DNA of 64,000 bases. It comes from Deltaproteobacteria bacterium (GTDB lineage: Bacteria > CG2-30-53-67). Position 1 is the stretch's first letter. The number at the start of each line of letters is the position of its first letter. Below, piece by piece: positions 1 through 64,000 of the stretch. The stretch lies in contig JAADIO010000016.1 of the NCBI GenBank assembly GCA_013151235.1, positions 1 to 64,000 of the forward strand. Reading direction: 5' to 3'. The translations under genes and the position numbers were made by a program. The notes beneath the pieces were generated by a model. The model was not told where the DNA came from, ran no database searches, and saw nothing but the letters and a program-made list of their open reading frames with translations.

Positions 1-245
1 AAGAGTTCGGGGCATTGTTGTGCCTCATCGAGGATGAAATGCCTTTGCAATCTGTTGAGGGCATCCTGAGGATCCTGGGAAACCCGCGCCAGATCGGACG
101 GCTTTTCCAGATCCAGGTATTCCCAGCCGGTCAGGGCGGACCTGATGAAGGTGGTCTTGCCGCATTGCCGCGGTCCGAGGACACAGACGATGGGAAAGGT
201 TTTCAACAACCGACGCAGACGTCCTGTGAAGTGCCGCTCAATCAT
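1..245 (-). CDS. AAA-family ATPase (AAA_14/DUF4143 type), partial
   Basis: Reading the minus strand from the ATG at 245 gives 81 codons with no stop, running off the left edge of the window. The visible N-terminal part has a Walker A motif GPRQCGKTT after a short basic leader (MIERHFTGRL) and a Walker B HFILDEAQQCPEL. This is the layout of the AAA_14 ATPases that often carry a DUF4143 C-terminus, a family common in accessory DNA and of poorly defined function. The DUF4143 half lies outside the window, so that part is inference. It is divergent from polA, with a palindromic repeat in between. Confidence 0.8.
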   Translation of the reverse strand, partial: MIERHFTGRLRRLLKTFPIVCVLGPRQCGKTTFIRSALTGWEYLDLEKPSDLARVSQDPQDALNRLQRHFILDEAQQCPEL

Positions 246-610
246 ATATGCATTATAGAATTGAAATTTCTAATTTGCAACCATTTATTTGGTGCCCCGA
301 CACAGCGGAAGCGGAGCTCCCCTATCTCTCCGGGAACCCTTGAATAATACTTCTCTTTTCGTAACTACACAGGTCACCTCTCTTTTTCCGCATGACTGCG
401 TTATTGCGGTGCTCAAATCCTCGACGTATGAAAAATACGCCTCCGGTTTTGCGCTCCTTACGCCTTGTCCTGCGGAGAAATAGAAGCAACCTGAGCAGTT
501 ACCTCTTTTCAAGATTCCAATCTTCTCCTTGAAAATCGGGAAGGGTTCCGATATGTTCTGCAATATCATCCGTCAATCCCGTGAATAATCCGTACGTCGG
601 AGACCGGTTC
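246..610. other. Intergenic region between the ATPase and polA
   Basis: No gene is supported in these 365 bases. They hold the family I palindromic element at 361-502 and a short A+T-rich stretch next to the ATPase start that may carry its promoter. The short ORFs here are on both strands of the palindrome and show no recognisable protein. Confidence 0.6.
361..502. repeat. Palindromic intergenic element, family I copy 1
   Basis: A 142 bp element. It begins GTAACTACACAGGT (361-374) and ends ACCTGAGCAGTTAC (489-502), a 14 bp terminal inverted repeat with 12 matches. The centre holds a small stem CGTAT-GAAAA-ATACG. Copies with the same layout lie at 43862-44102 (same orientation) and 17781-17924 (reverse). 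This copy lacks the insert found in the 43.9 kb copy. Confidence 0.8.
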
Positions 611-3277
611 ATGCCGAAGTCTGAAACCCTCTACCTGATCGACGGGAGTTCCTACATCTACCGCGCTTTCTACGCCATCCGGAATCTCTCCAATTCGCAG
701 GGAATGCCGACGAACGCCGTCTACGGCTTTACCCGGATGCTGATGAAGGTGATTGCCGAGAAGAAGCCCGACTATGTAGCCGTTGCCTTTGATGCGAAGG
801 GCCCCACCTTTCGACACGAGTTCTATCCCGAGTACAAGGCGAACCGCCCGACCATGCCCGAAGAGCTGCAACCCCAGATCCCTTATATCAAAAGGATGGT
901 GGAAGGGTTTGCCATCCCTTCCATCGAGCGGGAGGGGGTCGAGGCCGATGATCTCCTGGGAACCCTGGCCCGGATCGGAGAGGAAAAGGGACTGGAGGTG
1001 GTTCTCGTCTCCGGGGACAAAGACCTCCTCCAGCTGGTCACCCCGAAGGTCCGTGTCTACGATACGATGAAGGAAAAGGTCTTCCGTGAGGAGGAAGTAA
1101 AGGAAAAGTTCGGTGTGGAGCCTGCCCGGGTGATCGAGGTGATGGCCCTCATGGGGGATTCCTCGGACAATGTGCCGGGAATCCCGGGGGTCGGGCCGAA
1201 AACGGCGGTCAAGTTGATTCAACAATATCACGACGTGGAGGGAGTCCTGGCGGAGGCCGGATCGATCCGGGGGAAGATGGGGGAGAAGATCCGGGAGAAT
1301 GCGGAATTGGCCCGGATCAGCCGGAAACTGGTCACCATCGACACCGCTCTGCCCGTCGATCTTGACCTCAATGCCTTCCGTTATACCGAACCGAAATTAG
1401 AAGATCTCATGGACCTCCTTCGCGAGCTGGAATTTACAACGCTCCTGCAGGAATTTTCCGGAGGGGGCAAGAGGAAGCAGAAGGAGTACCGGACGATCCT
1501 CGACCGGAAGGACCTCGACACCTTCCTGGCCCGCATCCGAAAGGAGAAGGAGGTCTCCTTTGATCTGGAAACGACGGCGCTTGATCCGATGCGGGCGAAG
1601 ATCGTCGGGGTCTCATTCTCCGTACAGGAGGATGAGGGGGTCTATGTTCCGGTGGCCCATACCGTTGACGCACCACAACAACTTTCCCTGCAGGAGGTTC
1701 TGGAGACGCTGGCTCCTCTCCTGACCGATCCTTCCATCCGGAAGATCGGGCAGAACATCAAGTATGACCTGCTGGTCCTGGCAAATGCCGGGGTGGAGCT
1801 TTCCGGGATCTATTTCGACACCATGGTTGCCTCCTACCTGATCAACCCCTCCCGGACGACGCACAATCTGAACGATCTCGCCCTGACCTATCTTAATCAC
1901 AAGATGATTACCTATAAAGAAGTGACCGGTACGGGAAAGAAGGCGATCGGTTTTGCCGAGGTCCCGGTCGAGCAGGCGACGGACTATGCCGCGGAGGACG
2001 CCGAGATCACCTACACCCTTTATCAGCGGCTGGAGCCGATGCTTTCCGAGAACAATCTTGAAACCCTCTTTCACGAGATCGAAATGCCGCTGATTCCCGT
2101 CCTGGCAAGGATGGAGCGGGCCGGGGTGAAGGTGGACGCCGATTTTTTGGCCTCCATGTCCGGTGAGATCCGAACGGATCTCGACCGCCTGATTACGAAG
2201 ATCTATGATTTGGCCGGTGAGGAGTTCAACATCAACTCCACACAGCAGCTTGCCCGGATTCTCTTCGAAAAACAAGGGATCAAACCGATCAAGAAAACCA
2301 AGACCGGGTATTCGACCAACATGGAGGTCCTGCAACAGCTTGCCGGGGAACATGAACTGCCCCGAGAGATCCTGGAGTACCGATCCCTGGCCAAGTTGAA
2401 ATCGACCTATATCGATGCACTGCCCAGGCTGATTCATCCCGAAACGGGCCGGGTCCATACCTCCTTCAACCAGACGGTGACGGCTACCGGGCGGCTTTCC
2501 AGCTCAGATCCGAATCTTCAGAACATCCCGATCCGGACCCCGCTCGGGAAAAAGATCCGGGAGGCCTTTGTCGCAGAGCCGGGGCATATGCTCGTCTCCG
2601 CCGACTACTCGCAGGTGGAGCTTCGGATCCTGGCCCATCTCTCGGGAGATCCGACCCTGATCGACGCCTTTCAAAAGAACGAGGATATCCATACAAGGAC
2701 GGCGGCGGAGATCTTTGACCTTCCGCCGGAACGCGTAACGGAAGAGATGCGCCGGGATGCCAAGACGGTCAACTTCGGGATCATCTACGGTATGGGGCGG
2801 TACGGACTTTCCCGGCAGTTGGAGATCCCTGTCTACGAGGCGGAGCGATATATTGAAAGTTATTTTGCCCGTTATCCCGGTGTCAAGGCCTACCAGGACC
2901 GATTACTGGAAGAGGCCCGGAAGACCGGTTACGTGACCACTCTCATGAACCGCCGCCGGCCCATTCCGGAACTGGCCGGATCGAACAAAAACCGTATCGC
3001 CATGGGAGAACGGACGGCGATCAATACGCCGATCCAGGGGAGTGCCGCCGACATCATCAAGGTGGCCATGATCCGGATCGATGAAACCCTCCGGCGGGAG
3101 AAGATGCAGGCAAGAATGATCCTCCAGATCCATGATGAACTGATTCTCGAGGTTCCCGAAAACGAACTGGATCGGGCCGGAACCATGCTACGGGAGGGGA
3201 TGGAGGGGGTGGTTAACCTGAAGGTGCCGCTGCGGGTCGATCTGGGGGTGGGGAAAAACTGGCGCGACGCACATTGA
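611..3277 (+). CDS. polA: DNA polymerase I
   Basis: An 888-residue family A polymerase for Okazaki-fragment maturation and repair. In order it has an N-terminal 5'-nuclease domain (about 1-290), a 3'-5' exonuclease domain and the polymerase domain (about 500-888). Proofreading looks active: the DxE of motif I is present (D318, E320 in SFDLETTALD), with NIKYD and YAAED as motifs II and III. Polymerase motifs A (DYSQVELRILA, about 665), B (RRDAKTVNFGIIYG) and C (IHDELILEV, about 841) are intact. The ATG at 611, followed by PKSETLYLIDGSSYIYRAF, is preferred because a CGGAG lies about nine bases upstream. An in-frame GTG at 581 would add ten residues. Confidence 0.97.
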   Translation: MPKSETLYLIDGSSYIYRAFYAIRNLSNSQGMPTNAVYGFTRMLMKVIAEKKPDYVAVAFDAKGPTFRHEFYPEYKANRPTMPEELQPQIPYIKRMVEGFAIPSIEREGVEADDLLGTLARIGEEKGLEVVLVSGDKDLLQLVTPKVRVYDTMKEKVFREEEVKEKFGVEPARVIEVMALMGDSSDNVPGIPGVGPKTAVKLIQQYHDVEGVLAEAGSIRGKMGEKIRENAELARISRKLVTIDTALPVDLDLNAFRYTEPKLEDLMDLLRELEFTTLLQEFSGGGKRKQKEYRTILDRKDLDTFLARIRKEKEVSFDLETTALDPMRAKIVGVSFSVQEDEGVYVPVAHTVDAPQQLSLQEVLETLAPLLTDPSIRKIGQNIKYDLLVLANAGVELSGIYFDTMVASYLINPSRTTHNLNDLALTYLNHKMITYKEVTGTGKKAIGFAEVPVEQATDYAAEDAEITYTLYQRLEPMLSENNLETLFHEIEMPLIPVLARMERAGVKVDADFLASMSGEIRTDLDRLITKIYDLAGEEFNINSTQQLARILFEKQGIKPIKKTKTGYSTNMEVLQQLAGEHELPREILEYRSLAKLKSTYIDALPRLIHPETGRVHTSFNQTVTATGRLSSSDPNLQNIPIRTPLGKKIREAFVAEPGHMLVSADYSQVELRILAHLSGDPTLIDAFQKNEDIHTRTAAEIFDLPPERVTEEMRRDAKTVNFGIIYGMGRYGLSRQLEIPVYEAERYIESYFARYPGVKAYQDRLLEEARKTGYVTTLMNRRRPIPELAGSNKNRIAMGERTAINTPIQGSAADIIKVAMIRIDETLRREKMQARMILQIHDELILEVPENELDRAGTMLREGMEGVVNLKVPLRVDLGVGKNWRDAH

Positions 3278-3370
3278 CATTTGCCGGAAAATCTGAAAGA
3301 ATATTTATTTCCGGAAAGATTTCCCCGGCCCACAATCTGGAGCCGGGATTTTCTGTTACAGGAGGGATAG

Positions 3371-3895
3371 GTGAGAGGAACAACGATTTTGTCGGTCCGA
3401 AAGGACGGTCGGGTGGCGCTGGCCGGAGACGGACAGGTGACCGTGGGAAACACCATCCTTAAACAGAGGGCGAAAAAGATCCGGCGGCTCTACAAGGACC
3501 GGGTTCTCGTCGGCTTTGCCGGGGCCACGGCCGATGCCTTTACCCTTTTTGAAAAGTTTGAGGCCAAGCTCGATCAGTATAGCGGGAACCTGACCCGCTC
3601 CGCCGTGGAGCTGGCCAAGGACTGGCGAACGGACCGTATCCTGCGAAAGTTGGAGGCGATGATGATTGCCGTCGACCGGGATCATTCCTTTATCCTCTCC
3701 GGCAACGGTGACGTGGTGGAGCCCGATGACGGGATCGTGGCCATCGGTTCCGGCGGTGCTTACGCCCAGGCGGCGGCGAGGGCCCTGGTGCGGCACACCG
3801 AACTCACGGTGTCGGAGATCGTGAAGGAGGGGATGACCATCGCCGCGGGCATCTGTATTTATACCAATGAAGAGATTACCGTAGAGGAACTCTGA
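3371..3895 (+). CDS. hslV: ATP-dependent protease peptidase subunit HslV
   Basis: The proteasome-like peptidase of the cytoplasmic HslUV (ClpYQ) complex, 174 residues, the usual length. It starts at a GTG behind a strong AGGAGGG. The [12 protein letters not shown] start contains the TT pair whose first Thr becomes the N-terminal nucleophile after processing. The conserved GDGQVT and the [14 protein letters not shown] helix follow. hslU lies 190 bp downstream, separated by a palindromic element that begins right after the hslV stop codon. Confidence 0.97.
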
Positions 3896-3896
3896 T

Positions 3897-4016
3897 GGCT
3901 TCGTAAAAAGTTCGTCTGCTGCGTTTATCAGGTTTTGCTTTCATTGCGACGTACAAAAAAGTACGTCTCACTCATCAAAACCTTCGCGCCTTGCATCCGC
4001 AACTTTTTACTTTGCC
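3897..4016. repeat. Palindromic intergenic element, family II copy A (no insert)
   Basis: A 120 bp element starting one base after the hslV stop codon. Its ends are inverted: GGC-ttc-GTAAAAAGTT (3897-3912) and AACTTTTTAC-ttt-GCC (4001-4016). The centre is a perfect stem ACGTAC-A6-GTACGT (3949-3966). The left arm contains CTGCGTTTATCAGG, the site where copy B at 9972 carries an insert. It separates hslV from hslU. Confidence 0.8.
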
Positions 4017-4085
4017 GTCTCATATGTAGACTTCTTGTGACACCATTAACCTTGGGGACAGGAAACAGAGGAAGGTGAAGAAAAT

Positions 4086-5453
4086 ATGTCGGAATTGACC
4101 CCCAGGCAGATTGTTGCCGAGTTGGATAAATATATTATCGGGCAGGCGGATGCGAAGCGGGCCGTGGCGATCGCCATCCGGGACCGGTGGCGAAGGCTCC
4201 AGCTTCCCGAAGAGCTGCGGGAGGAGGTCCTCCCCAAGAACATTATCATGATCGGTCCCACCGGTGTCGGAAAGACGGAGATCTCCCGCCGCCTCGCGAC
4301 ACTCACGAAGGCGCCCTTCATCAAGGTGGAGGCCTCGAAATATACCGAGGTCGGCTATGTGGGACGTGACGTCGAATCGATGATCCGGGACCTGACGGAG
4401 ATCGCCGTCAACATGGTCCGCTCGGAGATGGCCGAGACGGTACGGGAGCAGGCCGTCCGGAACACGGAGGAAAAAATCCTCGATCTCCTGCTTCCCCCCC
4501 TGCAGCGCTCCGGCGCCACTTCGGACGGCCGGATCGAGGTGACGGGGGATATGAACGAAGAGGAGCAGCAGGGAAAGACCCGGGAGAAACTGCGGGAGAA
4601 ATTGCGGGCAGGCAAGCTCGACAGCCGGATGGTCGATATCGAGCAGAGCGAGTCCGCCGGATCCCCGATGGTGGAGATTTTTACCGGTTCCGGAATGGAA
4701 GAGTTCAACATCAAGGATATGCTCGGCAATTTTTTCCCTAAGCGGAAGAAGCAGCGCCGGACCACCATTGCCGAGGCCCGCCGGATTCTCGAAGAGGAAG
4801 AGGCCCAGCGTCTCGTGGATATGGAAAAGGTGAAAGAGGAGGCCCTCCGGCGGGTTGAGAATTCGGGGATGGTTTTCATCGACGAGATCGACAAGGTGGC
4901 CGGCCGCGAGGGGAGCGGTGCCGCCGGTCCTTCGGTTTCACGGGAAGGGGTACAGCGGGATATTCTCCCCATCGTGGAAGGTTCCACGGTAACGACCAAG
5001 TACGGGATGGTCCGAACCGATCATATTCTCTTTATCTCCGCCGGGGCCTTCCATGTGGCAAAACCGTCGGACCTGATCCCGGAGTTGCAGGGGCGCTTTC
5101 CGATCCGGGTGGAACTGAAGTCCCTCGGCAAAGAGGAATTTATCCGGATCCTGACGGAGCCGAAAAACGCACTCATCAAACAGTACCGGGCAATGCTCAA
5201 AACGGAAGGGTTTGATCTGACCTTTTCCGACGATGCCATTGAGGAGATTGCAAAGGTGGCGACGGAGGTCAATGAGCGCTCCGAAAATATCGGTGCACGC
5301 AGACTCTATACCATTATCGAACGGCTCCTTTCGGACATCTCTTTTGACGCCCCCGATACCGACCCGAAGGAGGCGGTCATCGACCGAGCCTATGTGCAGC
5401 AGGGGCTCAAGGAAATCGTTGGGGACGAGGATCTTTCAAAGTACATCCTGTAG
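4086..5453 (+). CDS. hslU: ATP-dependent protease ATPase subunit HslU
   Basis: The AAA+ unfoldase that feeds substrates to HslV, 455 residues (full length). Walker A is [15 protein letters not shown] (about 57-71) and Walker B is MVFIDEIDK (about 262). The insertion (I) domain lies between them, and the C-terminal tail EDLSKYIL is the segment that docks between HslV subunits. The start has an AGGAAGGTGAAG leader about ten bases upstream. argB follows after a 53 bp gap on the same strand. Confidence 0.97.
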
Positions 5454-5506
5454 GATCCAAGGGGTCAGGTGGAACCTCACAGACTATTCATCAGAGAGTA
5501 AAGGCA

Positions 5507-6391
5507 ATGGAAAAACTCCTTCGGACGGCGGAAGTCCTCATTGAGGCGCTTCCCTATATCCGGAATTTTCAAGGGAAGACCATCGTTATCAAATACGGCG
5601 GTAACGCCATGGTCGACGAGGAGCTGAAACGGAACTTCGCCCTTGATGTCATCCTCATGAAATCGGTGGGGATCAACCCGGTGATCGTTCATGGAGGCGG
5701 CCCCCAGATCGGGCGGACCATGGAACGGATGGGAAAGATCCCCCGCTTCGTCAACGGCCAACGGGTGACCGATGAAGAGACCATGGATATCGTTCAGATG
5801 GTCCTCGGCGGCAAGGTCAACAAGGAGATTGTCTCCCTGATCAACAACAACGGCGGCACGGCTGTGGGCCTCACCGGGAAAGACGGGAAGATGATCCGGG
5901 CGAAGAAGCTTGTGGTCACCACACCCTCGCCGGAAACGGGAGCGCCCGAAATCATCGATCTCGGCAAGGTCGGCGAGGTAGAATCGATTGATCCGTCGAT
6001 TCTCCATGTCATCACCGCGTCGGGCAGCATCCCCGTCATTGCCCCGGTGGGCGAAGGAGAAGGTGGCGACTCCTACAACATCAATGCCGATCTTGTTACC
6101 GGGAGCCTGGCCGCCGCCCTGGCCGCGGAAAAACTGATTCTCCTGACCGATGTGGAAGGGATTCGGGACGCCTCGGGTATGCTGGTGCCGACGGCGACGA
6201 AAAAGAATGTGGAGCAGATGAAGCAGGAGAAGGTGATTACCTCGGGGATGCTGCCCAAGGTGGAGGCCTGTTTTGAGGCCCTTGCCGGAGGCGTGAAGAA
6301 GACCCATATTATTGATGGCCGGATCCGGCACGCCGTGCTTTTAGAGGTCTTTACCAAAGGCGGTGTGGGGACGGAGATTGTTGCCGAATGA
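5507..6391 (+). CDS. argB: Acetylglutamate kinase
   Basis: Phosphorylates N-acetylglutamate, the second step of arginine synthesis. The 294-residue protein has the amino acid kinase fold markers KYGGNAM near the N-terminus, VHGGGPQIG for substrate and phosphate binding, and the C-terminal GVGTEI. It is first in the argB-argD-argF-argG run. argD starts 14 bases after its stop, with argD's ribosome site just downstream of the argB stop. Confidence 0.97.
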
Positions 6392-6404
6392 AGGAGGAGG
6401 CGGG

Positions 6405-7595
6405 ATGGCCTCAGTCCGGGATGATGTCATGAAAATCACGGAAAAATATATTATGGAGACCTACGGCCGTTACCCGGTGACGCTGGTCCGGGGAGAGGGG
6501 TGCCGCGTCTGGGACAGTAATGACCGGGAATACATCGATTTTCTCTCCGGTCTGGCCGTCAACAGCCTCGGCCATTGCCACCCGGCCGTTGTGTCGGCGA
6601 TCCGGGAACAGGCGGGACAGTTGATCCATGTCTCCAATCTCTACCACATTGCGCCCCAGGCGGAGCTGGCGAAGCTGCTTGTGGATCACTCCTTCGCGGG
6701 CAAGGCTTTTTTCGCCAATAGTGGCGCTGAAGCGAATGAAGCGGCGATCAAGCTGGCCCGAAAACATGCCAAAGACCGGGGGGAGCCCGACCGGTGTGAG
6801 ATTGTCTCCATGATCCAGTCCTTCCACGGACGAACCCTGGCGACGGTGACGGCGACCGGGCAGAAGAAGTTTCATCAAGGATTTGAACCGCTGGTGCCGG
6901 GTTTTCACTATGTTTCCTTTAATGATATTTCCGCTGTCGAAGCGGTTGTAACGGAGAAAACCTGTGCCGTCCTGGTGGAGCCGGTCCAGGGAGAGGGGGG
7001 AATCCATATTGCGGCGGAAGGATATCTGCCGGCCCTGAAAAAGCTCTGCCGCGACCGGGGAGCGCTGCTCATCTTCGATGAGGTACAGTGCGGCATGGGA
7101 CGGACGGGCAAGTTGTTCGCATACGAACATTTCGATTCCGCCCCCGACATCATGACCCTGGCCAAGGCCCTGGGCGGCGGCGTCCCCATCGGAGCGATGC
7201 TGGCAACGGACGAAGTTGCCGGGAGTTTCGTCCCCGGAACCCACGCCTCGACCTTCGGCGGGAATCCCTTGTCCTGTGCGGCCGGTGCAGCCGTGATGAA
7301 GACGCTGCTCTCTCCCGGGTTTCTCGATACCGTCAACGCCCGGTCCGGTTACTTTGTAGCCTGTCTGGAGGATCTGAAGCGTCGCCACACCGTGATCCGG
7401 GAGATTCGGGCTCTGGGCCTCATGATCGGGGTGGAGCTGGAACTCGATGGGGTGGCGATCGCCCGGGAGTGTCTGGAACGGGGATTCCTGATTAATTGTA
7501 CAATGGGAAATGTCCTCCGTTTTTTGCCGCCTCTCATCGTTTCTCATGAAGAAATCGACGCCTTGATTGCGCTATTGGATCAGGTCCTGCCGTGA
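6405..7595 (+). CDS. argD: Acetylornithine aminotransferase
   Basis: A PLP-dependent class III aminotransferase that makes N-acetylornithine; related enzymes also act in lysine synthesis. It has 396 residues. Features include FANSGAEANEAAIKLARK, the PLP-phosphate and cofactor-stacking region, LLIFDEVQCGMGRTG with the Asp that binds the pyridine nitrogen, and TLAKALGGG with the Schiff-base lysine. The ATG at 6405 is chosen because AAGGAGGAGG lies just upstream; the longer frame starting at 6363 would overlap argB. Confidence 0.95.
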   Translation: MASVRDDVMKITEKYIMETYGRYPVTLVRGEGCRVWDSNDREYIDFLSGLAVNSLGHCHPAVVSAIREQAGQLIHVSNLYHIAPQAELAKLLVDHSFAGKAFFANSGAEANEAAIKLARKHAKDRGEPDRCEIVSMIQSFHGRTLATVTATGQKKFHQGFEPLVPGFHYVSFNDISAVEAVVTEKTCAVLVEPVQGEGGIHIAAEGYLPALKKLCRDRGALLIFDEVQCGMGRTGKLFAYEHFDSAPDIMTLAKALGGGVPIGAMLATDEVAGSFVPGTHASTFGGNPLSCAAGAAVMKTLLSPGFLDTVNARSGYFVACLEDLKRRHTVIREIRALGLMIGVELELDGVAIARECLERGFLINCTMGNVLRFLPPLIVSHEEIDALIALLDQVLP

Positions 7596-7648
7596 GAATT
7601 CCAACTGTGTGATGGGTATGCCGATTGCGGAAAGACAGGGGGTATCGA

Positions 7649-8581
7649 ATGAAAAAAGATCTACTTTCCATTCATGATTTGAGCCGTGAGGAAATCGAAC
7701 TTATCCTGGAGCGTTCCTCCGACCTGAAACGGAAGCGGAATGAAGGAGTCTCCTATCAGCCCCTTCAGGGGAAATGTCTGGGGATGATCTTCGATAAGTC
7801 CTCCACCCGAACCCGGGTCTCCTTTGAGGTGGGAATCTACCAGTTGGGCGGTTATGCCCTTTTCCTGAGCAATCGCGATATCCAGCTCGGGCGGGGGGAG
7901 ACCATCGCCGATACGGCCCAGGTCCTCTCCCGCTACATCGACGGGATCATGATCCGGACCTACCGGCAGTCCGATGTGGAGGAACTTGCGGCCGTGGCGG
8001 ACATCCCGGTGATCAACGGGCTGACCGATCTGCTTCACCCGTGCCAGGTCCTGGCCGACCTCTTCACCGTCCAGGAACGGTTCGGATCTTTTGAGGGCTT
8101 GAAAGTGGCCTATGTGGGGGATGGGAACAACATGGCGAATTCCTGGCTTTATGCCGCGGCGAAACTGGGCCTCGCGATCTCCATCGGCTGTCCTGAGGGA
8201 TACGCACCGGATGACGGCGTTCTGTCGGAAGCACGGGAGGACGCCCGCGCCTCGGGTTCCCGCATTGTTGTCACCCACGACCCGGTGGAGGCCGTCACCG
8301 ATGCACAGGTAATTATTACCGATGTCTGGGCCAGCATGGGACAGGAAGAGGAGTACGAAAAGCGGTTACGGGATTTTGCCGGCTATCAGGTGAATCGGAA
8401 ACTTGCGGAACATGCCGATCCGACCTATCTTTTCATGCACTGTCTGCCCGCCCATCGCGGTGAAGAGGTGGCCGCGGATGTAATCGACGGGTCCCACTCC
8501 ATTGTCGTGGATGAGGCGGAAAACCGGTTACATACCCAGAAGGCGGTCATGGAACTTTTGATGGGAGAACAATCAGGATGA
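7649..8581 (+). CDS. argF: Ornithine carbamoyltransferase
   Basis: Makes citrulline from ornithine and carbamoyl phosphate. The 310-residue protein has the carbamoyl-phosphate loop [10 protein letters not shown], the HPCQVLAD motif and the ornithine-side [11 protein letters not shown]. The ATG at 7649 gives the family-typical start [12 protein letters not shown], with an ACAGGGGG leader upstream. Its stop overlaps the argG start by 4 bp (ATGA), so the two are probably translationally coupled. Confidence 0.96.
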
Positions 8582-9792
8582 GTGAAAAGATCCGAAAGGT
8601 GGTCGTCGCCTATTCCGGAGGATTGGATACCTCCGTGATCGTCCGGTGGATCCGGGAGACCTACCGGTGTGACGTGGTAACCTTCACGGCCGACCTCGGT
8701 CAGGAGGAGGAATTAGACGGGATCGAGGAGAAGGCGAAAAAGACGGGGGCCGTCAAAGCCGTGATCTCCGATCTTCGGGAGGAGTTCGTCCGGGATTATG
8801 TCTTTCCGGCCCTGCAGGCCGATGCCGTCTATGAAGGGCTCTATCTCATGGGGACCTCCCTGGCCCGGCCGTTGATCTCAAAATATCTTGTGGAGATCGC
8901 CCGGGCCGAAGGGGCGGACGCCATTGCTCACGGAGCGACGGGGAAAGGAAACGACCAGGTGCGATTTGAGCTCTCCGCCTATGCCTTGAATCCGGAGATC
9001 AAGATCGTGGCCCCTTGGCGGGAATGGGACCTCAATTCCCGTGAGGCTCTGATCGCCTATGCCGAAAAGCACGGGATCCCCGTGCCGGTGACCAAGGCCC
9101 GCCCCTACAGTACCGACCGGAACCTTTTTCACATCAGTTTCGAAGGGGGAGTATTAGAGGATCCCTGGGAACCGCCGCCCGAGGAGATGTTCGTCCTGAC
9201 CGTTGCCCCGGAAACCGCCCCCGACGAGGCGGAAAAGATTATCATCGATTTTGAAAACGGGATTCCGACGGCGCTCAATGGCCGGAACCTGTCGCCGGCG
9301 GAACTGCTGACTGAAGCGAACCGTCTGGGGGGAAAGCACGGCATCGGTCGCCTTGACATGGTGGAAAACCGTTTCGTCGGGATGAAGGCCCGGGGAGTGT
9401 ATGAGACACCGGGCGGGACCCTCCTTCATGTCGCCCACCGCGCCATGGAGTCGATTGCCATGGACCGGGAGGTCATGCACCTGCGGGACAGCCTGATCCC
9501 GAAATTTGCCGAACTGGTCTATAACGGTTTCTGGTTTTCACCGGAAATGGAGATGCTCTTGAAGACCATCGAACAATCCCAGCGGGGTGTGACCGGCACG
9601 GTCCGCCTGAAATTGTACAAAGGAAACTGCATCGTCGAGGGAAGAAAGTCGCCGAACTCCCTCTACAATCCGGAGTTCGCGACCTTTGAGGCCGACGAGG
9701 TTTACAACCAGAAGGATGCCGAAGGGTTTATCCGGCTCAACGCCCTCCGGCTCCGAATCCGTAAAATGTTGGAAGAAAGGGAGAGACCATGA
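8578..9792 (+). CDS. argG: Argininosuccinate synthase
   Basis: Joins citrulline and aspartate using ATP. It has 404 residues, typical of the bacterial short form. The N-type ATP pyrophosphatase P-loop is [10 protein letters not shown] near the N-terminus, and [13 protein letters not shown] and the citrulline/aspartate-binding segments follow. The start overlaps argF and the end overlaps the next small ORF, both by 4 bp, giving a tight argF-argG-ORF unit. argH is not in the window. Confidence 0.97.
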
Positions 9793-9971
9793 AGATCAAC
9801 GTGGAAAAAGCACTTGTGGAATTTACCCCGGAGACCGATGAGGAAACGGCATCTCTCGAGAAGGTCTGGAATCTGATCGTCGACTGTGTAAAGGCCAACA
9901 AGAAACTTGTGCCCGTCGGAGAGTATGTGCCGGCGAAGCGAAAGCTGGCACGGTTTGCCATCGAAGACTGA
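9789..9971 (+). CDS. Small protein of unknown function coupled to argG
   Basis: A 60-residue ORF starting in the ATGA overlap with argG, so translation is probably coupled. It is acidic in its first half ([17 protein letters not shown]) and basic towards the end ([13 protein letters not shown]), with no membrane segment or cysteine. I do not recognise a family. The start at the argG stop and the argG-proximal ribosome site argue that it is a real gene. A family II palindromic element begins immediately after its stop codon. Confidence 0.65.
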
Positions 9972-10167
9972 CGGTTTCGTCAAAAGGTCCGTTTGCTTGT
10001 TACGCCTTCGGTGTGCCCCGTTTCAGATTAATTTTTGCCGCCGTTGGCGGCCCACACATTAAGGTCTCTTGAGGTTATCAGGTTTTGAGTTCGCTGCGGC
10101 GTACAACAAAGTACGTTTCACTTCTCAAAATCTTCGCGCCTTGCATCCGGGCCTTTTGACTGTGCCG
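9972..10167. repeat. Palindromic intergenic element, family II copy B (with insert)
   Basis: A 196 bp element that begins at the base after the stop codon of the 60-residue ORF. The ends are CGG-tttc-GTCAAAAGG (9972-9987) and CCTTTTGAC-tgtg-CCG (10152-10167). Compared with copy A the arms differ on both sides in a compensating way (GTAAAAAGTT/AACTTTTTAC versus GTCAAAAGG/CCTTTTGAC). The central stem is GTAC-aacaaa-GTAC. A 72 bp insert interrupts the left arm. Confidence 0.8.
10003..10074 (+). mobile_element. Small structured insert inside a palindromic element (72 bp)
   Basis: Comparison with the empty copy at 3897-4016 shows extra sequence between GTTA and TTATCAGG, with TTA (or TA) repeated on both sides. 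The insert starts CGCC, contains a stem GCCGCC-gtt-GGCGGC and ends GGTCTCTTGAGG. The 97 bp insert at 43905-44001 shares the CGC start, the GC-rich stem in the same place and the TCTTGAGG end. It is too small to encode a protein, so any mobility would need help in trans. Confidence 0.6.
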
Positions 10168-10188
10168 TCCCGAGTCGAAAGCAAGAAG

Positions 10189-10578
10189 CTAAAAACGCCA
10201 GCGGACCAGGTCGGCATGCAGGTTCGTCGGTCTCTCCGCTTTTCCGGACCTTCCGGCGTCCGTCTGTAATGTGGGAAGCCCTACGGTAATCCGGTCTTTG
10301 TCGATCTCCACCAGGGACCGCGAGGTATCATAGACGCCATAGGCAATTCCCGCCAGCGCCCCGACAAACCCCCCATAGGCCACATTCTCCCAGTGACCAC
10401 TCTTGTTGTTGGTTGTCAGCAGGAGAAGCCCCCCGAGGAAGGCGCCCGTCAGCGAACCGTATACGGTGTCCCTTAAAACAATCGGCATGGTATCTTCCTC
10501 GGCGGCGGCCGGGCGCAGGGGGAGAAGGGTGACAACAAGCATCAGCGCGACGAAAAGTGCAATCATACGATTTTTCAT
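10189..10578 (-). CDS. Hypothetical exported protein with a glycine-rich membrane segment
   Basis: A 129-residue protein of unknown function. It has a clear N-terminal signal sequence (MKNRMIALFVALMLVVTLL, then PAAAEE as a likely cleavage site). A Gly/Ala-rich stretch follows, including TGAFLGGLLLL and YGGFVGALAGIAYGVYD, resembling a glycine-zipper membrane pair. The C-terminus is basic (VRWRF end). The start has AAGGAGA eight bases upstream. Location is probably the inner membrane or envelope. No catalytic motif is seen. Confidence 0.75.
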   Translation of the reverse strand: MKNRMIALFVALMLVVTLLPLRPAAAEEDTMPIVLRDTVYGSLTGAFLGGLLLLTTNNKSGHWENVAYGGFVGALAGIAYGVYDTSRSLVEIDKDRITVGLPTLQTDAGRSGKAERPTNLHADLVRWRF

Positions 10579-10742
10579 GAATCGTTCTCCTTGCAGAATT
10601 CAGGGTTGTTAAGGAAGCTTTGTTGAGACTACAATAATCCCACCCGAAAAATCAAGAGATCTCTGAGTAAAAAAGGGGGAAGGCCGACAACCGTGGAGGC
10701 CCTGTGCAGAGCCGACCGGGTTTTATGAACCGCAGGGGGTTC

Positions 10743-11405
10743 TCAGGGGGTGGAGTGGGGGATCTTTTCCATGGTGATGCAAAAGGGGAGGAGAAAATCC
10801 ACATCTTCCTTCCCGGCGAAGATCCGTCGGATCCGGAAGGTCAGTTCCTTGGCCTGCCGTGCACCCGGTTCAGGTCGTTTGAAGAGAAGGAGCCCTCGAA
10901 TATGTTCTCCCGGCTGCAGGGTGATATAGCTTCGTAACAGCATCTTTTCCATTCCATCCAGCCGATGTTCGCTTCCCGGAGTGCCGTAAAGGGCTTGATA
11001 GAAATCATCATATTCAAGCTGAAAGAGAGGCCACCCCTCAAGCATGAGGGAAAATGCGGCCGAGGGGTTGAAACTGATTGCACCGTTTGAGCGATTTTCC
11101 ATGATGAGGTAGAAGGCAATCGGTTCCTTGTGTTTCGGGTAGAGCCCGGCAAAGGGGTTGTCGAAATTCCACCGGCGGTCAATGTCCGAAGGAACATCAA
11201 GAGTCGCAAAGGGAAGAGGCATCAACGCTCCCCATATTCCGTGGCCTTCGAAGGTGACGGCCTTCCCGGAGGGATCAAGATGTGAGGCCGGCTCCGGAGC
11301 GGGAGTGACCGACATCCGGTAGAGGCGTGCATCGGTTTTGCAGCCGGTTGCAGCGATCATGAAGAGAAGAGCAATCAATAGATCACGGAACAAGGTTGTT
11401 TTCAT
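10743..11405 (-). CDS. Hypothetical lipoprotein
   Basis: A 220-residue protein with a type II signal peptide: a hydrophobic stretch LLIALLFMIAATGC with the lipobox Cys at about residue 22. The mature part has no motif I recognise, but contains the pattern FYLIMENRSNGAISFNPS and ITLQPGEHIRGLLLF. These suggest a beta-rich domain in which one hydrophobic strand pair flanks the middle. There is no obvious Shine-Dalgarno site; an 18-base palindrome lies directly against the start codon. Confidence 0.75.
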   Translation of the reverse strand: MKTTLFRDLLIALLFMIAATGCKTDARLYRMSVTPAPEPASHLDPSGKAVTFEGHGIWGALMPLPFATLDVPSDIDRRWNFDNPFAGLYPKHKEPIAFYLIMENRSNGAISFNPSAAFSLMLEGWPLFQLEYDDFYQALYGTPGSEHRLDGMEKMLLRSYITLQPGEHIRGLLLFKRPEPGARQAKELTFRIRRIFAGKEDVDFLLPFCITMEKIPHSTP

Positions 11406-11423
11406 AATGCATAAATATGCATT
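11406..11423. promoter_or_regulatory. Perfect 18-base palindrome at the lipoprotein start codon
   Basis: The sequence AATGCATA-aa-TATGCATT is a perfect 8 bp inverted repeat with a 2-base spacer. It lies immediately upstream of the lipoprotein ATG (minus strand, 11405). It occupies the place where a ribosome site should be, so it may be an operator, or the gene may be leaderless. Function is inference. Confidence 0.35.
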
Positions 11424-11494
11424 GAATCGGTATCATGGTCAAGAGGAAAAACGACCGGACTTCCCCCGATTTTCCAGATGGGGAACAACATCTC

Positions 11495-12637
11495 TCAATA
11501 CATCTCATATTTGACCAGTCGCCCTTCCAGTCCGCCGTTCTTCAGCGGTTTCTTCCAGGAAGGCTTGAGCCCGATTTTCTTGATCATTTCCCGGTTGCCG
11601 AAGTAGAGATAGGCGCTGGTGCCCCGGCAGCGCTGCTTCAGAAAATCCCCGAACTCTTTGTAAAAATTTCCCAGGTCTGATTCCTTCCCGAGGCGGATGC
11701 CGTAAGGAGGATTGCAGACGAGGACAGCGTTCCGGATCTCTTCGATCTTGCGAAAATCACGACAGCGAAGATCGACCCCTTCATGGCCGGGGAGCGTCAC
11801 CAGGTTCTTTCGTGTCGCCGCAACGGCCTGTTTTGAACGGTCCCCGGCAAAGATCAACCCCGGCGGCAAGGGCCGAATTTTCCTGTCCATCTCCGCCTTT
11901 ATTTTTCCCCATGCGGCCGTCTCGAACTCGGGGAGGGACGCAAAACCGAAGTGCTTTCGCAGAAAACCGGCCGGAATCCGGCAGTAGGCCATCAAGGCCT
12001 CGGTGATCAGGGTCCCGGAACCGCACATGGGATCGTAAAGCGCCCGCTCTCCCTCCCAGCCCGACATCCGGATGATCGCCGCCGCCACCGTCTCCTGCAT
12101 GGGCGCCTCCACCGAGGCCTTCCGGTAACCCCGACGGTGAAGAGATCCGCCGGAGGTGTCGAGGCTGATCGTCGCCCGGTTCCGGTGGATGTGCAGGCTG
12201 AACCAGACGTCCGGAGTTTTGGTCTCGACATCGGGCCGTCTGCCGCAGGTCTCCCGGAAAAAATCGGCAATTGCGTCCTTCAAACAGAGGGCTGCATACC
12301 GGGAGTGACGGATACGGCTGTCCGAGACATTTGCAAAGACGGCAAAGGTCTCATCGGGGGAGAGGAAATCGGACCATCGGATCGACCCGGCCGTCTTGCG
12401 AAGATACTTCGGGCTGTGACAGTCGAAGGTGAGAAGGGGCGCCAGGATCCGGGTGATTATGCGTGCGCCGTAGTTGATCCGGAAAAGATCGGCTGTATCC
12501 GCCTTGAAATAGATCCCCCGGTAGGCCGGTTGGATTTCCCGGGCGCCCAGCGCCGCAATCTCCCGGCTTCCCGCGTCTTCCAGACCATCGGCGATCTGAG
12601 CGAAGTAGCGGTGAGTTTTCCGATAGGTGTACATCAT
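11495..12637 (-). CDS. THUMP-domain class I SAM-dependent RNA methyltransferase (RlmL N-terminal-half type)
   Basis: A 380-residue protein. The N-terminus looks like a ferredoxin-like plus THUMP RNA-binding region (about 1-150). The UPF0020 methyltransferase domain then has DPMCGSGTLITEALM as the SAM-binding motif and VCNPPYGIRLG as the catalytic NPPY motif, which implies N-methylation of a base. The relation to RlmL/YcbY suggests a 23S rRNA guanine target, but the RlmK half is absent, so the substrate is uncertain. The ATG at 12637 overlaps the stop of the upstream DUF2232 gene as ATGA; a longer frame to 12859 lies inside that gene and is rejected. Confidence 0.88.
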   Translation of the reverse strand: MMYTYRKTHRYFAQIADGLEDAGSREIAALGAREIQPAYRGIYFKADTADLFRINYGARIITRILAPLLTFDCHSPKYLRKTAGSIRWSDFLSPDETFAVFANVSDSRIRHSRYAALCLKDAIADFFRETCGRRPDVETKTPDVWFSLHIHRNRATISLDTSGGSLHRRGYRKASVEAPMQETVAAAIIRMSGWEGERALYDPMCGSGTLITEALMAYCRIPAGFLRKHFGFASLPEFETAAWGKIKAEMDRKIRPLPPGLIFAGDRSKQAVAATRKNLVTLPGHEGVDLRCRDFRKIEEIRNAVLVCNPPYGIRLGKESDLGNFYKEFGDFLKQRCRGTSAYLYFGNREMIKKIGLKPSWKKPLKNGGLEGRLVKYEMY

Positions 12638-13614
12638 TTCTCTTTTGCCGCCGCCCGCTGCCGGAAATGGAACCAGGTTTCGAAGAGTCCGGCACCACAG
12701 AGAAGAAGGATCAGGGTTGGCTGCAGAAGAAAAATGATATAGATTACACCCTTGACGATTCTCGGCAGGCGGGTCCGCTGGAGAAAGAAGGTGAGGATCC
12801 CGTATCCCTGGATCAGGTAGGCCAGCAGGAAGATAAGGGCGATGTTGAGCCCCACCCATTTCAGGTACGGGATCTTCAGAAGATAGAGCATCCCCGAGAG
12901 GATAAGTCCCCAGACCCAGCCGAAGGGAATCGTCAGTTCCTCCAGGGGGGGGACATGGGAGCGATCGAGTCCGAGGTACCCCGCCAGGTGCAGGGGGACC
13001 AGCAGGTTCAGGCAGACGATGGAGAAAGCATTCATGAAGATCAGGGCCGGATAGGCGACCTTCACGAAGGCGATCATCCCCTTCAGCCCCTGTTCATACT
13101 GCATCTTCTGCTCCGGTGTGAGTTGAAACCGACGGGCATTCTCCTGCGCGGCCAGCCGCAGGGATTCGCTCCCTTTGGCGAGAAGGGCGGAAAAATCCAT
13201 CCCGGAATAGGAGAGGTAAACGGCCCCGGCGGCAATGATCAGAAGGGTAGAGACCAGGGAGGTTGAGTAGAGCAGTCCCATGGCAGGGATTTTTTTCCGT
13301 AGTCCGTCGCCCAGCAGAATACCGACCACGGCAAACTGCGTCACGAAGATCAGCAGGACCGGAAGATTAAAGAGAAGAAGAATGAAGCCGGCACTCAGGG
13401 CCGCAACAGCCACCCCCAGGGGATTGCCGTAGCGCCAGGTGGTGAGAACGAGAAAAATAGGGGAGAGGATCATCGGAAGGATGGCCAGGAAAAAGAAGGC
13501 CGGCGAGATCTCCACCACCAGGAAGGCGGAGAAAAAGAACGTGGTTCCCAGAACGGCCTGAGGCAGCCAGGTGCGGGGAGAGGCAAAGATCTTCTGGAAA
13601 TAGGGATGACCCAT
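12634..13614 (-). CDS. DUF2232 (YybS-like) multi-pass membrane protein
   Basis: A 326-residue integral membrane protein with about eight hydrophobic helices, beginning FFFSAFLVVEISPAFFFLAILPM. The DUF2232 hallmarks are a soluble loop of about 60 residues in the middle (ARRFQLTPEQKMQYEQGLKG) and IMNAFSI-type later helices. The function of the family is unknown. It is co-directional with prmC upstream (6 bp gap) and overlaps the methyltransferase downstream by 4 bp. Confidence 0.85.
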   Translation of the reverse strand: MGHPYFQKIFASPRTWLPQAVLGTTFFFSAFLVVEISPAFFFLAILPMILSPIFLVLTTWRYGNPLGVAVAALSAGFILLLFNLPVLLIFVTQFAVVGILLGDGLRKKIPAMGLLYSTSLVSTLLIIAAGAVYLSYSGMDFSALLAKGSESLRLAAQENARRFQLTPEQKMQYEQGLKGMIAFVKVAYPALIFMNAFSIVCLNLLVPLHLAGYLGLDRSHVPPLEELTIPFGWVWGLILSGMLYLLKIPYLKWVGLNIALIFLLAYLIQGYGILTFFLQRTRLPRIVKGVIYIIFLLQPTLILLLCGAGLFETWFHFRQRAAAKEK

Positions 13615-13620
13615 CCGCTT

Positions 13621-14493
13621 TCAACCTCCACGGACGGCAAAGGCCATCCGTTCCCATCCGGCAAGATCTTGGACGACTTCAATCGTATGGAACCCGCCGG
13701 CATTTTTCAGCAGATCCCGTACCTTCGCCCCCTGCCCCTCACCGATTTCCAGGGCCAATCGCCCCCCCGGCCGGAGAAGGGTTCCGGCCTCCCGAATCAT
13801 CCTTTCAATCAGAGACAGTCCGTCCGGTCCGGCAAAAAGGGCGGCATGAGGTTCGTAGTCTCGGACCTCCGGCTGAAGCTGTTCCCGCGTCGTCTCGGGA
13901 ACATAAGGAAGATTTGCAACGATCAAATCCGCCCGGTATTCGACCGTTAAAGCCGACAACAGATTTCCCCGAAGTGCCTGGAACCGGTCCGACACACGAT
14001 GGCGTGCCGCATTTGTGCAGGCCACACGGAGCGCTTCTCCGGCAAGGTCGATGGCCAGGACTGTTGCTCCGGGTCTTTCACAGAGGAGGGTCACGGCGAT
14101 ACAACCGCTGCCGGTGCCGACATCGATAGTCCGGCGAAGGCAATCGGTGCGCTTTAAGATCTCTTCGACGAAGAGCTCCGTTTCCGGCCGGGGAATCAGC
14201 ACATCCGGATTGACCGTAAAGGATCGGCCGAAGAATGAGACCTCCCCTTCAATATATTGCAGCGGTTCCCGTTTCCCGCGGCGTTCCAGCAGAGACCGGT
14301 AACGGTCCTCTTCTTCAACCGATAAGGATGGACCCTCCAGATAGAGGGAGAGCCGGGGTCTTCGAAGGACAAAGGCAAGCAGTTCTTCAGCATCATGATG
14401 CGGGTTCGGTACCCCGAGATTGCGGAGATAGGATGCTCCCCGGGAGAGAAGATCACAGAGCAGCACCTGACTACTTCGCACAGCGGCCGGCAT
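13621..14493 (-). CDS. prmC: Peptide chain release factor N5-glutamine methyltransferase
   Basis: Methylates the GGQ glutamine of the release factors. The 290-residue protein has the PrmC N-terminal helical domain, then DVGTGSGCIAVTLL as SAM motif I. The catalytic motif that is normally NPPY reads NLPY here (LIVANLPYVPE). The rest of the domain, including the GPDGLSLIERMIREA and LALEIGEGQG segments, is as expected. It sits just downstream of prfA, the usual partner. The NLPY variant is the only unusual point. Confidence 0.93.
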   Translation of the reverse strand: MPAAVRSSQVLLCDLLSRGASYLRNLGVPNPHHDAEELLAFVLRRPRLSLYLEGPSLSVEEEDRYRSLLERRGKREPLQYIEGEVSFFGRSFTVNPDVLIPRPETELFVEEILKRTDCLRRTIDVGTGSGCIAVTLLCERPGATVLAIDLAGEALRVACTNAARHRVSDRFQALRGNLLSALTVEYRADLIVANLPYVPETTREQLQPEVRDYEPHAALFAGPDGLSLIERMIREAGTLLRPGGRLALEIGEGQGAKVRDLLKNAGGFHTIEVVQDLAGWERMAFAVRGG

Positions 14494-14512
14494 CGATATA
14501 TTCCTTCCCTGA

Positions 14513-15580
14513 TCAGGCCTCTTTCAAAGCCTCCGCTTCCATGGTTGTCGTCAAGACATCGATCATTTCATCAAGCCCCCCTTCCAGGATCGCCTCCAGC
14601 TTGTGCAGGGTCAGCCCGATCCGATGATCGGTCACCCGGTTCTGGGGAAAGTTGTAGGTACGGATCCGTTCACTCCTGTCCCCGCTTCCCACCTGAGACT
14701 TACGGTTCCGGGCGATTTCATCCTCCTGCTCCGCCTGAAGCCGGTCCAAGAGCCGTGCCCGGAGGACTTTCAGCGCCTTGGCCTTGTTCTTCAACTGGGA
14801 TTTCTCGTCCTGGCAGATCACCACTAACCCCGAGGGGAGATGGGTCACCCGGACGGCGGAATCGGTTGTATTTACGCTCTGGCCCCCGGGTCCGGAGGAG
14901 CGGAAGACGTCGATCTTCAAGTCGCTGGAATTGATTTCCACCTCTACCTCTTCCGCTTCGGGCAGGACCGCAACGGTGACGGCCGAGGTATGGATGCGGC
15001 CGCCCGTCTCGGTGACGGGAATCCGCTGTACCCGGTGGACGCCGCTTTCATATTTCAGACGGCTGTAGGCTCCGTGCCCCTCGATGAGGGCGATAATCTC
15101 TTTCAGACCTCCGACGCCCGTTGGGTTGCTGTTCATGATCTCCACACGCCAGCCGGCATTTTCCGCATATCGACTGTACATCCGGAAGAGATCCGCCGCA
15201 AAAAGGGCCGCCTCTTCACCCCCGGTTCCGGCGCGAATTTCCAGAAATATATTCTTGTCATCATTCGGATCCTTAGGCAGAAGGAGCAGTTTCAGTTCTT
15301 TTTCCAGCGTTTCCTGCCGACCTTGAAGTTCTCCGATCTCGAGTTCCGCCATCTCCGTCATTTCCGCATCGCCCCCGGACTCCGCAAGAACCTCTTTTGC
15401 TGCGGCAAGATCATCAAGGACCTTCCGATAGGCCCGGTATTTTTCGACAATCCCCGTAAGCCTTGAATGCTCTTTGGCCAGCGGCTGAAACTGTTTCTGA
15501 TCGGAAATCACCTCCGGGTCACTCATTTTTCGTGTGATCTCATCGTATCTGCTTTCCACTTCTTTGAGTTTTTCCAACAT
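14513..15580 (-). CDS. prfA: Peptide chain release factor 1
   Basis: Recognises UAA and UAG stop codons and triggers peptide release. The 355-residue protein carries the GGQ motif in [17 protein letters not shown], the RVPVTE-like [16 protein letters not shown] region and the C-terminal [15 protein letters not shown]. The start [15 protein letters not shown] at 15580 is the normal RF1 beginning; an upstream extension of the frame to 15664 does not resemble the family. prmC, its modifying enzyme, follows on the same strand. Confidence 0.96.
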
Positions 15581-15820
15581 AGCGTAACTCTTATTCGTTG
15601 TCTTTTCCGGGTCGGAGATTTTATCGAGAAAAGTCAATCCCGACAAGGAACGTGTATGCAGCAAGGAAGAAGGCTTATGCCTGCACTTGAAGGACGGACA
15701 CTTTGCAAAGAAGAGTCCGACGATGGATCTTCAAAAAGGAAAGCAGCTAACGACCGGGAAGGATCCGTGGAATCATGGATGGTACCGGAAACGAAAGATA
15801 TCCTCAGGTTGCGGAAAATA

Positions 15821-16021
15821 TTACTTCAAGCCGTATTTCTTCTTGAACTTTTCCACGCGACCTTCCGTATCGACGATTTTCTGCTGTCCTGTATAGAAAG
15901 GATGGCAGTTGGAGCAGATCTCAACCTTCAGGTCTTTCTGGGTGGATCGTGTTTCAATAACGTTCCCGCAGGTACAGGTAATCGTCGTCTCTTCGTACTT
16001 CGGATGGATCTTGTCTTTCAT
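15821..16021 (-). CDS. rpmE: 50S ribosomal protein L31 (zinc-binding form)
   Basis: A 66-residue ribosomal protein of the large subunit. Four Cys-type ligands are present in TCTCGNVI and [11 protein letters not shown], marking the C+ zinc-binding form rather than the zinc-free paralogue. The ATG at 16021 ([12 protein letters not shown]) has AAAGGG seven bases upstream. It lies between guaA and prfA on the minus strand; the 240 bp to prfA hold nothing I can identify. Confidence 0.95.
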
Positions 16022-16131
16022 TTTCAAGCCCTTTCATGAACATCTAAAATCTGCATTATAGGCTTTCAGAGGGAAAAATCAAGAAGAAAATGATGTTCGA
16101 ATTGAAAGAGTCCCTGCTACCAGGATCGGAA

Positions 16132-17679
16132 TCACTCCCACTCAATGGTGCCGGGGGGCTTGGAGGAGATGTCGTAGGTAACACGGTTGACGCCCTGGAC
16201 CTCGTTGATAATCCGGTTGGAGATCCGGGAGAGCAGGTCGTAGGGGAGCTGGACCCAGTCAGCAGTCATGCCGTCCTTGCTATTCACGGCACGAATGGCG
16301 ATGACATGATCGTAAGTTCGTTCGTCACCCATAACACCGACCGTCTTAATCGGGAGCAGAACGGCAAAGGACTGCCATATCTCCCGGTAGAGACCGGCCC
16401 CCTTGATCTCTTCGATCACAATCGCATCCGCCCGGCGGAGGATGGAGAGACGTTCCGCTGTGATCTCCCCCAAAATCCGGATTGCCAACCCCGGACCGGG
16501 GAATGGCTGGCGGTAGATGATGTCCGACGGGAGGGAGAGTTCCACTCCGACAAGACGAACCTCGTCCTTGAAGAGTTCCCGGAAGGGTTCGACAAGTTTC
16601 AGTTTCATCCGTTCCGGAAGCCCGCCCACATTGTGGTGGCTTTTTATCGTTGCAGACGGCCCCTTGAAGGAGATGCTCTCAATCACATCAGGATAGAGTG
16701 TCCCCTGCGCCAGGAAATCAACCTGCCCGATTTTGGCGGCCTCTTCCTCGAATATCTGAATAAACTCGTTGCCGATAATCTTCCGCTTCTTCTCCGGATC
16801 GGTCACACCGGAGAGTTTTTCGAGAAATCGTTTCGAGGCATCAACAGCCTGCAGGTTGATGTGAAACTCGTCCCGGAAGGTCTTCACCACCTTTTCCGAT
16901 TCGCCGAGACGCATGAGGCCGTTGTCAACATAGATGCAGGTTAGCCGGTCGCCGATCGCTTTGTGGATCAGTACCGCCGCCACGGAGGAGTCGACGCCGC
17001 CGGAAAGGGCGCAGAGAACACGGCCACCTCCGACCCGCTCCCGAATCTCGGCAATGCTCTGTTCCACGAAGGAATGCATCGTCCAGCTTGGTCTGCAACC
17101 GCAAATTCGGTAGACGAAATTCTTCAGGATCTCTACCCCGCCGGGAGTATGGACCACCTCGGGGTGGAACTGAAGAGCATAGAATCTGCGTGAGTCATCG
17201 GCCATTGCCGCCACAGGCGAATTATTGCTTTCGGCAATTGCTACAAATCCGGCAGGGGGGGAATCAATCCGGTCTCCGTGACTCATCCAGACACGAAGGC
17301 TTTCCTCCAACCCTGCAAAGAGATCCCCTCCTCCTTCCTGCCGAACCGTTGCGGCGCCATATTCCCGGCGGGCGGAGGGCGTAACCTCTCCCCCGAGCTG
17401 ATGCGTCATGAGCTGCATGCCGTAGCAGATCCCGAGGACCGGGATCCCCATCTCGAAGATCCCCCTATCAGGGAGAGGAGCCGACTCTTCCAGGACACTG
17501 GAAGGCCCGCCGGAGAGGATCAGGCCGGAAGGAGCAAAGGCCTTGATTTCTTTAAGGGATTCGTTGCAGGGGCGGATCTCGGAGTAAACATGCAGTTCCC
17601 GGATTCGCCGGGCGATAAGCTGAGTATACTGGGATCCGAAATCGAGGATCAGAATTTTTTCCTGTTGGCGAGTGGTCAT
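16132..17679 (-). CDS. guaA: GMP synthase (glutamine-hydrolysing)
   Basis: Converts XMP to GMP. The 515-residue protein has a class I glutamine amidotransferase domain first, with GICYGMQLM (nucleophile Cys) and the His-Glu pair in [10 protein letters not shown]. The ATP pyrophosphatase P-loop [12 protein letters not shown] and the dimerisation domain ending PPGTIEWE follow. guaB lies upstream on the same strand, separated by a family I palindromic element, so the two may be one transcription unit. Confidence 0.97.
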
Positions 17680-17780
17680 TTATTATCCGGTTCTTCTCCC
17701 ATTTGTGAACTTAAGATAAGGACTTGAGATTCTCGCTCATAGAAATGTGCAGACCGGGGATCTGCGGTGAAGTTCAGCCC

Positions 17781-17924
17781 GTCACTGCTCAGGTTGCCCA
17801 GCTTCTTTCGCAGGGCAAGACGCGGGGAACGCAGACTCGGAAGCGTAGATATGTAATACGCTGAGGATTCGAGCGCTGCAAAAGTACCGCCATGCGGAAA
17901 AAAGAAAGGAAGCTTAGCCGTGAG
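17781..17924. repeat. Palindromic intergenic element, family I copy 3 (reverse)
   Basis: Reverse-orientation relative of the elements at 361 and 43862. On the plus strand it runs from GTCACTGCTCAGGTTGC to CTTAGCCGTGAGAC. The recognisable blocks are the TTCTTTCGCAGGGCAAGACGC arm, the GAGGATTCGAGC block and CATGCGGAAAAAAG. The central stem is AGCGTA-gatatgtaa-TACGCT, different in sequence from the other copies but still paired. It ends two bases from the guaB stop codon. Confidence 0.7.
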
Positions 17925-17926
17925 AC

Positions 17927-19423
<1,497 letters not shown>

Positions 19424-19639
19424 TCACGCAAAACCCACCATCATATATTCAAATGTTTCTAAGAGACGAGGAAAATTAACACAGCTTCCCACCTCCGTCA
19501 AGGAGGAAATCATCAGAAGTTTCCCCAAAAACAGCCACTTTGCAGGTCCAAGTTTTTGAAAAGAATGAGGAAGATCGTTTTGTAAGGTGTCCGGGGTGTT
19601 TTCTGTGAGGTTCACGGAAGTCCTGGGAGGGCTTTTCCC

Positions 19640-19668
19640 TTGACATCATTCGGCAAGGTTGATATTTT
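19640..19668 (+). promoter_or_regulatory. Probable sigma-70 promoter for ileS-lspA-lgt
   Basis: TTGACA (19640-19645), a 17-base spacer and TATTTT (19663-19668) lie in the 350 bp between divergent guaB and ileS. The initiation point would be about 80 bases upstream of the ileS start. Nothing else recognisable was seen in this intergenic region (19403-19754). Confidence 0.5.
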
Positions 19669-19754
19669 CCGATTCAGTTTAAAAAACAAATTGTTGACGG
19701 ATTTTTTCCTGATTCACGAACAGTCTCCCTTCATGTAAGGCAGTAGATGCTCCC

Positions 19755-22556
19755 ATGGATTACAAAGATACTCTGAACCTCCCCTCCACAACCTTTCCCA
19801 TGAAGGCGAACCTGACCCGGCGCGAACCGGAACTTCTCCGCCGATGGGAGGAGATGGATCTCCACGGAAAGATCCTGGAAAAAAACAACGGAAAACCGGT
19901 CTTCACCCTTCACGACGGCCCCCCTTACGCCAACGGCAATATCCATATCGGCCATGCCCTGAACAAGATTCTCAAGGACATCATCATCAAGTACAAGAGC
20001 ATGAAAGGGTACTATGCCGAATATGTTCCCGGCTGGGACTGCCATGGTCTTCCGATCGAACTGCAGGTCGATAAGAAACTCGGATCGAAAAAGAAGGCGA
20101 TGACCCAGGTCGAGTTCCGGCGCAAGTGCCGGGAGTATGCCGACCGTTTCGTCGGAATCCAGCGGGAGGAGTTCAGGCGGTTGGGAGGCATCGGGGCGTG
20201 GGATACTCCCTATCTGACCATGGACTACCGCTACGAGGGGGCGATCATACGGGAGTTCGGCCGGTTCGTTGAACAGGGAGGGGTCTACAAAGGGAAGAAA
20301 CCGATTCACTGGTGCGCCTCCTGCCGGACGGCCCTGGCCGAGGCCGAGGTGGAGTACGCCGACGAGGAGTCTCCCTCCGTTTATGTCCGGTTTCCTCTGG
20401 AAGAGACGGTGGGTGAGCGGATTCCGGCCTTGAGCGGGAAAAAGGTCTTCGTCGTCATCTGGACGACCACCCCCTGGACCCTCCCGGCCAATCTGGCCGT
20501 CTGCCTCCATCCCGATTTCACCTATGTTGCCGTGGAGACGGAGAAGGGTGTGCTGATCGTTGCGAAAGAGCGCCTGAAGGTCTGCATGGAAAGCTTCGGG
20601 ATTGAAGAATGCCCGGTCCTTGCAACCTTTGCCGGGCGTGATCTCGAAGGCTTGCTCGCCCGGCACCCCTTTGAAGAGCGGGATTCCCTCCTCATCGTCG
20701 GAGATCACGTGACCCTGGAACAGGGAACCGGCTGTGTTCACACGGCACCGGGCCACGGCGAGGATGATTACAAGATCGGGATGCGATACGATCTTGACGT
20801 CTATACCCCGGTCGATGACCGGGGCTGTTTCACCGACGAGGCCGGCCCCTTTGCGGGGCAGTTCGTCTTTAAGGCGAACGGCCCGATCACGGAACTTCTG
20901 GCCGAAAGAGGTCATCTCCTGGCCTCGGAGAAGGTGGAACACTCCTATCCTCACTGCTGGAGGTGTAAAAAGCCGATCATTTTCCGGGCCACGGCCCAAT
21001 GGTTCATCTCCATGGAGGCCAACGATCTTCGAAAACGGACCCTCGATACGATTCGCAATAAGGTCGACTGGATCCCGGCCTGGGGAGAAAACCGGATCTA
21101 TGCCATGGTGGAGAACCGGCCCGACTGGTGTATCTCCCGGCAGCGGAGCTGGGGGGTTCCCATTGCCGTCTTCCAGTGCAGTGCCTGCGGGGAGTATCTC
21201 CTCGATGCCTCCGTGATATACCACGTGGCGGGCCTCGTTGAGAAGGAGGGGGCCGATATCTGGTTCGACCGGGAGGCGAAGGATCTCATGCCGGCCGGGA
21301 CGGTCTGCCCCAAGTGCGGTGAGGACGATTTTGAAAGGGAGCAGGATATTCTCGACGTCTGGTTCGACTCCGGCGTCAGCCATACCGCCGTGATCGGCGC
21401 GCGGGAGGGGCTTTCCTATCCCGCAGATCTCTACCTTGAGGGGAGCGACCAGCACCGGGGGTGGTTTCACAGCGCCCTCCTGACAGCTCTCGGCACCGGG
21501 AAGGAAGAACCGTTCCGCGCCGTTCTGACCCACGGCTTCGTGGTCGACGGCAACGGCAAGAAGATGTCCAAGTCGGTCGGCAACGTGATCGCCCCGAAGA
21601 GCGTGATTCAGCAGAATGGTGCCGAGATCCTGCGGCTCTGGGTTGCCGCCGAGGACTACCGGGACGATATCAAGATCTCTTCGGAGATCTTAAAAAGAAT
21701 GGTCGAGGCCTACCGGAAGATCCGGAACACGGCCCGCTTCATCCTGGGGAACTTAAGCGACTTTGATCCCGAAGTCGATGCCGTATCCATAGAAAATATG
21801 CCCGAACTCGACCGATGGGCCCTTCATCAACTGAACCGGCTGATCGAACGGGTGGACAACGCCTACGGGCGCTACGCCTTTCACACGATCTACCATACCC
21901 TGTACAACTTCTGTACCGTGGAGCTTTCCGCCCGGTATCTGGATATCCTCAAGGATCGGCTCTATGTTCTGAAGGCCGATGCCCCGGGGCGTCGCGCCTC
22001 CCAGACGGTTCTCTGCCGGATCATCACGACCCTCACCCGCCTGATGGCGCCGATCCTGAGTTTTACCGCCGAGGAGATCTGGGGAATGATTCCGGGAGGA
22101 TCGGGGGAGGAATCCGTCTTTTTGAGTGATTTCCCCGCGGCCGACCCCGCTGCCTGCGATGATGAACTGGCCGCCCGCTGGGAGGAGATCTTCACCGTCC
22201 GGGGAGAGGTTTCCCGGGCACTCGAAGAGGCGAGGCGGGCCAAGGTGGTGGGACTCTCCCTCGAAGCGGCTGTCGATCTCTATCTTGCGGAAAAATGGAG
22301 GGATCGGCTCGCCCCTTATGAGGCACAGCTCCCGGAGATTATGATTGTCTCCGCCGTTACGCTCCATTCCCTGACGGAGACCGCCGCCGAGGCACAGCCC
22401 GAAGGGGAAGTCGCTGGAGTGAGGGTCCGGGTACGGCCTGCGGAAGGTGAGAAGTGCGGACGATGCTGGAACTTCAGTTCCACCGTGGGGGAAGATCCCG
22501 GTCATCCCGATGTCTGCCGTCGATGTGCAGGAGTTCTGCGGGAATTGGGGGGTTAA
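19755..22556 (+). CDS. ileS: Isoleucyl-tRNA synthetase
   Basis: Class I synthetase of 933 residues, the bacterial type 1 length. It has the HIGH motif in GNIHIGHALNK, the editing (CP1) domain with TTTPWTLPANL, the KMSKS loop in KKMSKSVGNVI, and a C-terminal zinc finger (CGRCW and CRRC pairs near 900-930). lspA follows after a 90 bp gap that contains a GC-rich hairpin. Confidence 0.97.
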   Translation: MDYKDTLNLPSTTFPMKANLTRREPELLRRWEEMDLHGKILEKNNGKPVFTLHDGPPYANGNIHIGHALNKILKDIIIKYKSMKGYYAEYVPGWDCHGLPIELQVDKKLGSKKKAMTQVEFRRKCREYADRFVGIQREEFRRLGGIGAWDTPYLTMDYRYEGAIIREFGRFVEQGGVYKGKKPIHWCASCRTALAEAEVEYADEESPSVYVRFPLEETVGERIPALSGKKVFVVIWTTTPWTLPANLAVCLHPDFTYVAVETEKGVLIVAKERLKVCMESFGIEECPVLATFAGRDLEGLLARHPFEERDSLLIVGDHVTLEQGTGCVHTAPGHGEDDYKIGMRYDLDVYTPVDDRGCFTDEAGPFAGQFVFKANGPITELLAERGHLLASEKVEHSYPHCWRCKKPIIFRATAQWFISMEANDLRKRTLDTIRNKVDWIPAWGENRIYAMVENRPDWCISRQRSWGVPIAVFQCSACGEYLLDASVIYHVAGLVEKEGADIWFDREAKDLMPAGTVCPKCGEDDFEREQDILDVWFDSGVSHTAVIGAREGLSYPADLYLEGSDQHRGWFHSALLTALGTGKEEPFRAVLTHGFVVDGNGKKMSKSVGNVIAPKSVIQQNGAEILRLWVAAEDYRDDIKISSEILKRMVEAYRKIRNTARFILGNLSDFDPEVDAVSIENMPELDRWALHQLNRLIERVDNAYGRYAFHTIYHTLYNFCTVELSARYLDILKDRLYVLKADAPGRRASQTVLCRIITTLTRLMAPILSFTAEEIWGMIPGGSGEESVFLSDFPAADPAACDDELAARWEEIFTVRGEVSRALEEARRAKVVGLSLEAAVDLYLAEKWRDRLAPYEAQLPEIMIVSAVTLHSLTETAAEAQPEGEVAGVRVRVRPAEGEKCGRCWNFSSTVGEDPGHPDVCRRCAGVLRELGG

Positions 22557-22575
22557 AAACTCTACATACTTACGT

Positions 22576-22609
22576 ATCCCCCCTTGCTCCTCTCTTGCAA
22601 GTGGGGGTA
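22576..22609 (+). other. GC-rich hairpin between ileS and lspA
   Basis: CCCCCCTTGC pairs with GCAAGTGGGGG across a short loop, with one bulge. There is no T-run after it, so it is not a standard terminator. It may affect mRNA processing between the two genes. Confidence 0.35.
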
Positions 22610-22646
22610 AGATCATCCATCAAATATTTCAGGCAAAGCGCATTCT

Positions 22647-23150
22647 ATGACCGACTCCCTTAGACGACTCCTCCTCATCGCCCCCCTGACGGTCCTTGTC
22701 GATCAGACAAGCAAACATCTCGTCATGACGGGCATGCGCCTCGGTCAGTCGATTCCCCTCCTCAAGGGGTATCTGAGGTTGACCTATATCCGCAATCCCG
22801 GCGCCGCCTTCGGATTTCTCTCCACCTCGTCGGAGGCCTTCCGGGTTCCATTTTTCCTCGGCATCTCCTTTCTGGCCATCACCGTCGTATTGATTTTCTA
22901 CCTGCGAAGCGCACAGGGGAATACGCTGCTCCAGGTCGGACTCTCCCTCGTTCTGGGCGGGGCCGTGGGAAACCTGATCGACCGCTTCCGTTTTCACGAG
23001 GTCGTCGACTTCATTGATCTTTATTTTCGGCAATACCACTGGCCGGCCTTCAACGTGGCCGACTCCGCCATCAGCGTCGGGGTGACAATCCTCCTGATCG
23101 ATGCAGTCCTCACCGGCCGGATGGAAAAACAGAACCCGGAGGGTACCTGA
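22647..23150 (+). CDS. lspA: Lipoprotein signal peptidase
   Basis: Inner-membrane aspartyl protease that removes signal peptides from prolipoproteins. It has 167 residues and four membrane helices. The conserved DQTSKHLV, RNPGAAFG and the two catalytic Asp regions (GNLIDRF and FNVADSAI) are present. Its stop overlaps the lgt start (TGATG), so signal peptide removal and lipidation enzymes are coupled. Confidence 0.96.
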   Translation: MTDSLRRLLLIAPLTVLVDQTSKHLVMTGMRLGQSIPLLKGYLRLTYIRNPGAAFGFLSTSSEAFRVPFFLGISFLAITVVLIFYLRSAQGNTLLQVGLSLVLGGAVGNLIDRFRFHEVVDFIDLYFRQYHWPAFNVADSAISVGVTILLIDAVLTGRMEKQNPEGT

Positions 23151-23938
23151 TGCATCCTGTCCTTGTCAGTTTCGGTCCTTTCACCCTCCATACCTATGGA
23201 CTGTTCGTGGCCTCCGCCTTCTTCGCCGCCATTTTCCTCAGCCTTCACGGAGCACGGAAAGAGGGGATCGACCCCGACCGGATGCTCGATTTTGCCTTCT
23301 ACGTGACACTCGCGGCGATCCTCGGCGCCAGGATCCTTTTCATCATCGTTGAATATCCATACTTCCTGGCGGACCCGATCCGAATCTTCAAGATCTGGGA
23401 AGGCGGGCTCGTTTTCTACGGCGGTTTCATCGGGGCGGTGATTGTTGCGATCCTCTACATGAAAAGACATGACATGCCGATCCTCACGGTCGGAGACATC
23501 GTGGCGCCCGCCCTCGCCCTCGGTCAGGCGGTCGGACGAATCGGGTGCCTCTCCGCCGGTTGCTGCTACGGCAAGCCGACCTTGCTTCCCTGGGGAATCA
23601 CCTTCACCGATCCCCGTTCTTTGGTCTCTCCCGACAAACTCGGCATCCCGCTCCACCCCACGCAGCTCTACTCCTCCCTCGGCAACCTCACCCTCTTCTT
23701 TTTCCTCCTTTTCATGAGCCGGAGGAAGAAATTTTCCGGCCAGATCCTTCTTCTCTACGGGATCTGCTATCCCCTTCTCCGCTCCTTCATTGAGATCTTC
23801 CGGGGCGACCCGCGGGGGAGCCTTTTCGGGGGAATGCTCTCTACTTCGCAGTTTATAAGCGTCATCGTCTTTTTGATCGCTCTGACCTTCTATTTCAAGC
23901 TGAGGAAGGGGCATCAGGTGTCAGGCCTTGACAAATGA
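23150..23938 (+). CDS. lgt: Prolipoprotein diacylglyceryl transferase
   Basis: Transfers diacylglycerol from phosphatidylglycerol to the lipobox Cys. The 262-residue multi-pass membrane protein has the family signature around GQAVGRIGCLSAGCCYG and the HPTQLYSS segment. The last residues and the TGA stop are encoded by a REP sequence (23919-23943), so the natural C-terminus has been replaced by HQVSGLDK. The core fold looks intact. Confidence 0.95.
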   Translation: MHPVLVSFGPFTLHTYGLFVASAFFAAIFLSLHGARKEGIDPDRMLDFAFYVTLAAILGARILFIIVEYPYFLADPIRIFKIWEGGLVFYGGFIGAVIVAILYMKRHDMPILTVGDIVAPALALGQAVGRIGCLSAGCCYGKPTLLPWGITFTDPRSLVSPDKLGIPLHPTQLYSSLGNLTLFFFLLFMSRRKKFSGQILLLYGICYPLLRSFIEIFRGDPRGSLFGGMLSTSQFISVIVFLIALTFYFKLRKGHQVSGLDK

Positions 23939-23943
23939 TATAA
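23919..23943 (+). repeat. RAYT-associated REP sequence R1
   Basis: An imperfect palindrome TGTCAGGCCTTGACA (23919-23933) followed by the tail AATGATATAA. Same orientation as R3 (24626) and inverted relative to R2 and R4. It overlaps the 3' end of lgt and provides its stop codon. Confidence 0.8.
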
Positions 23944-23962
23944 TTTGTTTGAAAAAGAGATG

Positions 23963-23995
23963 GAACGGAATCCGGAAAACGACTTTTTGCGACTT
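23963..23995 (+). repeat. Fragment of family III element
   Basis: The stretch GAACGGAATCCGGAAAACG followed by ACTTTTTGCGACTT matches the right end of the 46184-46398 element with one or two differences. Only this end is present. It lies between REP R1 and the higA relic. Confidence 0.65.
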
Positions 23996-24020
23996 CATCA
24001 AGGTTCGCTATGTGTCATTG

Positions 24021-24326
24021 TCAGGCACTCTTCTCCAGAACTCTGACCTCCTTCTCAAACTTCTTACCTCTCTTGTCTTTCTCGACTTCAATATCATACT
24101 GTGTCTGGAGGTTCAGTCAGAACCGTTCGGACAGGCCGAAATATCTGGACAACCGGAGATCTGTATCTGTGGAAACGGCTCTCTTGCCGTGAACGATCTC
24201 ATTGATTCTGCGCGGGGGTACACTGATATCCTTCGCCAGACGGTACTGGCTGATACCCATCGGTTTCAGGAATTCTTCAAGTAAAATTTCTCCCGGATGG
24301 ATCGGTTCCAGTTTTTTCCTGCTCAT
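24021..24326 (-). pseudogene. higA: HigA-type antitoxin with an in-frame TGA
   Basis: The reading frame from ATG 24326 gives an XRE-family antitoxin: IHPGEILLEEFLKPMGISQY, a helix-turn-helix, and HGKRAVSTDTDLRLSRYFG. It stops at TGA (24117-24119) after LSERF. Continuing past this codon restores the normal family ending (LNLQTQYDIEVEKDKRGKK and on) to a second stop at 24021-24023. HigA proteins have Trp at this position (FWLNLQ), so one TGG to TGA change explains the break. The ribosome site AGGAGA is intact; a 69-residue product with the DNA-binding part could still be made. Confidence 0.85.
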
Positions 24327-24335
24327 GACTCTCTC

Positions 24336-24507
24336 CTAATGATAGTCCGTTATTTCCATATCGTAGGCGTCGCCATTATGCCATCGAAAGCATATTCTCC
24401 ACTGGACATTGATCCGGATACTGCAACACACTTTTCTGTCCCCCGATAGCCGTTCCAAATGATTCCCCCGCGGGACCCTCAAATCCTCCAACCTCTCCGC
24501 CGTATCA
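24336..24507 (-). pseudogene. higB: HigB-type toxin, 5' part missing
   Basis: The C-terminal half of a RelE/HigB mRNA interferase is clear: ERLEDLRVPRGNHLERLSGD, CSIRINVQWRICFRW, then GDAYDMEITDYH. The first 40-45 residues expected for the family are absent. Where they should be, the frame runs into REP R2 (24508-24533), which encodes DRTLTNDTND, and then unrelated sequence. An ORF can be drawn to 24614 but its N-terminus is not HigB. It precedes higA in the usual higB-higA order, nine bases apart. Confidence 0.82.
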
Positions 24508-24533
24508 TTAGTGTCATTTGTCAAGGTCCTGTC
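24508..24533 (-). repeat. RAYT-associated REP sequence R2
   Basis: Inverted relative to R1 and R3. On the plus strand it is TTAGTGTCATT followed by TGTCAAGGTCCTGTCC, with one inserted base and a few substitutions. It forms the breakpoint of the truncated higB. R1 and R2 face each other around the higBA relic. Confidence 0.65.
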
Positions 24534-24597
24534 CGGCTCGGCACCGGTCGTGTGCCACGATCGGGAAAGAGGGAGAACAAATTTATCGTGACCCATC

Positions 24598-24630
24598 ACA
24601 TCAAATGGTGTCACACATCAAATGGTGTCA
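24598..24630 (+). repeat. 17-base tandem duplication beside REP R3
   Basis: The unit ACATCAAATGGTGTCAC occurs twice in a row, and the second copy runs directly into the R3 palindrome. It looks like slippage or recombination at the RAYT element's edge. Confidence 0.75.
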
Positions 24631-24650
24631 GGCCCTGACAAATGATATAA
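24626..24650 (+). repeat. RAYT-associated REP sequence R3
   Basis: TGTCAGGCCCTGACA (24626-24640) is a perfect 7 bp inverted repeat around one base, followed by AATGATATAA. It overlaps the 3' end of the transposase gene and encodes the last residues (FVRA). With R4 it bounds the transposase gene. Confidence 0.85.
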
Positions 24651-25596
24651 GCTCCCCGAGCTTTTTGGCTAATTTCTGGTTCCGTTCCATTTCTTTTTCA
24701 AACCTCGACACATTGTGACTGACGGCTGTAGGATGGATCCCCCCAAAAAGGTCGGCAATCTCCTGATTGGGCAGACCACAATATTTTTTGACCAGATAGA
24801 TTGCAACCTTACGGGGAAGATTATTGCGCCCTCCTCTCTGTTCCAGTGAGTTTCTGGAAATACCAAAGAAAGATGAGACAAGCTTCAAGATCTCATCAGC
24901 CTGCGGGGCGGTTCGAAACCGTTTCCGTTCGATAATATCGTGGTCAAATTCTTTGCCGGCAAGGGTCTTCTTCGCCTTCTCGACAAACGCTTCACCCCCC
25001 AGGATCACTTGCCCAAACAGACCGTCAAAAGGATCTTGCCCCATCGTGCACTGTGCTGTTTTCACAAAGGAACGATACGCTCTTCCGGCCTCATTTTCTT
25101 TTGAACTGAAGCGGGACAGGATCCAGCTATACTCCACCCATAAAAACCTTTTCTGCTTATTGACAAATCCCGGATAACTGCTCCACTGATATTCCGATAC
25201 CTCCTTCACGATCCCTGCACGAACAGGATTCAGGTGGACGTATCGACTCAGTTCCAGGAGATAGCTTTCTTTCTCCACAAGGATCGCTTTGTATCTTCCC
25301 TGAAACAGATGGCCGCTGCGATTATATTTTCGATTGACGTATCCGGTATACCGGCTGTTCAGGCCGTGCATCACTTTGAGGAGATTTCCCTGTGGTGTCT
25401 CTATGATCAGATGATAGTGGTTCGACATCAGGACATAGCTGTGGATCAGTATACTGTATCGGTGATGATACTCTTCCAGAAAAGAGAGGAACATTTCCCG
25501 GTCGGAATCCTTGAAGAAAATCTCTTTCTTCTCATTTCCACGGCTGGTCACATGGTACAAGGCACCTGGATATTCGATACGGAGTGGACGTCCCAT
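24628..25596 (-). CDS. REP-associated Y1 transposase with DnaA-like C-terminal domain
   Basis: A 322-residue HUH single-strand transposase of the RAYT/Y1_Tnp group. The N-terminal GALYHVTSRGNEKKEIFF is diagnostic, the metal-binding HUH motif is H60-Y61-H62 (MSNHYHLIIETP), and the nucleophile is probably Y102 (HLFQGRYKAILVE). The C-terminal region (about 225-300) resembles DnaA domain IV: LPRKVAIYLVKKYCGLPNQE, then IADLF and HPTAVSHNVSRFE. The ATG at 25596 (MGRPLRIEYPG) is the family start; the frame further upstream lies in REP R4. All catalytic residues are present. Confidence 0.93.
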   Translation of the reverse strand: MGRPLRIEYPGALYHVTSRGNEKKEIFFKDSDREMFLSFLEEYHHRYSILIHSYVLMSNHYHLIIETPQGNLLKVMHGLNSRYTGYVNRKYNRSGHLFQGRYKAILVEKESYLLELSRYVHLNPVRAGIVKEVSEYQWSSYPGFVNKQKRFLWVEYSWILSRFSSKENEAGRAYRSFVKTAQCTMGQDPFDGLFGQVILGGEAFVEKAKKTLAGKEFDHDIIERKRFRTAPQADEILKLVSSFFGISRNSLEQRGGRNNLPRKVAIYLVKKYCGLPNQEIADLFGGIHPTAVSHNVSRFEKEMERNQKLAKKLGELISFVRA

Positions 25597-25616
25597 GAAA
25601 TTAATATACCCGCAAA

Positions 25617-25641
25617 TTATGTCATTTGTCAAGGCCTGACA
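25617..25641 (-). repeat. RAYT-associated REP sequence R4
   Basis: Inverted copy of R3: TTATGTCATT followed by TGTCAAGGCCTGACA (25627-25641). It lies just upstream of the transposase start. R3 and R4 form a convergent pair about 1 kb apart enclosing the gene. Confidence 0.85.
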
Positions 25642-25685
25642 CCCAAGCTTTGTGACACCCAAGCTTTGTGACACCCAAGCTTTGC
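25638..25685 (+). repeat. 16-base tandem repeat, three units
   Basis: GACACCCAAGCTTTGT occurs three times without gaps; the last base of the third unit is changed. The first unit overlaps REP R4. It mirrors the tandem duplication on the other side of the transposase. Confidence 0.85.
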
Positions 25686-26256
25686 AAATGCGATGGGGAT
25701 TGTAAATCTAATTCTTTGGAGTGGCGGATAATTTGACCGGGAGATCGACGTGCAACGCGGAAGAGGGTCCGGAAGTCAGAAAGTTTTTCTCCATCTGTGC
25801 AAACTTTTGCCTAATAGTGGAAATAGTTTTCACAATAATGGTAAATTTTTTCCACTTTTCAAAACACATCGTTGTCGCAAGCCTGGGACACAAAGAGAAG
25901 ATTCACAAAAAACACCCATCTTTTCATGTGGTTAAAGCGACGATCATTCAAGATCGACTCTATAATGGTATAAAAATTGCATTATAGTCAACTTGTAAAC
26001 TTTCCCATTCGCTCATTACTTTCGAATGATGCATCTACTTTTTTTGCTAACTTTGAGCTGGATTTTTGCTCCATGTATCATACACTGTTAACTCTCTGTT
26101 TCTTCATATAACGCAGGCAACTCGACCTTTTGTGCCTATTCGGCTTTCTCCTGCTGGGCTCCGGCCTCTTCCGGCTGTCCGCCTGCAGGCGCAACTGTTT
26201 CCGGAAGCTCAATAAGACCCACCACAAAACTACTCGCTGTTTGGGAGGGTGAATCA
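25686..26256. other. Intergenic region upstream of the PEP-CTERM genes
   Basis: About 570 bases with no supported gene. The left part is low in GC and has short, unconvincing ORFs on both strands. The middle holds a -24/-12 promoter (25966-25981). The right part is a long leader, about 260 bases, before the first PEP-CTERM gene, with a C+T-rich stretch and GGGAGG as the ribosome site. Confidence 0.5.
25966..25981 (+). promoter_or_regulatory. Sigma-54 (-24/-12) promoter for the PEP-CTERM genes
   Basis: TGGTATAAAAATTGCA fits the consensus TGGYAYR-N4-TTGCW, with GG and GC separated by exactly ten bases. PEP-CTERM genes in other bacteria are known to depend on RpoN with the PrsK/PrsR regulators, which supports the call. 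No PrsR gene is in the window. Confidence 0.6.
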
Positions 26257-26880
26257 ATGGATCGACACAACATCTTCTTTTATGTTCTGGTCTTTTTTTG
26301 TATCTCCGTTATGCCTGCTCATGCAACACTGATCGATATCGGAGGCGGCCTGATCTATGATGACGTCCTCGACGTCACATGGCTTCAGGACGCAAACTAT
26401 GCAAAAACATCCGGGTATAACGCAGACGGCCTGATGACCTGGTCGGAAGCCCAGGCCTGGGCCGGGGGGTTGTCTTATTATGACTCGGTCCGGGATGTTG
26501 TGTTGGATGACTGGATACTTCCGACTACACCGGGAACAATTAACGGACCTCTGAACGAAGGTGATTTGGGCCATCTCTACTTTGAGGAGGGAGTCACACC
26601 TGCAACACCAGGACCATTTGTCAACTTGCAGGCCGGCAAATACTGGACGGACACTCCCTATTCCCTAGACCCGAACAAGGCATGGGGATTCGATTTTGTC
26701 GTCGGTGGGCCCTGTGTAAGCGCTATAGACGAAAGAACGTCCATCATGCCTTACCGTCCTCGTAAGCCGCCTTTTCATGGTCCCATCACTCCGGAACCCT
26801 CATCATTCATCCTGATCGGAACGGGACTGTCCGGATTACTCGTCTTGACAAAAGGGAAAGCAAAACACCACAAACCATAA
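26257..26880 (+). CDS. PEP-CTERM sorted exported protein
   Basis: A 207-residue secreted protein. It has an N-terminal signal sequence (YVLVFFCISVMPAHA). The central domain is the tryptophan-rich type common in PEP-CTERM proteins: DVTWLQDANYA, MTWSEAQAWAGGL, and DDWILPT. The C-terminal sorting signal is PEPSS, a hydrophobic helix FILIGTGLSGLLVL and a basic tail KGKAKHHKP. An exosortase would recognise and cut it during export to the cell surface; none is encoded in this window. The start has GGGAGG upstream. Confidence 0.88.
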   Translation: MDRHNIFFYVLVFFCISVMPAHATLIDIGGGLIYDDVLDVTWLQDANYAKTSGYNADGLMTWSEAQAWAGGLSYYDSVRDVVLDDWILPTTPGTINGPLNEGDLGHLYFEEGVTPATPGPFVNLQAGKYWTDTPYSLDPNKAWGFDFVVGGPCVSAIDERTSIMPYRPRKPPFHGPITPEPSSFILIGTGLSGLLVLTKGKAKHHKP

Positions 26881-26928
26881 CCATATTCCAATCCCAAGCC
26901 TGACTTGAAAATCGGTGGAGAGAAAAAA

Positions 26929-27648
26929 ATGATGAAGAGAATCCATCCGTTGGAATTTAATGATATCGAATTCATAAAACAACAGAACAGGTTCCATCTT
27001 TTTTATATCCCGATGATTATTGTGCTGACCATTTATTCATCGAATTCTTTTGCAACGCCCATCGATCCGCCTCCTCATTTGAAAATTATGAATGACAGCC
27101 CAGGATTCTTTGAAGCAGAAATAGACGGAATGATGTCAGGTGCTACGTGGTCCTCGCAAGGTCCATCAACTCAAAACGGCAACATTACCATTTCTGTTTG
27201 GGAATATCTTATACCTGTGGTGGGAGTCAAGTGGCATGCTTGGGGCCAGTTGGAGAAAGTTATATATCGGGATATGTCGGATAGTAATGCTTATCCTGAA
27301 TTCACTTATAATCTGTTTCTCTATGGAAGGCATATGGTTGCGCTTCACAACAATGAAACTGCACCGAACACGAATATATTAGCAACCTATTTTCTAAACT
27401 TAAGAGGAATTTCAAGCAGTCCCTCATTACAAAAAGACAAAGATAGCGTGTTGCACCCTCACATTCCACATAACGACTCAATGCAATTAACTGTTTACGA
27501 TATGGACGATGAAAGCCCAAGTTATCTTTGGCCGGACGGATCAATTTTCAGTGTCGTAAAAATGTATCACACTCCGGAACCATGTTCCATTCTACTTTTT
27601 GGTTCTGGAATTTCTATTTTATTTAGGTTTGTCAGAAAGAAAGGCTGA
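26929..27648 (+). CDS. Second PEP-CTERM-type exported protein
   Basis: A 239-residue protein, 48 bases after the first and probably co-transcribed. A hydrophobic segment FYIPMIIVLTIYSSNSFA near residue 30-45 acts as signal sequence. The rest is an unrecognised beta-rich domain. It ends TPEPCSILLFGSGISILFRF plus VRKKG, a PEP-CTERM signal with Cys where Ser is usual. The base composition is clearly lower in GC than the neighbours, consistent with acquisition. Start chosen at ATG 26929 behind GGTGGAGAG. Confidence 0.75.
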   Translation: MMKRIHPLEFNDIEFIKQQNRFHLFYIPMIIVLTIYSSNSFATPIDPPPHLKIMNDSPGFFEAEIDGMMSGATWSSQGPSTQNGNITISVWEYLIPVVGVKWHAWGQLEKVIYRDMSDSNAYPEFTYNLFLYGRHMVALHNNETAPNTNILATYFLNLRGISSSPSLQKDKDSVLHPHIPHNDSMQLTVYDMDDESPSYLWPDGSIFSVVKMYHTPEPCSILLFGSGISILFRFVRKKG

Positions 27649-27798
27649 TAGCGCATCTTCCGCAGTTCAAAATGCAAATTATCCGTATGGTTAGAATTCT
27701 AAATCGTAATGTTTTGATGTTTCTTCGTGAACTTGGCGATCTTGGCGAGAACGGAGCAAATCTTCGGTAAACCGCTCGGGCTCGCAGTCAGCATACCC

Positions 27799-29592
27799 TC
27801 ACAACCCCATCCCCATCTCGATATAGCCGCAGGGGCAGGTATACGAACAGATATGACAGCCGTTGCAACGGGTGTAGTCGGTAAACATCACCTGTCCCAT
27901 GGGCCGGGAGAAATCGTGACGGATGGCATGGCGGGGGCAATAGATCCGGCACTGACCGCAGCTCATGCAGAGCCCGCAGCTCATGCAACGTCCGGCCTCG
28001 GCCACGGCGTCCTCCGGAGCCAATGTCCCGAAGATCTCCTGGAAGCCGTTGACCCGGTCGGAAACGTTTTGTGCCGGCGGCTCGTGACGCGGGGCATCGG
28101 GATAGTAATCGAGGCGAAGATCTCTTTCCCGGATGGGCCGCACCTTCGGCAGGGGACGGTACTCCCGGCCATGAAGATAGGCATCGATCGCCAGGGCCGC
28201 TTTCCGCCCTTCCCCCACGGAACGGGTGGAGATCCCCAGACCGAGGACATCGCCGCCGGCAAAGACCCCTTCGACATTCGTCTCTCCGTTCTTCCGGACC
28301 TCTCCCCAGCCCCATTCGTTTGCCAGTCCCTTCATGTCCCCGGCAAAATCGGGAAGTTGACCGATCCCGGAGATCACGGCCGTGGCCTCGATAAAGAACT
28401 CCGATCCTTCCACGGGCAGGGGGCGCCGCCGGCCGGATGAATCGGGCTCGCCCAATTCCATACGGATGCATCGGACCCCGGCCACACGGTGATTCTTCAC
28501 TTCAATTTCAACGGGAGCGGCCAGAAATTCGATCCGCACCCCTTCCTTTTCCGCCGCAACGATCTCTTCTTCGATGGCCGGCATCTCGGCACCGGTACGC
28601 CGGTAGAGGATCGTCACCTCGGCGCCGCCTTGCCGTCTCGAGACGCGGGCCGAATCGAGCACACTCTGGGCCGATTCGGTATCAAACTGTTCCTCCTCAC
28701 CGGAATCCTTGTGCGCCATCCGGAGGGAGACGTCGATGGCGCTGTTTCCGCCACCGATGACGACCACCTTGTTTCCAAGGTCGATCTCGACTCCCGAATT
28801 GATCCGGTTGAGGTAGTCGGCCGCGGCAAAGACATGGGAGGCATCCTCGCCGGGGATATTGAGCGCCACGCCCCGATGGGCGCCGATCGCCACATAGAGG
28901 GCATCGTATTCACTGCGAAGCTCCCGGAAAGGGAGGTCGACGCCGACCTTGACGTTGGAGCGGAGATTGACCCCCAGGTCGAGAATTTTCCGGATCTCGC
29001 CGTCGAGGACCTCCTCCGGGAGCCGGTAGGAGGGGACGCCGTAACGGAGCATTCCGCCCGGTTTTTCATAGGCATCAAAGAGGGTGACGGGGTAGCCGCG
29101 CCGGACCAGTTGGTAGGCGCAGGAAAGTCCCGAGGGCCCGGCGCCGATCACGGCCACGCTCTGCGGTTTCACTTCCTCCGTCAGTTTCCGTAACGGAAGT
29201 CCCCGTGCGAGGCCGTGGTCCCCGACCGCACGTTCAAAGGCGTTGATCGCCACGGCGCCGTCGGCCTTGTGCTGCCGGTTGCACCCCTTTTCACAGGGAT
29301 GGGGGCAGATCCGTCCATGTACGGCGGGCAGGGGATTCTTGTCCGTCAGTATGTACCAGGCCTCATCCAGGGCCTCATCGACGGGTTTTTTTTGATATTC
29401 CGCACGTGCCACCACGGTAAGATACCCCCGGATATCTTCACTGCTCGGGCATTCCGCCCGGCAGGGGGGCAGTTTCCGTACATAGACGGGGCACTTCCAG
29501 CTTTCACCGCTGGTGACCACCATCTCCGAGGGGGAGGCCTTTTTGTTTTGAATGATTTCAAGGTCCCGGCAAAAAACAGATTCTGCGCCCAT
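27799..29592 (-). CDS. dsrL: DsrL-type NAD(P)H:acceptor oxidoreductase (iron-sulfur flavoprotein)
   Basis: A 597-residue relative of the glutamate synthase small subunit. The N-terminal Fe-S region has CRAECPSSEDI and CPHPCEKGC. FAD and NAD(P) folds follow (VIGAGPSGLSCAYQL and VIGGGNSAIDVSLR), and the C-terminus carries two 4Fe-4S motifs (CGLCMSCGQCRIYCP region and CNGCHICSYTCP). In sulfur oxidisers DsrL passes electrons between DsrAB and NAD(H). Here it directly follows dsrB by 13 bases, which is the main reason for the name; a generic GltD-like oxidoreductase is the alternative. Start 29592 has GGAGGGG nine bases upstream. Confidence 0.8.
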   Translation of the reverse strand: MGAESVFCRDLEIIQNKKASPSEMVVTSGESWKCPVYVRKLPPCRAECPSSEDIRGYLTVVARAEYQKKPVDEALDEAWYILTDKNPLPAVHGRICPHPCEKGCNRQHKADGAVAINAFERAVGDHGLARGLPLRKLTEEVKPQSVAVIGAGPSGLSCAYQLVRRGYPVTLFDAYEKPGGMLRYGVPSYRLPEEVLDGEIRKILDLGVNLRSNVKVGVDLPFRELRSEYDALYVAIGAHRGVALNIPGEDASHVFAAADYLNRINSGVEIDLGNKVVVIGGGNSAIDVSLRMAHKDSGEEEQFDTESAQSVLDSARVSRRQGGAEVTILYRRTGAEMPAIEEEIVAAEKEGVRIEFLAAPVEIEVKNHRVAGVRCIRMELGEPDSSGRRRPLPVEGSEFFIEATAVISGIGQLPDFAGDMKGLANEWGWGEVRKNGETNVEGVFAGGDVLGLGISTRSVGEGRKAALAIDAYLHGREYRPLPKVRPIRERDLRLDYYPDAPRHEPPAQNVSDRVNGFQEIFGTLAPEDAVAEAGRCMSCGLCMSCGQCRIYCPRHAIRHDFSRPMGQVMFTDYTRCNGCHICSYTCPCGYIEMGMGL

Positions 29593-29605
29593 GGTCATTC
29601 CCCTC

Positions 29606-30682
29606 CTATAAGCGGACCTGCGAGGACGTGTTGAAGGTCGTCCGGGCAAAGCGGTAATTATCGATATGGTACTTGGTGAAGGGAAAACCGGTAACCTCGA
29701 AGAACCGCTTCCAGCCGACCCGGTCGATCCACTCGCCGACCCGCTCGTAGGGCTTCGCACCCGCCTTGTAGGCATCGAGGATCCTGCAGACCGCCTCGCT
29801 CACCTCCGGCCACCGGGGGGGATTGTTGGGGAGCCCGTAGGTGGCGAGTTTCATGAAGGAAGGTCCGCTCCGGGTACTCGCCGACTTGCCGCCGACCCAG
29901 ATCGAGAGCGTATCGGCCTCGGCATCACGGATCTCCATGCTCGGACACTGTCCGTGACAGGCCCCGCAGTACATGCACTTCTCTTCGATCACCTCCAGGG
30001 AGTCCCGGCCTTCCACCCTGCGCGGCCGGACCGCCGCAACGGGGCAGATCGCCACCACCTTGGGAAGCTCACAGATCTGCATCTTTCCGTGATCGATCTT
30101 CGGCGGTTTGTGGTGCTGCAGATTGATGGCGATATCCGACTGCCCGCCGCAGTTGATCTGGCAGCAGGAGGTGGAGATCTTGACGCGTTGGGGCAGGCGC
30201 TCGTTCACGAAGTCCTCATAGAGGGTATCCATGAGTGCCTTGACGGCGCCGGCCGCATCGGTTCCGGGGAGGTTGCAGTGCAGCCATCCCTGGGTATGGA
30301 TCACATTGGAGATGGACGGTCCGGTCCCCCCCACGGGGAAACCGAGAATGTCGCGGACCTCCCGGATCAGGGGATCGATATCCTCCTCGCGGGCCAGGAG
30401 AAACTCGATGTTGCACCGGCTGGTGAAGCGCAGATGCCCCTGGCAGTATTTGTCCGCAATCGTACAGATCTTCCGGACCGTATCCACACTCATGGTTCGG
30501 GGGGATCCCGCCCGGACCGTGTAGAGGGCATCCCCGCTTTCCGCCACATGGACCAGCACACCGGGGCGGAGACGCTCATGATACTTCCACTTGCCGTAGT
30601 TTTTGGCCATGAGGGGATGGAGAAACTTCTTGAACTCGGGCGCCCCGTTATCCCGGGGTGCCGTCTTTTTTGTGGTGGTCAT
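29606..30682 (-). CDS. dsrB: Dissimilatory sulfite reductase beta subunit
   Basis: The 358-residue beta subunit of the cytoplasmic sulfite reductase. Conserved parts include HLRFTSRCNIEFLL, the Cys pairs that bind the siroheme-coupled 4Fe-4S cluster (STSCCQINCGGQSDIAI), and a ferredoxin insertion CMYCGACHGQCP. It starts 16 bases after dsrA with GGAGG in front of the ATG. The operon lacks the dsrD gene that usually follows dsrB in sulfate reducers. Confidence 0.96.
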   Translation of the reverse strand: MTTTKKTAPRDNGAPEFKKFLHPLMAKNYGKWKYHERLRPGVLVHVAESGDALYTVRAGSPRTMSVDTVRKICTIADKYCQGHLRFTSRCNIEFLLAREEDIDPLIREVRDILGFPVGGTGPSISNVIHTQGWLHCNLPGTDAAGAVKALMDTLYEDFVNERLPQRVKISTSCCQINCGGQSDIAINLQHHKPPKIDHGKMQICELPKVVAICPVAAVRPRRVEGRDSLEVIEEKCMYCGACHGQCPSMEIRDAEADTLSIWVGGKSASTRSGPSFMKLATYGLPNNPPRWPEVSEAVCRILDAYKAGAKPYERVGEWIDRVGWKRFFEVTGFPFTKYHIDNYRFARTTFNTSSQVRL

Positions 30683-30698
30683 CGTTGATCCTCCCGCG

Positions 30699-31976
30699 CT
30701 ATGAGATGGTCTCTTCGCCGTCCGGCTCCTTGTTCAAAACAGACGGGGCCTTTTTTTCCTCTCCCGCCATCCTCGGCCGCGTGTACTCTTCGAATTTGAT
30801 ATAAGGGTTGCTGCGCGGCTGATTGACCATCTGCGGATCCGGTTCCAGGCCGATGCCGTCGAGGAAGGTCCCCAGTCCGACCCGGTCGATGAATTCGCCG
30901 ACCCGTTCGTGTTCCATCCCATGCTCCCCCCAGAAGTCCCAGATTCTCCGGACGAGGTCGGTCAGTCTTTCCCAATCCTCCTCGCTCTCCATCTTCATGA
31001 AGGGGACCAGCACCGAACTCATGGTATCCCCGATCTTCAGGCTGCGCTTGCCGCCGATCAGGATCGTCACCCCCCGGTCACGTCCGATCGACAGGGCCCT
31101 GTGCATCACGTTGATACAGTGCATGCAATGGACACAGTTGTCGTCGTCGATTATGATTTTCCGGTCCTTCAGGGTCATACATTGGGTGGGACAGCGTGCA
31201 ATCACCGTATTCATCACCGAGCGTTCTCCCCGCTCGTCAATAAACCTGGCGACCTCTTCCTGGTCCACCTGGATGCCGTCGCGCCAGGTCCCGATGATCG
31301 GCATGTCGGAGCGCTGCATGGAACAGGCACAGTCGTTGGCGCAGCCGGAGAGCTTGAACTTGTACTTGTAGGGGAATTCGGGACGATGAAGTTCGCTGAT
31401 AAAGGTATCGGTAATGTACTTGGTCAGACCGAGGGTATCAAAGCAGGACATCTCGCACCGGGCGGGTCCGACGCAGCAGGCGAGCGTCCGCATGGCCGCG
31501 CCCGAACCGCCGAGGTCCCAGCCCTTCTCCATGAGTTCCTCGCCTGCTTCAAAGGTCTGCTCATTGTCGGAACCAAGCATCAGGATGTCACCGGTCATGC
31601 CGTGGAACTGGAGGATCCCGGCGCTGTGTTTCTCGCTGATATCGCAGAGTTCCCGAAGGGCCGCAGTCGAATAGACCCAGGCCGAAGGTTCAAGAATCCG
31701 GATCGTGTTGAACCGGGCCATGGCCGGGAACTTGTCCACCACGTCCGAGTATCGGCCGATCACCCCGCCGCCGTATCCGTCGAGATTGATCACCGTCCCG
31801 AGCCAGTGATCGGTGCGCGTCTCGTAGGACTCTTCCAGTTGCCCCAGAAGCTGTTTCACGGCCGGCTTCTTTTCGGACAAGTCCTTCAGGTCCGTCACGA
31901 AACTCGGCCACGGGCCTTTTTCCAATTCGTCCAGCAAAGGCGTTTGGATCTCTTCGGGCTCTTTTGTGTCAGACAT
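30699..31976 (-). CDS. dsrA: Dissimilatory sulfite reductase alpha subunit
   Basis: The 425-residue alpha subunit that reduces sulfite (or, in reverse, oxidises sulfide-level sulfur) with siroheme. Key features are the cluster-binding Cys set CCVGPARCEMSCFDT and CANDCACSMQRSD, plus the ferredoxin domain RCPTQCM and CVHCMHCINVMH. The ATG at 31976 has GAAGGGG about seven bases upstream. It is the first gene of dsrA-dsrB-dsrL, behind an AT-rich leader with a CRP/FNR-type palindrome. dsrC, dsrMKJOP, sat and apr are not in the window. Confidence 0.97.
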   Translation of the reverse strand: MSDTKEPEEIQTPLLDELEKGPWPSFVTDLKDLSEKKPAVKQLLGQLEESYETRTDHWLGTVINLDGYGGGVIGRYSDVVDKFPAMARFNTIRILEPSAWVYSTAALRELCDISEKHSAGILQFHGMTGDILMLGSDNEQTFEAGEELMEKGWDLGGSGAAMRTLACCVGPARCEMSCFDTLGLTKYITDTFISELHRPEFPYKYKFKLSGCANDCACSMQRSDMPIIGTWRDGIQVDQEEVARFIDERGERSVMNTVIARCPTQCMTLKDRKIIIDDDNCVHCMHCINVMHRALSIGRDRGVTILIGGKRSLKIGDTMSSVLVPFMKMESEEDWERLTDLVRRIWDFWGEHGMEHERVGEFIDRVGLGTFLDGIGLEPDPQMVNQPRSNPYIKFEEYTRPRMAGEEKKAPSVLNKEPDGEETIS

Positions 31977-32118
31977 CACTCACCCCTTCCTTCTTTCCGG
32001 AACCGCTTCACGGATGTGATTTGCATCGCCGGCAAACAAAACTGCGGATCATGGTTTCTCAATCAATAGAAATAGACCAGCATTCATTCAAACATTACTA
32101 TATCTCAATATATTTTAT

Positions 32119-32134
32119 TGTGACGCATATCACA
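32119..32134. promoter_or_regulatory. CRP/FNR/HcpR-type binding site upstream of dsrA
   Basis: TGTGA-cgcata-TCACA is a perfect inverted repeat with the spacing used by CRP/FNR family regulators. On the minus strand candidate -10 hexamers (TATAGT at 32102-32097 or TAATGT at 32098-32093) are centred 27-31 bases downstream, close to a class II activator position. HcpR, a CRP/FNR member, controls sulfate-reduction genes in many deltaproteobacteria with a similar motif. Regulator identity is inference. Confidence 0.6.
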
Positions 32135-32227
32135 TAAAAAACAATTTCCGCTCATGCCCCAATAATAAGCGATTTAAGCGTTCAAGACTGCATTTTTATG
32201 AGCAAAAGGAAAAACATAAAAGCGCCA

Positions 32228-34060
32228 CTACTCCACCGTGACGCTTTTGGCCAGATTCCTCGGCTGATCGACGTCGGTCCCGCGCAGTACGGCGATGTGG
32301 TAGGCGAGGAGCTGGAGGGGGATGGTCATCAGGATCGGAGAGAGGAAGTTATTCGTTGAAGGGACCCGGAGGGTATGGTCGGCTTTCCCCTCCACTTCCG
32401 GTTCCTTCTGATTCACAAGGGCGATGACGATCCCGGAGCGTGCCTTGACCTCTTCGATGTTGCCTCGGGCTTTTTCAAAGACGCCGTCATGGGGAAGAAG
32501 GGCAACAACGGGCATCTTTTCATCGATGAGAGCGATGGGGCCGTGTTTCATCTCGCCGGCGGGGTAGCCCTCGGCATGGATGTAGGAGATCTCTTTTAAC
32601 TTCAGCGCCCCTTCGAGGGCGATGGGATAGTGAATACCGCGCCCCAAGTAGAGAAAGTCGGTCCGGTCGGCATAGAGCTTCGCCAGCTTCCGGATCGTCT
32701 CTTCCTCTTCGAGGATCTTTTCCACCTGCTGGGGGAGTCTGGCCAGGTCTTCCATTAGGGGAACGGCCTGTTCTTCCGGCATCCCGCCCCGTGCCCGGGC
32801 GAAATAGAGGGCAAAAAGATAGAGCGCAACAAGCTGGGTGGTGAAGGCCTTGGTTGATGCGACACCGATTTCCGGGCCGGCGTGGGTGTAGATCACGCCG
32901 TCGGCCTCCCGGGTGATGGAGCTTCCCAGGACGTTACAGATTCCGACGGTTTTGGCCCCTTTCCCCTTCGCCTCACGCAGCGCTGCCAGGGTGTCGGCGG
33001 TCTCACCCGACTGGGAAATGCAGATCAGGAGGGTTCTCTCATCCACAATCGGATCCCGGTAACGGAATTCCGATGCGATGTCAACTTCCACGGGGGTCCG
33101 GCTCATCTCCTCGATCATGAACTTCCCCACGAGGGCGGCATGGTAGGAGGTGCCGCAGGCGATCATGATGATTTTGTCGATGTCTTTGGCCCCGGCCGGA
33201 GTGAGTTCGAACTGTTCGAAGAAGACCTCCCCCGTTTCCCGGGAGATCCGTCCCCGGAAAGTGTCGAGAATCGCCCGGGGCTGTTCGAAGATCTCTTTCT
33301 GCATGAAGTGTTTGTAGCCCCCTTTTTCCGCCATGACGGCGCTCCAGCGGATTTGCTGAACCTCTTTGGTGACGGGGGTGCCGTCAAGTTTTGTGACGGT
33401 GACCCCTTCACGGCTGAGCAGGGCCATCTCCCCGTCGTCGAGGAAGATCACCTTCCGGGTATGGTTCAGGATGGCCGGGATGTCGGAGGCGAGGAAGTTT
33501 TCTCCCTGACCGAGCCCAAGGACGAGGGGGCTTGCCTTCTTGGCGGCGATGATCCGGTCCGGTTCGTTGCGGTTCATAATCCCCAGGGCGAAGGCTCCTT
33601 CCACCTGCTGCAGGGCTGTCCTCACGGCCTCCACGAGGTCGCCGGTCCCCTCCTTTCGGTATTTCTCGATGAGATGGGCGATGACCTCCGTGTCGGTCTC
33701 CGAGGTAAATACATATCCTTCTTTGGTCAGCGCCCGTTTCAGCTCCAGATAGTTTTCGATGATGCCGTTGTGGACAATGACGGTGTCGCCCGAGCGGTGG
33801 GGGTGGGCGTTCTCCTCGGAGGGTTTTCCGTGGGTGGCCCAACGGGTGTGTCCGATGCCGATGCCGTCTGCGGTGCTGTTCCCCCGGGTACAGGCTTCGA
33901 GATTCCGGATCTTGCCTTCACACCGGTGAATCCTGATCTCGTTGTTCTTGAGATAGGCGATTCCCGCCGAGTCGTAGCCGCGGTACTCCAACCGTTTCAA
34001 TCCGTCGATTACAACGGGTAGGACGTCCTGGCTGCCGATGTAGCCGACGATGCCGCACAT
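32228..34060 (-). CDS. glmS: Glutamine-fructose-6-phosphate aminotransferase
   Basis: Makes glucosamine-6-phosphate, the entry to UDP-GlcNAc for peptidoglycan and polysaccharide. The 610-residue protein starts MCGIVGYIG, where Cys1 becomes the N-terminal glutaminase nucleophile. It has two SIS sugar-isomerase domains (CGTSYHA and [12 protein letters not shown]) and ends [10 protein letters not shown]. It lies downstream of glmU on the same strand, so both ends of the pathway are adjacent. No glmS ribozyme-like leader was recognised. Confidence 0.97.
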
Positions 34061-34125
34061 GGGGTTACTCCTTCTCAGTTACCCTTGAAGTTAATATTTT
34101 GCACCACCCTTCGCCCCTTCGATGG

Positions 34126-34166
34126 CTTCGGCACACTCAGGAGAGCCTGTGCTGAGCTTGCCGAAG
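34126..34166. repeat. Hairpin repeat directly 3' of glmU
   Basis: CTTCGGCACACTCAG (34126-34140) pairs with CTGAGCTTGCCGAAG (34152-34166), 13 of 15 positions. The CTCAGGAGAGCC core also occurs in the family III element near 46.2 kb. It lies just beyond the glmU stop codon (34179) and before glmS, so it could shape the 3' end of the glmU message. Confidence 0.65.
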
Positions 34167-34178
34167 AGAGCGGGCCGG

Positions 34179-35591
34179 TCATTTCGCCTTCTTCTTTTTC
34201 CGCAGCCTCTCCCGGATCTTTTTCGCGCCGTTCCTGATGATCTTCTGCTCCACCCGGCTCAGTGCGAGGGAGTCTTCCGGCACATCCCGGGTGATGGTGG
34301 AACCGGCCCCGATGAGGGAGCGGTCACCGATGGTGACGGGGGCAATGAACTGGGTGTCGCTCCCGACAAAGACCTGATCCCCGATCGTGGTTGTGTGCTT
34401 GAAGATGCCGTCGTAGTTACAGGTGATGGTCCCGGCGCCGATGTTCACCCCTGACCCCATCCCTGTATCGCCGATATAGGAGAGATGATTGACCTTGGAG
34501 CCTTCCCCGATGACCGATTTCTTGATCTCCACGAAGTTGCCGATGTGGGCCGAAGGGCCGATCTTTGCCCCGGGCCGCAGATGGGCGAAGGGACCGAGGA
34601 TTGCCCCCTCTTCCACCCGGGCTTCAATGAAGTGACAAAACCCCCGGATCTCCACGTTCCGTCCGATTGCCGTGTCGATGATCCTTGTGTTCGGACCGAT
34701 CACCGTCCCCTCCCCGACGGTGGTCTTTCCTTCCAGATAGCAATCGGGATGGATAACGGTATCCCTTCCGATTGTAACATCAAGGCCGATCCAGGTCCGA
34801 GTCGGGTCGATCAGGGTGACCCCCTCCCGCATGTGGCGGAGATTGATCCGATCCCGCAGGACCGCCCCGGCTACGGCAAGCTGATCCCTCGAATTGATTC
34901 CCATGACCTCTTGCGGATCGGCGCAGACCACCCCCCCGACCCTTCTCTGTTCCATCCGTGCAATCTCGATCAGGTCGGTCAGGTAGTATTCCTGCTGAGC
35001 GTTTCGGTCGGTCAGGGAGTCCACGGCAGTACGGAGAAATGTACCATCGAAACAGTAGATCCCGGTATTGATCTCATCGATCTTCCGTTCCGCATCCGAG
35101 GCGTCTTTCTCCTCCACGATCTTCAGGATGTTCCCCGATGGAGAACGGACGATCCGGCCGTACCCGGCGGGGAGATCAACACGGGTGGTCAGCAGGGTCA
35201 CGGCGGCGCCGTTCTCTTCATGATGGAGGAGGAGTTCTCTGATTGTTTCTTCTTTTATGAGGGGAACATCGCCGCAGAGGATCAGCACCGGCCCGGTCGT
35301 TTCTTGCAGATGGGGAACGGCCTGCTGAATGGCGTGGCCGGTGCCTAACTGTTCCGTCTGGAGGGCATAGTCCAGATCGAGTCCGGCCAGGCTTTTCCGG
35401 ACGGCATCGGCCTGGTGTCCCACGACGACAACGATCTTTTCCGCTCCGCTCTTTTTCGCCAGCGCCACGGGGAAGATAATCATGGGACGGCCGAGGAGGG
35501 GATGGAGGACCTTGACGCGGTCCGATTTCATCCGGGTTCCGAGGCCCGCTGCGAGGATAACTGCGGTAACGGTTCTTCCCTGCTCGTTCAT
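34179..35591 (-). CDS. glmU: Bifunctional GlcNAc-1-P uridylyltransferase / GlcN-1-P acetyltransferase
   Basis: Produces UDP-GlcNAc. The 470-residue protein has the nucleotidyltransferase signature LAAGLGTRMKSD at the start. A C-terminal left-handed beta-helix with hexapeptide repeats (from about 260) carries the acetyltransferase, including INIGAGTITCNYDG. The ATG at 35591 overlaps the stop of the upstream DUF502 gene as ATGA. The C-terminus is very basic (KKIRERLRKKKKAK). Confidence 0.96.
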   Translation of the reverse strand: MNEQGRTVTAVILAAGLGTRMKSDRVKVLHPLLGRPMIIFPVALAKKSGAEKIVVVVGHQADAVRKSLAGLDLDYALQTEQLGTGHAIQQAVPHLQETTGPVLILCGDVPLIKEETIRELLLHHEENGAAVTLLTTRVDLPAGYGRIVRSPSGNILKIVEEKDASDAERKIDEINTGIYCFDGTFLRTAVDSLTDRNAQQEYYLTDLIEIARMEQRRVGGVVCADPQEVMGINSRDQLAVAGAVLRDRINLRHMREGVTLIDPTRTWIGLDVTIGRDTVIHPDCYLEGKTTVGEGTVIGPNTRIIDTAIGRNVEIRGFCHFIEARVEEGAILGPFAHLRPGAKIGPSAHIGNFVEIKKSVIGEGSKVNHLSYIGDTGMGSGVNIGAGTITCNYDGIFKHTTTIGDQVFVGSDTQFIAPVTIGDRSLIGAGSTITRDVPEDSLALSRVEQKIIRNGAKKIRERLRKKKKAK

Positions 35592-36226
35592 GCGGGCTCT
35601 TTTCCTTGGGCGCCGGGCAGACTGCACCGTTCGGCCGGTGTAATCATTCCGGCGGAAATGATCATCTTCAACCCTTCTTCCACGGTCATATCCAATATTT
35701 TAACATCCTTTTCCGGGAAGATAAGAAAAAAACCGGAGGTCGGGTTCGGGGTGGTCGGGATGAAGACATTGACCAATTTCTCGTCGGTGATCTCCCGGAT
35801 CTCGCCCCGGCATTCGCTGGTGAGAAAACCGATGGAATAGATCCCTTTCCGGGGATATTCCACGAAGACCACTCCTTTGAATCGTGCCTGTCCCTGGGTG
35901 AAGAGGGTATCAACGAGCTGTTTGACGAACTTGTAGATGATCCTGACGAACGGGATTTTATCGAGAATCCGTTCGCCGATCTGTCCTAATTTCCGGCCGA
36001 AGAAGTTGCTGGCGAAGATCCCGATGAGGAGAATCAGGCAGGCAAGCAGAAGAATCCCCATCCCCGGGAAATAGATCTTCAGATAGTGCCGGATCGGGTA
36101 GCCGATGAGCTGCTCCACCGGAGGGAGCAGGATCTTCAGGATCCAGTAGGTCAGGCCGAGGGGAAGGGTGACCAGGATCCCCGTAATGAAGTATTTCCTG
36201 AGCAATCTGCGGATCGTTTTCGTCAT
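35588..36226 (-). CDS. DUF502 family membrane protein
   Basis: A 212-residue inner-membrane protein. Two hydrophobic helices sit in the first 70 residues (YFITGILVTLPLGLTYWIL and GILLLACLILLIGIFA). A soluble domain follows with the DUF502 features IPFVRIIYKFVKQ and FIPTTPNPTSGFF. The function is unknown. It overlaps glmU by 4 bp, so the two are probably translated together, perhaps reflecting an envelope role. Confidence 0.88.
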   Translation of the reverse strand: MTKTIRRLLRKYFITGILVTLPLGLTYWILKILLPPVEQLIGYPIRHYLKIYFPGMGILLLACLILLIGIFASNFFGRKLGQIGERILDKIPFVRIIYKFVKQLVDTLFTQGQARFKGVVFVEYPRKGIYSIGFLTSECRGEIREITDEKLVNVFIPTTPNPTSGFFLIFPEKDVKILDMTVEEGLKMIISAGMITPAERCSLPGAQGKEPA

Positions 36227-36344
36227 CTGTGAATTCCGCTCCTTCCGGGTCCGACGCAGGATGCGGAATTATAGGCCGACCCCTTGTAACTTTGCAAGTT
36301 TTTTCAGGCGGAAGGGGCAAGAAAGGGGTCACGTGGAGGGGGTG

Positions 36345-36364
36345 CTTTCCCCCCGCGGGGGAAG
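36345..36364. other. GC-rich palindrome downstream of the third PEP-CTERM gene
   Basis: CTTTCCCCCCGCGGGGGAAG is nearly self-complementary. It lies 3' of the PEP-CTERM gene, but on the minus strand no T-run follows, so a terminator call is weak. Confidence 0.3.
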
Positions 36365-36406
36365 AAAAACCGCCCCCGACGGAAACCGGATGGTCGACCG
36401 GGCCTT

Positions 36407-37129
36407 TCAGCGGCCCCGCTTGCGCACAACGGCAAACAATCCGGCCAGTCCGCCTGAGAGGAGCAGGAGAGAGGATGGTTCCGGAACGGGGGAATAACGA
36501 TAAGATGTCAATTCCGGGATCTCGTTATCCGTCCCCTCCAGGAGGGTTCCCGTATTCCCCAGATAAAGACCCGTGAAGAGATCGTTATCATAAGAATCAT
36601 AGTCGGCAAACCGGAAATTCCAGTCGATCGTTCCGTTCTGGTAAAGAATCATCTCAAAATTGTTTAAATAAAAACAACCTTCATCTTCATAAGTCTCCGT
36701 CAGATAATCAAAGATCACGCGGTCGGACAGCGAGTCATCATATCCGTACGCCCCGTAATCATAAGACGACAGATCATCATATGCCGCCAGTAGGTAGGTC
36801 GCGGAAGAATTATCAGCAATCAGATCGTCGACATTGCCATAGCCATAGCCTGTCGGTGTTTCCGTCCAGGAGAGCAGCTCCACGTAACCGTTCGAGTCCA
36901 TGTCGAAGGCGTCGAATGTTTTCCCTCCAAGGGTTACGGGAAAGGGAAGCGCAATCTTTCCGGAAGAATTGTCATCCGCGGAATCGGTCCATGTCAGATC
37001 GGGTCTCTGCCAGTTGTAGGCCGTTTCGGAAATGGTGCCGTCGACGGTATAGGCTTCGACGGCTCCTGCATACAGTCCCGTCGCGAAGAACAGGGAAATA
37101 AGCCATAACAACATCATAAACTTTCTCAT
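36407..37129 (-). CDS. PEP-CTERM sorted exported protein, Asp/Tyr-rich
   Basis: A 240-residue secreted protein. Its signal sequence is MMLLWLISLFFATGLYAGA. The mature part is unusually rich in Asp, Tyr and Ser, with repeats such as YDDLSSYDYGAYGYDDSLSD, and is predicted to be beta-rich and acidic. The C-terminal signal is VPEPSSLLLLSGGLAGLFAV then VRKRGR. It is a textbook exosortase substrate, probably a matrix or surface protein. No clear -24/-12 promoter was found in the 480 bp upstream. Confidence 0.9.
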   Translation of the reverse strand: MRKFMMLLWLISLFFATGLYAGAVEAYTVDGTISETAYNWQRPDLTWTDSADDNSSGKIALPFPVTLGGKTFDAFDMDSNGYVELLSWTETPTGYGYGNVDDLIADNSSATYLLAAYDDLSSYDYGAYGYDDSLSDRVIFDYLTETYEDEGCFYLNNFEMILYQNGTIDWNFRFADYDSYDNDLFTGLYLGNTGTLLEGTDNEIPELTSYRYSPVPEPSSLLLLSGGLAGLFAVVRKRGR

Positions 37130-37633
37130 TAGTGATCTCCTCTTTCACCGATGGATAAAAAAAGATTCAGATCTCAGCACCGCTGTTATCCGTATATAAA
37201 CATTAGTAACTTCTGACAGGTAAAAGTCGCGGAGAAAATGAATTTTGTTGAGCATAATTTACAGCAAGGGAGGGGCTCTTCCCCGTAACCATTTGTTTTT
37301 ATTAAGAAAAGAATAGGGGAACAGGCTGGTTTTCTTGCGTGGACTCTCTCTTCGGCGGAAGAGCTATCTTCATGTAGCTCCGACCCCTGGTGCATTCAGA
37401 TTTTGCAGTTGATTTTGATCTTAAACTCTGTGCCTGTGTGCCTTTGACACTTTGCCCCCTGGTCTATCCCCGTGACTCTCCTGTTCCCCGTGGTTAAATG
37501 TTTTTGACTTTAGATCTTGCCTTTGCCGAATCCCGATGATCTTCGATTCACCTGTCTCTATGAAAAATCGGGGGAAGTCCTGGAAAGCCATTTCCCTTGA
37601 ATTTCCGAGGTGTATTACCTATACTGCCTCCTT
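37130..37633. other. Intergenic region between the PEP-CTERM gene and tmk
   Basis: About 500 bases between divergent genes. I see no supported ORF, RNA gene or repeat of the families described here. It must hold promoters for both sides but none is convincing by eye. Confidence 0.5.
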
Positions 37634-38272
37634 ATGAAGGGAAAGCTGATCACTTTCGAAGGAATTGAGGGGTGCGGCAAGACGACCCAGGTCGATCGGA
37701 CCTGCCGCTGGATGGAGAGTCAGGGACGCCCCTTTCTCCGAACCCGGGAACCGGGGGGGACCGGAATCGGCCGACAGATCCGGAAGATCCTCCTCGATAC
37801 GCGGAACCGGACCCTCGATGCCATGGCAGAGCTGATGCTCTATGCCGCCGACCGTGCCCAGCATATACGGGAACTGATCCGGCCGGCCCTTGACCGGGGT
37901 GAGTGGGTTCTCTGCGATCGGTTTGTCGATGCCACCCTTGCTTATCAGGGGGATGGCCGGGGGCTGGACCGAAAAACCATCGCCACCCTCAATGAGATGG
38001 CTACGGGAGGGTTGAAGCCGGCGCTGACCCTGCTGATCGATCTTCCTGTTGAGATCGGCCTCTCCCGTGCGATTCGGCGGAATCATCAGGAAGGGGCGAC
38101 AAGGGAAGAAGGGCGTTTCGAGGCGGAAGAGGTTGCTTTTCATGAACGGGTACGCGGGAGTTATCTCCGGATGGCCGAAGCGGAACCGGACCGGTTTCGT
38201 CTCCTCGACGGAACCCAAAGCCCCGACGAGATTCACCGAGGGATCGTATCGTTTCTGAGCCCCTGTCTGTAG
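37634..38272 (+). CDS. tmk: Thymidylate kinase
   Basis: Phosphorylates dTMP to dTDP. The 212-residue protein has the P-loop FEGIEGCGKTTQ, the DRx motif in VLCDRFVDATLAYQG and the LID region with RRNHQEGATREEGRFE. The ATG at 37634 gives the family start MKGKLITFEGIEG; a GTG at 37610 would add eight residues. It opens the tmk-holB-ricT-metG-tatD run. Confidence 0.94.
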   Translation: MKGKLITFEGIEGCGKTTQVDRTCRWMESQGRPFLRTREPGGTGIGRQIRKILLDTRNRTLDAMAELMLYAADRAQHIRELIRPALDRGEWVLCDRFVDATLAYQGDGRGLDRKTIATLNEMATGGLKPALTLLIDLPVEIGLSRAIRRNHQEGATREEGRFEAEEVAFHERVRGSYLRMAEAEPDRFRLLDGTQSPDEIHRGIVSFLSPCL

Positions 38273-38297
38273 GGGCGTTGAAGAGAGGTTGCAGACC

Positions 38298-39290
38298 GTG
38301 TCTTTTTCAGAAGTGCTGGGCCAAGCGCAGGCGATAGAGGTTTTGCAGCGTGAACGGAGCCATGAACGGATCCCCCATGCCTATCTCTTCTGCGGCCCGG
38401 ACGGCGTCGGGAAAAAACGGACCGCCTTCGCTCTGGCGCAGTCCCTCCAATGTGAGACCGGTGGGGTTGATGGCTGCGGTGATTGTCCGGCCTGCCGCAA
38501 GGTTGCACACGACCGGCATCCCGATGTCCATTTTTATCAGCCCGTCGCCCGGACCAAGGGGGCCATGTCGAAGATTTATATCGATCAGATCCGGGAACTC
38601 CAGGGAGCCATCTCCCTGAAGGCGATGGAGGGACGGAAAAAGATCATGATTGTCGACGATGCGGACCGGATGGTCGATCAGGCCGCCAATGCCCTGCTCA
38701 AGACCCTCGAGGAACCGCCGGGAGATTCTCTCCTGATTCTGATTGCGACCTTCCCGGACCTCCTTCCGTCAACGATTCTCTCCCGGAGCCGGAAGGTCCG
38801 CTTCCGGCCGTTGTCCGACGAGTTGGTGACGCGGGTTCTGATGCGGGAACGGGGAATGACGGAAGAAGGAGCGCGGACACTGGCCCGTTTTGCCCAGGGG
38901 AGTCTTTCCCGGGTTATGGAAGTGGAACCGGAGGATCTTCTCACCCACAGGGAAGAGTTCCTGAAGGAAAGCGGTCGGTGGAAGGAAGGAGACCTGGGCG
39001 CTGTTTTTGATTTTTGCGCACGCTTTGCCAAGAATAGCGGCGATGCCGTAGATTTTATCCACTACCTCCTGGAATGGACAAGGGATCTGATCGCCCTGAA
39101 ACTGCAGGGACCGGAAGGGGTTCTGATCTATCGGGACCGAATCCCCGATCTTGAGGCGGGCTGCCGGGGGACGACAGTAGAGGATCTGCTGGAGCAGTTT
39201 GACCGGCTGCAGGGGACCTTGAAAAAACTGGATCGAAATGTAAATCCGAGGCTGGCGCTGGAGATCGCCTTGAGCCGCCTGGTCGCATGA
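38298..39290 (+). CDS. holB: DNA polymerase III subunit delta'
   Basis: Clamp-loader subunit, 330 residues. The nucleotide-binding region is FCGPDGVGKKRTAFALAQ; a zinc finger with CGDCPACRKV is in the usual place. The sensor region TLEEPPGDSLLILIA and the SRxxxxRF motif (LSRSRKVRFRPL) follow. GTG 38298 is preferred over an in-frame TTG at 38289 because AGAGAGG is well spaced. It ends overlapping an in-frame ATG of the next gene's longer form. Confidence 0.92.
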   Translation: MSFSEVLGQAQAIEVLQRERSHERIPHAYLFCGPDGVGKKRTAFALAQSLQCETGGVDGCGDCPACRKVAHDRHPDVHFYQPVARTKGAMSKIYIDQIRELQGAISLKAMEGRKKIMIVDDADRMVDQAANALLKTLEEPPGDSLLILIATFPDLLPSTILSRSRKVRFRPLSDELVTRVLMRERGMTEEGARTLARFAQGSLSRVMEVEPEDLLTHREEFLKESGRWKEGDLGAVFDFCARFAKNSGDAVDFIHYLLEWTRDLIALKLQGPEGVLIYRDRIPDLEAGCRGTTVEDLLEQFDRLQGTLKKLDRNVNPRLALEIALSRLVA

Positions 39291-39358
39291 AGGAGCCCTC
39301 TCCCGTTTCCGGGATGGACCCACCGAGGGAGCGGGACGGCAGCACGGCTGGAGAAAAT

Positions 39359-40513
39359 ATGGCAAAAATTGTAACGATCTGTTTCAAGAACAGCAATAAA
39401 AAATATAATTTCGATCCCGGAGACCTTGATCTCAAAGTCGGCGACCGGGTGATTGTGGAAACGGACAAGGGCCTGACCTGCGGGACCCTTTCCGGCGGGA
39501 TTCAGCAGGTTAGCAGCGATTACCTGAAAAAACCGCTGAAAAAAGTTATACGCGTGGTTGGCGAGAAGGACCTGGAAAGACTGGAGGAGAACCATCAACT
39601 CGAACAGAAAGCCCGAAAAATTTGTCTCGACCGGGTTGCCGCCCGACGACTTCAGATGAAACTGGTCGAGGTGGAGTATCTTTTCGACCGGTCCAAGGTG
39701 ATCTTCTATTTTACGGCCGACGGACGGATCGATTTCCGGGAACTTGTCCGGGACCTTGCCTCTCAGCTTCGGGTCCGGATTGAGATGCGCCAGATCGGTG
39801 TCCGGGACGAGGCGAGGATGCTGGGCGGGGTCGGTCCCTGCGGGAAGGAGTTCTGCTGCCGGTCCTATCTGCAGGAGTTCGAACCGGTCTCGATCAAAAT
39901 GGCCAAGCATCAGAACCTCTCCATCAACCCGGCCAAAATCTCCGGGGTCTGCGGCCGGCTGCTCTGCTGCCTTAGCTACGAAAACAGTTTCTATCACGGG
40001 TTCAAGAAAGGCCTGCCCAAACCGGGAAAAATGATCATGACGGCCGGCGGGCCGGTGAAGGTCCGCACGCATAACGTACTGCAAGGGAGCATAACCGTCA
40101 TGGGCAGGGAAGGGAAAAAGGTCGATCTTGTCGAACCGGACCTGTCACACCTCCGGAAAGGGCTCCCCCTCGAAAGAGACCTTTTTGCCGGGGAAGAGAA
40201 GAAGACGGCGCCCTTTGCTCCTGTACCGGCCGAATCCGGCCCCAAAGAAGTTGCCGATAACGGGACAAAACCGAAACCGAATGCAAAGTCAAAACCAAGA
40301 TCTCGTTTCAAACCGAGGGCCGGACAGTCAAAACCCCGGAAGGCGGCTCCTTCCGAAGGGGAGTCGGACGGCCTTTTAAACAAGCTGAAGAAAATGACGG
40401 GAATACAGAAGGATGAGGAAGAGGGGCGCAAAAAACGTCGGCCGAGACGGCGGCGAAGACGCAGACCCCGGGGGAAAGCCTCTTCCACATCGGGGGGCGA
40501 GAGCAAAAATTAA
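39359..40513 (+). CDS. ricT: PSP1/RicT-family protein with a basic C-terminal tail
   Basis: A 384-residue member of the PSP1 family (YaaT/RicT), part of the iron-sulfur Ric complex that affects RNase Y in Bacillus; its role in proteobacteria is unclear. The conserved Cys sets CGKEFCCRSYL and GVCGRLLCCLSYE are present. After about residue 250 comes a Lys/Arg/Pro-rich tail ending RRRRRRPRGKASSTSGGESK, which may bind nucleic acid. MAKIVT at 39359 has CTGGAG five bases upstream and is the family start; an upstream ATG at 39287 overlaps holB and would add 24 residues. Confidence 0.88.
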   Translation: MAKIVTICFKNSNKKYNFDPGDLDLKVGDRVIVETDKGLTCGTLSGGIQQVSSDYLKKPLKKVIRVVGEKDLERLEENHQLEQKARKICLDRVAARRLQMKLVEVEYLFDRSKVIFYFTADGRIDFRELVRDLASQLRVRIEMRQIGVRDEARMLGGVGPCGKEFCCRSYLQEFEPVSIKMAKHQNLSINPAKISGVCGRLLCCLSYENSFYHGFKKGLPKPGKMIMTAGGPVKVRTHNVLQGSITVMGREGKKVDLVEPDLSHLRKGLPLERDLFAGEEKKTAPFAPVPAESGPKEVADNGTKPKPNAKSKPRSRFKPRAGQSKPRKAAPSEGESDGLLNKLKKMTGIQKDEEEGRKKRRPRRRRRRRPRGKASSTSGGESKN

Positions 40514-40534
40514 TCAAAAGGGAGTTCTTAGTTC

Positions 40535-42430
40535 ATGAAAAACCCTTTCTACCTGACGACACCGATCTACTATGTCAATGATGTTCCCCATATCGGCCAT
40601 GCCTATACCACGACAGCGACCGATGCCCTGGCCCGGTACCGGAGGATGATGGGGGATTCGGTCTTCTTCCTGACCGGCACCGATGAACACGGGCAGAAAG
40701 TGGAAAAGAGCGCCGCCCTCCAGGGGATCTCCCCGAAGGAGTTGGCCGACCGGGTGGTGGGACGATACCGGACGCTCTGGCGGGAGATGACCATTTCCAA
40801 CGATGATTTCATACGGACCACCGAGGCCCGGCACAGGGAGGCCGTGCAGTCCCTCTGGAAGACCGTCGAAGAAAAGGGGGACATCTATCTCGGGGAATAC
40901 GAGGATTGGTACTGCACCCCCTGCGAGACCTTCCTGACGGACCACCAATTAGTGAACGGGGCCTGCCCGGATTGCGGACGTGTTCCCGAACGGCTCCGCG
41001 AGGAGAGCTATTTCTTCCGGATGTCCCGCTACGGCGACCGGCTCCTCGATTTTTATGAGAAACATCCCGACTTTGTCCGGCCGGAATCCCGCCGGAATGA
41101 AATCGTTCAGTTCATCCGGGGAGGGCTTCGCGACCTGAGCATCAGCCGTACCACCTTCTCCTGGGGGATCCCCGTGCCGGGCAACCCGAGGCATGTGATC
41201 TACGTCTGGTTCGATGCCCTGACAAACTACCTGTCGGCCTTGGGGTTCCCGTCGGATCGGGAACGTTTCGAGACCTACTGGCCGGCGAAGGTCCATGTGA
41301 TCGGCAAGGATATCCTGCGGTTTCATGCCGTCTACTGGCCGACCTTTCTCATGGCGGCGGGACTGCCTCTGCCGGAGCAGGTTTTCAGTCACGGCTGGTG
41401 GACGGTGGACGGGGAGAAGATGTCGAAATCGAAGGGGAACGTCGTCGATCCGGGGAAGATGGTCGAGCGGTACGGCGCCGATCCCTTCCGCTACTTTCTG
41501 CTCCGGGAGGTCCCTTTCGGTCTGGACGGTGACTTTTCGGAGAAGGCCCTGGTGGGACGGTTTAATTCCGACCTGGCCAACGACCTGGGGAATCTTTTCT
41601 CCCGGGTGACGACCATGCTCGGCAAGTACTGCGGCGGGAAGGCGGTACGGACCGGCGGAGGCGGGGAACTGCGGGAGAGGGCCGAAGCGGTCCTGGCCGC
41701 GGTGGACGGTCACATGGAAAAACTCGCCTTTCACCTGGCGCTCCAGGAGATCTGGGGGCTGATCAATGCCGCCAACCGCTATGTCGACCGGAAGGCGCCC
41801 TGGACCCTCGCCGGGGATCCCGGCCGTCATGACGAGCTGAATGCCGTCATGTATCATCTCATCGAGACGCTTCGGCTGGTGACCCTGCTGATCTCTCCCT
41901 TCATGCCGGCGACGGCGAAGAAATGCGCCCTGCTCTTCGGGATGACGGAGAAGGATTTCCGGAAGGAGAACCTGGTCTGGGGGAAGACCTCCGATGGGCT
42001 TTCCGTCTCCAGGGCGGAACCGCTCTTTCCCCGGCGGGAGAGGAAACCCGATGTTGCCGTGCCGAAGAAGAAGGAGGTCAAAGCGGAGAAAGAGAGAAAA
42101 AAAGAGCTTCTTACCCTCAAAGAGTTTGCCTGCCTTGATCTTCGTTCCGGGGTGATCCGGGAGGCCGGGCCGGTGCCGGAATCGGACCGGCTCCTCCTGC
42201 TGAAGGTCGATACGGGGGAGACCGATCCCCGCCAGGTGGTGGCCGGGATTGCGGAAAGATACCGGCCCGCCGATCTGATCGGCCGGGAGGTGGTGGTCGT
42301 CTGCAATCTCAAGCCGGCGAAGATTCGGGGGGTGGAGTCCCGGGGAATGATCCTGGCCGTGGAGGGCAAGGATGGACTTGTCCTGGTCGGTTTTGATGAG
42401 AATGTCGGACCGGGGAGGAAGGTGCGGTAA
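40535..42430 (+). CDS. metG: Methionyl-tRNA synthetase with C-terminal tRNA-binding domain
   Basis: Class I synthetase of 631 residues. It has HIGH (VPHIGHAYTT), a zinc knuckle (CTPCETF and CPDCGRV), KMSKS (GEKMSKSKGNVV) and, after a Lys-rich linker (KKKEVKAEKERKKE), an EMAP-II/Trbp111-type OB domain from about 520, including LRSGVIREAG and KPAKIRGVESRGM. It is in the middle of the tmk-holB-ricT-metG-tatD series. Confidence 0.97.
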   Translation: MKNPFYLTTPIYYVNDVPHIGHAYTTTATDALARYRRMMGDSVFFLTGTDEHGQKVEKSAALQGISPKELADRVVGRYRTLWREMTISNDDFIRTTEARHREAVQSLWKTVEEKGDIYLGEYEDWYCTPCETFLTDHQLVNGACPDCGRVPERLREESYFFRMSRYGDRLLDFYEKHPDFVRPESRRNEIVQFIRGGLRDLSISRTTFSWGIPVPGNPRHVIYVWFDALTNYLSALGFPSDRERFETYWPAKVHVIGKDILRFHAVYWPTFLMAAGLPLPEQVFSHGWWTVDGEKMSKSKGNVVDPGKMVERYGADPFRYFLLREVPFGLDGDFSEKALVGRFNSDLANDLGNLFSRVTTMLGKYCGGKAVRTGGGGELRERAEAVLAAVDGHMEKLAFHLALQEIWGLINAANRYVDRKAPWTLAGDPGRHDELNAVMYHLIETLRLVTLLISPFMPATAKKCALLFGMTEKDFRKENLVWGKTSDGLSVSRAEPLFPRRERKPDVAVPKKKEVKAEKERKKELLTLKEFACLDLRSGVIREAGPVPESDRLLLLKVDTGETDPRQVVAGIAERYRPADLIGREVVVVCNLKPAKIRGVESRGMILAVEGKDGLVLVGFDENVGPGRKVR

Positions 42431-42488
42431 TGAAAAGCTGTTCAAACCGTTCAAAAAGTTTCAACCGTTTAAGCGGCAAGGTTGTATC

Positions 42489-43865
42489 ATGTTGATCGAT
42501 TCCCACGCCCACCTGACGATGGACAAATTTAAAGAAGACCGGTCCGAGGTCCTGGCCCGGGCCCATGCGGCGGGGGTTGATACGATCCTCACGGTGGGAA
42601 CCGATCCTTCCGAGTGGGAAGGAGTCTGCGCTCTGGCCCGGATGGAGGGGGCGGTGGAGATCTATGCCGCGCTGGGTCTTCATCCTCATGAAGCTTCCTC
42701 CTGGTCGGAGGCGTTGGCGCAATCCCTGCGGACCCGTTGCGCCGGTGAAAGGGTGGTGGCCCTGGGGGAGATCGGTTTCGATTTTCACTATGATCATTCT
42801 TCCGCGGCGGAGCAGGAGGCCGCCTTCCGGGCGCAGGTCCGCCTGGCGAAAGAACTCTCCCTCCCCCTTGTGGTTCACTCCCGGGAGGCGGAGGCCGAGA
42901 CCATGCGGGTCCTGCGGGAAGAGGGGGTATCCGGAACCGGGGGGGTGATTCACTGTTTCTCCGGCAGCCGGGAGATGGCGCGGCAGGCGCTGGAACTCGG
43001 TCTCTTCATCTCCTTTTCCGGGACTCTGACCTTTAAGAATGCCGGGAACCTTCGGGAGATCGCCCGGGAAATCCCGATCGAGAAAATGCTCATCGAGACC
43101 GACTGTCCCTATCTTGCCCCGCAGCCGGTACGGGGCAAACGGAACGAACCGGCCTATGTTCGTTATGTCGCGGAGGTCCTGGCCGATCTCAAGGGGCTGA
43201 CAGTGGAGGATGTGGCCCGAATCACCCGTCACAACGCGCGGGAACTCTTCTCCATGGGTTCGGCGGACACCGAAGGGAAGATCGCCTACCGGATCCGGGA
43301 TTCCCTCTATCTGAATATTACCAACCGTTGCACCAATGCGTGCGGTTTCTGCGTCCGCAACCACAGTGATTTCGTGAAGGGGCATAACCTCCGGCTGGAT
43401 CGTGAGCCCGGGGCCGCTGATGTGATCCGCTCCATCGGGGACCCGAAGGAGTATCGTGAAGTCGTTTTCTGCGGGTACGGGGAGCCGCTGATCCGTATCG
43501 GACTTGTTAAGGAAGTTGCGGCATGGATTCACGAGCAAGGAGGCCGGGTTCGCATCAACACCAACGGTCAGGGAGACCTGATTCACGGACGGAAGATCGT
43601 GCCCGAGCTGTCCGGTCTGGTCGATGCCTTTTCGGTGAGTCTCAACACGGAAAATGAAGAGAAATACCGGGCCATCTGTCGGCCCCGTTTCGGTTCCGGG
43701 ACCTATGAGGCGGTGCGCGATTTCATCCGGCAGGCCCGGGAGATTGCCGAGGTGAGTGTCACCGTCCTCGATCTGCCCGATGTCGATGTGGAAGCCTGTA
43801 TGAAAATTGCTTCGGAGGAGTTGCAAGTCGGTTTCCGGATGCGATATTATGACGAAGTGGGGTAA
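42489..43865 (+). CDS. TatD-family hydrolase fused to a radical SAM domain
   Basis: A 458-residue two-domain protein. Residues 1-260 are a TatD metal-dependent DNase/hydrolase: IDSHAHL, GLHPHEA, GEIGFDFHY, VHSREAE, HCFSGS and ETDCPYLAP supply the metal ligands. Residues 260-458 are a radical SAM domain with ITNRCTNACGFCVRN (CxxxCxxC) and GYGEPLIR. Separate TatD and TatD-associated radical SAM genes are adjacent in many genomes; here they are one reading frame. What the SAM domain modifies is unknown. The stop codon TAA is the first part of the family I repeat that follows. Confidence 0.9.
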   Translation: MLIDSHAHLTMDKFKEDRSEVLARAHAAGVDTILTVGTDPSEWEGVCALARMEGAVEIYAALGLHPHEASSWSEALAQSLRTRCAGERVVALGEIGFDFHYDHSSAAEQEAAFRAQVRLAKELSLPLVVHSREAEAETMRVLREEGVSGTGGVIHCFSGSREMARQALELGLFISFSGTLTFKNAGNLREIAREIPIEKMLIETDCPYLAPQPVRGKRNEPAYVRYVAEVLADLKGLTVEDVARITRHNARELFSMGSADTEGKIAYRIRDSLYLNITNRCTNACGFCVRNHSDFVKGHNLRLDREPGAADVIRSIGDPKEYREVVFCGYGEPLIRIGLVKEVAAWIHEQGGRVRINTNGQGDLIHGRKIVPELSGLVDAFSVSLNTENEEKYRAICRPRFGSGTYEAVRDFIRQAREIAEVSVTVLDLPDVDVEACMKIASEELQVGFRMRYYDEVG

Positions 43866-44102
43866 CGACTCAGGTCACCTCTCTTTTCCCGCATGACTGC
43901 GTTACGCATGCCGTTCTGCAACCATGTTGCAGAACGTCGCGTGTCTCGCTTTATATAATTGTTGCCGCTTTCAGCGGCTATTCAATTAGGGAATCTTGAG
44001 GTATTGCGGTGCTCAAATCCTCAACGTATGAAAAATACGCCTCCGGTTTTGCGCTCCTCATGCCTTGTCCTGCGGGAAAATAGAAGCAACCTGAGCCGTT
44101 AC
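43862..44102. repeat. Palindromic intergenic element, family I copy 2 (with insert)
   Basis: A 241 bp element with 14 bp terminal inverted repeats GTAACGACTCAGGT (43862-43875) and ACCTGAGCCGTTAC (44089-44102), 13 of 14 matching. Apart from the 97 bp insert it is nearly identical to 361-502. The T-A pair near the tip of copy 1 (GTAACT/AGTTAC) is G-C here (GTAACG/CGTTAC). Its first bases provide the stop codon of the TatD/radical SAM gene. Confidence 0.85.
43905..44001 (+). mobile_element. Small structured insert inside a palindromic element (97 bp)
   Basis: Absent from the otherwise matching copy at 361-502. TA is repeated at both edges (GTTA before, TA after). It contains a perfect stem GTTCTGCAA-ccatg-TTGCAGAAC (43913-43935), a second stem GCCGC-tttca-GCGGC, and the end GGAATCTTGAGG. 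Its right half aligns with the 72 bp insert at 10003-10074, which lacks the first stem. Confidence 0.65.
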
Positions 44103-44156
44103 GAAGAGGGGTAAGTTCCCGATGCAATCCCATGGCGGGTGGAGCGATTCTTCCGG

Positions 44157-46172
44157 ATGAAGAAAAAAAATAAGCCGGGCGACCAGTGGACGATCTATGA
44201 TCTCGATCTTTTCGCCTTCGAGAAGATCCTGAAAAAGGCCTCCATCGGCCTCGGTCAGACCCTTTTTCTGCTTGATACGGAGGGGTTCTTCCTGACAGCC
44301 CCCCCCCCGGAACGACCGCCCTTTTGCAAGTATGTCCTGGACCACAAGGAAGGGAGCTTCCGTTGCCGGGAGAGCATGGCCAAAGGGCACAAACGGGTCA
44401 TGGAGGAGGGAAAGTCCTCCATCTTCTCCTGCCATGCGGGGATGGTCAAGGTCACGGCGCCGGTGTGGGTCGACAACCGGATTGTGGCGGTTCTGAACGG
44501 CTGTACCAGTACTCTCCTTCATGATGGCAGTCCTTTTCCACAGAACAAGTTCCGACGCAGTATCCGGGAACTGGACATCCCGGGAACAATCTTCGGGCAG
44601 ATCCGGACGGTTTCCAAGGAACAGGTAACGGCAACCCTTGATCTTCTCGTAGCGATTGCCAACCTGATTGCCGAGACGTCGGCGGAAAATCTTCGGACCC
44701 TCCATCAGGTCGAAGAGGCGACGAAACATATCAAGCATCAGAATGAGCGATTGATCGCTCTCTATGATTTGAACCAGATCCTTCAGAGTCCGTTGTCGCT
44801 CGATGAAAAATTGCTCGTGATCCTCACCTCTCTGACGGCCAACGAAGGGTTCGGGTTCAACCGGGCCATGCTGCTCCTCTTGAATGAAAACATGACCTGC
44901 CTCGAGGGGAAAATGGGGGTCGGACCCTCCAGCCGGAAGGAGGCTCTTTCCGTCAAAAGGCGGCGGACCTACGGGATGGATGAAAGATCCTTTTACGAGA
45001 AAATCCGCCGGCAGGAAATCCGTGTTGGAGAGGAGGACGCCTCCTTTGATGATCTGGCCCGGTCTCTTTCCTTCTCTACCCGGGACAAATCGGTCTACCC
45101 CGTAGCCGCCCTTTTTGGAAAGGGCCCTGTCATCTTACAGAGCCGGGGGGAACGGAAGGTCCCCATAGATCCGGCCTTGAAAAAGGTCCTGGGCAAGACC
45201 CGCAGTTTTCTGGCCATTCCCCTCATTGAACATGAAAGCCCCATCGGCGTGATCCTCACCGACAACCGTTTTTCCGGACGGGCGGTCGGAAAGGACACCC
45301 TCCAGATCCTCAGTGTATTCGCCAACCAGGCGGCGACGGCCATTTCCAATTCAAAACTCTATTCAATCCTGCAGGAGAAGATCTTCCAGTTAGCCGAATC
45401 GAACCGTCAGTTGCACAAGGTGCACTCCCGGATGATGCAGATGGAACGATTTTCCATCATGGGGTCCGTGGCGGCCGGGGTCGCCCATGAAATCAAAAAC
45501 CCCCTGAATGCCATTGTGATCTATCTGGAATTGCTGAAAAAGGAGATTGCCAAGGAGAAGCCGGAAAAAAGCAGGATTTCCGAGAAGCTCAATGTGGTGG
45601 AACAGGAGATCGAACGCCTCTCCGATATGGCAACGGAATTTCTCTCCTACAGCAGCGTGGAGCAGTTGGAAATGAGCCCCATCGATATCAGGATCCTCCT
45701 GCAGCAGGTCCTCCGTTTTATCGGATATCAGGCGAAGGAACAGAATGTGACCATCAAAAAGTCTTTTGCCCGCTCCCTGCCGGAGATCTCCGTCAACCAT
45801 AAACAGATGAAACAGGTTTTCATCAATATTATTTTGAATGCCCTGCAGGCCATGCCGGAACGGGGGGAACTTACCGTCTCGCTGAAAAAGGCTGTCCCAA
45901 AGCCCGGCTGTTTGCAGATTACCTTTGCCGATAACGGGAACGGGATTGCCCCGGAAGTCCGGGAGCATATCTTTGAACCCTTTTACACCACCCGGAAAGG
46001 GGGAACCGGGCTGGGACTCTCCTTTGTGGACAAGGTCCTCAAGGAGCACGGCGGCGAAGTCGAGATTCAAAGTGCACCGAAAAAAGGGACCCGGGTGATT
46101 CTCTATCTTCCTCTGACGGCGCAGGGCTACGGCAGGGTCGATGTCCGGGAGCGAAAAACCACCCCGTTGTAA
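44157..46172 (+). CDS. PocR-GAF sensor histidine kinase
   Basis: A 671-residue cytoplasmic kinase with no membrane helix. Residues about 15-170 form a PocR-type ligand domain with a conserved Cys/His set (PFCKYVLDH, SFRCRESMAKGH and SIFSCHAGM), possibly redox or metal sensitive. A GAF domain follows (about 205-390), then a HisKA dimerisation helix with the phosphorylated His in GVAHEIKNPLN (about H445), and a HATPase domain with NALQAM, DNGNGI and GGTGLGLSFV. A GTG at 44139 is an alternative start. No response regulator is adjacent; the EPS operon is downstream. Confidence 0.9.
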   Translation: MKKKNKPGDQWTIYDLDLFAFEKILKKASIGLGQTLFLLDTEGFFLTAPPPERPPFCKYVLDHKEGSFRCRESMAKGHKRVMEEGKSSIFSCHAGMVKVTAPVWVDNRIVAVLNGCTSTLLHDGSPFPQNKFRRSIRELDIPGTIFGQIRTVSKEQVTATLDLLVAIANLIAETSAENLRTLHQVEEATKHIKHQNERLIALYDLNQILQSPLSLDEKLLVILTSLTANEGFGFNRAMLLLLNENMTCLEGKMGVGPSSRKEALSVKRRRTYGMDERSFYEKIRRQEIRVGEEDASFDDLARSLSFSTRDKSVYPVAALFGKGPVILQSRGERKVPIDPALKKVLGKTRSFLAIPLIEHESPIGVILTDNRFSGRAVGKDTLQILSVFANQAATAISNSKLYSILQEKIFQLAESNRQLHKVHSRMMQMERFSIMGSVAAGVAHEIKNPLNAIVIYLELLKKEIAKEKPEKSRISEKLNVVEQEIERLSDMATEFLSYSSVEQLEMSPIDIRILLQQVLRFIGYQAKEQNVTIKKSFARSLPEISVNHKQMKQVFINIILNALQAMPERGELTVSLKKAVPKPGCLQITFADNGNGIAPEVREHIFEPFYTTRKGGTGLGLSFVDKVLKEHGGEVEIQSAPKKGTRVILYLPLTAQGYGRVDVRERKTTPL

Positions 46173-46183
46173 TTTTTGATGGT

Positions 46184-46398
46184 GTCGTAAAAAGTCACGA
46201 AGCCCTTCGACCCTTCGGCCGGCTCAGGAGAGCCTTGCTCAGGGCGAATGGTGTAAGTTATTGATATTCCGTTCTTGTGGTTCGGCAAGCTTCCGAGCAT
46301 GGTGAGCTTGCCGAACCACATGCTCGGAAAGTTTAATGGACCGTTCGTGGTGAGACTGTCGAACCATGAACGGAATCCGGAAAACGACTTTTTACGAC
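46184..46398. repeat. Family III palindromic element, 215 bp
   Basis: Bounded by perfect 13-base inverted repeats GTCGTAAAAAGTC (46184-46196) and GACTTTTTACGAC (46386-46398), resembling the ends of family II. Inside is a perfect 15 bp stem GTGGTTCGGCAAGCT/AGCTTGCCGAACCAC (46277-46291 with 46305-46319). CCGAGCAT in its loop (46293-46300) pairs with ATGCTCGG just outside (46320-46327), so two folds compete. A further stem CCGTTCGTGGT/AACCATGAACGG follows. It starts 11 bases after the kinase stop codon. Confidence 0.75.
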
Positions 46399-46429
46399 TT
46401 TATCATTTTTAATCCACGGGTATTTTTCA

Positions 46430-46458
46430 TTGAGTTGTAGCCTTGAATCCAATATAAT
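46430..46458 (+). promoter_or_regulatory. Sigma-70 promoter of the EPS operon
   Basis: TTGAGT (46430-46435), a 17-base spacer and a perfect TATAAT (46453-46458), about 35 bases before the wzz start. It lies right after the family III element and is the only good promoter before the five-gene run. Confidence 0.6.
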
Positions 46459-46494
46459 AATATAGTTGCATCGTTTCAAATTCAGTGAGAAGCC

Positions 46495-48030
46495 ATGACA
46501 AACCAGACAAATACAGACATCAAGATATACTATTATTTGTTCCTGAGAAACCGGACACTCTTTTTCAGCCTTTTTGTGGCGGTGTTTACAACGGTCTCCC
46601 TGAGCAGCCTTTTCTTCCCCAAGGTCTATGAATCGACTACGGTGATCCGAGCACAGAAGGAACAGCCCAATCCGATCGGAACCGGGAAACTGGTCCGGGA
46701 AGACCCGAGGTCGAACCTGAAAACCCTGGAAGAGATGATACTGAGCCGGACTTCGCTGAATCGTGCCATCAAGGAGATGAAACTGGACGGGGATATTGCC
46801 TCGGTTGAGCAGAGAGAACGTCTCTTGATGTCGGTCCGGAAGCGGGTCAAGATCCGCAGTATCGGAGCGGGTCTTTTTTCCATTGCCTTTCAGGATCATG
46901 ATCCCGAAGGGGCGATGCGTTTTACGCAGACCCTGTCGTCCATCTTTATTGAAGAAAGCCTTGCGCTCAAGCGAAATGAGGCATATTCTTCCGTCGGCTT
47001 TATCAAGAAACAGAAGGATTTATACAAAAAAAAGCTTCAGGCGTCCGAAGAAGCATTGAGGAAGTTCAAACTGGCCCACATTGATGAAATGCCTGGAAAA
47101 GAGAATGCCAGCCTGGTCCAGCTTCAGCGTCTGCGCGATACGCTGGCCTCGACCTCGCTGGAGTTGCAGGAGGACATTCAAAAAAAAGAGCTGATTGCGA
47201 AACAGTTGTCCGGTGAAAAACCGATGGTGGTCTCCATGATGAGCGGAGGGGCGACTTCAACGGTAGACAAGATCAAGGTTCTGCAATTCCAGCTAAGTCA
47301 GCTCCTGGCGAATTATACGGAAAAACACCCTGATGTGATCCGGATTCGTTCGGAAATTGAAAAGCTAAAAAAGGAGGGAAGTGTCCCGGGGGCGAAGAGT
47401 GGACCGGGTCTCCCTCGGTCCGACGAATTTACGACGCTGAATCCGTTGCACCAGAAACTGAAGGAGAATCTGAATAACATCGAGATCAGTATCGGGACGC
47501 TGAAACACAAGGAGCAAATCCTGAAGGGAGAGATCCGGGAACTTGAAAAGAAGGTGCGGAGCATTCCGAATCGTGAAAAAGAACTCGTGGGACTTCAGCG
47601 GGATTATAATGTTAATGAAAAGATCTACCAGATGCTCCTGATGAAACTGCAGGAGGCTCGAATCTCAAAGGCGCTCGAAGTGAATCAGGGAGGAACCCGG
47701 TTCGAGGTTGTCGATCCGCCGAATCTTCCCGTTTTCCCGGTAAAACCGAACCTGCTCCATTTTCTTCTCGCGGGCCTGGCGCTGGGATGTGCCGCCGGCG
47801 CCGGCTCCATTTTTCTCAAGGACTATTTCAATTCATCGACCTGGGGGGTCCGTGAAGCCGAAGAGGTTTTTGGTCTGCCGGTTCTGGCGGCCGTCCCGGT
47901 GATTGAAACAGAGGAGAGTCTGCGAAAGAAAAAACACCGGCGGATCCAGTGGATCCTGGGTTCTTTTTTGTTCCTGCTCTGTGTTGCGGGGACAATCGCC
48001 TTTGCCGTTTTCCATGTGTCAATCCGATGA
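46495..48030 (+). CDS. Wzz-type polysaccharide chain-length determinant (PEP-CTERM/EPS locus type)
   Basis: A 511-residue inner-membrane protein that sets chain length in Wzx/Wzy-type export. Transmembrane helices lie at about 22-42 (LFFSLFVAVFTTVSLSSLFF) and about 420-440 (LLHFLLAGLALGCAAGAGSI). An additional hydrophobic segment is near the C-terminus (WILGSFLFLLCVAGTIAFAV). Between them lies a long periplasmic coiled coil and the Pro/Gly-rich PPNLPVFPVKPN before the second helix. Related to the EPS-locus family seen beside PEP-CTERM systems. First gene of the operon. Confidence 0.9.
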   Translation: MTNQTNTDIKIYYYLFLRNRTLFFSLFVAVFTTVSLSSLFFPKVYESTTVIRAQKEQPNPIGTGKLVREDPRSNLKTLEEMILSRTSLNRAIKEMKLDGDIASVEQRERLLMSVRKRVKIRSIGAGLFSIAFQDHDPEGAMRFTQTLSSIFIEESLALKRNEAYSSVGFIKKQKDLYKKKLQASEEALRKFKLAHIDEMPGKENASLVQLQRLRDTLASTSLELQEDIQKKELIAKQLSGEKPMVVSMMSGGATSTVDKIKVLQFQLSQLLANYTEKHPDVIRIRSEIEKLKKEGSVPGAKSGPGLPRSDEFTTLNPLHQKLKENLNNIEISIGTLKHKEQILKGEIRELEKKVRSIPNREKELVGLQRDYNVNEKIYQMLLMKLQEARISKALEVNQGGTRFEVVDPPNLPVFPVKPNLLHFLLAGLALGCAAGAGSIFLKDYFNSSTWGVREAEEVFGLPVLAAVPVIETEESLRKKKHRRIQWILGSFLFLLCVAGTIAFAVFHVSIR

Positions 48031-48069
48031 TTTCATGTTTTGAAACTTAACATGTGAGTACCGCTGCTC

Positions 48070-50139
48070 ATGTATACTGCATTTTACGGATTCAAAGAAA
48101 AACCCTTCAAACTTGTACCGGATCCCCGTTTTCTCTATATGAGCGAAGCACATAAGACGGCTCTGAGTCATCTACAATACGGGATCGAGGACCGGAACGG
48201 TTTCGTTGTCATTACCGGGGAGGTGGGGTCCGGCAAGACCCTCCTGCTCCGGGTCCTGATGAACAGTCTGCCGGCGAGCACTCAGGTGGCCCGCGTCATC
48301 AACACGAATTTCAATGCGCAGGAGTTGCTTGAGCATGTCCTCAATGAATTCGGTGTGGAGGTGGAGAGTCGGAAAACAAAACCCCAGCTACTCTCCATGC
48401 TGACGCGTGTTCTGCTGACGGCCTTCGCTGAGAAAAAAGAAGCGATCCTGGTGATTGATGAGGCTCAGAATCTCAGTATCAATGCCCTGGAAGAGTTGCG
48501 GATGATCTCGAATCTTGAGACCAACACGGAAAAGCTGGTGCAGATCGTCATGGTCGGACAGCCGCAGCTTCGACACAAACTGAATCTCCCCATATTAGAG
48601 CAGCTGAAACAGCGGATCACCGTACAGTATCATCTCGGTCCGCTAAACGAACAGGAGTGTGCAGGCTATGTGAACCATCGGCTCAAAGTTGCCGGGGGGG
48701 CGCCGATGGATCTTTTTGCTCCGGAAGCACTGAAGCTCATTTATGACTATGCCGGAGGCATCCCGAGGTTGATCAATGTCATCTCGGATGCTGCACTCCG
48801 CTTAGGCTATGTGGAAGGAACGAAGAGGCTGGATGAAAAGCTCCTCCACAGTGTCATGGAAGAGTTGCAGGAGATCGGTGATGGAGCGCCGCGGGCAGCA
48901 ACGCAGCCTCGACAGGTGATGACGACGGTACTGGATCAGAATGCCGTGGAACTGAACAGAAAGTTTCAGGACCTCTACAACCGGATGCAGTCCGTCTATG
49001 CCGGGAAGGGAGAGGAGAGTCTGCTCCTTTATGAACAGTTGTTGAATGTTGAAAAGGAGCAGGACCCGAAGAAGCAGGCCACATTAAAGGCGCGGGAGGA
49101 GATGCTCTTTTCCCGGGAACAGGAGATCCACCGGAAACTCCTTGAGGTTTCCACCCGCCTCAACGAGGTCAATGCCGTCAAAGAAAGTCTGGAAGAGAAA
49201 AAGATCGAGATTCAGAACAAGGTCCTGGAAGTTGATCAGCAACTTCGCAGGATGCGGGAATGGAAGTCGGAAATGTCTTCCTCCTCTGCGGCCGGGTCGG
49301 CCGATCAGCTCCTGAAGCAGAAAATGGAAGCGTTGGAAGGCATCCAGCAACGTCTGCAGGAACGAGAAACCGACCTGAACGATAAGATGGAAGAACTGCG
49401 AAGTATCCTCCAGGAGCTGGAGCAGAAAAAGGTCCTTCTGGACCACCTGGGAAGCGAAAGGCCGATGGAGGAGCGTTTGAAGGACCTGGAGAAACAGCAG
49501 GCCCTGGTACGCCGGAAGGCGGAGGAGCTAATGAGCCGGCTGGGATTTCTCGAAAAGGAGATCCGGACGGAACGAAAGGAAAAAGCACAGGGGCCGCCCC
49601 CCGGGGGTTCCTCCTCAAACATGCAGGGTATACAGGATCAGGAGTTTCGGAAAGACCTGATTCATCGTGTGGAACGGTTGAAGTCCGATATTGATACTCT
49701 CGGTTTTCAGAAAAAGCTTTTTCATGCTTCAACGGAAAAAGACGACAAAATTCAGTCCCGACTGGAAAAAATCGAACGGCAATTTTCTTCTCTTCAGAAA
49801 AAGGAGGAACGCCTGCTGAGCAAGATTGAGAATATCCAGGAGAGTTCACGGCTTTTAGAGAACAAGACATTCGCCGTCGACGAGATGACGGAAAAGGTAA
49901 CCCGGCGGGACAGACTGCTGGAAAAGAAGCTCGGTGAGTTGTACAACCTGATTTTGGCGATGGAGAGAAAGGACCCGCTCTTTCCGGCCCAAGAGGTCCG
50001 GTCGGCCTTACCCGTTTTGGCGGGGGAGGACGGGGTTGAAAGGACGGCTGGGCTGTCCGGAGCCGAACCCGCCGGAAAGGCTTCGGCGCCGGGCCGACGG
50101 TTCAATATGCTCATCCGTGAAATTTTGAAAGGATCGTAA
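48070..50139 (+). CDS. ExeA-like AAA ATPase with a long coiled-coil tail (EPS-locus type)
   Basis: A 689-residue protein. Residues 1-270 are an ExeA/GspA-like AAA ATPase (MYTAFYGFKEKPFKLVPDP), Walker A GEVGSGKTLLLR (about 50) and Walker B AILVIDEAQNLS. ATPases of this type are found in PEP-CTERM EPS loci. From about 300 to 630 the chain is nearly all heptad-rich coiled coil with Glu/Lys/Gln (for example KEERLLSKIENIQESSRLLE), about 2.5 times the normal family length. No membrane helix is seen. It may act as a scaffold for the secretion complex. Confidence 0.85.
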   Translation: MYTAFYGFKEKPFKLVPDPRFLYMSEAHKTALSHLQYGIEDRNGFVVITGEVGSGKTLLLRVLMNSLPASTQVARVINTNFNAQELLEHVLNEFGVEVESRKTKPQLLSMLTRVLLTAFAEKKEAILVIDEAQNLSINALEELRMISNLETNTEKLVQIVMVGQPQLRHKLNLPILEQLKQRITVQYHLGPLNEQECAGYVNHRLKVAGGAPMDLFAPEALKLIYDYAGGIPRLINVISDAALRLGYVEGTKRLDEKLLHSVMEELQEIGDGAPRAATQPRQVMTTVLDQNAVELNRKFQDLYNRMQSVYAGKGEESLLLYEQLLNVEKEQDPKKQATLKAREEMLFSREQEIHRKLLEVSTRLNEVNAVKESLEEKKIEIQNKVLEVDQQLRRMREWKSEMSSSSAAGSADQLLKQKMEALEGIQQRLQERETDLNDKMEELRSILQELEQKKVLLDHLGSERPMEERLKDLEKQQALVRRKAEELMSRLGFLEKEIRTERKEKAQGPPPGGSSSNMQGIQDQEFRKDLIHRVERLKSDIDTLGFQKKLFHASTEKDDKIQSRLEKIERQFSSLQKKEERLLSKIENIQESSRLLENKTFAVDEMTEKVTRRDRLLEKKLGELYNLILAMERKDPLFPAQEVRSALPVLAGEDGVERTAGLSGAEPAGKASAPGRRFNMLIREILKGS

Positions 50140-50187
50140 GCAATTGCCCCGGGGATGCCCCGGTGGGTGGAGAGAACAGAGGTTGTA

Positions 50188-51813
50188 ATGGAAATTCAAG
50201 GATTGCTTCAGGATGTGTCGGTTTCGGCACTTCTCCTGCAGGCGGAATCGGAAGAACAAACGGGTGTCCTCTATCTGAAAGGAGAGGGGATGATCGGTGA
50301 AGTGGCTTTTGAAAACGGACGGATCTATGCGGCCGCTTCTCCTTTTGTCCGGGAACGGATCGGACAGCGGTTGATTCTCGAAGGGGTCATCCGTCCCGCC
50401 GATCTCTATCAGGCACTGCAGGATCAGGAAAATCACCCCAAACATGCCTTGGGAGAACTTCTGGTGGAACGGGGACTCCTTCCTCCGGAACGTCTTCAGG
50501 AGTTCCTGACCTTCCAGATCGAAGAAGCCGTCCTCCATCTCGCCATGTGGCAAAAGGGGCGTTTTACTTTTGAACGGCGTTCCCGGCGAAAGAAGCATCC
50601 GGTGGGACTTTGTCCGGGTAAAATTCTGGAGCAGAAGGAACGTATGATGAAACTGAAAGAAGAACTCCCCCGCGGGGTGATGGAGTGGGTGGAAAAGTCT
50701 CCCGATTCATGCCTTTTCCACCGATTCCAGTCCGATATGGAAAGAACCTTCTCGCGGGCGGAACGGTTTGAGCCCCGGATTATCATTCTGCTGGTTGAAG
50801 GAGATTCGCGGATGCGGATGATGGTCCACGATGAACTGGTGAAACACAATTTCAGCATCAAGGGGGCCGGGAATGTCACGAAGGCCCGGGCACAGATTGA
50901 CCACCTGCTGGAACAGGGCTACAGCCCGATCGTGGTGACCGATGTTGATTTTCCGCACCGGAAAAAAGAGATGCAATTAGAAGGTCTCTCTTTCATGGAG
51001 ACCCTGCATCAGGAACATCCGGAGATTCCCATTCTGGTTTCCACCTCGTATCCAATTTCAAATCTGCGTAGAAAAATCCTCTTTTCAGGCGGGATCTTCT
51101 GCCTGGTGAAACCGGACCTGGACGTCCTTTCCTCTCGAAATTTTGAGCAGGTCTTCCAAGCCTATATCCGGGAGTTAGGATATTGCCTCGATCTCAGTAT
51201 CCAGCAATATTATCAGCAGTATTATCGGGAGCGGGCGGAGATCCTCCGCGATGATCTGATGGAAAATCTGATGAATGCCCGTGCGGAAATCAATCGTCTC
51301 GGGAGTCACTCGATTGAAGAGACAAAGATCCATGATCTCTACTACCGGGTGAGTGATCTACTGGTTCGGCAGGGGAATGTGGACCATGCCATTGAGGAGG
51401 TCCTGAAATTTTTGGCGGAGCGGTTCGACCATGTGGCCCTCTTTCTGTGGGGCAAGAAGTATCTGAATGGTTATCTGGGCCGGTCGAACCTCCGGGCGGA
51501 TTTCGGAGAGACGGTGGCCAAGGTCTCCGTGGAACACGGCCGGATCCCCTTTCTCGTCGGCCTGAACAAGAAAACTGTTTTTACCGGCCCACCGCCGGAA
51601 GAGGATTCCTACCGTGAGTTTCTGGATCGTTTTCTCCCGGCTCCCCCTTCCTGGCAGCTTCTCTATCCGTTGGAAGTTCTGGGAAAGGTCGTCGCCCTGT
51701 GGTATGCGGACCGGGAGCAGGGAGAGGCATCTCTTCAGGAGACCCGGGTGCTGGTCGCCCTGGTGAATCTGATTGCCCTCTCCTTGAAAATGGATATTGA
51801 AGGTGTCGCGTAA
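50188..51813 (+). CDS. PATAN (DUF4388) protein with receiver-like and GAF-like domains
   Basis: A 541-residue multidomain protein. The N-terminus is a PATAN/DUF4388 domain (MEIQGLLQDVSVSALLLQAE, then GVLYLKGEGMIGEVAFENGR). A receiver-like domain follows around 200-320 (IIILLVEGDSRMRMMVHDEL, VVTDVDFP, VSTSYPISNLRR) in which the usual acidic pocket is only partly kept. The C-terminus resembles a GAF domain (about 400-540). PATAN proteins act in gliding, motility or EPS control in other bacteria. ATG at 50188 has AGAGG upstream. Confidence 0.72.
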   Translation: MEIQGLLQDVSVSALLLQAESEEQTGVLYLKGEGMIGEVAFENGRIYAAASPFVRERIGQRLILEGVIRPADLYQALQDQENHPKHALGELLVERGLLPPERLQEFLTFQIEEAVLHLAMWQKGRFTFERRSRRKKHPVGLCPGKILEQKERMMKLKEELPRGVMEWVEKSPDSCLFHRFQSDMERTFSRAERFEPRIIILLVEGDSRMRMMVHDELVKHNFSIKGAGNVTKARAQIDHLLEQGYSPIVVTDVDFPHRKKEMQLEGLSFMETLHQEHPEIPILVSTSYPISNLRRKILFSGGIFCLVKPDLDVLSSRNFEQVFQAYIRELGYCLDLSIQQYYQQYYRERAEILRDDLMENLMNARAEINRLGSHSIEETKIHDLYYRVSDLLVRQGNVDHAIEEVLKFLAERFDHVALFLWGKKYLNGYLGRSNLRADFGETVAKVSVEHGRIPFLVGLNKKTVFTGPPPEEDSYREFLDRFLPAPPSWQLLYPLEVLGKVVALWYADREQGEASLQETRVLVALVNLIALSLKMDIEGVA

Positions 51814-51849
51814 AGGATGTCTCGTCTTGCATATGGAAGGATGTGAAGG

Positions 51850-53589
51850 GTGACGGAAAAAAATCAGAAACAGAAGATCGGCCAACTCCTGCGGGAGCTG
51901 AAAGTTGTCGACGAAGAGCAGCTTTCCCGTGCGCTGGAAGAGCAGAAACGAACCCGGGAACGGCTCGGTTCCGTCTTGATCAAGATGGGGTTTCTGACCT
52001 CGGAAGATCTCGACTATCTGTTGGCCCGGCAGTATAACGTTCCCTTCATCAGCCTGGAACAATACCGAATCGACACGCATGCGGCTCACCTCATTCCCGA
52101 AAAATACTGTCGGGAACACAACGTGGTCGCCGTGCAGCGGAACAAAAACCTCCTCAGCGTGGCCATGGCCAACCCACGAGACATTGTCGTGATCAATGAG
52201 CTTTCTTTTATTACCGGTCTTAAAATCGCTCCCGTGGTTAGTGCTGAAATCTCGATCCTCCGGACGATTGATGCTCTCTTTAAAAAGAAGGTCGTGGAAG
52301 AGACATCCCTGGACTGGGAGACGGAATTGTCCGCGAAGGAAGAGGTTGATATTGAAATCATCCGGAGCGAGGATGAACCGGCCGACATTGAAGACATTAT
52401 CTCCTCCTCAGAAGAGGCGCCCGTTGTCCGGTTGGTGAACCTGGTTCTTTTGGCGGCGCTCGACAAAAAGGCGACCCATGTTCATATCGAACCGCTTATG
52501 GACACGCTTCAGATCCGGCTTCGGATCGACGGAGTCCTGACGGAACTAACCACTCCGGCGAAAAAACACCACATCAATATCATCAACCGCTTGAAGATCT
52601 TAAGCACCCTGGATATTACGAAGCACAATCTTCCCCAGGAAAACTATTTTCAGATCCGGTCCCGGGGACGGTTCGTCGATGTCAAGGTGTCGACCTTTCC
52701 CACCCGTTACGGGGAGAGCATGGTCTTAAGTCTCCATGCCCAGTATCAGAAGACTCTCGATCTGGAATCTCTGGGGATGCATCCGGATGTTCTCCAGGCG
52801 TACAAACAACTGGTGAGCGCCAAACGGGGCTTTGTCTTGGTGGTGGGCCCCAACAACAGTGGGAAAACCTCCACGATTTATTCCACCTTGAATTATTTAA
52901 ACCAGCCGGAAAAGAGCCTCTATACCTTTGAGAACCCGATCAAGAACCTGATCGAAGGGATCTTCCAGGGACAGCCGAATGAAAAAGCGGGGTTTTCCTA
53001 TGCCGAGGGAGTTCGTGCCATCCTGGCCCAGGATCCCGACGTCATGATGTTGGGGGATATGAATCATGCCAAGGCGATTGGACACTCCCTTCAGTCCTCC
53101 CTCTCCCGCACCCTTGTGCTGGGACGGCTCAACTACAACGATGCGGCCGGTGCCGTTCTACACCTTCTCGATATGGGAATCCCTCCCTTCCTGATTTCCC
53201 AGGCGGTTACCGCCGTGTTGAGTCAACGGATGGTACGGCGAATTTGCCCCCACTGCTCGGAAAGTTATCTCCCTCCGGGAAAAATTATTGAAGAGATCAA
53301 AGATCATGCGGGAAGCAAGGAGGTCATCTTTTACCGTGGAAGCGGTTGCCGGGATTGTGGCGAGACCGGCTATCTGGGAACGGTCGGCATTTTCGAACTG
53401 GTCCGCATGAATGAGGAGATGCGTCGAATGGTACTGGAACGGGCCGGGCGGGATGAACTCCTTGCCGCCATTCGGCGGGCGGGGACCGTTACGCTCTATC
53501 GGGACGCTCTGCAGAAGGTTCTGAGCGGGCTCACCACCTATGAAGAGATCCTCAATATAGCGGATCTTGAAGGAATACGAAAAAAGTGA
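51850..53589 (+). CDS. GspE/PilB-like ATPase with MshEN domain and altered catalytic motifs
   Basis: A 579-residue type II secretion/type IV pilus-type ATPase. Residues 1-150 contain the paired MshEN repeats (KIGQLLRELKVVDEEQL and RLGSVLIKMGFLTSEDLDYLL), a known c-di-GMP-binding fold. Walker A is retained (VVGPNNSGKTSTIYS, about 333). The Walker B GEIRD block reads GDMNH (about 403), the TLHTNDA His box reads RLNYNDA, and the Asp-box RxxPQDG reads HNLPQEN. The tetra-Cys region CPHC and CRDCGETGY is intact. It probably binds nucleotide but may hydrolyse weakly. The GTG start has GAAGG upstream. Confidence 0.85.
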   Translation: MTEKNQKQKIGQLLRELKVVDEEQLSRALEEQKRTRERLGSVLIKMGFLTSEDLDYLLARQYNVPFISLEQYRIDTHAAHLIPEKYCREHNVVAVQRNKNLLSVAMANPRDIVVINELSFITGLKIAPVVSAEISILRTIDALFKKKVVEETSLDWETELSAKEEVDIEIIRSEDEPADIEDIISSSEEAPVVRLVNLVLLAALDKKATHVHIEPLMDTLQIRLRIDGVLTELTTPAKKHHINIINRLKILSTLDITKHNLPQENYFQIRSRGRFVDVKVSTFPTRYGESMVLSLHAQYQKTLDLESLGMHPDVLQAYKQLVSAKRGFVLVVGPNNSGKTSTIYSTLNYLNQPEKSLYTFENPIKNLIEGIFQGQPNEKAGFSYAEGVRAILAQDPDVMMLGDMNHAKAIGHSLQSSLSRTLVLGRLNYNDAAGAVLHLLDMGIPPFLISQAVTAVLSQRMVRRICPHCSESYLPPGKIIEEIKDHAGSKEVIFYRGSGCRDCGETGYLGTVGIFELVRMNEEMRRMVLERAGRDELLAAIRRAGTVTLYRDALQKVLSGLTTYEEILNIADLEGIRKK

Positions 53590-53601
53590 ACAGGGGAAAA
53601 G

Positions 53602-54423
53602 ATGCGGAGTATTGAAGAAGGATTGGAAAAGGCTCGACGGGAACGGAAGGGGACACAGGTCGAGGGGAATCATGCCTTCCTTCAGGAGTGGCAGGGACGG
53701 TCGATCGATCGATCAAAGTTGAGCGCCTATCTTGTTTCCCTCCTGGAACCGAAGTCTCTGGCTGCGGAACAGTTCAAACGTCTTCGTACTTTAATCCTTC
53801 GGAAAATGAAAAGCCGGATGGAAAATACGATTCTTGTGACAAGTGCCGTCCAGGGAGAAGGGAAGACCACGACGGCCCTGAATCTGGCGATCTCCGTCGC
53901 TCAGGGGATGAATGAAACAGTCCTCATGATCGATACTGATCTGCGAAAACCGGGGGTCCACACCCACCTGGGGATTGAGGCGGAGCGGGGACTCGTTGAT
54001 TACCTGCGGGAAGAGTGCGACCTGCCCGAACTTTTGGTCAAAACGGAAGTCCCCAAGTTGACGATCCTTCCCTCCGGTACACCTCCTGAAAACCCTTCCG
54101 AACTGCTGGCCTCCAACCGGATGAGTCAACTGCTGCGGGAGGTCAAGGGACGTTATGACAATCGGTTTGTCATCCTCGACACTTCTCCGATCAATGTTTT
54201 TACGGACACATCAATTCTGGCGCCCCAGGTGGAGGGGGTCCTCCTTGTGATCAAGGACGGCGAAACCCCCCGCGATTACGTACATCGTGCGATTATGCAA
54301 TTGGAGGGCACGAATCTTCTCGGGTTGATCCTGAATCAGTTCTCCGCGCCGGAATCCCTCAAGGATACCTATTACTATTATTATGATTATGATTACGATC
54401 GTTCGGACAAGTCCCGATCGTAA
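53602..54423 (+). CDS. BY-kinase (tyrosine autokinase of the EPS locus)
   Basis: A 273-residue bacterial tyrosine kinase that works with Wzz to control polysaccharide assembly. Walker A is SAVQGEGKTTTALNLA (about 81-96), Walker A' LMIDTDLRKPG and Walker B VILDTSPINV. The C-terminal tail is a cluster of seven Tyr residues (DTYYYYYDYDYDRSD), the usual autophosphorylation site. There is no transmembrane part, so it needs the Wzz protein five genes earlier as its activator. Last gene of the operon. Confidence 0.93.
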   Translation: MRSIEEGLEKARRERKGTQVEGNHAFLQEWQGRSIDRSKLSAYLVSLLEPKSLAAEQFKRLRTLILRKMKSRMENTILVTSAVQGEGKTTTALNLAISVAQGMNETVLMIDTDLRKPGVHTHLGIEAERGLVDYLREECDLPELLVKTEVPKLTILPSGTPPENPSELLASNRMSQLLREVKGRYDNRFVILDTSPINVFTDTSILAPQVEGVLLVIKDGETPRDYVHRAIMQLEGTNLLGLILNQFSAPESLKDTYYYYYDYDYDRSDKSRS

Positions 54424-54470
54424 AGGAGCGGCTGTACAAGACGTCCGTTTTGCAAAGAAGCCGTTCAGGA

Positions 54471-54716
54471 TTAGAACCCCATTTGTTCTTTTCTGGCCAG
54501 AAGAATTTCCTCGTTTTCCTCGTGATCAGGGTCCGGCACACAGGCCTCAACGGGGCAGACCTCGGCACACTGGGACGCTTCATGAAATCCCTTGCATTCG
54601 ACGCATTTTTCCGGATCGATCACGTAGGTCGGGTCCCCCTCGGCAATGGCGCTGACGGGACAGACCGCTTCACATTCCCCACAGGCGACGCATTCATCGT
54701 TGATTCGATAGGCCAT
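54471..54716 (-). CDS. 2[4Fe-4S] ferredoxin (YfhL-type)
   Basis: An 81-residue low-potential electron carrier. Two cluster motifs are visible: CVACGECEAVCPVSAI and CVECKGFHEASQCAEVCP, the second with the enlarged loop typical of YfhL/Alvin-type ferredoxins. The C-terminus is acidic (PDPDHEENEEILLARK). It is monocistronic and convergent with the BY-kinase. The partner is not indicated by the context. Confidence 0.93.
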   Translation of the reverse strand: MAYRINDECVACGECEAVCPVSAIAEGDPTYVIDPEKCVECKGFHEASQCAEVCPVEACVPDPDHEENEEILLARKEQMGF

Positions 54717-54747
54717 CTTGAGTTCCTCCCTTGAAAGATTTCCGGCA

Positions 54748-54785
54748 TCATCAAAAGTCTCTCCGCCTGCTGCGTTTATGAGTCC
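54748..54785. repeat. Partial family II element (left end only)
   Basis: The sequence TCATCAAAAGTCTC followed by CTGCTGCGTTTATGAG matches the left arm of the elements at 3897 and 9972. The central stem and right arm are missing or too changed to see. It lies between the ferredoxin and the DUF1573 gene. Confidence 0.5.
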
Positions 54786-54903
54786 GCATTGAGCTTCGAA
54801 GATGTTCCTATGTAATGACAGAGATTCCCGGACCTGTCAAGCATTCTCCGATTTTTGCGGGTTTTCTGTTGCCGAAAGCCTGCAAGACCGACGGACAATA
54901 AGG

Positions 54904-54932
54904 TTGACAGAAAATCAAGGAAACTTTATACT
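54904..54932 (+). promoter_or_regulatory. Sigma-70 promoter for the DUF1573 gene
   Basis: TTGACA (54904-54909), 17-base spacer and TATACT (54927-54932), close to the ideal consensus and about 60 bases before the start codon. Confidence 0.7.
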
Positions 54933-54990
54933 TTCTGCGCAGTAGTTGGACGGAATTGATCCCGGACGATGCGGGGGAAGGGAGAAGGAA

Positions 54991-55734
54991 ATGAGGCAGA
55001 TGCGTGTACTCTTTGCAGTCATGGGGCTGTGCTTTCTCATCAGCCTGTCCCAGGCCGAGGCGGCAAATCCGCGGATATCCTTTCAGGAGAAGGATTACAA
55101 TTTTGGAACGGTGAAAGAAGGAACGGAGGTGACCCATGAATTCAGTTTTCGTAACGGGGGAGACGCCGATCTGGTCATCACCGATGTCAAGACCTCCTGC
55201 GGATGCACGGCGGCGGTGACTTCCGCCAAAACAATTGCCTCGGGAAAGAGTGGGACGCTGAAAGTGACCTTCAACTCCCGGGGGCGCCGGGGACACCAGA
55301 CCAAGACGATTACCGTTTATTCCAATGATCCCGGACAACCCCGGGCGGCGGTCCGGCTGGAAGGTGAGGTGGATGCCGGAGATCAGCCGAAGATCTTTGT
55401 GAACCCCATGCGTCTCGATATCGGGGTCGTCCCCCCCGGGGAGTCGGTGGTACGGGAACTCTCGGTCAGTAACAAGGGAACGGCGGAACTCGTCCTGGAA
55501 AATTTCGTCGGGCGAAACAGCGTCGCCGTGGAAACAACGGGTGGCGCAAAGATCGAACGGACGGTGAAACCGCAGAAGACGGTCAAAATCCGGGTAATCG
55601 TCACACCGAAGAAGAGAGAAGGCGTCTACCAGGGCTATTTGCAGATCCGAAACAATTCCCTTCGTCGTATTGTTACGGTCCCCGTCTACGGTTACGTCAG
55701 CGATAAATACGAATTGAAACCGCAGTACCGATAG
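54991..55734 (+). CDS. Exported DUF1573-domain protein
   Basis: A 247-residue exported protein. Its signal sequence is VLFAVMGLCFLISLSQAEA. Two immunoglobulin-like DUF1573/ASH repeats follow; the first has the typical DYNFGTVKEGTEVTHEFSFR and the conserved SCGCTAAV, the second VVPPGESVVRELSVSN. Function of the family is unknown, probably structural or protein-binding in the periplasm. The ATG at 54991 has GAGAAGGA upstream. moaA starts 3 bases after its stop. Confidence 0.88.
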   Translation: MRQMRVLFAVMGLCFLISLSQAEAANPRISFQEKDYNFGTVKEGTEVTHEFSFRNGGDADLVITDVKTSCGCTAAVTSAKTIASGKSGTLKVTFNSRGRRGHQTKTITVYSNDPGQPRAAVRLEGEVDAGDQPKIFVNPMRLDIGVVPPGESVVRELSVSNKGTAELVLENFVGRNSVAVETTGGAKIERTVKPQKTVKIRVIVTPKKREGVYQGYLQIRNNSLRRIVTVPVYGYVSDKYELKPQYR

Positions 55735-55737
55735 GGT

Positions 55738-56733
55738 ATGGCACTTTTTGACCTCCACAAACGTCGCATCAACTATCTTCGCATCTCCGTGACCGACCGG
55801 TGCAATCTTCGATGCCTCTACTGTGTGCCCGACCGTGAACGATCCTTTCTTTCCAGGGAGGAGATCCTCCGTTATGAAGAGATCCTCCGGGTGGCATCTT
55901 TTGCCGTCCGGGAGGGAATTACGAAGATCCGTATTACCGGCGGGGAACCTCTGATTCGTCGCGGTGTCGTCGATCTGATCGCCCGTCTTCACCGCATCCC
56001 CGGCCTTGTGGAGATCAGCCTGACCACCAACGGCATCCGCCTCAAGGACCTTGCCCGTCCCCTTTATCTCGCAGGTGTGCGGAGGATCAATATCAGCCTT
56101 GACACCCTGAACCCGAAGCGGTTCCGCCGGATCACCCGGCAGGGGGCAATTGATGAGGTCTTCGCCGGAATCGCCGCTGCGGAGGCGGAAGGATTTTTTC
56201 CGATCAAGTTGAACATGGTCGTCATGAAGGGGGTCAATGACCATGAAATCCCCGAGTTTGTCCGCTTGGCCCGGGAGTCCCCCTATCACATACGTTTTGT
56301 CGAATTGATGCCGATGGGGCTTTGCCCCGTCCCCCGGCATTCCTTTCTTCCCGCCACCGAGATCCTGGACGCGGTCCGATCTCATGCCGATATCTCGCCG
56401 GTGCCCCCTCATCCCTATGAAGGTCCCGCCGTTCGTTACCGGATTCAAGGGGGCAAAGGAGAAATCGGGATCATCAGTCCTTTGAGCAACCACTTCTGCG
56501 GTTCCTGCAACCGTCTGCGGTTGACCGCCGACGGACATTTACGGAGCTGTCTCTTTTCGGATCGGGAGATCCATCTCAAGCCGGCCCTGCGAAACGGCCG
56601 GGATAACGCAGCGATCGAGAAACAGCTCAAGATCCTTTTTCAGCAGGCCCTTCACGCCAAGCCGGCCGGTCATATGATTCGTTCCGATGATTCCGCAGGC
56701 CTCGCCCGGACCATGACGGCCATCGGCGGCTGA
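55738..56733 (+). CDS. moaA: GTP 3',8-cyclase (molybdenum cofactor synthesis)
   Basis: A radical SAM enzyme for the first step of molybdopterin synthesis, 331 residues. The SAM cluster motif is DRCNLRCLYCVPD near the N-terminus, the second cluster uses FCGSCNRLRLTADGHLRSC, and the C-terminal GG (TAIGG) needed for activity is present. It has almost no spacing from the DUF1573 gene, so it is likely on the same message. Confidence 0.96.
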   Translation: MALFDLHKRRINYLRISVTDRCNLRCLYCVPDRERSFLSREEILRYEEILRVASFAVREGITKIRITGGEPLIRRGVVDLIARLHRIPGLVEISLTTNGIRLKDLARPLYLAGVRRINISLDTLNPKRFRRITRQGAIDEVFAGIAAAEAEGFFPIKLNMVVMKGVNDHEIPEFVRLARESPYHIRFVELMPMGLCPVPRHSFLPATEILDAVRSHADISPVPPHPYEGPAVRYRIQGGKGEIGIISPLSNHFCGSCNRLRLTADGHLRSCLFSDREIHLKPALRNGRDNAAIEKQLKILFQQALHAKPAGHMIRSDDSAGLARTMTAIGG

Positions 56734-56806
56734 TCGGGAAGAGATTGTCATCGCCCGCCCGTAATCAATGGCGTTCACTGTATTTCCCGCAGGAGAAAAA
56801 AGGCGG

Positions 56807-57589
56807 ATGCCCGACATCGAGATTCAGGGCCAACGAATCCACTACCTGGACCGGGGGAAGGGAGAGGTCGTCTTCATGCTCCACGGGCTGGCCGGGTCCT
56901 CCCGCTTCTGGGAGGATACCCTGAACGTTCTTCCGGAGGGGTTTCGGGGGATTGCGCCGGACCTGCCCGGGTTCGGAGACTCGGAAAAGCCGAAACGGAG
57001 ATACAGCTGTTCCGATCATCTTGCGATGATGCAGGGATTGGCGAATTTCCTCGGGCACAAACCACTTTTTCTTGTGGGCCATTCCATGGGCGGGGTGGTG
57101 GCGCTCTTGTGGACACTGAATATGCCGGAGACCGTCCGGAAGATGATCCTGGTCAATGTCCCGGTCTCCGGAGGACGCGCCCTCCATGGACGGGGAAGAA
57201 TCGGTGCCGCCCTGCCGGGTCTGGCTGCCGTACAGATCGGGCTCCATCTACCCCCGGTCTTGTGGATGCTGCGCAAATTTCTGCGATACTATTATGTTCT
57301 CGATCCCCGTTTCACAAAAGACGCAAGAAAGGCGCCCCTCTACAGTTTATGGGGAAACGCCAGGGCATTGAAAAGACTCGATCTTTCTCCCCGGTTGTCT
57401 GAAATCAAAGTCCCGACCCTGGTGATCGGCACCCGGAAAGACGGAATCGTCCGCCCTTCGGAATTTGAAAAAACGGCCCGGAAAATTCCCGGCTCCGAAG
57501 CAGTCTGGATCGACGGGGCCGGCCATTGTCCCACGTTGGAACGGCCGGAGGAGACTCACAGGATGATGATGGCGTTTCTGAAATCGTAA
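56807..57589 (+). CDS. Alpha/beta-hydrolase
   Basis: A 260-residue alpha/beta-hydrolase fold protein. The nucleophile elbow is LVGHSMGGVVAL, the oxyanion region is MLHGLAGSSRFW, and the final His is in DGAGHCPTLERPEE; the acid is probably in GTRKDGIV. There is no signal sequence, so it acts in the cytoplasm. The substrate cannot be told. An in-frame ATG at 56768 is an alternative start. Upstream of gpsA, which could hint at lipid metabolism, but this is weak. Confidence 0.85.
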   Translation: MPDIEIQGQRIHYLDRGKGEVVFMLHGLAGSSRFWEDTLNVLPEGFRGIAPDLPGFGDSEKPKRRYSCSDHLAMMQGLANFLGHKPLFLVGHSMGGVVALLWTLNMPETVRKMILVNVPVSGGRALHGRGRIGAALPGLAAVQIGLHLPPVLWMLRKFLRYYYVLDPRFTKDARKAPLYSLWGNARALKRLDLSPRLSEIKVPTLVIGTRKDGIVRPSEFEKTARKIPGSEAVWIDGAGHCPTLERPEETHRMMMAFLKS

Positions 57590-57618
57590 AACAGTATGGT
57601 AAGTGAAGGAGTTTAGAG

Positions 57619-58662
57619 ATGAACGAAAAGGTCGCCGTCATCGGCGCCGGAGCCTGGGGAACCACCCTGGCCAATCTCCTTGCTAAAAAGGGAATAAACG
57701 TTTCCCTGTGGGTCTTTGAAAAGGACCTTGCGAAGAGGATGGGGGAAGAACATGAAAACCGGCTCTATCTTCCCGGCGTCCTGCTGTCGGAACGGCTTGT
57801 CCCCTCCTCCTCTGTGGAAGCGGTTGCGCACGGATGCCGAACTTTTTTGCTGGTGACTCCTTCCCACGTAACGCGGAAGGTGATCCGGGCCTTTGCGCCC
57901 TCTCTTCCCGACGATGCCCTGGTGATCAGCGCCGGCAAGGGGATAGAAAATGAGACCCTCATGACCCTGTCGGAGGTCCTGCCCGCGGAATTGCCGCAAC
58001 TCCCGAAGTCGAACTTCGCCTATCTTTCGGGACCGAGCTTCGCCCGGGAGGTTGCCGCCGAACTTCCCACGGCGGTCTCCGTGGCATCGAAGGACCGCAG
58101 GACGGCCGAGGTGGTACAGCAGCTCTTCTCCACCCCCTACTTCCGGGTTTATACCACACCGGATGTGGTCGGCGTGGAGCTGGGTGGCGCCGTGAAGAAC
58201 GTCATGGCCATTGCCGCGGGCTTAAGTGACGGCCTTGGGTTCGGTTATGATACGAGGGCCGCTCTCATCACCCGTGGATTAAATGAGATGTCCCGTCTCG
58301 GCACAACCCTTGGGGCGCTGCCGCGCACCTTCATGGGGCTGGCCGGGCTGGGGGATCTCGTCCTCACCTGCACGGGAGATTTGAGCCGGAACCGGACGGT
58401 GGGGCTGAAACTTGCCGAAGGCAAGACGATGGAGGAGATCGTCAGCACGACCCGGACTGTTGCCGAAGGGATCCGGACTACCCGGTCGGTTCATGACCTG
58501 GCTGCACGGGAGGGGGTGGAGATGCCGATTACCCGGCAGGTCTACCGGATCCTCTACGAAGGGATCGACCCGAAGGATGCCGTACGGGAATTAATGAGCC
58601 GGGACCCGAAGGATGAACTGGAAGAGGAGGAGGATCGAAAACGGATGGGGTGGAGTTCATGA
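57619..58662 (+). CDS. gpsA: Glycerol-3-phosphate dehydrogenase [NAD(P)+]
   Basis: Supplies glycerol-3-phosphate for phospholipids. The 347-residue protein has the dinucleotide motif VIGAGAWGTTLANLL, the GPSFAREVA block and the catalytic Lys region VGGAV-like GVELGGAVKNVMAIAAG. GAAGGAG precedes the start. Its stop overlaps the next gene by 4 bp (ATGA). The C-terminus has an acidic/basic extension (DELEEEEDRKR). Confidence 0.96.
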   Translation: MNEKVAVIGAGAWGTTLANLLAKKGINVSLWVFEKDLAKRMGEEHENRLYLPGVLLSERLVPSSSVEAVAHGCRTFLLVTPSHVTRKVIRAFAPSLPDDALVISAGKGIENETLMTLSEVLPAELPQLPKSNFAYLSGPSFAREVAAELPTAVSVASKDRRTAEVVQQLFSTPYFRVYTTPDVVGVELGGAVKNVMAIAAGLSDGLGFGYDTRAALITRGLNEMSRLGTTLGALPRTFMGLAGLGDLVLTCTGDLSRNRTVGLKLAEGKTMEEIVSTTRTVAEGIRTTRSVHDLAAREGVEMPITRQVYRILYEGIDPKDAVRELMSRDPKDELEEEEDRKRMGWSS

Positions 58663-60296
58663 CACCGGGTGAGGTCTTTCGGATTTTCATGGGGATTTTC
58701 GGCGGCGTGGGGCTCTTTGTCTACGGAATGAAACGGACCGCCGGCGGTCTCCAGAAGGTCGCCGGAAAACGGATGCGTGACATCCTGAGCAGTCTGACCG
58801 ACACCCCCGTCAAGGGGACCGTCATCGGTGCCCTCATGGCGGCCACGATTCAGTCTTCCAGCGCCACCACGGTCATGCTCGTCGGTTTTGTGAACGCCTC
58901 TCTCATGACGCTGACCCAGGCCATCGGCGTGGTCTACGGCGCAAACATCGGGACCACCTTCACCGTCCAGTTGATCGCCTTCCGGCTGGCCGACTACTCC
59001 CTTCTCCTTATCGGGACGGGGGTCCTCCTCTATGTCTCCAAGCGGAACCGGCTTGTTCAGTATCTCGGGCAATCCATCCTGGGCTTCGGTTTCATCTTTC
59101 TGGGGCTGAAGATCCTGTCCGAGACCACACTTCCCCTTCGTTCCTATCCCGGCTTCGTAGATGCCATGGTCTCCATGGGAGCTTACCCCCTCTTCGGGAT
59201 CGTCGTCTCCGCTGTTTTCACCGGGATCATCCAGAGCAGCGCCGCCACCATCGGCATTGCCATGGTCCTCACCAGCCAGGGGATCCTCGATCTCAGTGCA
59301 GCGATTCCGATATTTCTCGGCGCCGACATCGGGACCTGCAGCACGGCACTGATCTCCAGCATCGGATCGAATCGGGAAGGCAAACGGGTCGCCGTGGCCC
59401 ATCTCCTTTTCAACCTGATCGGGACGATGCTCATTTATCCCTTCATGGGACAGTTCCATGATCTGATCCTCTGGGTCTCCAACCCCTTTACCTCGAGCGT
59501 CTCCCGGCAGATCGCCAACGGGCACATGCTCTTCAAGCTCCTCGATACGCTGGTCTTTCTGCCCCTGACGGTCCCCTTCCGAAAACTGATTATCTTCATG
59601 CTCCCCATCGTCCCGGAACTTGAACGGGCCTTCCGGGTCCGTTACATCGATGAGCAGGTCCTTGACACCCCGGAAATCGCCCTGGGCGAGGCCTACAAGG
59701 AGGCGGAACGGATGGGGTACCGGGTCCTGGAGATGCTGAAGACATCCATCATCGTTTTCCAGGAGGATGATGATTACCTCCGGCAGAAGCTCAAGAAGAT
59801 GGACAATGAGATCGACTTCCTCGATGATGCAATTACCCGCTATCTGACCACCCTTTCCCAGGGTGACCTGACGGTCGAGCAGTCCCAGCGGGAGGTCTCC
59901 CTCCTCTATTTTGTGGATGATCTGGAGCACATCGGGGACCTGATCGACAAGAGTCTCATGGAACTCGCGAGGAAGAAGATCGATCTCCGGCTGAGCTTTT
60001 CTCCGGCGGGCGTACAGGACATCATCCGGATGCACCACCAGGTATGTACGCACCTGCAACAGGCAATCCGGTCCTTTATGGAAGACGATGATGGCCTGGC
60101 CCGGCAGCTCCTTGATGCCTCGTCCCGCATCGAACAGCTGGAAGCCGATCTCCGTCTGGCCCATGTCAAGCGGCTCCACGGAGGACTTCAGGAGACGATC
60201 GATACCAGCTCAATCCACCTCGACGTGATCAGCACTTTCAAGCTGATCAGTGCCCACACCGCCAATATTGCACAGGTTGTCTCCGGAGAGGTCTGA
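58659..60296 (+). CDS. Na/Pi cotransporter-family protein with PhoU-like domain
   Basis: A 545-residue membrane protein. The inverted repeat signature of Na/Pi symporters appears twice: IQSSSATTVMLVGFV and IQSSAATIGIAMVL. About eight to nine helices cover residues 1-310; the soluble C-terminus (about 340-545) is PhoU-like and helical, including FQEDDDYLRQKLKKMDNEID. It may import phosphate or act as a regulator. The ATG overlaps the gpsA stop. Confidence 0.9.
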   Translation: MTPGEVFRIFMGIFGGVGLFVYGMKRTAGGLQKVAGKRMRDILSSLTDTPVKGTVIGALMAATIQSSSATTVMLVGFVNASLMTLTQAIGVVYGANIGTTFTVQLIAFRLADYSLLLIGTGVLLYVSKRNRLVQYLGQSILGFGFIFLGLKILSETTLPLRSYPGFVDAMVSMGAYPLFGIVVSAVFTGIIQSSAATIGIAMVLTSQGILDLSAAIPIFLGADIGTCSTALISSIGSNREGKRVAVAHLLFNLIGTMLIYPFMGQFHDLILWVSNPFTSSVSRQIANGHMLFKLLDTLVFLPLTVPFRKLIIFMLPIVPELERAFRVRYIDEQVLDTPEIALGEAYKEAERMGYRVLEMLKTSIIVFQEDDDYLRQKLKKMDNEIDFLDDAITRYLTTLSQGDLTVEQSQREVSLLYFVDDLEHIGDLIDKSLMELARKKIDLRLSFSPAGVQDIIRMHHQVCTHLQQAIRSFMEDDDGLARQLLDASSRIEQLEADLRLAHVKRLHGGLQETIDTSSIHLDVISTFKLISAHTANIAQVVSGEV

Positions 60297-60342
60297 AAAA
60301 TGAAAATTCACCCGCAGGAAAAAAACCGGAAAGGAAGAGTGC

Positions 60343-61104
60343 ATGGACCCCGATGAGTTGAAGAAATTGCTCCAGGAGATCCGAAAGGGAAAGATGAGTG
60401 TAACCGAAGGGATGAAGCGTCTGCGGGATCTCCCTTATGAGGATCTCGGTTTTGCCCACATCGATCATCATCGGGCACTCCGCCAGGGGAGTCCGGAAGT
60501 GATCTTTTGTGAAGGAAAAACGGAGAGCCGGATTGTGCAGATTGTGGAGCGGATGCTGGCACAAGGGTATGACGTGTTGGCGACGCGGGCCTCTCCGTCC
60601 ATCTACCGGGAGATCCGGAAACTCGACGGGAAGGCCCGGTATTACACAGACTCCCGTACCATCGTGATCCGGCGGAAAAAGAAACGCCTTGTGGGAAGCA
60701 TCCTGATCCTTTCCGCCGGGACCTCGGACATCTCCGTCGCCGAGGAGGCGGCCGTCACGGCCGAGACCCTGGGGAGCCGGGTGGAGACCCTCTACGACAT
60801 CGGCGTCTCGGGAATCCACCGCCTCTTCGACCAGCGTGAAAAGATTATGTCCGCCCGGGTCCTCATTGTTGTTGCCGGAATGGAGGGGGCACTGGCCAGC
60901 GTTGTCGGAGGGCTGGTCGATAAACCAATCATCGCCGTTCCCACCAGTATCGGATACGGTGCGAGTTTCGGCGGGATTGCCGCCCTGTTGGGGATGCTCA
61001 ACTCCTGTGCCGCAGGCGTGGCCGTCGTTAACATCGACAACGGTTTCGGTGCGGGGGCCATGGCACACCGGATCAACCTCCTCGGAAAGAGTCCATCGAG
61101 TTAA
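60343..61104 (+). CDS. larB: Pyridinium-3,5-biscarboxylic acid mononucleotide synthase LarB
   Basis: Carboxylates nicotinic acid adenine dinucleotide in the synthesis of the nickel-pincer cofactor of lactate racemase-like enzymes. The 253-residue protein resembles PurE in its C-terminal half (SAGTSDISVAEEAAVTAETL, VAGMEGALASVVGGLVDKP, PTSIGYGASFGGIAALLGML). larC, larE and a racemase are not in the window. A strong terminator follows. Confidence 0.92.
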   Translation: MDPDELKKLLQEIRKGKMSVTEGMKRLRDLPYEDLGFAHIDHHRALRQGSPEVIFCEGKTESRIVQIVERMLAQGYDVLATRASPSIYREIRKLDGKARYYTDSRTIVIRRKKKRLVGSILILSAGTSDISVAEEAAVTAETLGSRVETLYDIGVSGIHRLFDQREKIMSARVLIVVAGMEGALASVVGGLVDKPIIAVPTSIGYGASFGGIAALLGMLNSCAAGVAVVNIDNGFGAGAMAHRINLLGKSPSS

Positions 61105-61172
61105 AGACTGTATGACCTGCGCCCAGCTGGAACCGAAAGATATTTACGACAAAGTCCTTCGGTGGACAGACA

Positions 61173-61207
61173 AAAGGGCCTTCCGCTATTTGTGCTGAAG
61201 GCCCTTT
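61173..61207. terminator. Bidirectional terminator between larB and ilvE
   Basis: AAAGGGCCTTC (61173-61183) pairs perfectly with GAAGGCCCTTT (61197-61207) across a 13-base loop. It lies between convergent larB and ilvE, with A and T runs on the two sides, so it can serve both strands. Confidence 0.8.
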
Positions 61208-61237
61208 CCGACAGATGGTTCCCGACTGCCGTTGTTC

Positions 61238-62152
61238 TCAGATCTTTGCGAGCCACTCGGGGTGCTTGCTGTTTTTCCCGTGGACCGCCTCGAAGTAGCT
61301 CGACTGGATTTTCCGTGTCACCGGTCCCGGCTTGCCTTCCCCGATGGTCCGCCCGTCGATCTCCCGGATCGGGGTGATCTCGGCGGCGGTGCCGACAAAG
61401 AAGGCCTCGTCGGCGATGTAAAGCTCATCCCGGGTAAACCGTTCCTCCGTAACCTCAAGGCCCGCTTCCTTTGCGAGCGTCATCACCGATTCCCGGGTGA
61501 TCCCCTCAAGAATCGAGGTCAGAGGAGTGGTCTTGATCCGTCCTTTCCGGACGATAAAGATGTTCTCTCCCGGACCTTCAGAGACATACCCCTCGGTATC
61601 CAGCAGAAGTGCCTCATGATAGCCGTGAGCAATCGCCTCCCTCTTGGCGAGCTGGGAGTTGATATAGGAACCGCAGGCCTTGGCCTTGGTCATGGCGGTA
61701 TTGACATGGGTTCGGGCGTAGGAGGAGACCATGACGCGGATCCCGTTTTTCAGCCCATCTTCCCCGAGGTAGGTCCCCCAGGGCCAGGCGGCGACGGCAA
61801 CCTGAATGGGATTGTCCTTGACGTAGAGTCCCATGTCCCCGTAACCGATGAAAACGAGAGGACGGATGTAGCATTCGGTGAGGCCGTTGACCCGGACCGT
61901 ATCGAGGTTTGCTTCGAAGAGTTCGCGGTTCGTGTAGGGGATCTCCATCTGCATGATGTGAGCCGAGGCGAAAAGGCGATCCACATGCTCCTGCAGGCGG
62001 AAAATGGCCGAGCCGCCGTCGATTTCGTAACAGCGGATCCCTTCGAAAACTCCCATGCCGTAATGGAGGGTGTGGGTCAGGACATGGACATTCGCCTCCG
62101 ACCAAGAGATGAATTTCCCGTCCATCCAGATTTTTGATGCTTCCTGAATCAT
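61238..62152 (-). CDS. ilvE: Branched-chain amino acid aminotransferase
   Basis: PLP-dependent class IV aminotransferase of 304 residues for the last step of Leu/Ile/Val synthesis. Typical parts are [17 protein letters not shown], the Lys region [20 protein letters not shown], and [13 protein letters not shown]. The ATG at 62152 ([15 protein letters not shown]) has AGGAG at a good distance; the in-frame ATG at 62161 is too close to it. It is divergent from the HEAT protein. Confidence 0.95.
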
Positions 62153-62209
62153 TGCTTTCATTCTCCTGCAGAGAGTTACAAGTAAAATAAGTTATAAGAT
62201 TCTTTCGGG

Positions 62210-62254
62210 CCTGTCAATCATTTTCAGGTTTGTGCAAATGGATTGATTGACAGG
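62210..62254. promoter_or_regulatory. Inverted repeat covering divergent -35 boxes
   Basis: CCTGTCAATCA (62210-62220) and TGATTGACAGG (62244-62254) are perfect 11-base inverted repeats. Each contains TTGACA, reading outward towards ilvE on one side and the HEAT gene on the other. It could be paired promoters or an operator for both genes. Confidence 0.5.
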
Positions 62255-62276
62255 TATTTATAACTCATTGTAAAAT
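62247..62276 (+). promoter_or_regulatory. Sigma-70 promoter for the HEAT-repeat gene
   Basis: TTGACA (62247-62252), an 18-base spacer and TAAAAT (62271-62276), about 35 bases before the start codon at 62310. Confidence 0.55.
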
Positions 62277-62309
62277 AATAAAAAGTAATAAATTTATTTC
62301 GGATTTTTC

Positions 62310-63245
62310 ATGATTTCGATCGCATTATCATTCCTGGTTTTCCTTGCGGGGTTTCTTACCGGGATTCCGGCGGGGTACTGTGTCCCGCCCGGAGGAGTGA
62401 GACTGCATCTTGATGAACACTACACCGGAGAGATTTCTCCTCCCGTAAAGTCCTTCCATTCAACGGTTCCGGTTGTCGAACGTCAGGGAACAGGCTCAGA
62501 ACTGGATGGGTTTTCCCCGGAATTGCCCGTCCCATTTCATCCGGGTAGGACTCTTCTCGTCCTGGTCGGGATGACACTGTTCACGACCGTTTTTGTCCTG
62601 CGCCGGAAGAGTGCCGAAAAGAAAACTTATACTCAAACGTCATCCGCCATGCATGAGCCGGCGTGCCCGAAAGATCCTTTCCCTGAACGTCCGGACATAC
62701 CGGAGAATTACTTAACCCTTTCCATGATTCGCTGTGATGGCGCGAAAAGAGGGAAGGTTAACCGGGACCGCTTGATGGTTCTTCTGGAATCGGTTCGTGA
62801 TTCTTACGATTATTCCCGGTTGATCTACCGGATGGGAAGGCTCGGAATGAAGGAGGCCCTGCCCCGGATTCTCGGGGAACTGGCCCATCCCGATGCATGC
62901 GTCCGCAGGGCGGCTGCCGCAGCGCTGGTCCATTTGAAAAGTGATGGTGTTGAGGAGCGGATGATCAACATGGCCGGAGGAACCTCTCCCCATGTCCGCA
63001 GAGCGGCCCTGCTCGTCCTTTCCCGCATCGGTTCGGCACGATGTTATGAGGTTGTGCGTCAATCGAACTGGGATTTCGAACCGGAGGTACGAGAGGCTGC
63101 GGCCATTGCCCTGGGGCGGCTGCAGGTTCCCGATGCTGAATTTGATCTGCATCAGATCCTGGGCGATTTTGAAGAGTCGGTCAGAAAGCGGGCGGTCCGG
63201 GCTTCGGAACAGTTCTATGGGAGATTGCAGCAGAAAGGCGGATGA
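62310..63245 (+). CDS. Membrane-anchored HEAT-repeat protein
   Basis: A 311-residue protein. It has a signal-like helix at the start (IALSFLVFLAGFLTGIPAGY), an extracytoplasmic stretch of about 55 residues, a transmembrane helix (LLVLVGMTLFTTVFVL, about 90-106) and then a cytoplasmic domain with HEAT-like repeats (ALPRILGELAHPDACVRRAA, SPHVRRAALLVLSRIG, EPEVREAAAIALGRLQ). Such repeats bind proteins. The specific role is unknown; no partner gene is adjacent. Confidence 0.8.
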   Translation: MISIALSFLVFLAGFLTGIPAGYCVPPGGVRLHLDEHYTGEISPPVKSFHSTVPVVERQGTGSELDGFSPELPVPFHPGRTLLVLVGMTLFTTVFVLRRKSAEKKTYTQTSSAMHEPACPKDPFPERPDIPENYLTLSMIRCDGAKRGKVNRDRLMVLLESVRDSYDYSRLIYRMGRLGMKEALPRILGELAHPDACVRRAAAAALVHLKSDGVEERMINMAGGTSPHVRRAALLVLSRIGSARCYEVVRQSNWDFEPEVREAAAIALGRLQVPDAEFDLHQILGDFEESVRKRAVRASEQFYGRLQQKGG

Positions 63246-63256
63246 CGGGAGTTCGG

Positions 63257-63406
63257 TTAGCGGCCGGATCGGTTTCCGGAATTCCGGATCTTCCGGAGTC
63301 CCTTCCGCAGCAGGATGATTACGATCCCGCCCAAGACGACGACCCGGGCAATTGTTCGTATCGCCACCCCGAACACCTCCCGATCAAGAATTTGCTCCAA
63401 CGCCAT
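63257..63406 (-). CDS. Small single-span membrane protein (49 residues)
   Basis: Too short for most ORF filters, but it has an ideal AAGGAGGG eight bases before the ATG at 63406. The translation starts MALEQILDREVFGVAI and has one hydrophobic helix (VVVLGGIVIILL) followed by a basic tail (RKGLRKIRNSGNRSGR). It lies downstream of a small lipoprotein on the same strand, 32 bases away. No family is recognised. Confidence 0.6.
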   Translation of the reverse strand: MALEQILDREVFGVAIRTIARVVVLGGIVIILLRKGLRKIRNSGNRSGR

Positions 63407-63438
63407 GTTCCCTCCTTTTGCAGTCTGCCGGAACGGCT

Positions 63439-63780
63439 CTATCGGCGGGCCGGTCCCTCTCGCGGCGTATTGTTCTGAGTACCCTCGTCCCGAACGATTC
63501 CTTCGATCTCAAAGATTTCTCCCCACATGTGAAAACCGACCCGGTCTTTCAAGACCTTTCCCCGGAACCGGACAGGAAGATTGTCTTTCCGGAAGGGAGC
63601 GGGGAGATTGACCGGATCATAGCGCCGGCCATCCTTGCTCACGATCCCGTAGAATCCACCCTCCAGAGAGATATACCGGATCGTCCCCGGGATCATCGTT
63701 TCTTCCCTGGGACAGGCAACCAGGAGAAAGGACAGAAGCCCGAAAAGGATCAGGGTCTTTTTGATGTTGTCGGCAATCAT
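63439..63780 (-). CDS. Small lipoprotein of unknown function
   Basis: A 113-residue protein with a type II signal peptide: MIADNIKKTLILFGLLSFLL then VAC, the lipobox Cys at residue 23. The mature part (about 90 residues) looks like a single small beta domain, with IRYISLEGGFYGIVSKDGRR and VRFRGKVLKDRVGFHMWGE. Such domains occur in exported OB-fold-like proteins, but no firm match is made. Probably co-transcribed with the 49-residue membrane protein downstream. Confidence 0.75.
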   Translation of the reverse strand: MIADNIKKTLILFGLLSFLLVACPREETMIPGTIRYISLEGGFYGIVSKDGRRYDPVNLPAPFRKDNLPVRFRGKVLKDRVGFHMWGEIFEIEGIVRDEGTQNNTPREGPARR

Positions 63781-63934
63781 TTCCGGCAATCTCTTTTTCC
63801 TTGATTTTTTCTTCCTGAATCATTCATGATATTTCTTCCATCAATAGCGCGTTCCGGAGTGGAAAGCAAGTTTTTTGCCGGGTCTGTCCCTATACGGAAC
63901 AGATTACGGAGTATCATGACAGGGAAGCGTAAGA

Positions 63935-64000
63935 ATGAATAAACGAAAAAAAGTGGGCAAAAACAATCCCCCTATGTCCCTTGCCGCTCTGAGTCTTGCG
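63935..64000 (+). CDS. Start of a possible gene cut by the window edge
   Basis: An ATG at 63935 opens 22 codons with no stop to the end of the window (MNKRKKVGKNNPPMSLAAL and on). A weak AGGGA lies upstream. The basic start could be a leader of a small or membrane protein. Too little is visible to name it. Confidence 0.3.
   Translation, partial: MNKRKKVGKNNPPMSLAALSLA

Follow-up and report, generated by a model that had tools for sequence, protein, structure and literature searches.

The locus analyzed here raises the question of what a PilB/GspE-type protein with a degenerate ATPase active site does beside genes for polysaccharide chain-length control, outside any pil or gsp locus. Its gene lies in a window of 64,000 nucleotides (positions 1 to 64,000 of contig JAADIO010000016.1, assembly GCA_013151235.1), which is the whole stretch of DNA that was analyzed, and the product is called PilBx below. 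An earlier note on this DNA proposed that the protein is a secretion ATPase turned into a c-di-GMP-responsive regulator or assembly platform for polysaccharide export. Two features locate the gene and its zinc region.

51850..53589, + strand: PilBx open reading frame, GTG start, 579 amino acids, MshEN and T2SSE domains, degenerate ATPase active site
53245..53358, + strand: tetra-Cys zinc region (C466, C469, C500, C503), all four retained

By descent and by fold, PilBx is a member of the PilB/GspE clade. It matches the profiles MshEN (PF05157) and T2SSE (PF00437, 290 bits) above their cut-offs, with the full-length MshEN plus T2SSE span of PilB/GspE proteins, to which its identity is about 33-40%. 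Geobacter PilB (5ZFR/5TSG) aligns with it end to end over residues 6-571. An AlphaFold2 model built from 29 sequences reaches a mean pLDDT of 81, with low confidence only at the N terminus, in the linker between MshEN and N2D and in the last residues, and its best Foldseek matches are GspE, PilF and PilB with TM-target values up to 0.87. The zinc-region cysteines, listed as retained in the earlier note, are invariant in all five PilBx sequences and are likewise Cys in each of 56 other PilB/GspE proteins. PilBx nevertheless scores below the cut-offs of the PilB/GspE equivalog models, with 443.8 versus 675.65 bits for TIGR02538 and 435.4 versus 630.25 bits for TIGR02533.

Residue roles and numbering follow Geobacter PilB (Gm; PMC5424180) and were transferred through the alignment of PilBx with 5ZFR/5TSG; the numbering offset is considered correct because 12 of 12 named Gm residues land on the named letter. 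Five PilBx sequences were compared with those of 56 further PilB/GspE proteins, among them the three paralogues encoded in the same genome. The motif regions of PilBx are as follows.

52471..52494, + strand: N2D motif ATHVHIEP (canonical ASDIHIEP), residues 208-215, Asp replaced by H210
52621..52647, + strand: KHNLPQENY (canonical ERRLPQDGR), residues 258-266, Gm R257 replaced by Y266
52684..52686, + strand: first arginine finger (role, PMC5424180), Gm R271 replaced by K279, 5/5
52729..52731, + strand: second arginine finger (role, PMC5424180), Gm R286 replaced by S294, 5/5
52846..52869, + strand: Walker A GPNNSGKT, residues 333-340, GKT core retained, Gm T327 replaced by N335
52921..52947, + strand: ASP box YTFENPIKN (canonical xTxEDPVEY), residues 358-366, Gm E357 replaced by K365
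53041..53064, + strand: Walker B region VMMLGDMN (canonical IIMVGEIR), residues 398-405, catalytic Gm E395 replaced by D403
53101..53142, + strand: HIS box region LSRTLVLGRLNYND (canonical LTGHLVLSTLHTND), residues 418-431, T411 replaced by S419, H413 by T421 and H420 by N428

Eleven named Gm residues are replaced (R257, R271, R286, T327, E357, E395, D398, E400, T411, H413 and H420), ten of them in all five orthologues and D398 in four. At these positions the canonical residue is present in all 56 other proteins in most cases and in at least 53 in every case. Across the 76 columns that are identical in at least 55 of the 56, every PilBx has 25 changed and 48 kept. The catalytic Glu that follows Walker B in Geobacter PilB (Gm E395; PMC5424180) is Asp403 in all five PilBx proteins and Glu in all 56 others, and the same complete division is found at N2D position 210, with His in the former and Asp in the latter. 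Both HIS-box histidines are gone from all five (H413 to Thr and H420 to Asn). At the pore loop, D398 corresponds to H406, a variable position that is Asp in one orthologue, and the acidic E400 corresponds to K408, which is Lys in every PilBx. The Arg of the open/apo interface (Gm R455) is retained as R463 in four of five.

The motifs GDMNH, RLNYNDA and HNLPQEN, from which the earlier note argued, are all present in the translation, and the altered Walker B, ASP and HIS boxes are common to all five orthologues, each of them in a wzz/BY-kinase operon. The loss is larger than was claimed, since both arginine fingers, which had gone unmentioned, are replaced as well. Two of its statements on the active site need adjustment. 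The Walker A motif described as intact keeps its GKT core, with the Lys (K339) and the Thr invariant in all five, but the canonical GPTGSGKTT reads GPNNSGKTS, so that Asn takes the place of T327 and of the Gly after it. The ASP box is altered as stated; the box proper, however, is the change of EDPVE to ENPIK, in which the Glu that acts as Mg ligand in Geobacter PilB (Gm E357; PMC5424180) is Lys, or Asn in one orthologue, and Glu E361 is invariant. Judged from these residues, there is good support for a loss of motor chemistry, and PilBx very probably does not hydrolyze ATP.

An active enzyme would require that the site had been rebuilt, with Asp403 as the base and Lys279 and other residues in place of the arginines, and PilBx would then drive an export step, such as the passage of polymer or protein, in an XrtA-type system. 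The invariance of GKT and of E361, the fixation of most replacement residues among the five sequences, the strong selection, and a neighbouring gene for an ExeA-like ATPase, a T2SS-type helper, would all suit such an enzyme. It is an unlikely arrangement, because the Glu that binds Mg has been lost together with the two arginine fingers and the two histidines of the HIS box, there is no PilC-like platform to turn, and 20 other TIGR03007 loci contain no motor of this kind.

The extent of these changes at normally invariant residues also brings to mind a pseudogene or an assembly artefact. This explanation can be set aside with near certainty: the frame is open, identical changes occur in five independent assemblies, and dN/dS is about 0.06. 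The individual values for PilBx are 0.067 and 0.055 in the two closest genome pairs, in which the wzz, ExeA-like and PATAN genes give 0.10-0.16. Of the five further genomes in the family, four encode orthologues (G001 at 89%, G005 at 73%, G003 at 73% and G004 at 70%). In a phylogenetic tree the PilBx proteins form a fully supported clade, whose stem measures 1.73 changes per site and whose inner branches are short, and they are not nested among the T4P, T2SS or third-locus ATPases of the family. The branch lengths of this tree form the pattern of a phase of rapid change that gave way to constraint.

A search profile built from the five orthologues scores 1190-1233 bits against the family members that encode PilBx, whereas its matches in 381 further genomes do not exceed 489 bits, and the best of these carry canonical motifs. 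Searches at E <= 1e-145, with no internal positive control, likewise gave no PilBx in 399 genomes from a large phylum or in two small phyla. Altogether, about 790 other genomes are without PilBx. Within the sampled genomes, PilBx is by these profile scores specific to its family. The sixth family genome, G002, has neither wzz (TIGR03007) nor PilBx and retains a canonical PilB of T4P type.

The genes around PilBx indicate the process in which it may take part.

44139..46172, + strand: PocR/GAF sensor histidine kinase, upstream of wzz, kept with the operon in five genomes
46495..48030, + strand: wzz, XrtA-system polysaccharide chain length determinant (TIGR03007, 372 bits, above cut-off)
48070..50139, + strand: ExeA-like ATPase with a long C-terminal extension (TIGR03015, 308 bits, slightly below cut-off)
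50155..51813, + strand: protein with DUF4388 (which we take to be the PATAN domain), an MshEN-type c-di-GMP motif, a receiver domain and an apparent GAF-like region, directly upstream of PilBx
53602..54423, + strand: BY-kinase with a Tyr-rich tail (TIGR03018, 221 bits, slightly below cut-off; TIGR01007, above cut-off), 12 bases after PilBx

This order, from the PocR/GAF kinase through wzz, the ExeA-like ATPase, the PATAN/REC/GAF protein and PilBx to the BY-kinase, is found in five genomes, with the contig of G003 ending inside the BY-kinase gene. The intergenic gaps from wzz to the BY-kinase gene measure 12-39 bases, and these genes therefore probably form one operon. The earlier observation that PilBx lies between a PATAN protein and a BY-kinase, outside a pilus operon, applies to all five genomes. 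Its designation of the region as an EPS operon is accurate as regards wzz, the ExeA-like ATPase and the BY-kinase; no glycosyltransferase, Wza or Wzy gene is present in the operon, however, and the exosortase gene is on another contig. Homologues with canonical motifs in other EPS operons, which would have spoken against the proposed role, were not found: no PilB/GspE homologue lies near the 20 other TIGR03007 loci, which come from 18 genomes.

Other elements were noted around these genes. The gap between the histidine kinase gene and wzz contains nested inverted repeats (46267-46329; arms 46177-46196 and 46386-46405), to which a REP-associated-type transposase ORF at 24628-25674 may be related. 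A small ferredoxin-like ORF (54471-54716, - strand) is situated between the BY-kinase gene and a DUF1573 gene, and a similar one occurs near the operon of G005.

The same genome holds three canonical PilB/GspE loci, namely one for T4P on contig C55, one for the T2SS on C41 and, on C32, a third that is pilus-like. It encodes three PilC/GspF proteins, each beside one of these canonical ATPases, so none is left over in the genome for PilBx and none is encoded near it. With three motors available, and with inactive and active motors known to cooperate in PilT/PilU (PMC11656802), PilBx might regulate the pilus or T2SS motor of the same cell as one of its subunits, acting through mixed hexamers or competition for PilC, and its linkage to wzz would be incidental. 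The evidence makes this improbable, as PilBx is in no pil or gsp locus, G002 keeps its T4P PilB while lacking both PilBx and wzz, and the acidic pore-loop residue E400 is Lys in every PilBx.

The only exosortase gene of the genome is located on C32, outside the window contig. The third PilB/PilC locus on that contig (L057, 12209-16934), with its canonical ATPase, is about 2 kb from the exosortase gene, and in G001 a PilB of the same third-locus type is also near the exosortase gene (contig C50). A strict co-occurrence of exosortase and PilBx was considered and is ruled out by G002, which has an exosortase without PilBx, and by G003, which has PilBx without an exosortase. The window encodes secreted-looking proteins with PEP-CTERM-like C-termini at 26257-26880, 26905-27648 and 36407-37129, which fit the exosortase on C32. 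On contig C36, one frame (L059, 6883-8445) combines an MshEN-like start with a PilT-like ATPase domain, apart from pilus genes. Genes resembling dsrA and dsrB, followed by one for a DsrL-like oxidoreductase, were recognized by eye in the window at 27799-31979 (- strand), as were sat- and qmoC-like genes at another locus of the genome (L056), and from these genes the source organism may live by reducing sulfate or sulfite.

Whether PilBx can receive a c-di-GMP signal depends on its MshEN domain, for which the receptor criterion is two 24-residue RLGxx...LxxxLxxQ repeats separated by a 5-residue spacer, according to the published consensus (PMC5013675).

51874..51945, + strand: MshEN c-di-GMP repeat 1, residues 9-32, KIGQLLRELKVVDEEQLSRALEEQ, with departures from the consensus at R9, L10 and G18
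51961..52032, + strand: MshEN c-di-GMP repeat 2, residues 38-61, RLGSVLIKMGFLTSEDLDYLLARQ, key positions fit the published consensus

PilBx scores 60.3 bits with NF053729, above the cut-off of 38. The earlier statement that the repeats are kept is accurate for repeat 2, which is perfect at the key positions and almost invariant among the PilBx proteins, but repeat 1 deviates: across the orthologues R9 is Lys or Gln, L10 is Ile and G18 is Lys, Asn or Glu. The change at R9 affects the Arg that stacks on guanine, and Asn at G18 is also present in Geobacter PilB. The 13 GGDEF matches in the genome suggest that the cell makes c-di-GMP, and binding of this nucleotide by PilBx is plausible, although not assured.

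A weakened repeat 1, along with a confidently predicted ATPase-domain fold, would also be expected of a pure scaffold, that is, a nucleotide-independent ring that organizes Wzz and the BY-kinase at the membrane and takes no part in c-di-GMP or PATAN signalling. Such a passive role appears doubtful in view of the invariant repeat 2 with its perfect key positions, the invariant Walker A Lys and Thr, and the co-encoded protein with MshEN, PATAN and REC parts. The EpsG BY-kinase model TIGR03029 offers a further connection, in that its N-terminal part matches the MshEN domain of PilBx and the rest matches the BY-kinase of the window. No fusion of MshEN to a BY-kinase was found in 386 genomes or at the 20 TIGR03007 loci, and the Rosetta-stone argument therefore draws on this model by itself.

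PilBx is real, conserved and, in the sample, family-specific, and it is a candidate pseudo-ATPase derived from PilB, with its gene in a polysaccharide operon of XrtA type. It likely has a part in polysaccharide production, and this part is probably that of a regulator or scaffold and not that of a motor. On balance, PilBx appears to be a PilB/GspE paralogue that has lost hydrolysis and its work as a motor, and whose retained task is to relay signals to, or to act as a scaffold for, the polysaccharide machinery of Wzz and the BY-kinase. The residues for ATP hydrolysis, for holding Mg and for sensing the gamma-phosphate across the closed subunit interface are replaced and the replacements fixed, whereas the elements of the fold are retained along with the GKT core, the zinc cysteines and repeat 2. 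The protein would still assemble like PilB, as a predicted ring, and would rest in an open or apo-like form, perhaps with nucleotide bound and not split. In contrast to the K327A form of M. xanthus PilB (see below), PilBx keeps the Walker A Lys and has lost the Mg ligand and sensors, so its mimicry of the apo state is a prediction. The MshEN domain would receive the c-di-GMP input, and the PATAN/REC/GAF protein encoded upstream would feed in a second. The BY-kinase and Wzz would then receive the signal from PilBx, probably through contact, and chain elongation and export would in this way follow c-di-GMP and two-component signals. Contact of PilBx with the PATAN protein and the BY-kinase has close to an even chance of being correct. 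A more specific version, in which PilBx is a lineage-specific signalling pseudo-ATPase locked in the open/apo state, forming a c-di-GMP/PATAN-controlled ring that acts directly on the BY-kinase and Wzz, is put forward tentatively.

Several points count against the relay or scaffold reading: some activity can survive a catalytic Glu-to-Asp change, the first MshEN repeat is weakened, no fusion of MshEN to a BY-kinase is known from the 386 genomes, the exosortase does not track PilBx, and the operon contains no glycosyltransferases. The earlier proposal of a secretion ATPase turned into a c-di-GMP regulator or platform holds for an active site that is unfit for hydrolysis and conserved in a polysaccharide operon, while the proposed function draws on the genes nearby and on what is known from Myxococcus and Synechocystis. 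No earlier description of a PilBx-type protein was found in the open-access literature, subscription papers and preprints being outside the search. If the more specific version is correct, PilBx would be a new kind of unit controlling the export of polysaccharide. PilBx could serve to test whether the PilB fold alone can carry c-di-GMP and PATAN signals to a BY-kinase. It is also a warning that annotation as PilB/GspE by domain score need not mean a motor.

Among known systems, PilBx shares the MshEN-N2D-CTD-Zn order and the fold of type IVa PilB (Geobacter 5TSG/5ZFR, Myxococcus and Thermus PilF) and differs in its replaced hydrolysis and closed-interface residues and in having no pil genes or PilC nearby. 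The M. xanthus protein is likewise of PilB type, bears MshEN and is linked to EPS independently of ATP hydrolysis: its ATPase-dead K327A form restores EPS without pili, the Walker B mutant E391A does not support EPS, and the nucleotide-free form has been proposed as the EPS-signalling state (PMC5544727). From the E391A result it follows that loss of hydrolysis alone is insufficient for EPS signalling. In M. xanthus one protein, which acts upstream of Dif, combines EPS signalling with the work of the pilus motor. PilBx, by contrast, is a paralogue of its own, by nature probably deficient in hydrolysis and encoded within the polysaccharide operon, and in its lineage the two roles look separated.

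In Synechocystis, PATAN response regulators (PATAN-REC, PixG and others) bind PilB1 (PMC12288463), which makes the product of the upstream PATAN gene a natural partner of PilBx. Both cases pair a PATAN-REC protein with a PilB-type protein, but the Synechocystis pair steers pili and phototaxis, and the PilBx pair, whose interaction is putative, is co-encoded with wzz and a BY-kinase. Weak model matches of PilBx include NfrB, annotated as a c-di-GMP-activated glycosyltransferase, and EpsG (TIGR03029), in which MshEN is also linked to polysaccharide synthesis; there it is fused to the enzyme, while in PilBx it is carried on a separate PilB-like protein. Finally, the XrtA/PEP-CTERM cassette (TIGR03007, TIGR03015 and TIGR03018) has wzz, ExeA-like ATPase and BY-kinase genes of the same type, and the operon described here differs from it by the position of the PATAN and PilBx genes between those for the ExeA-like ATPase and the BY-kinase.
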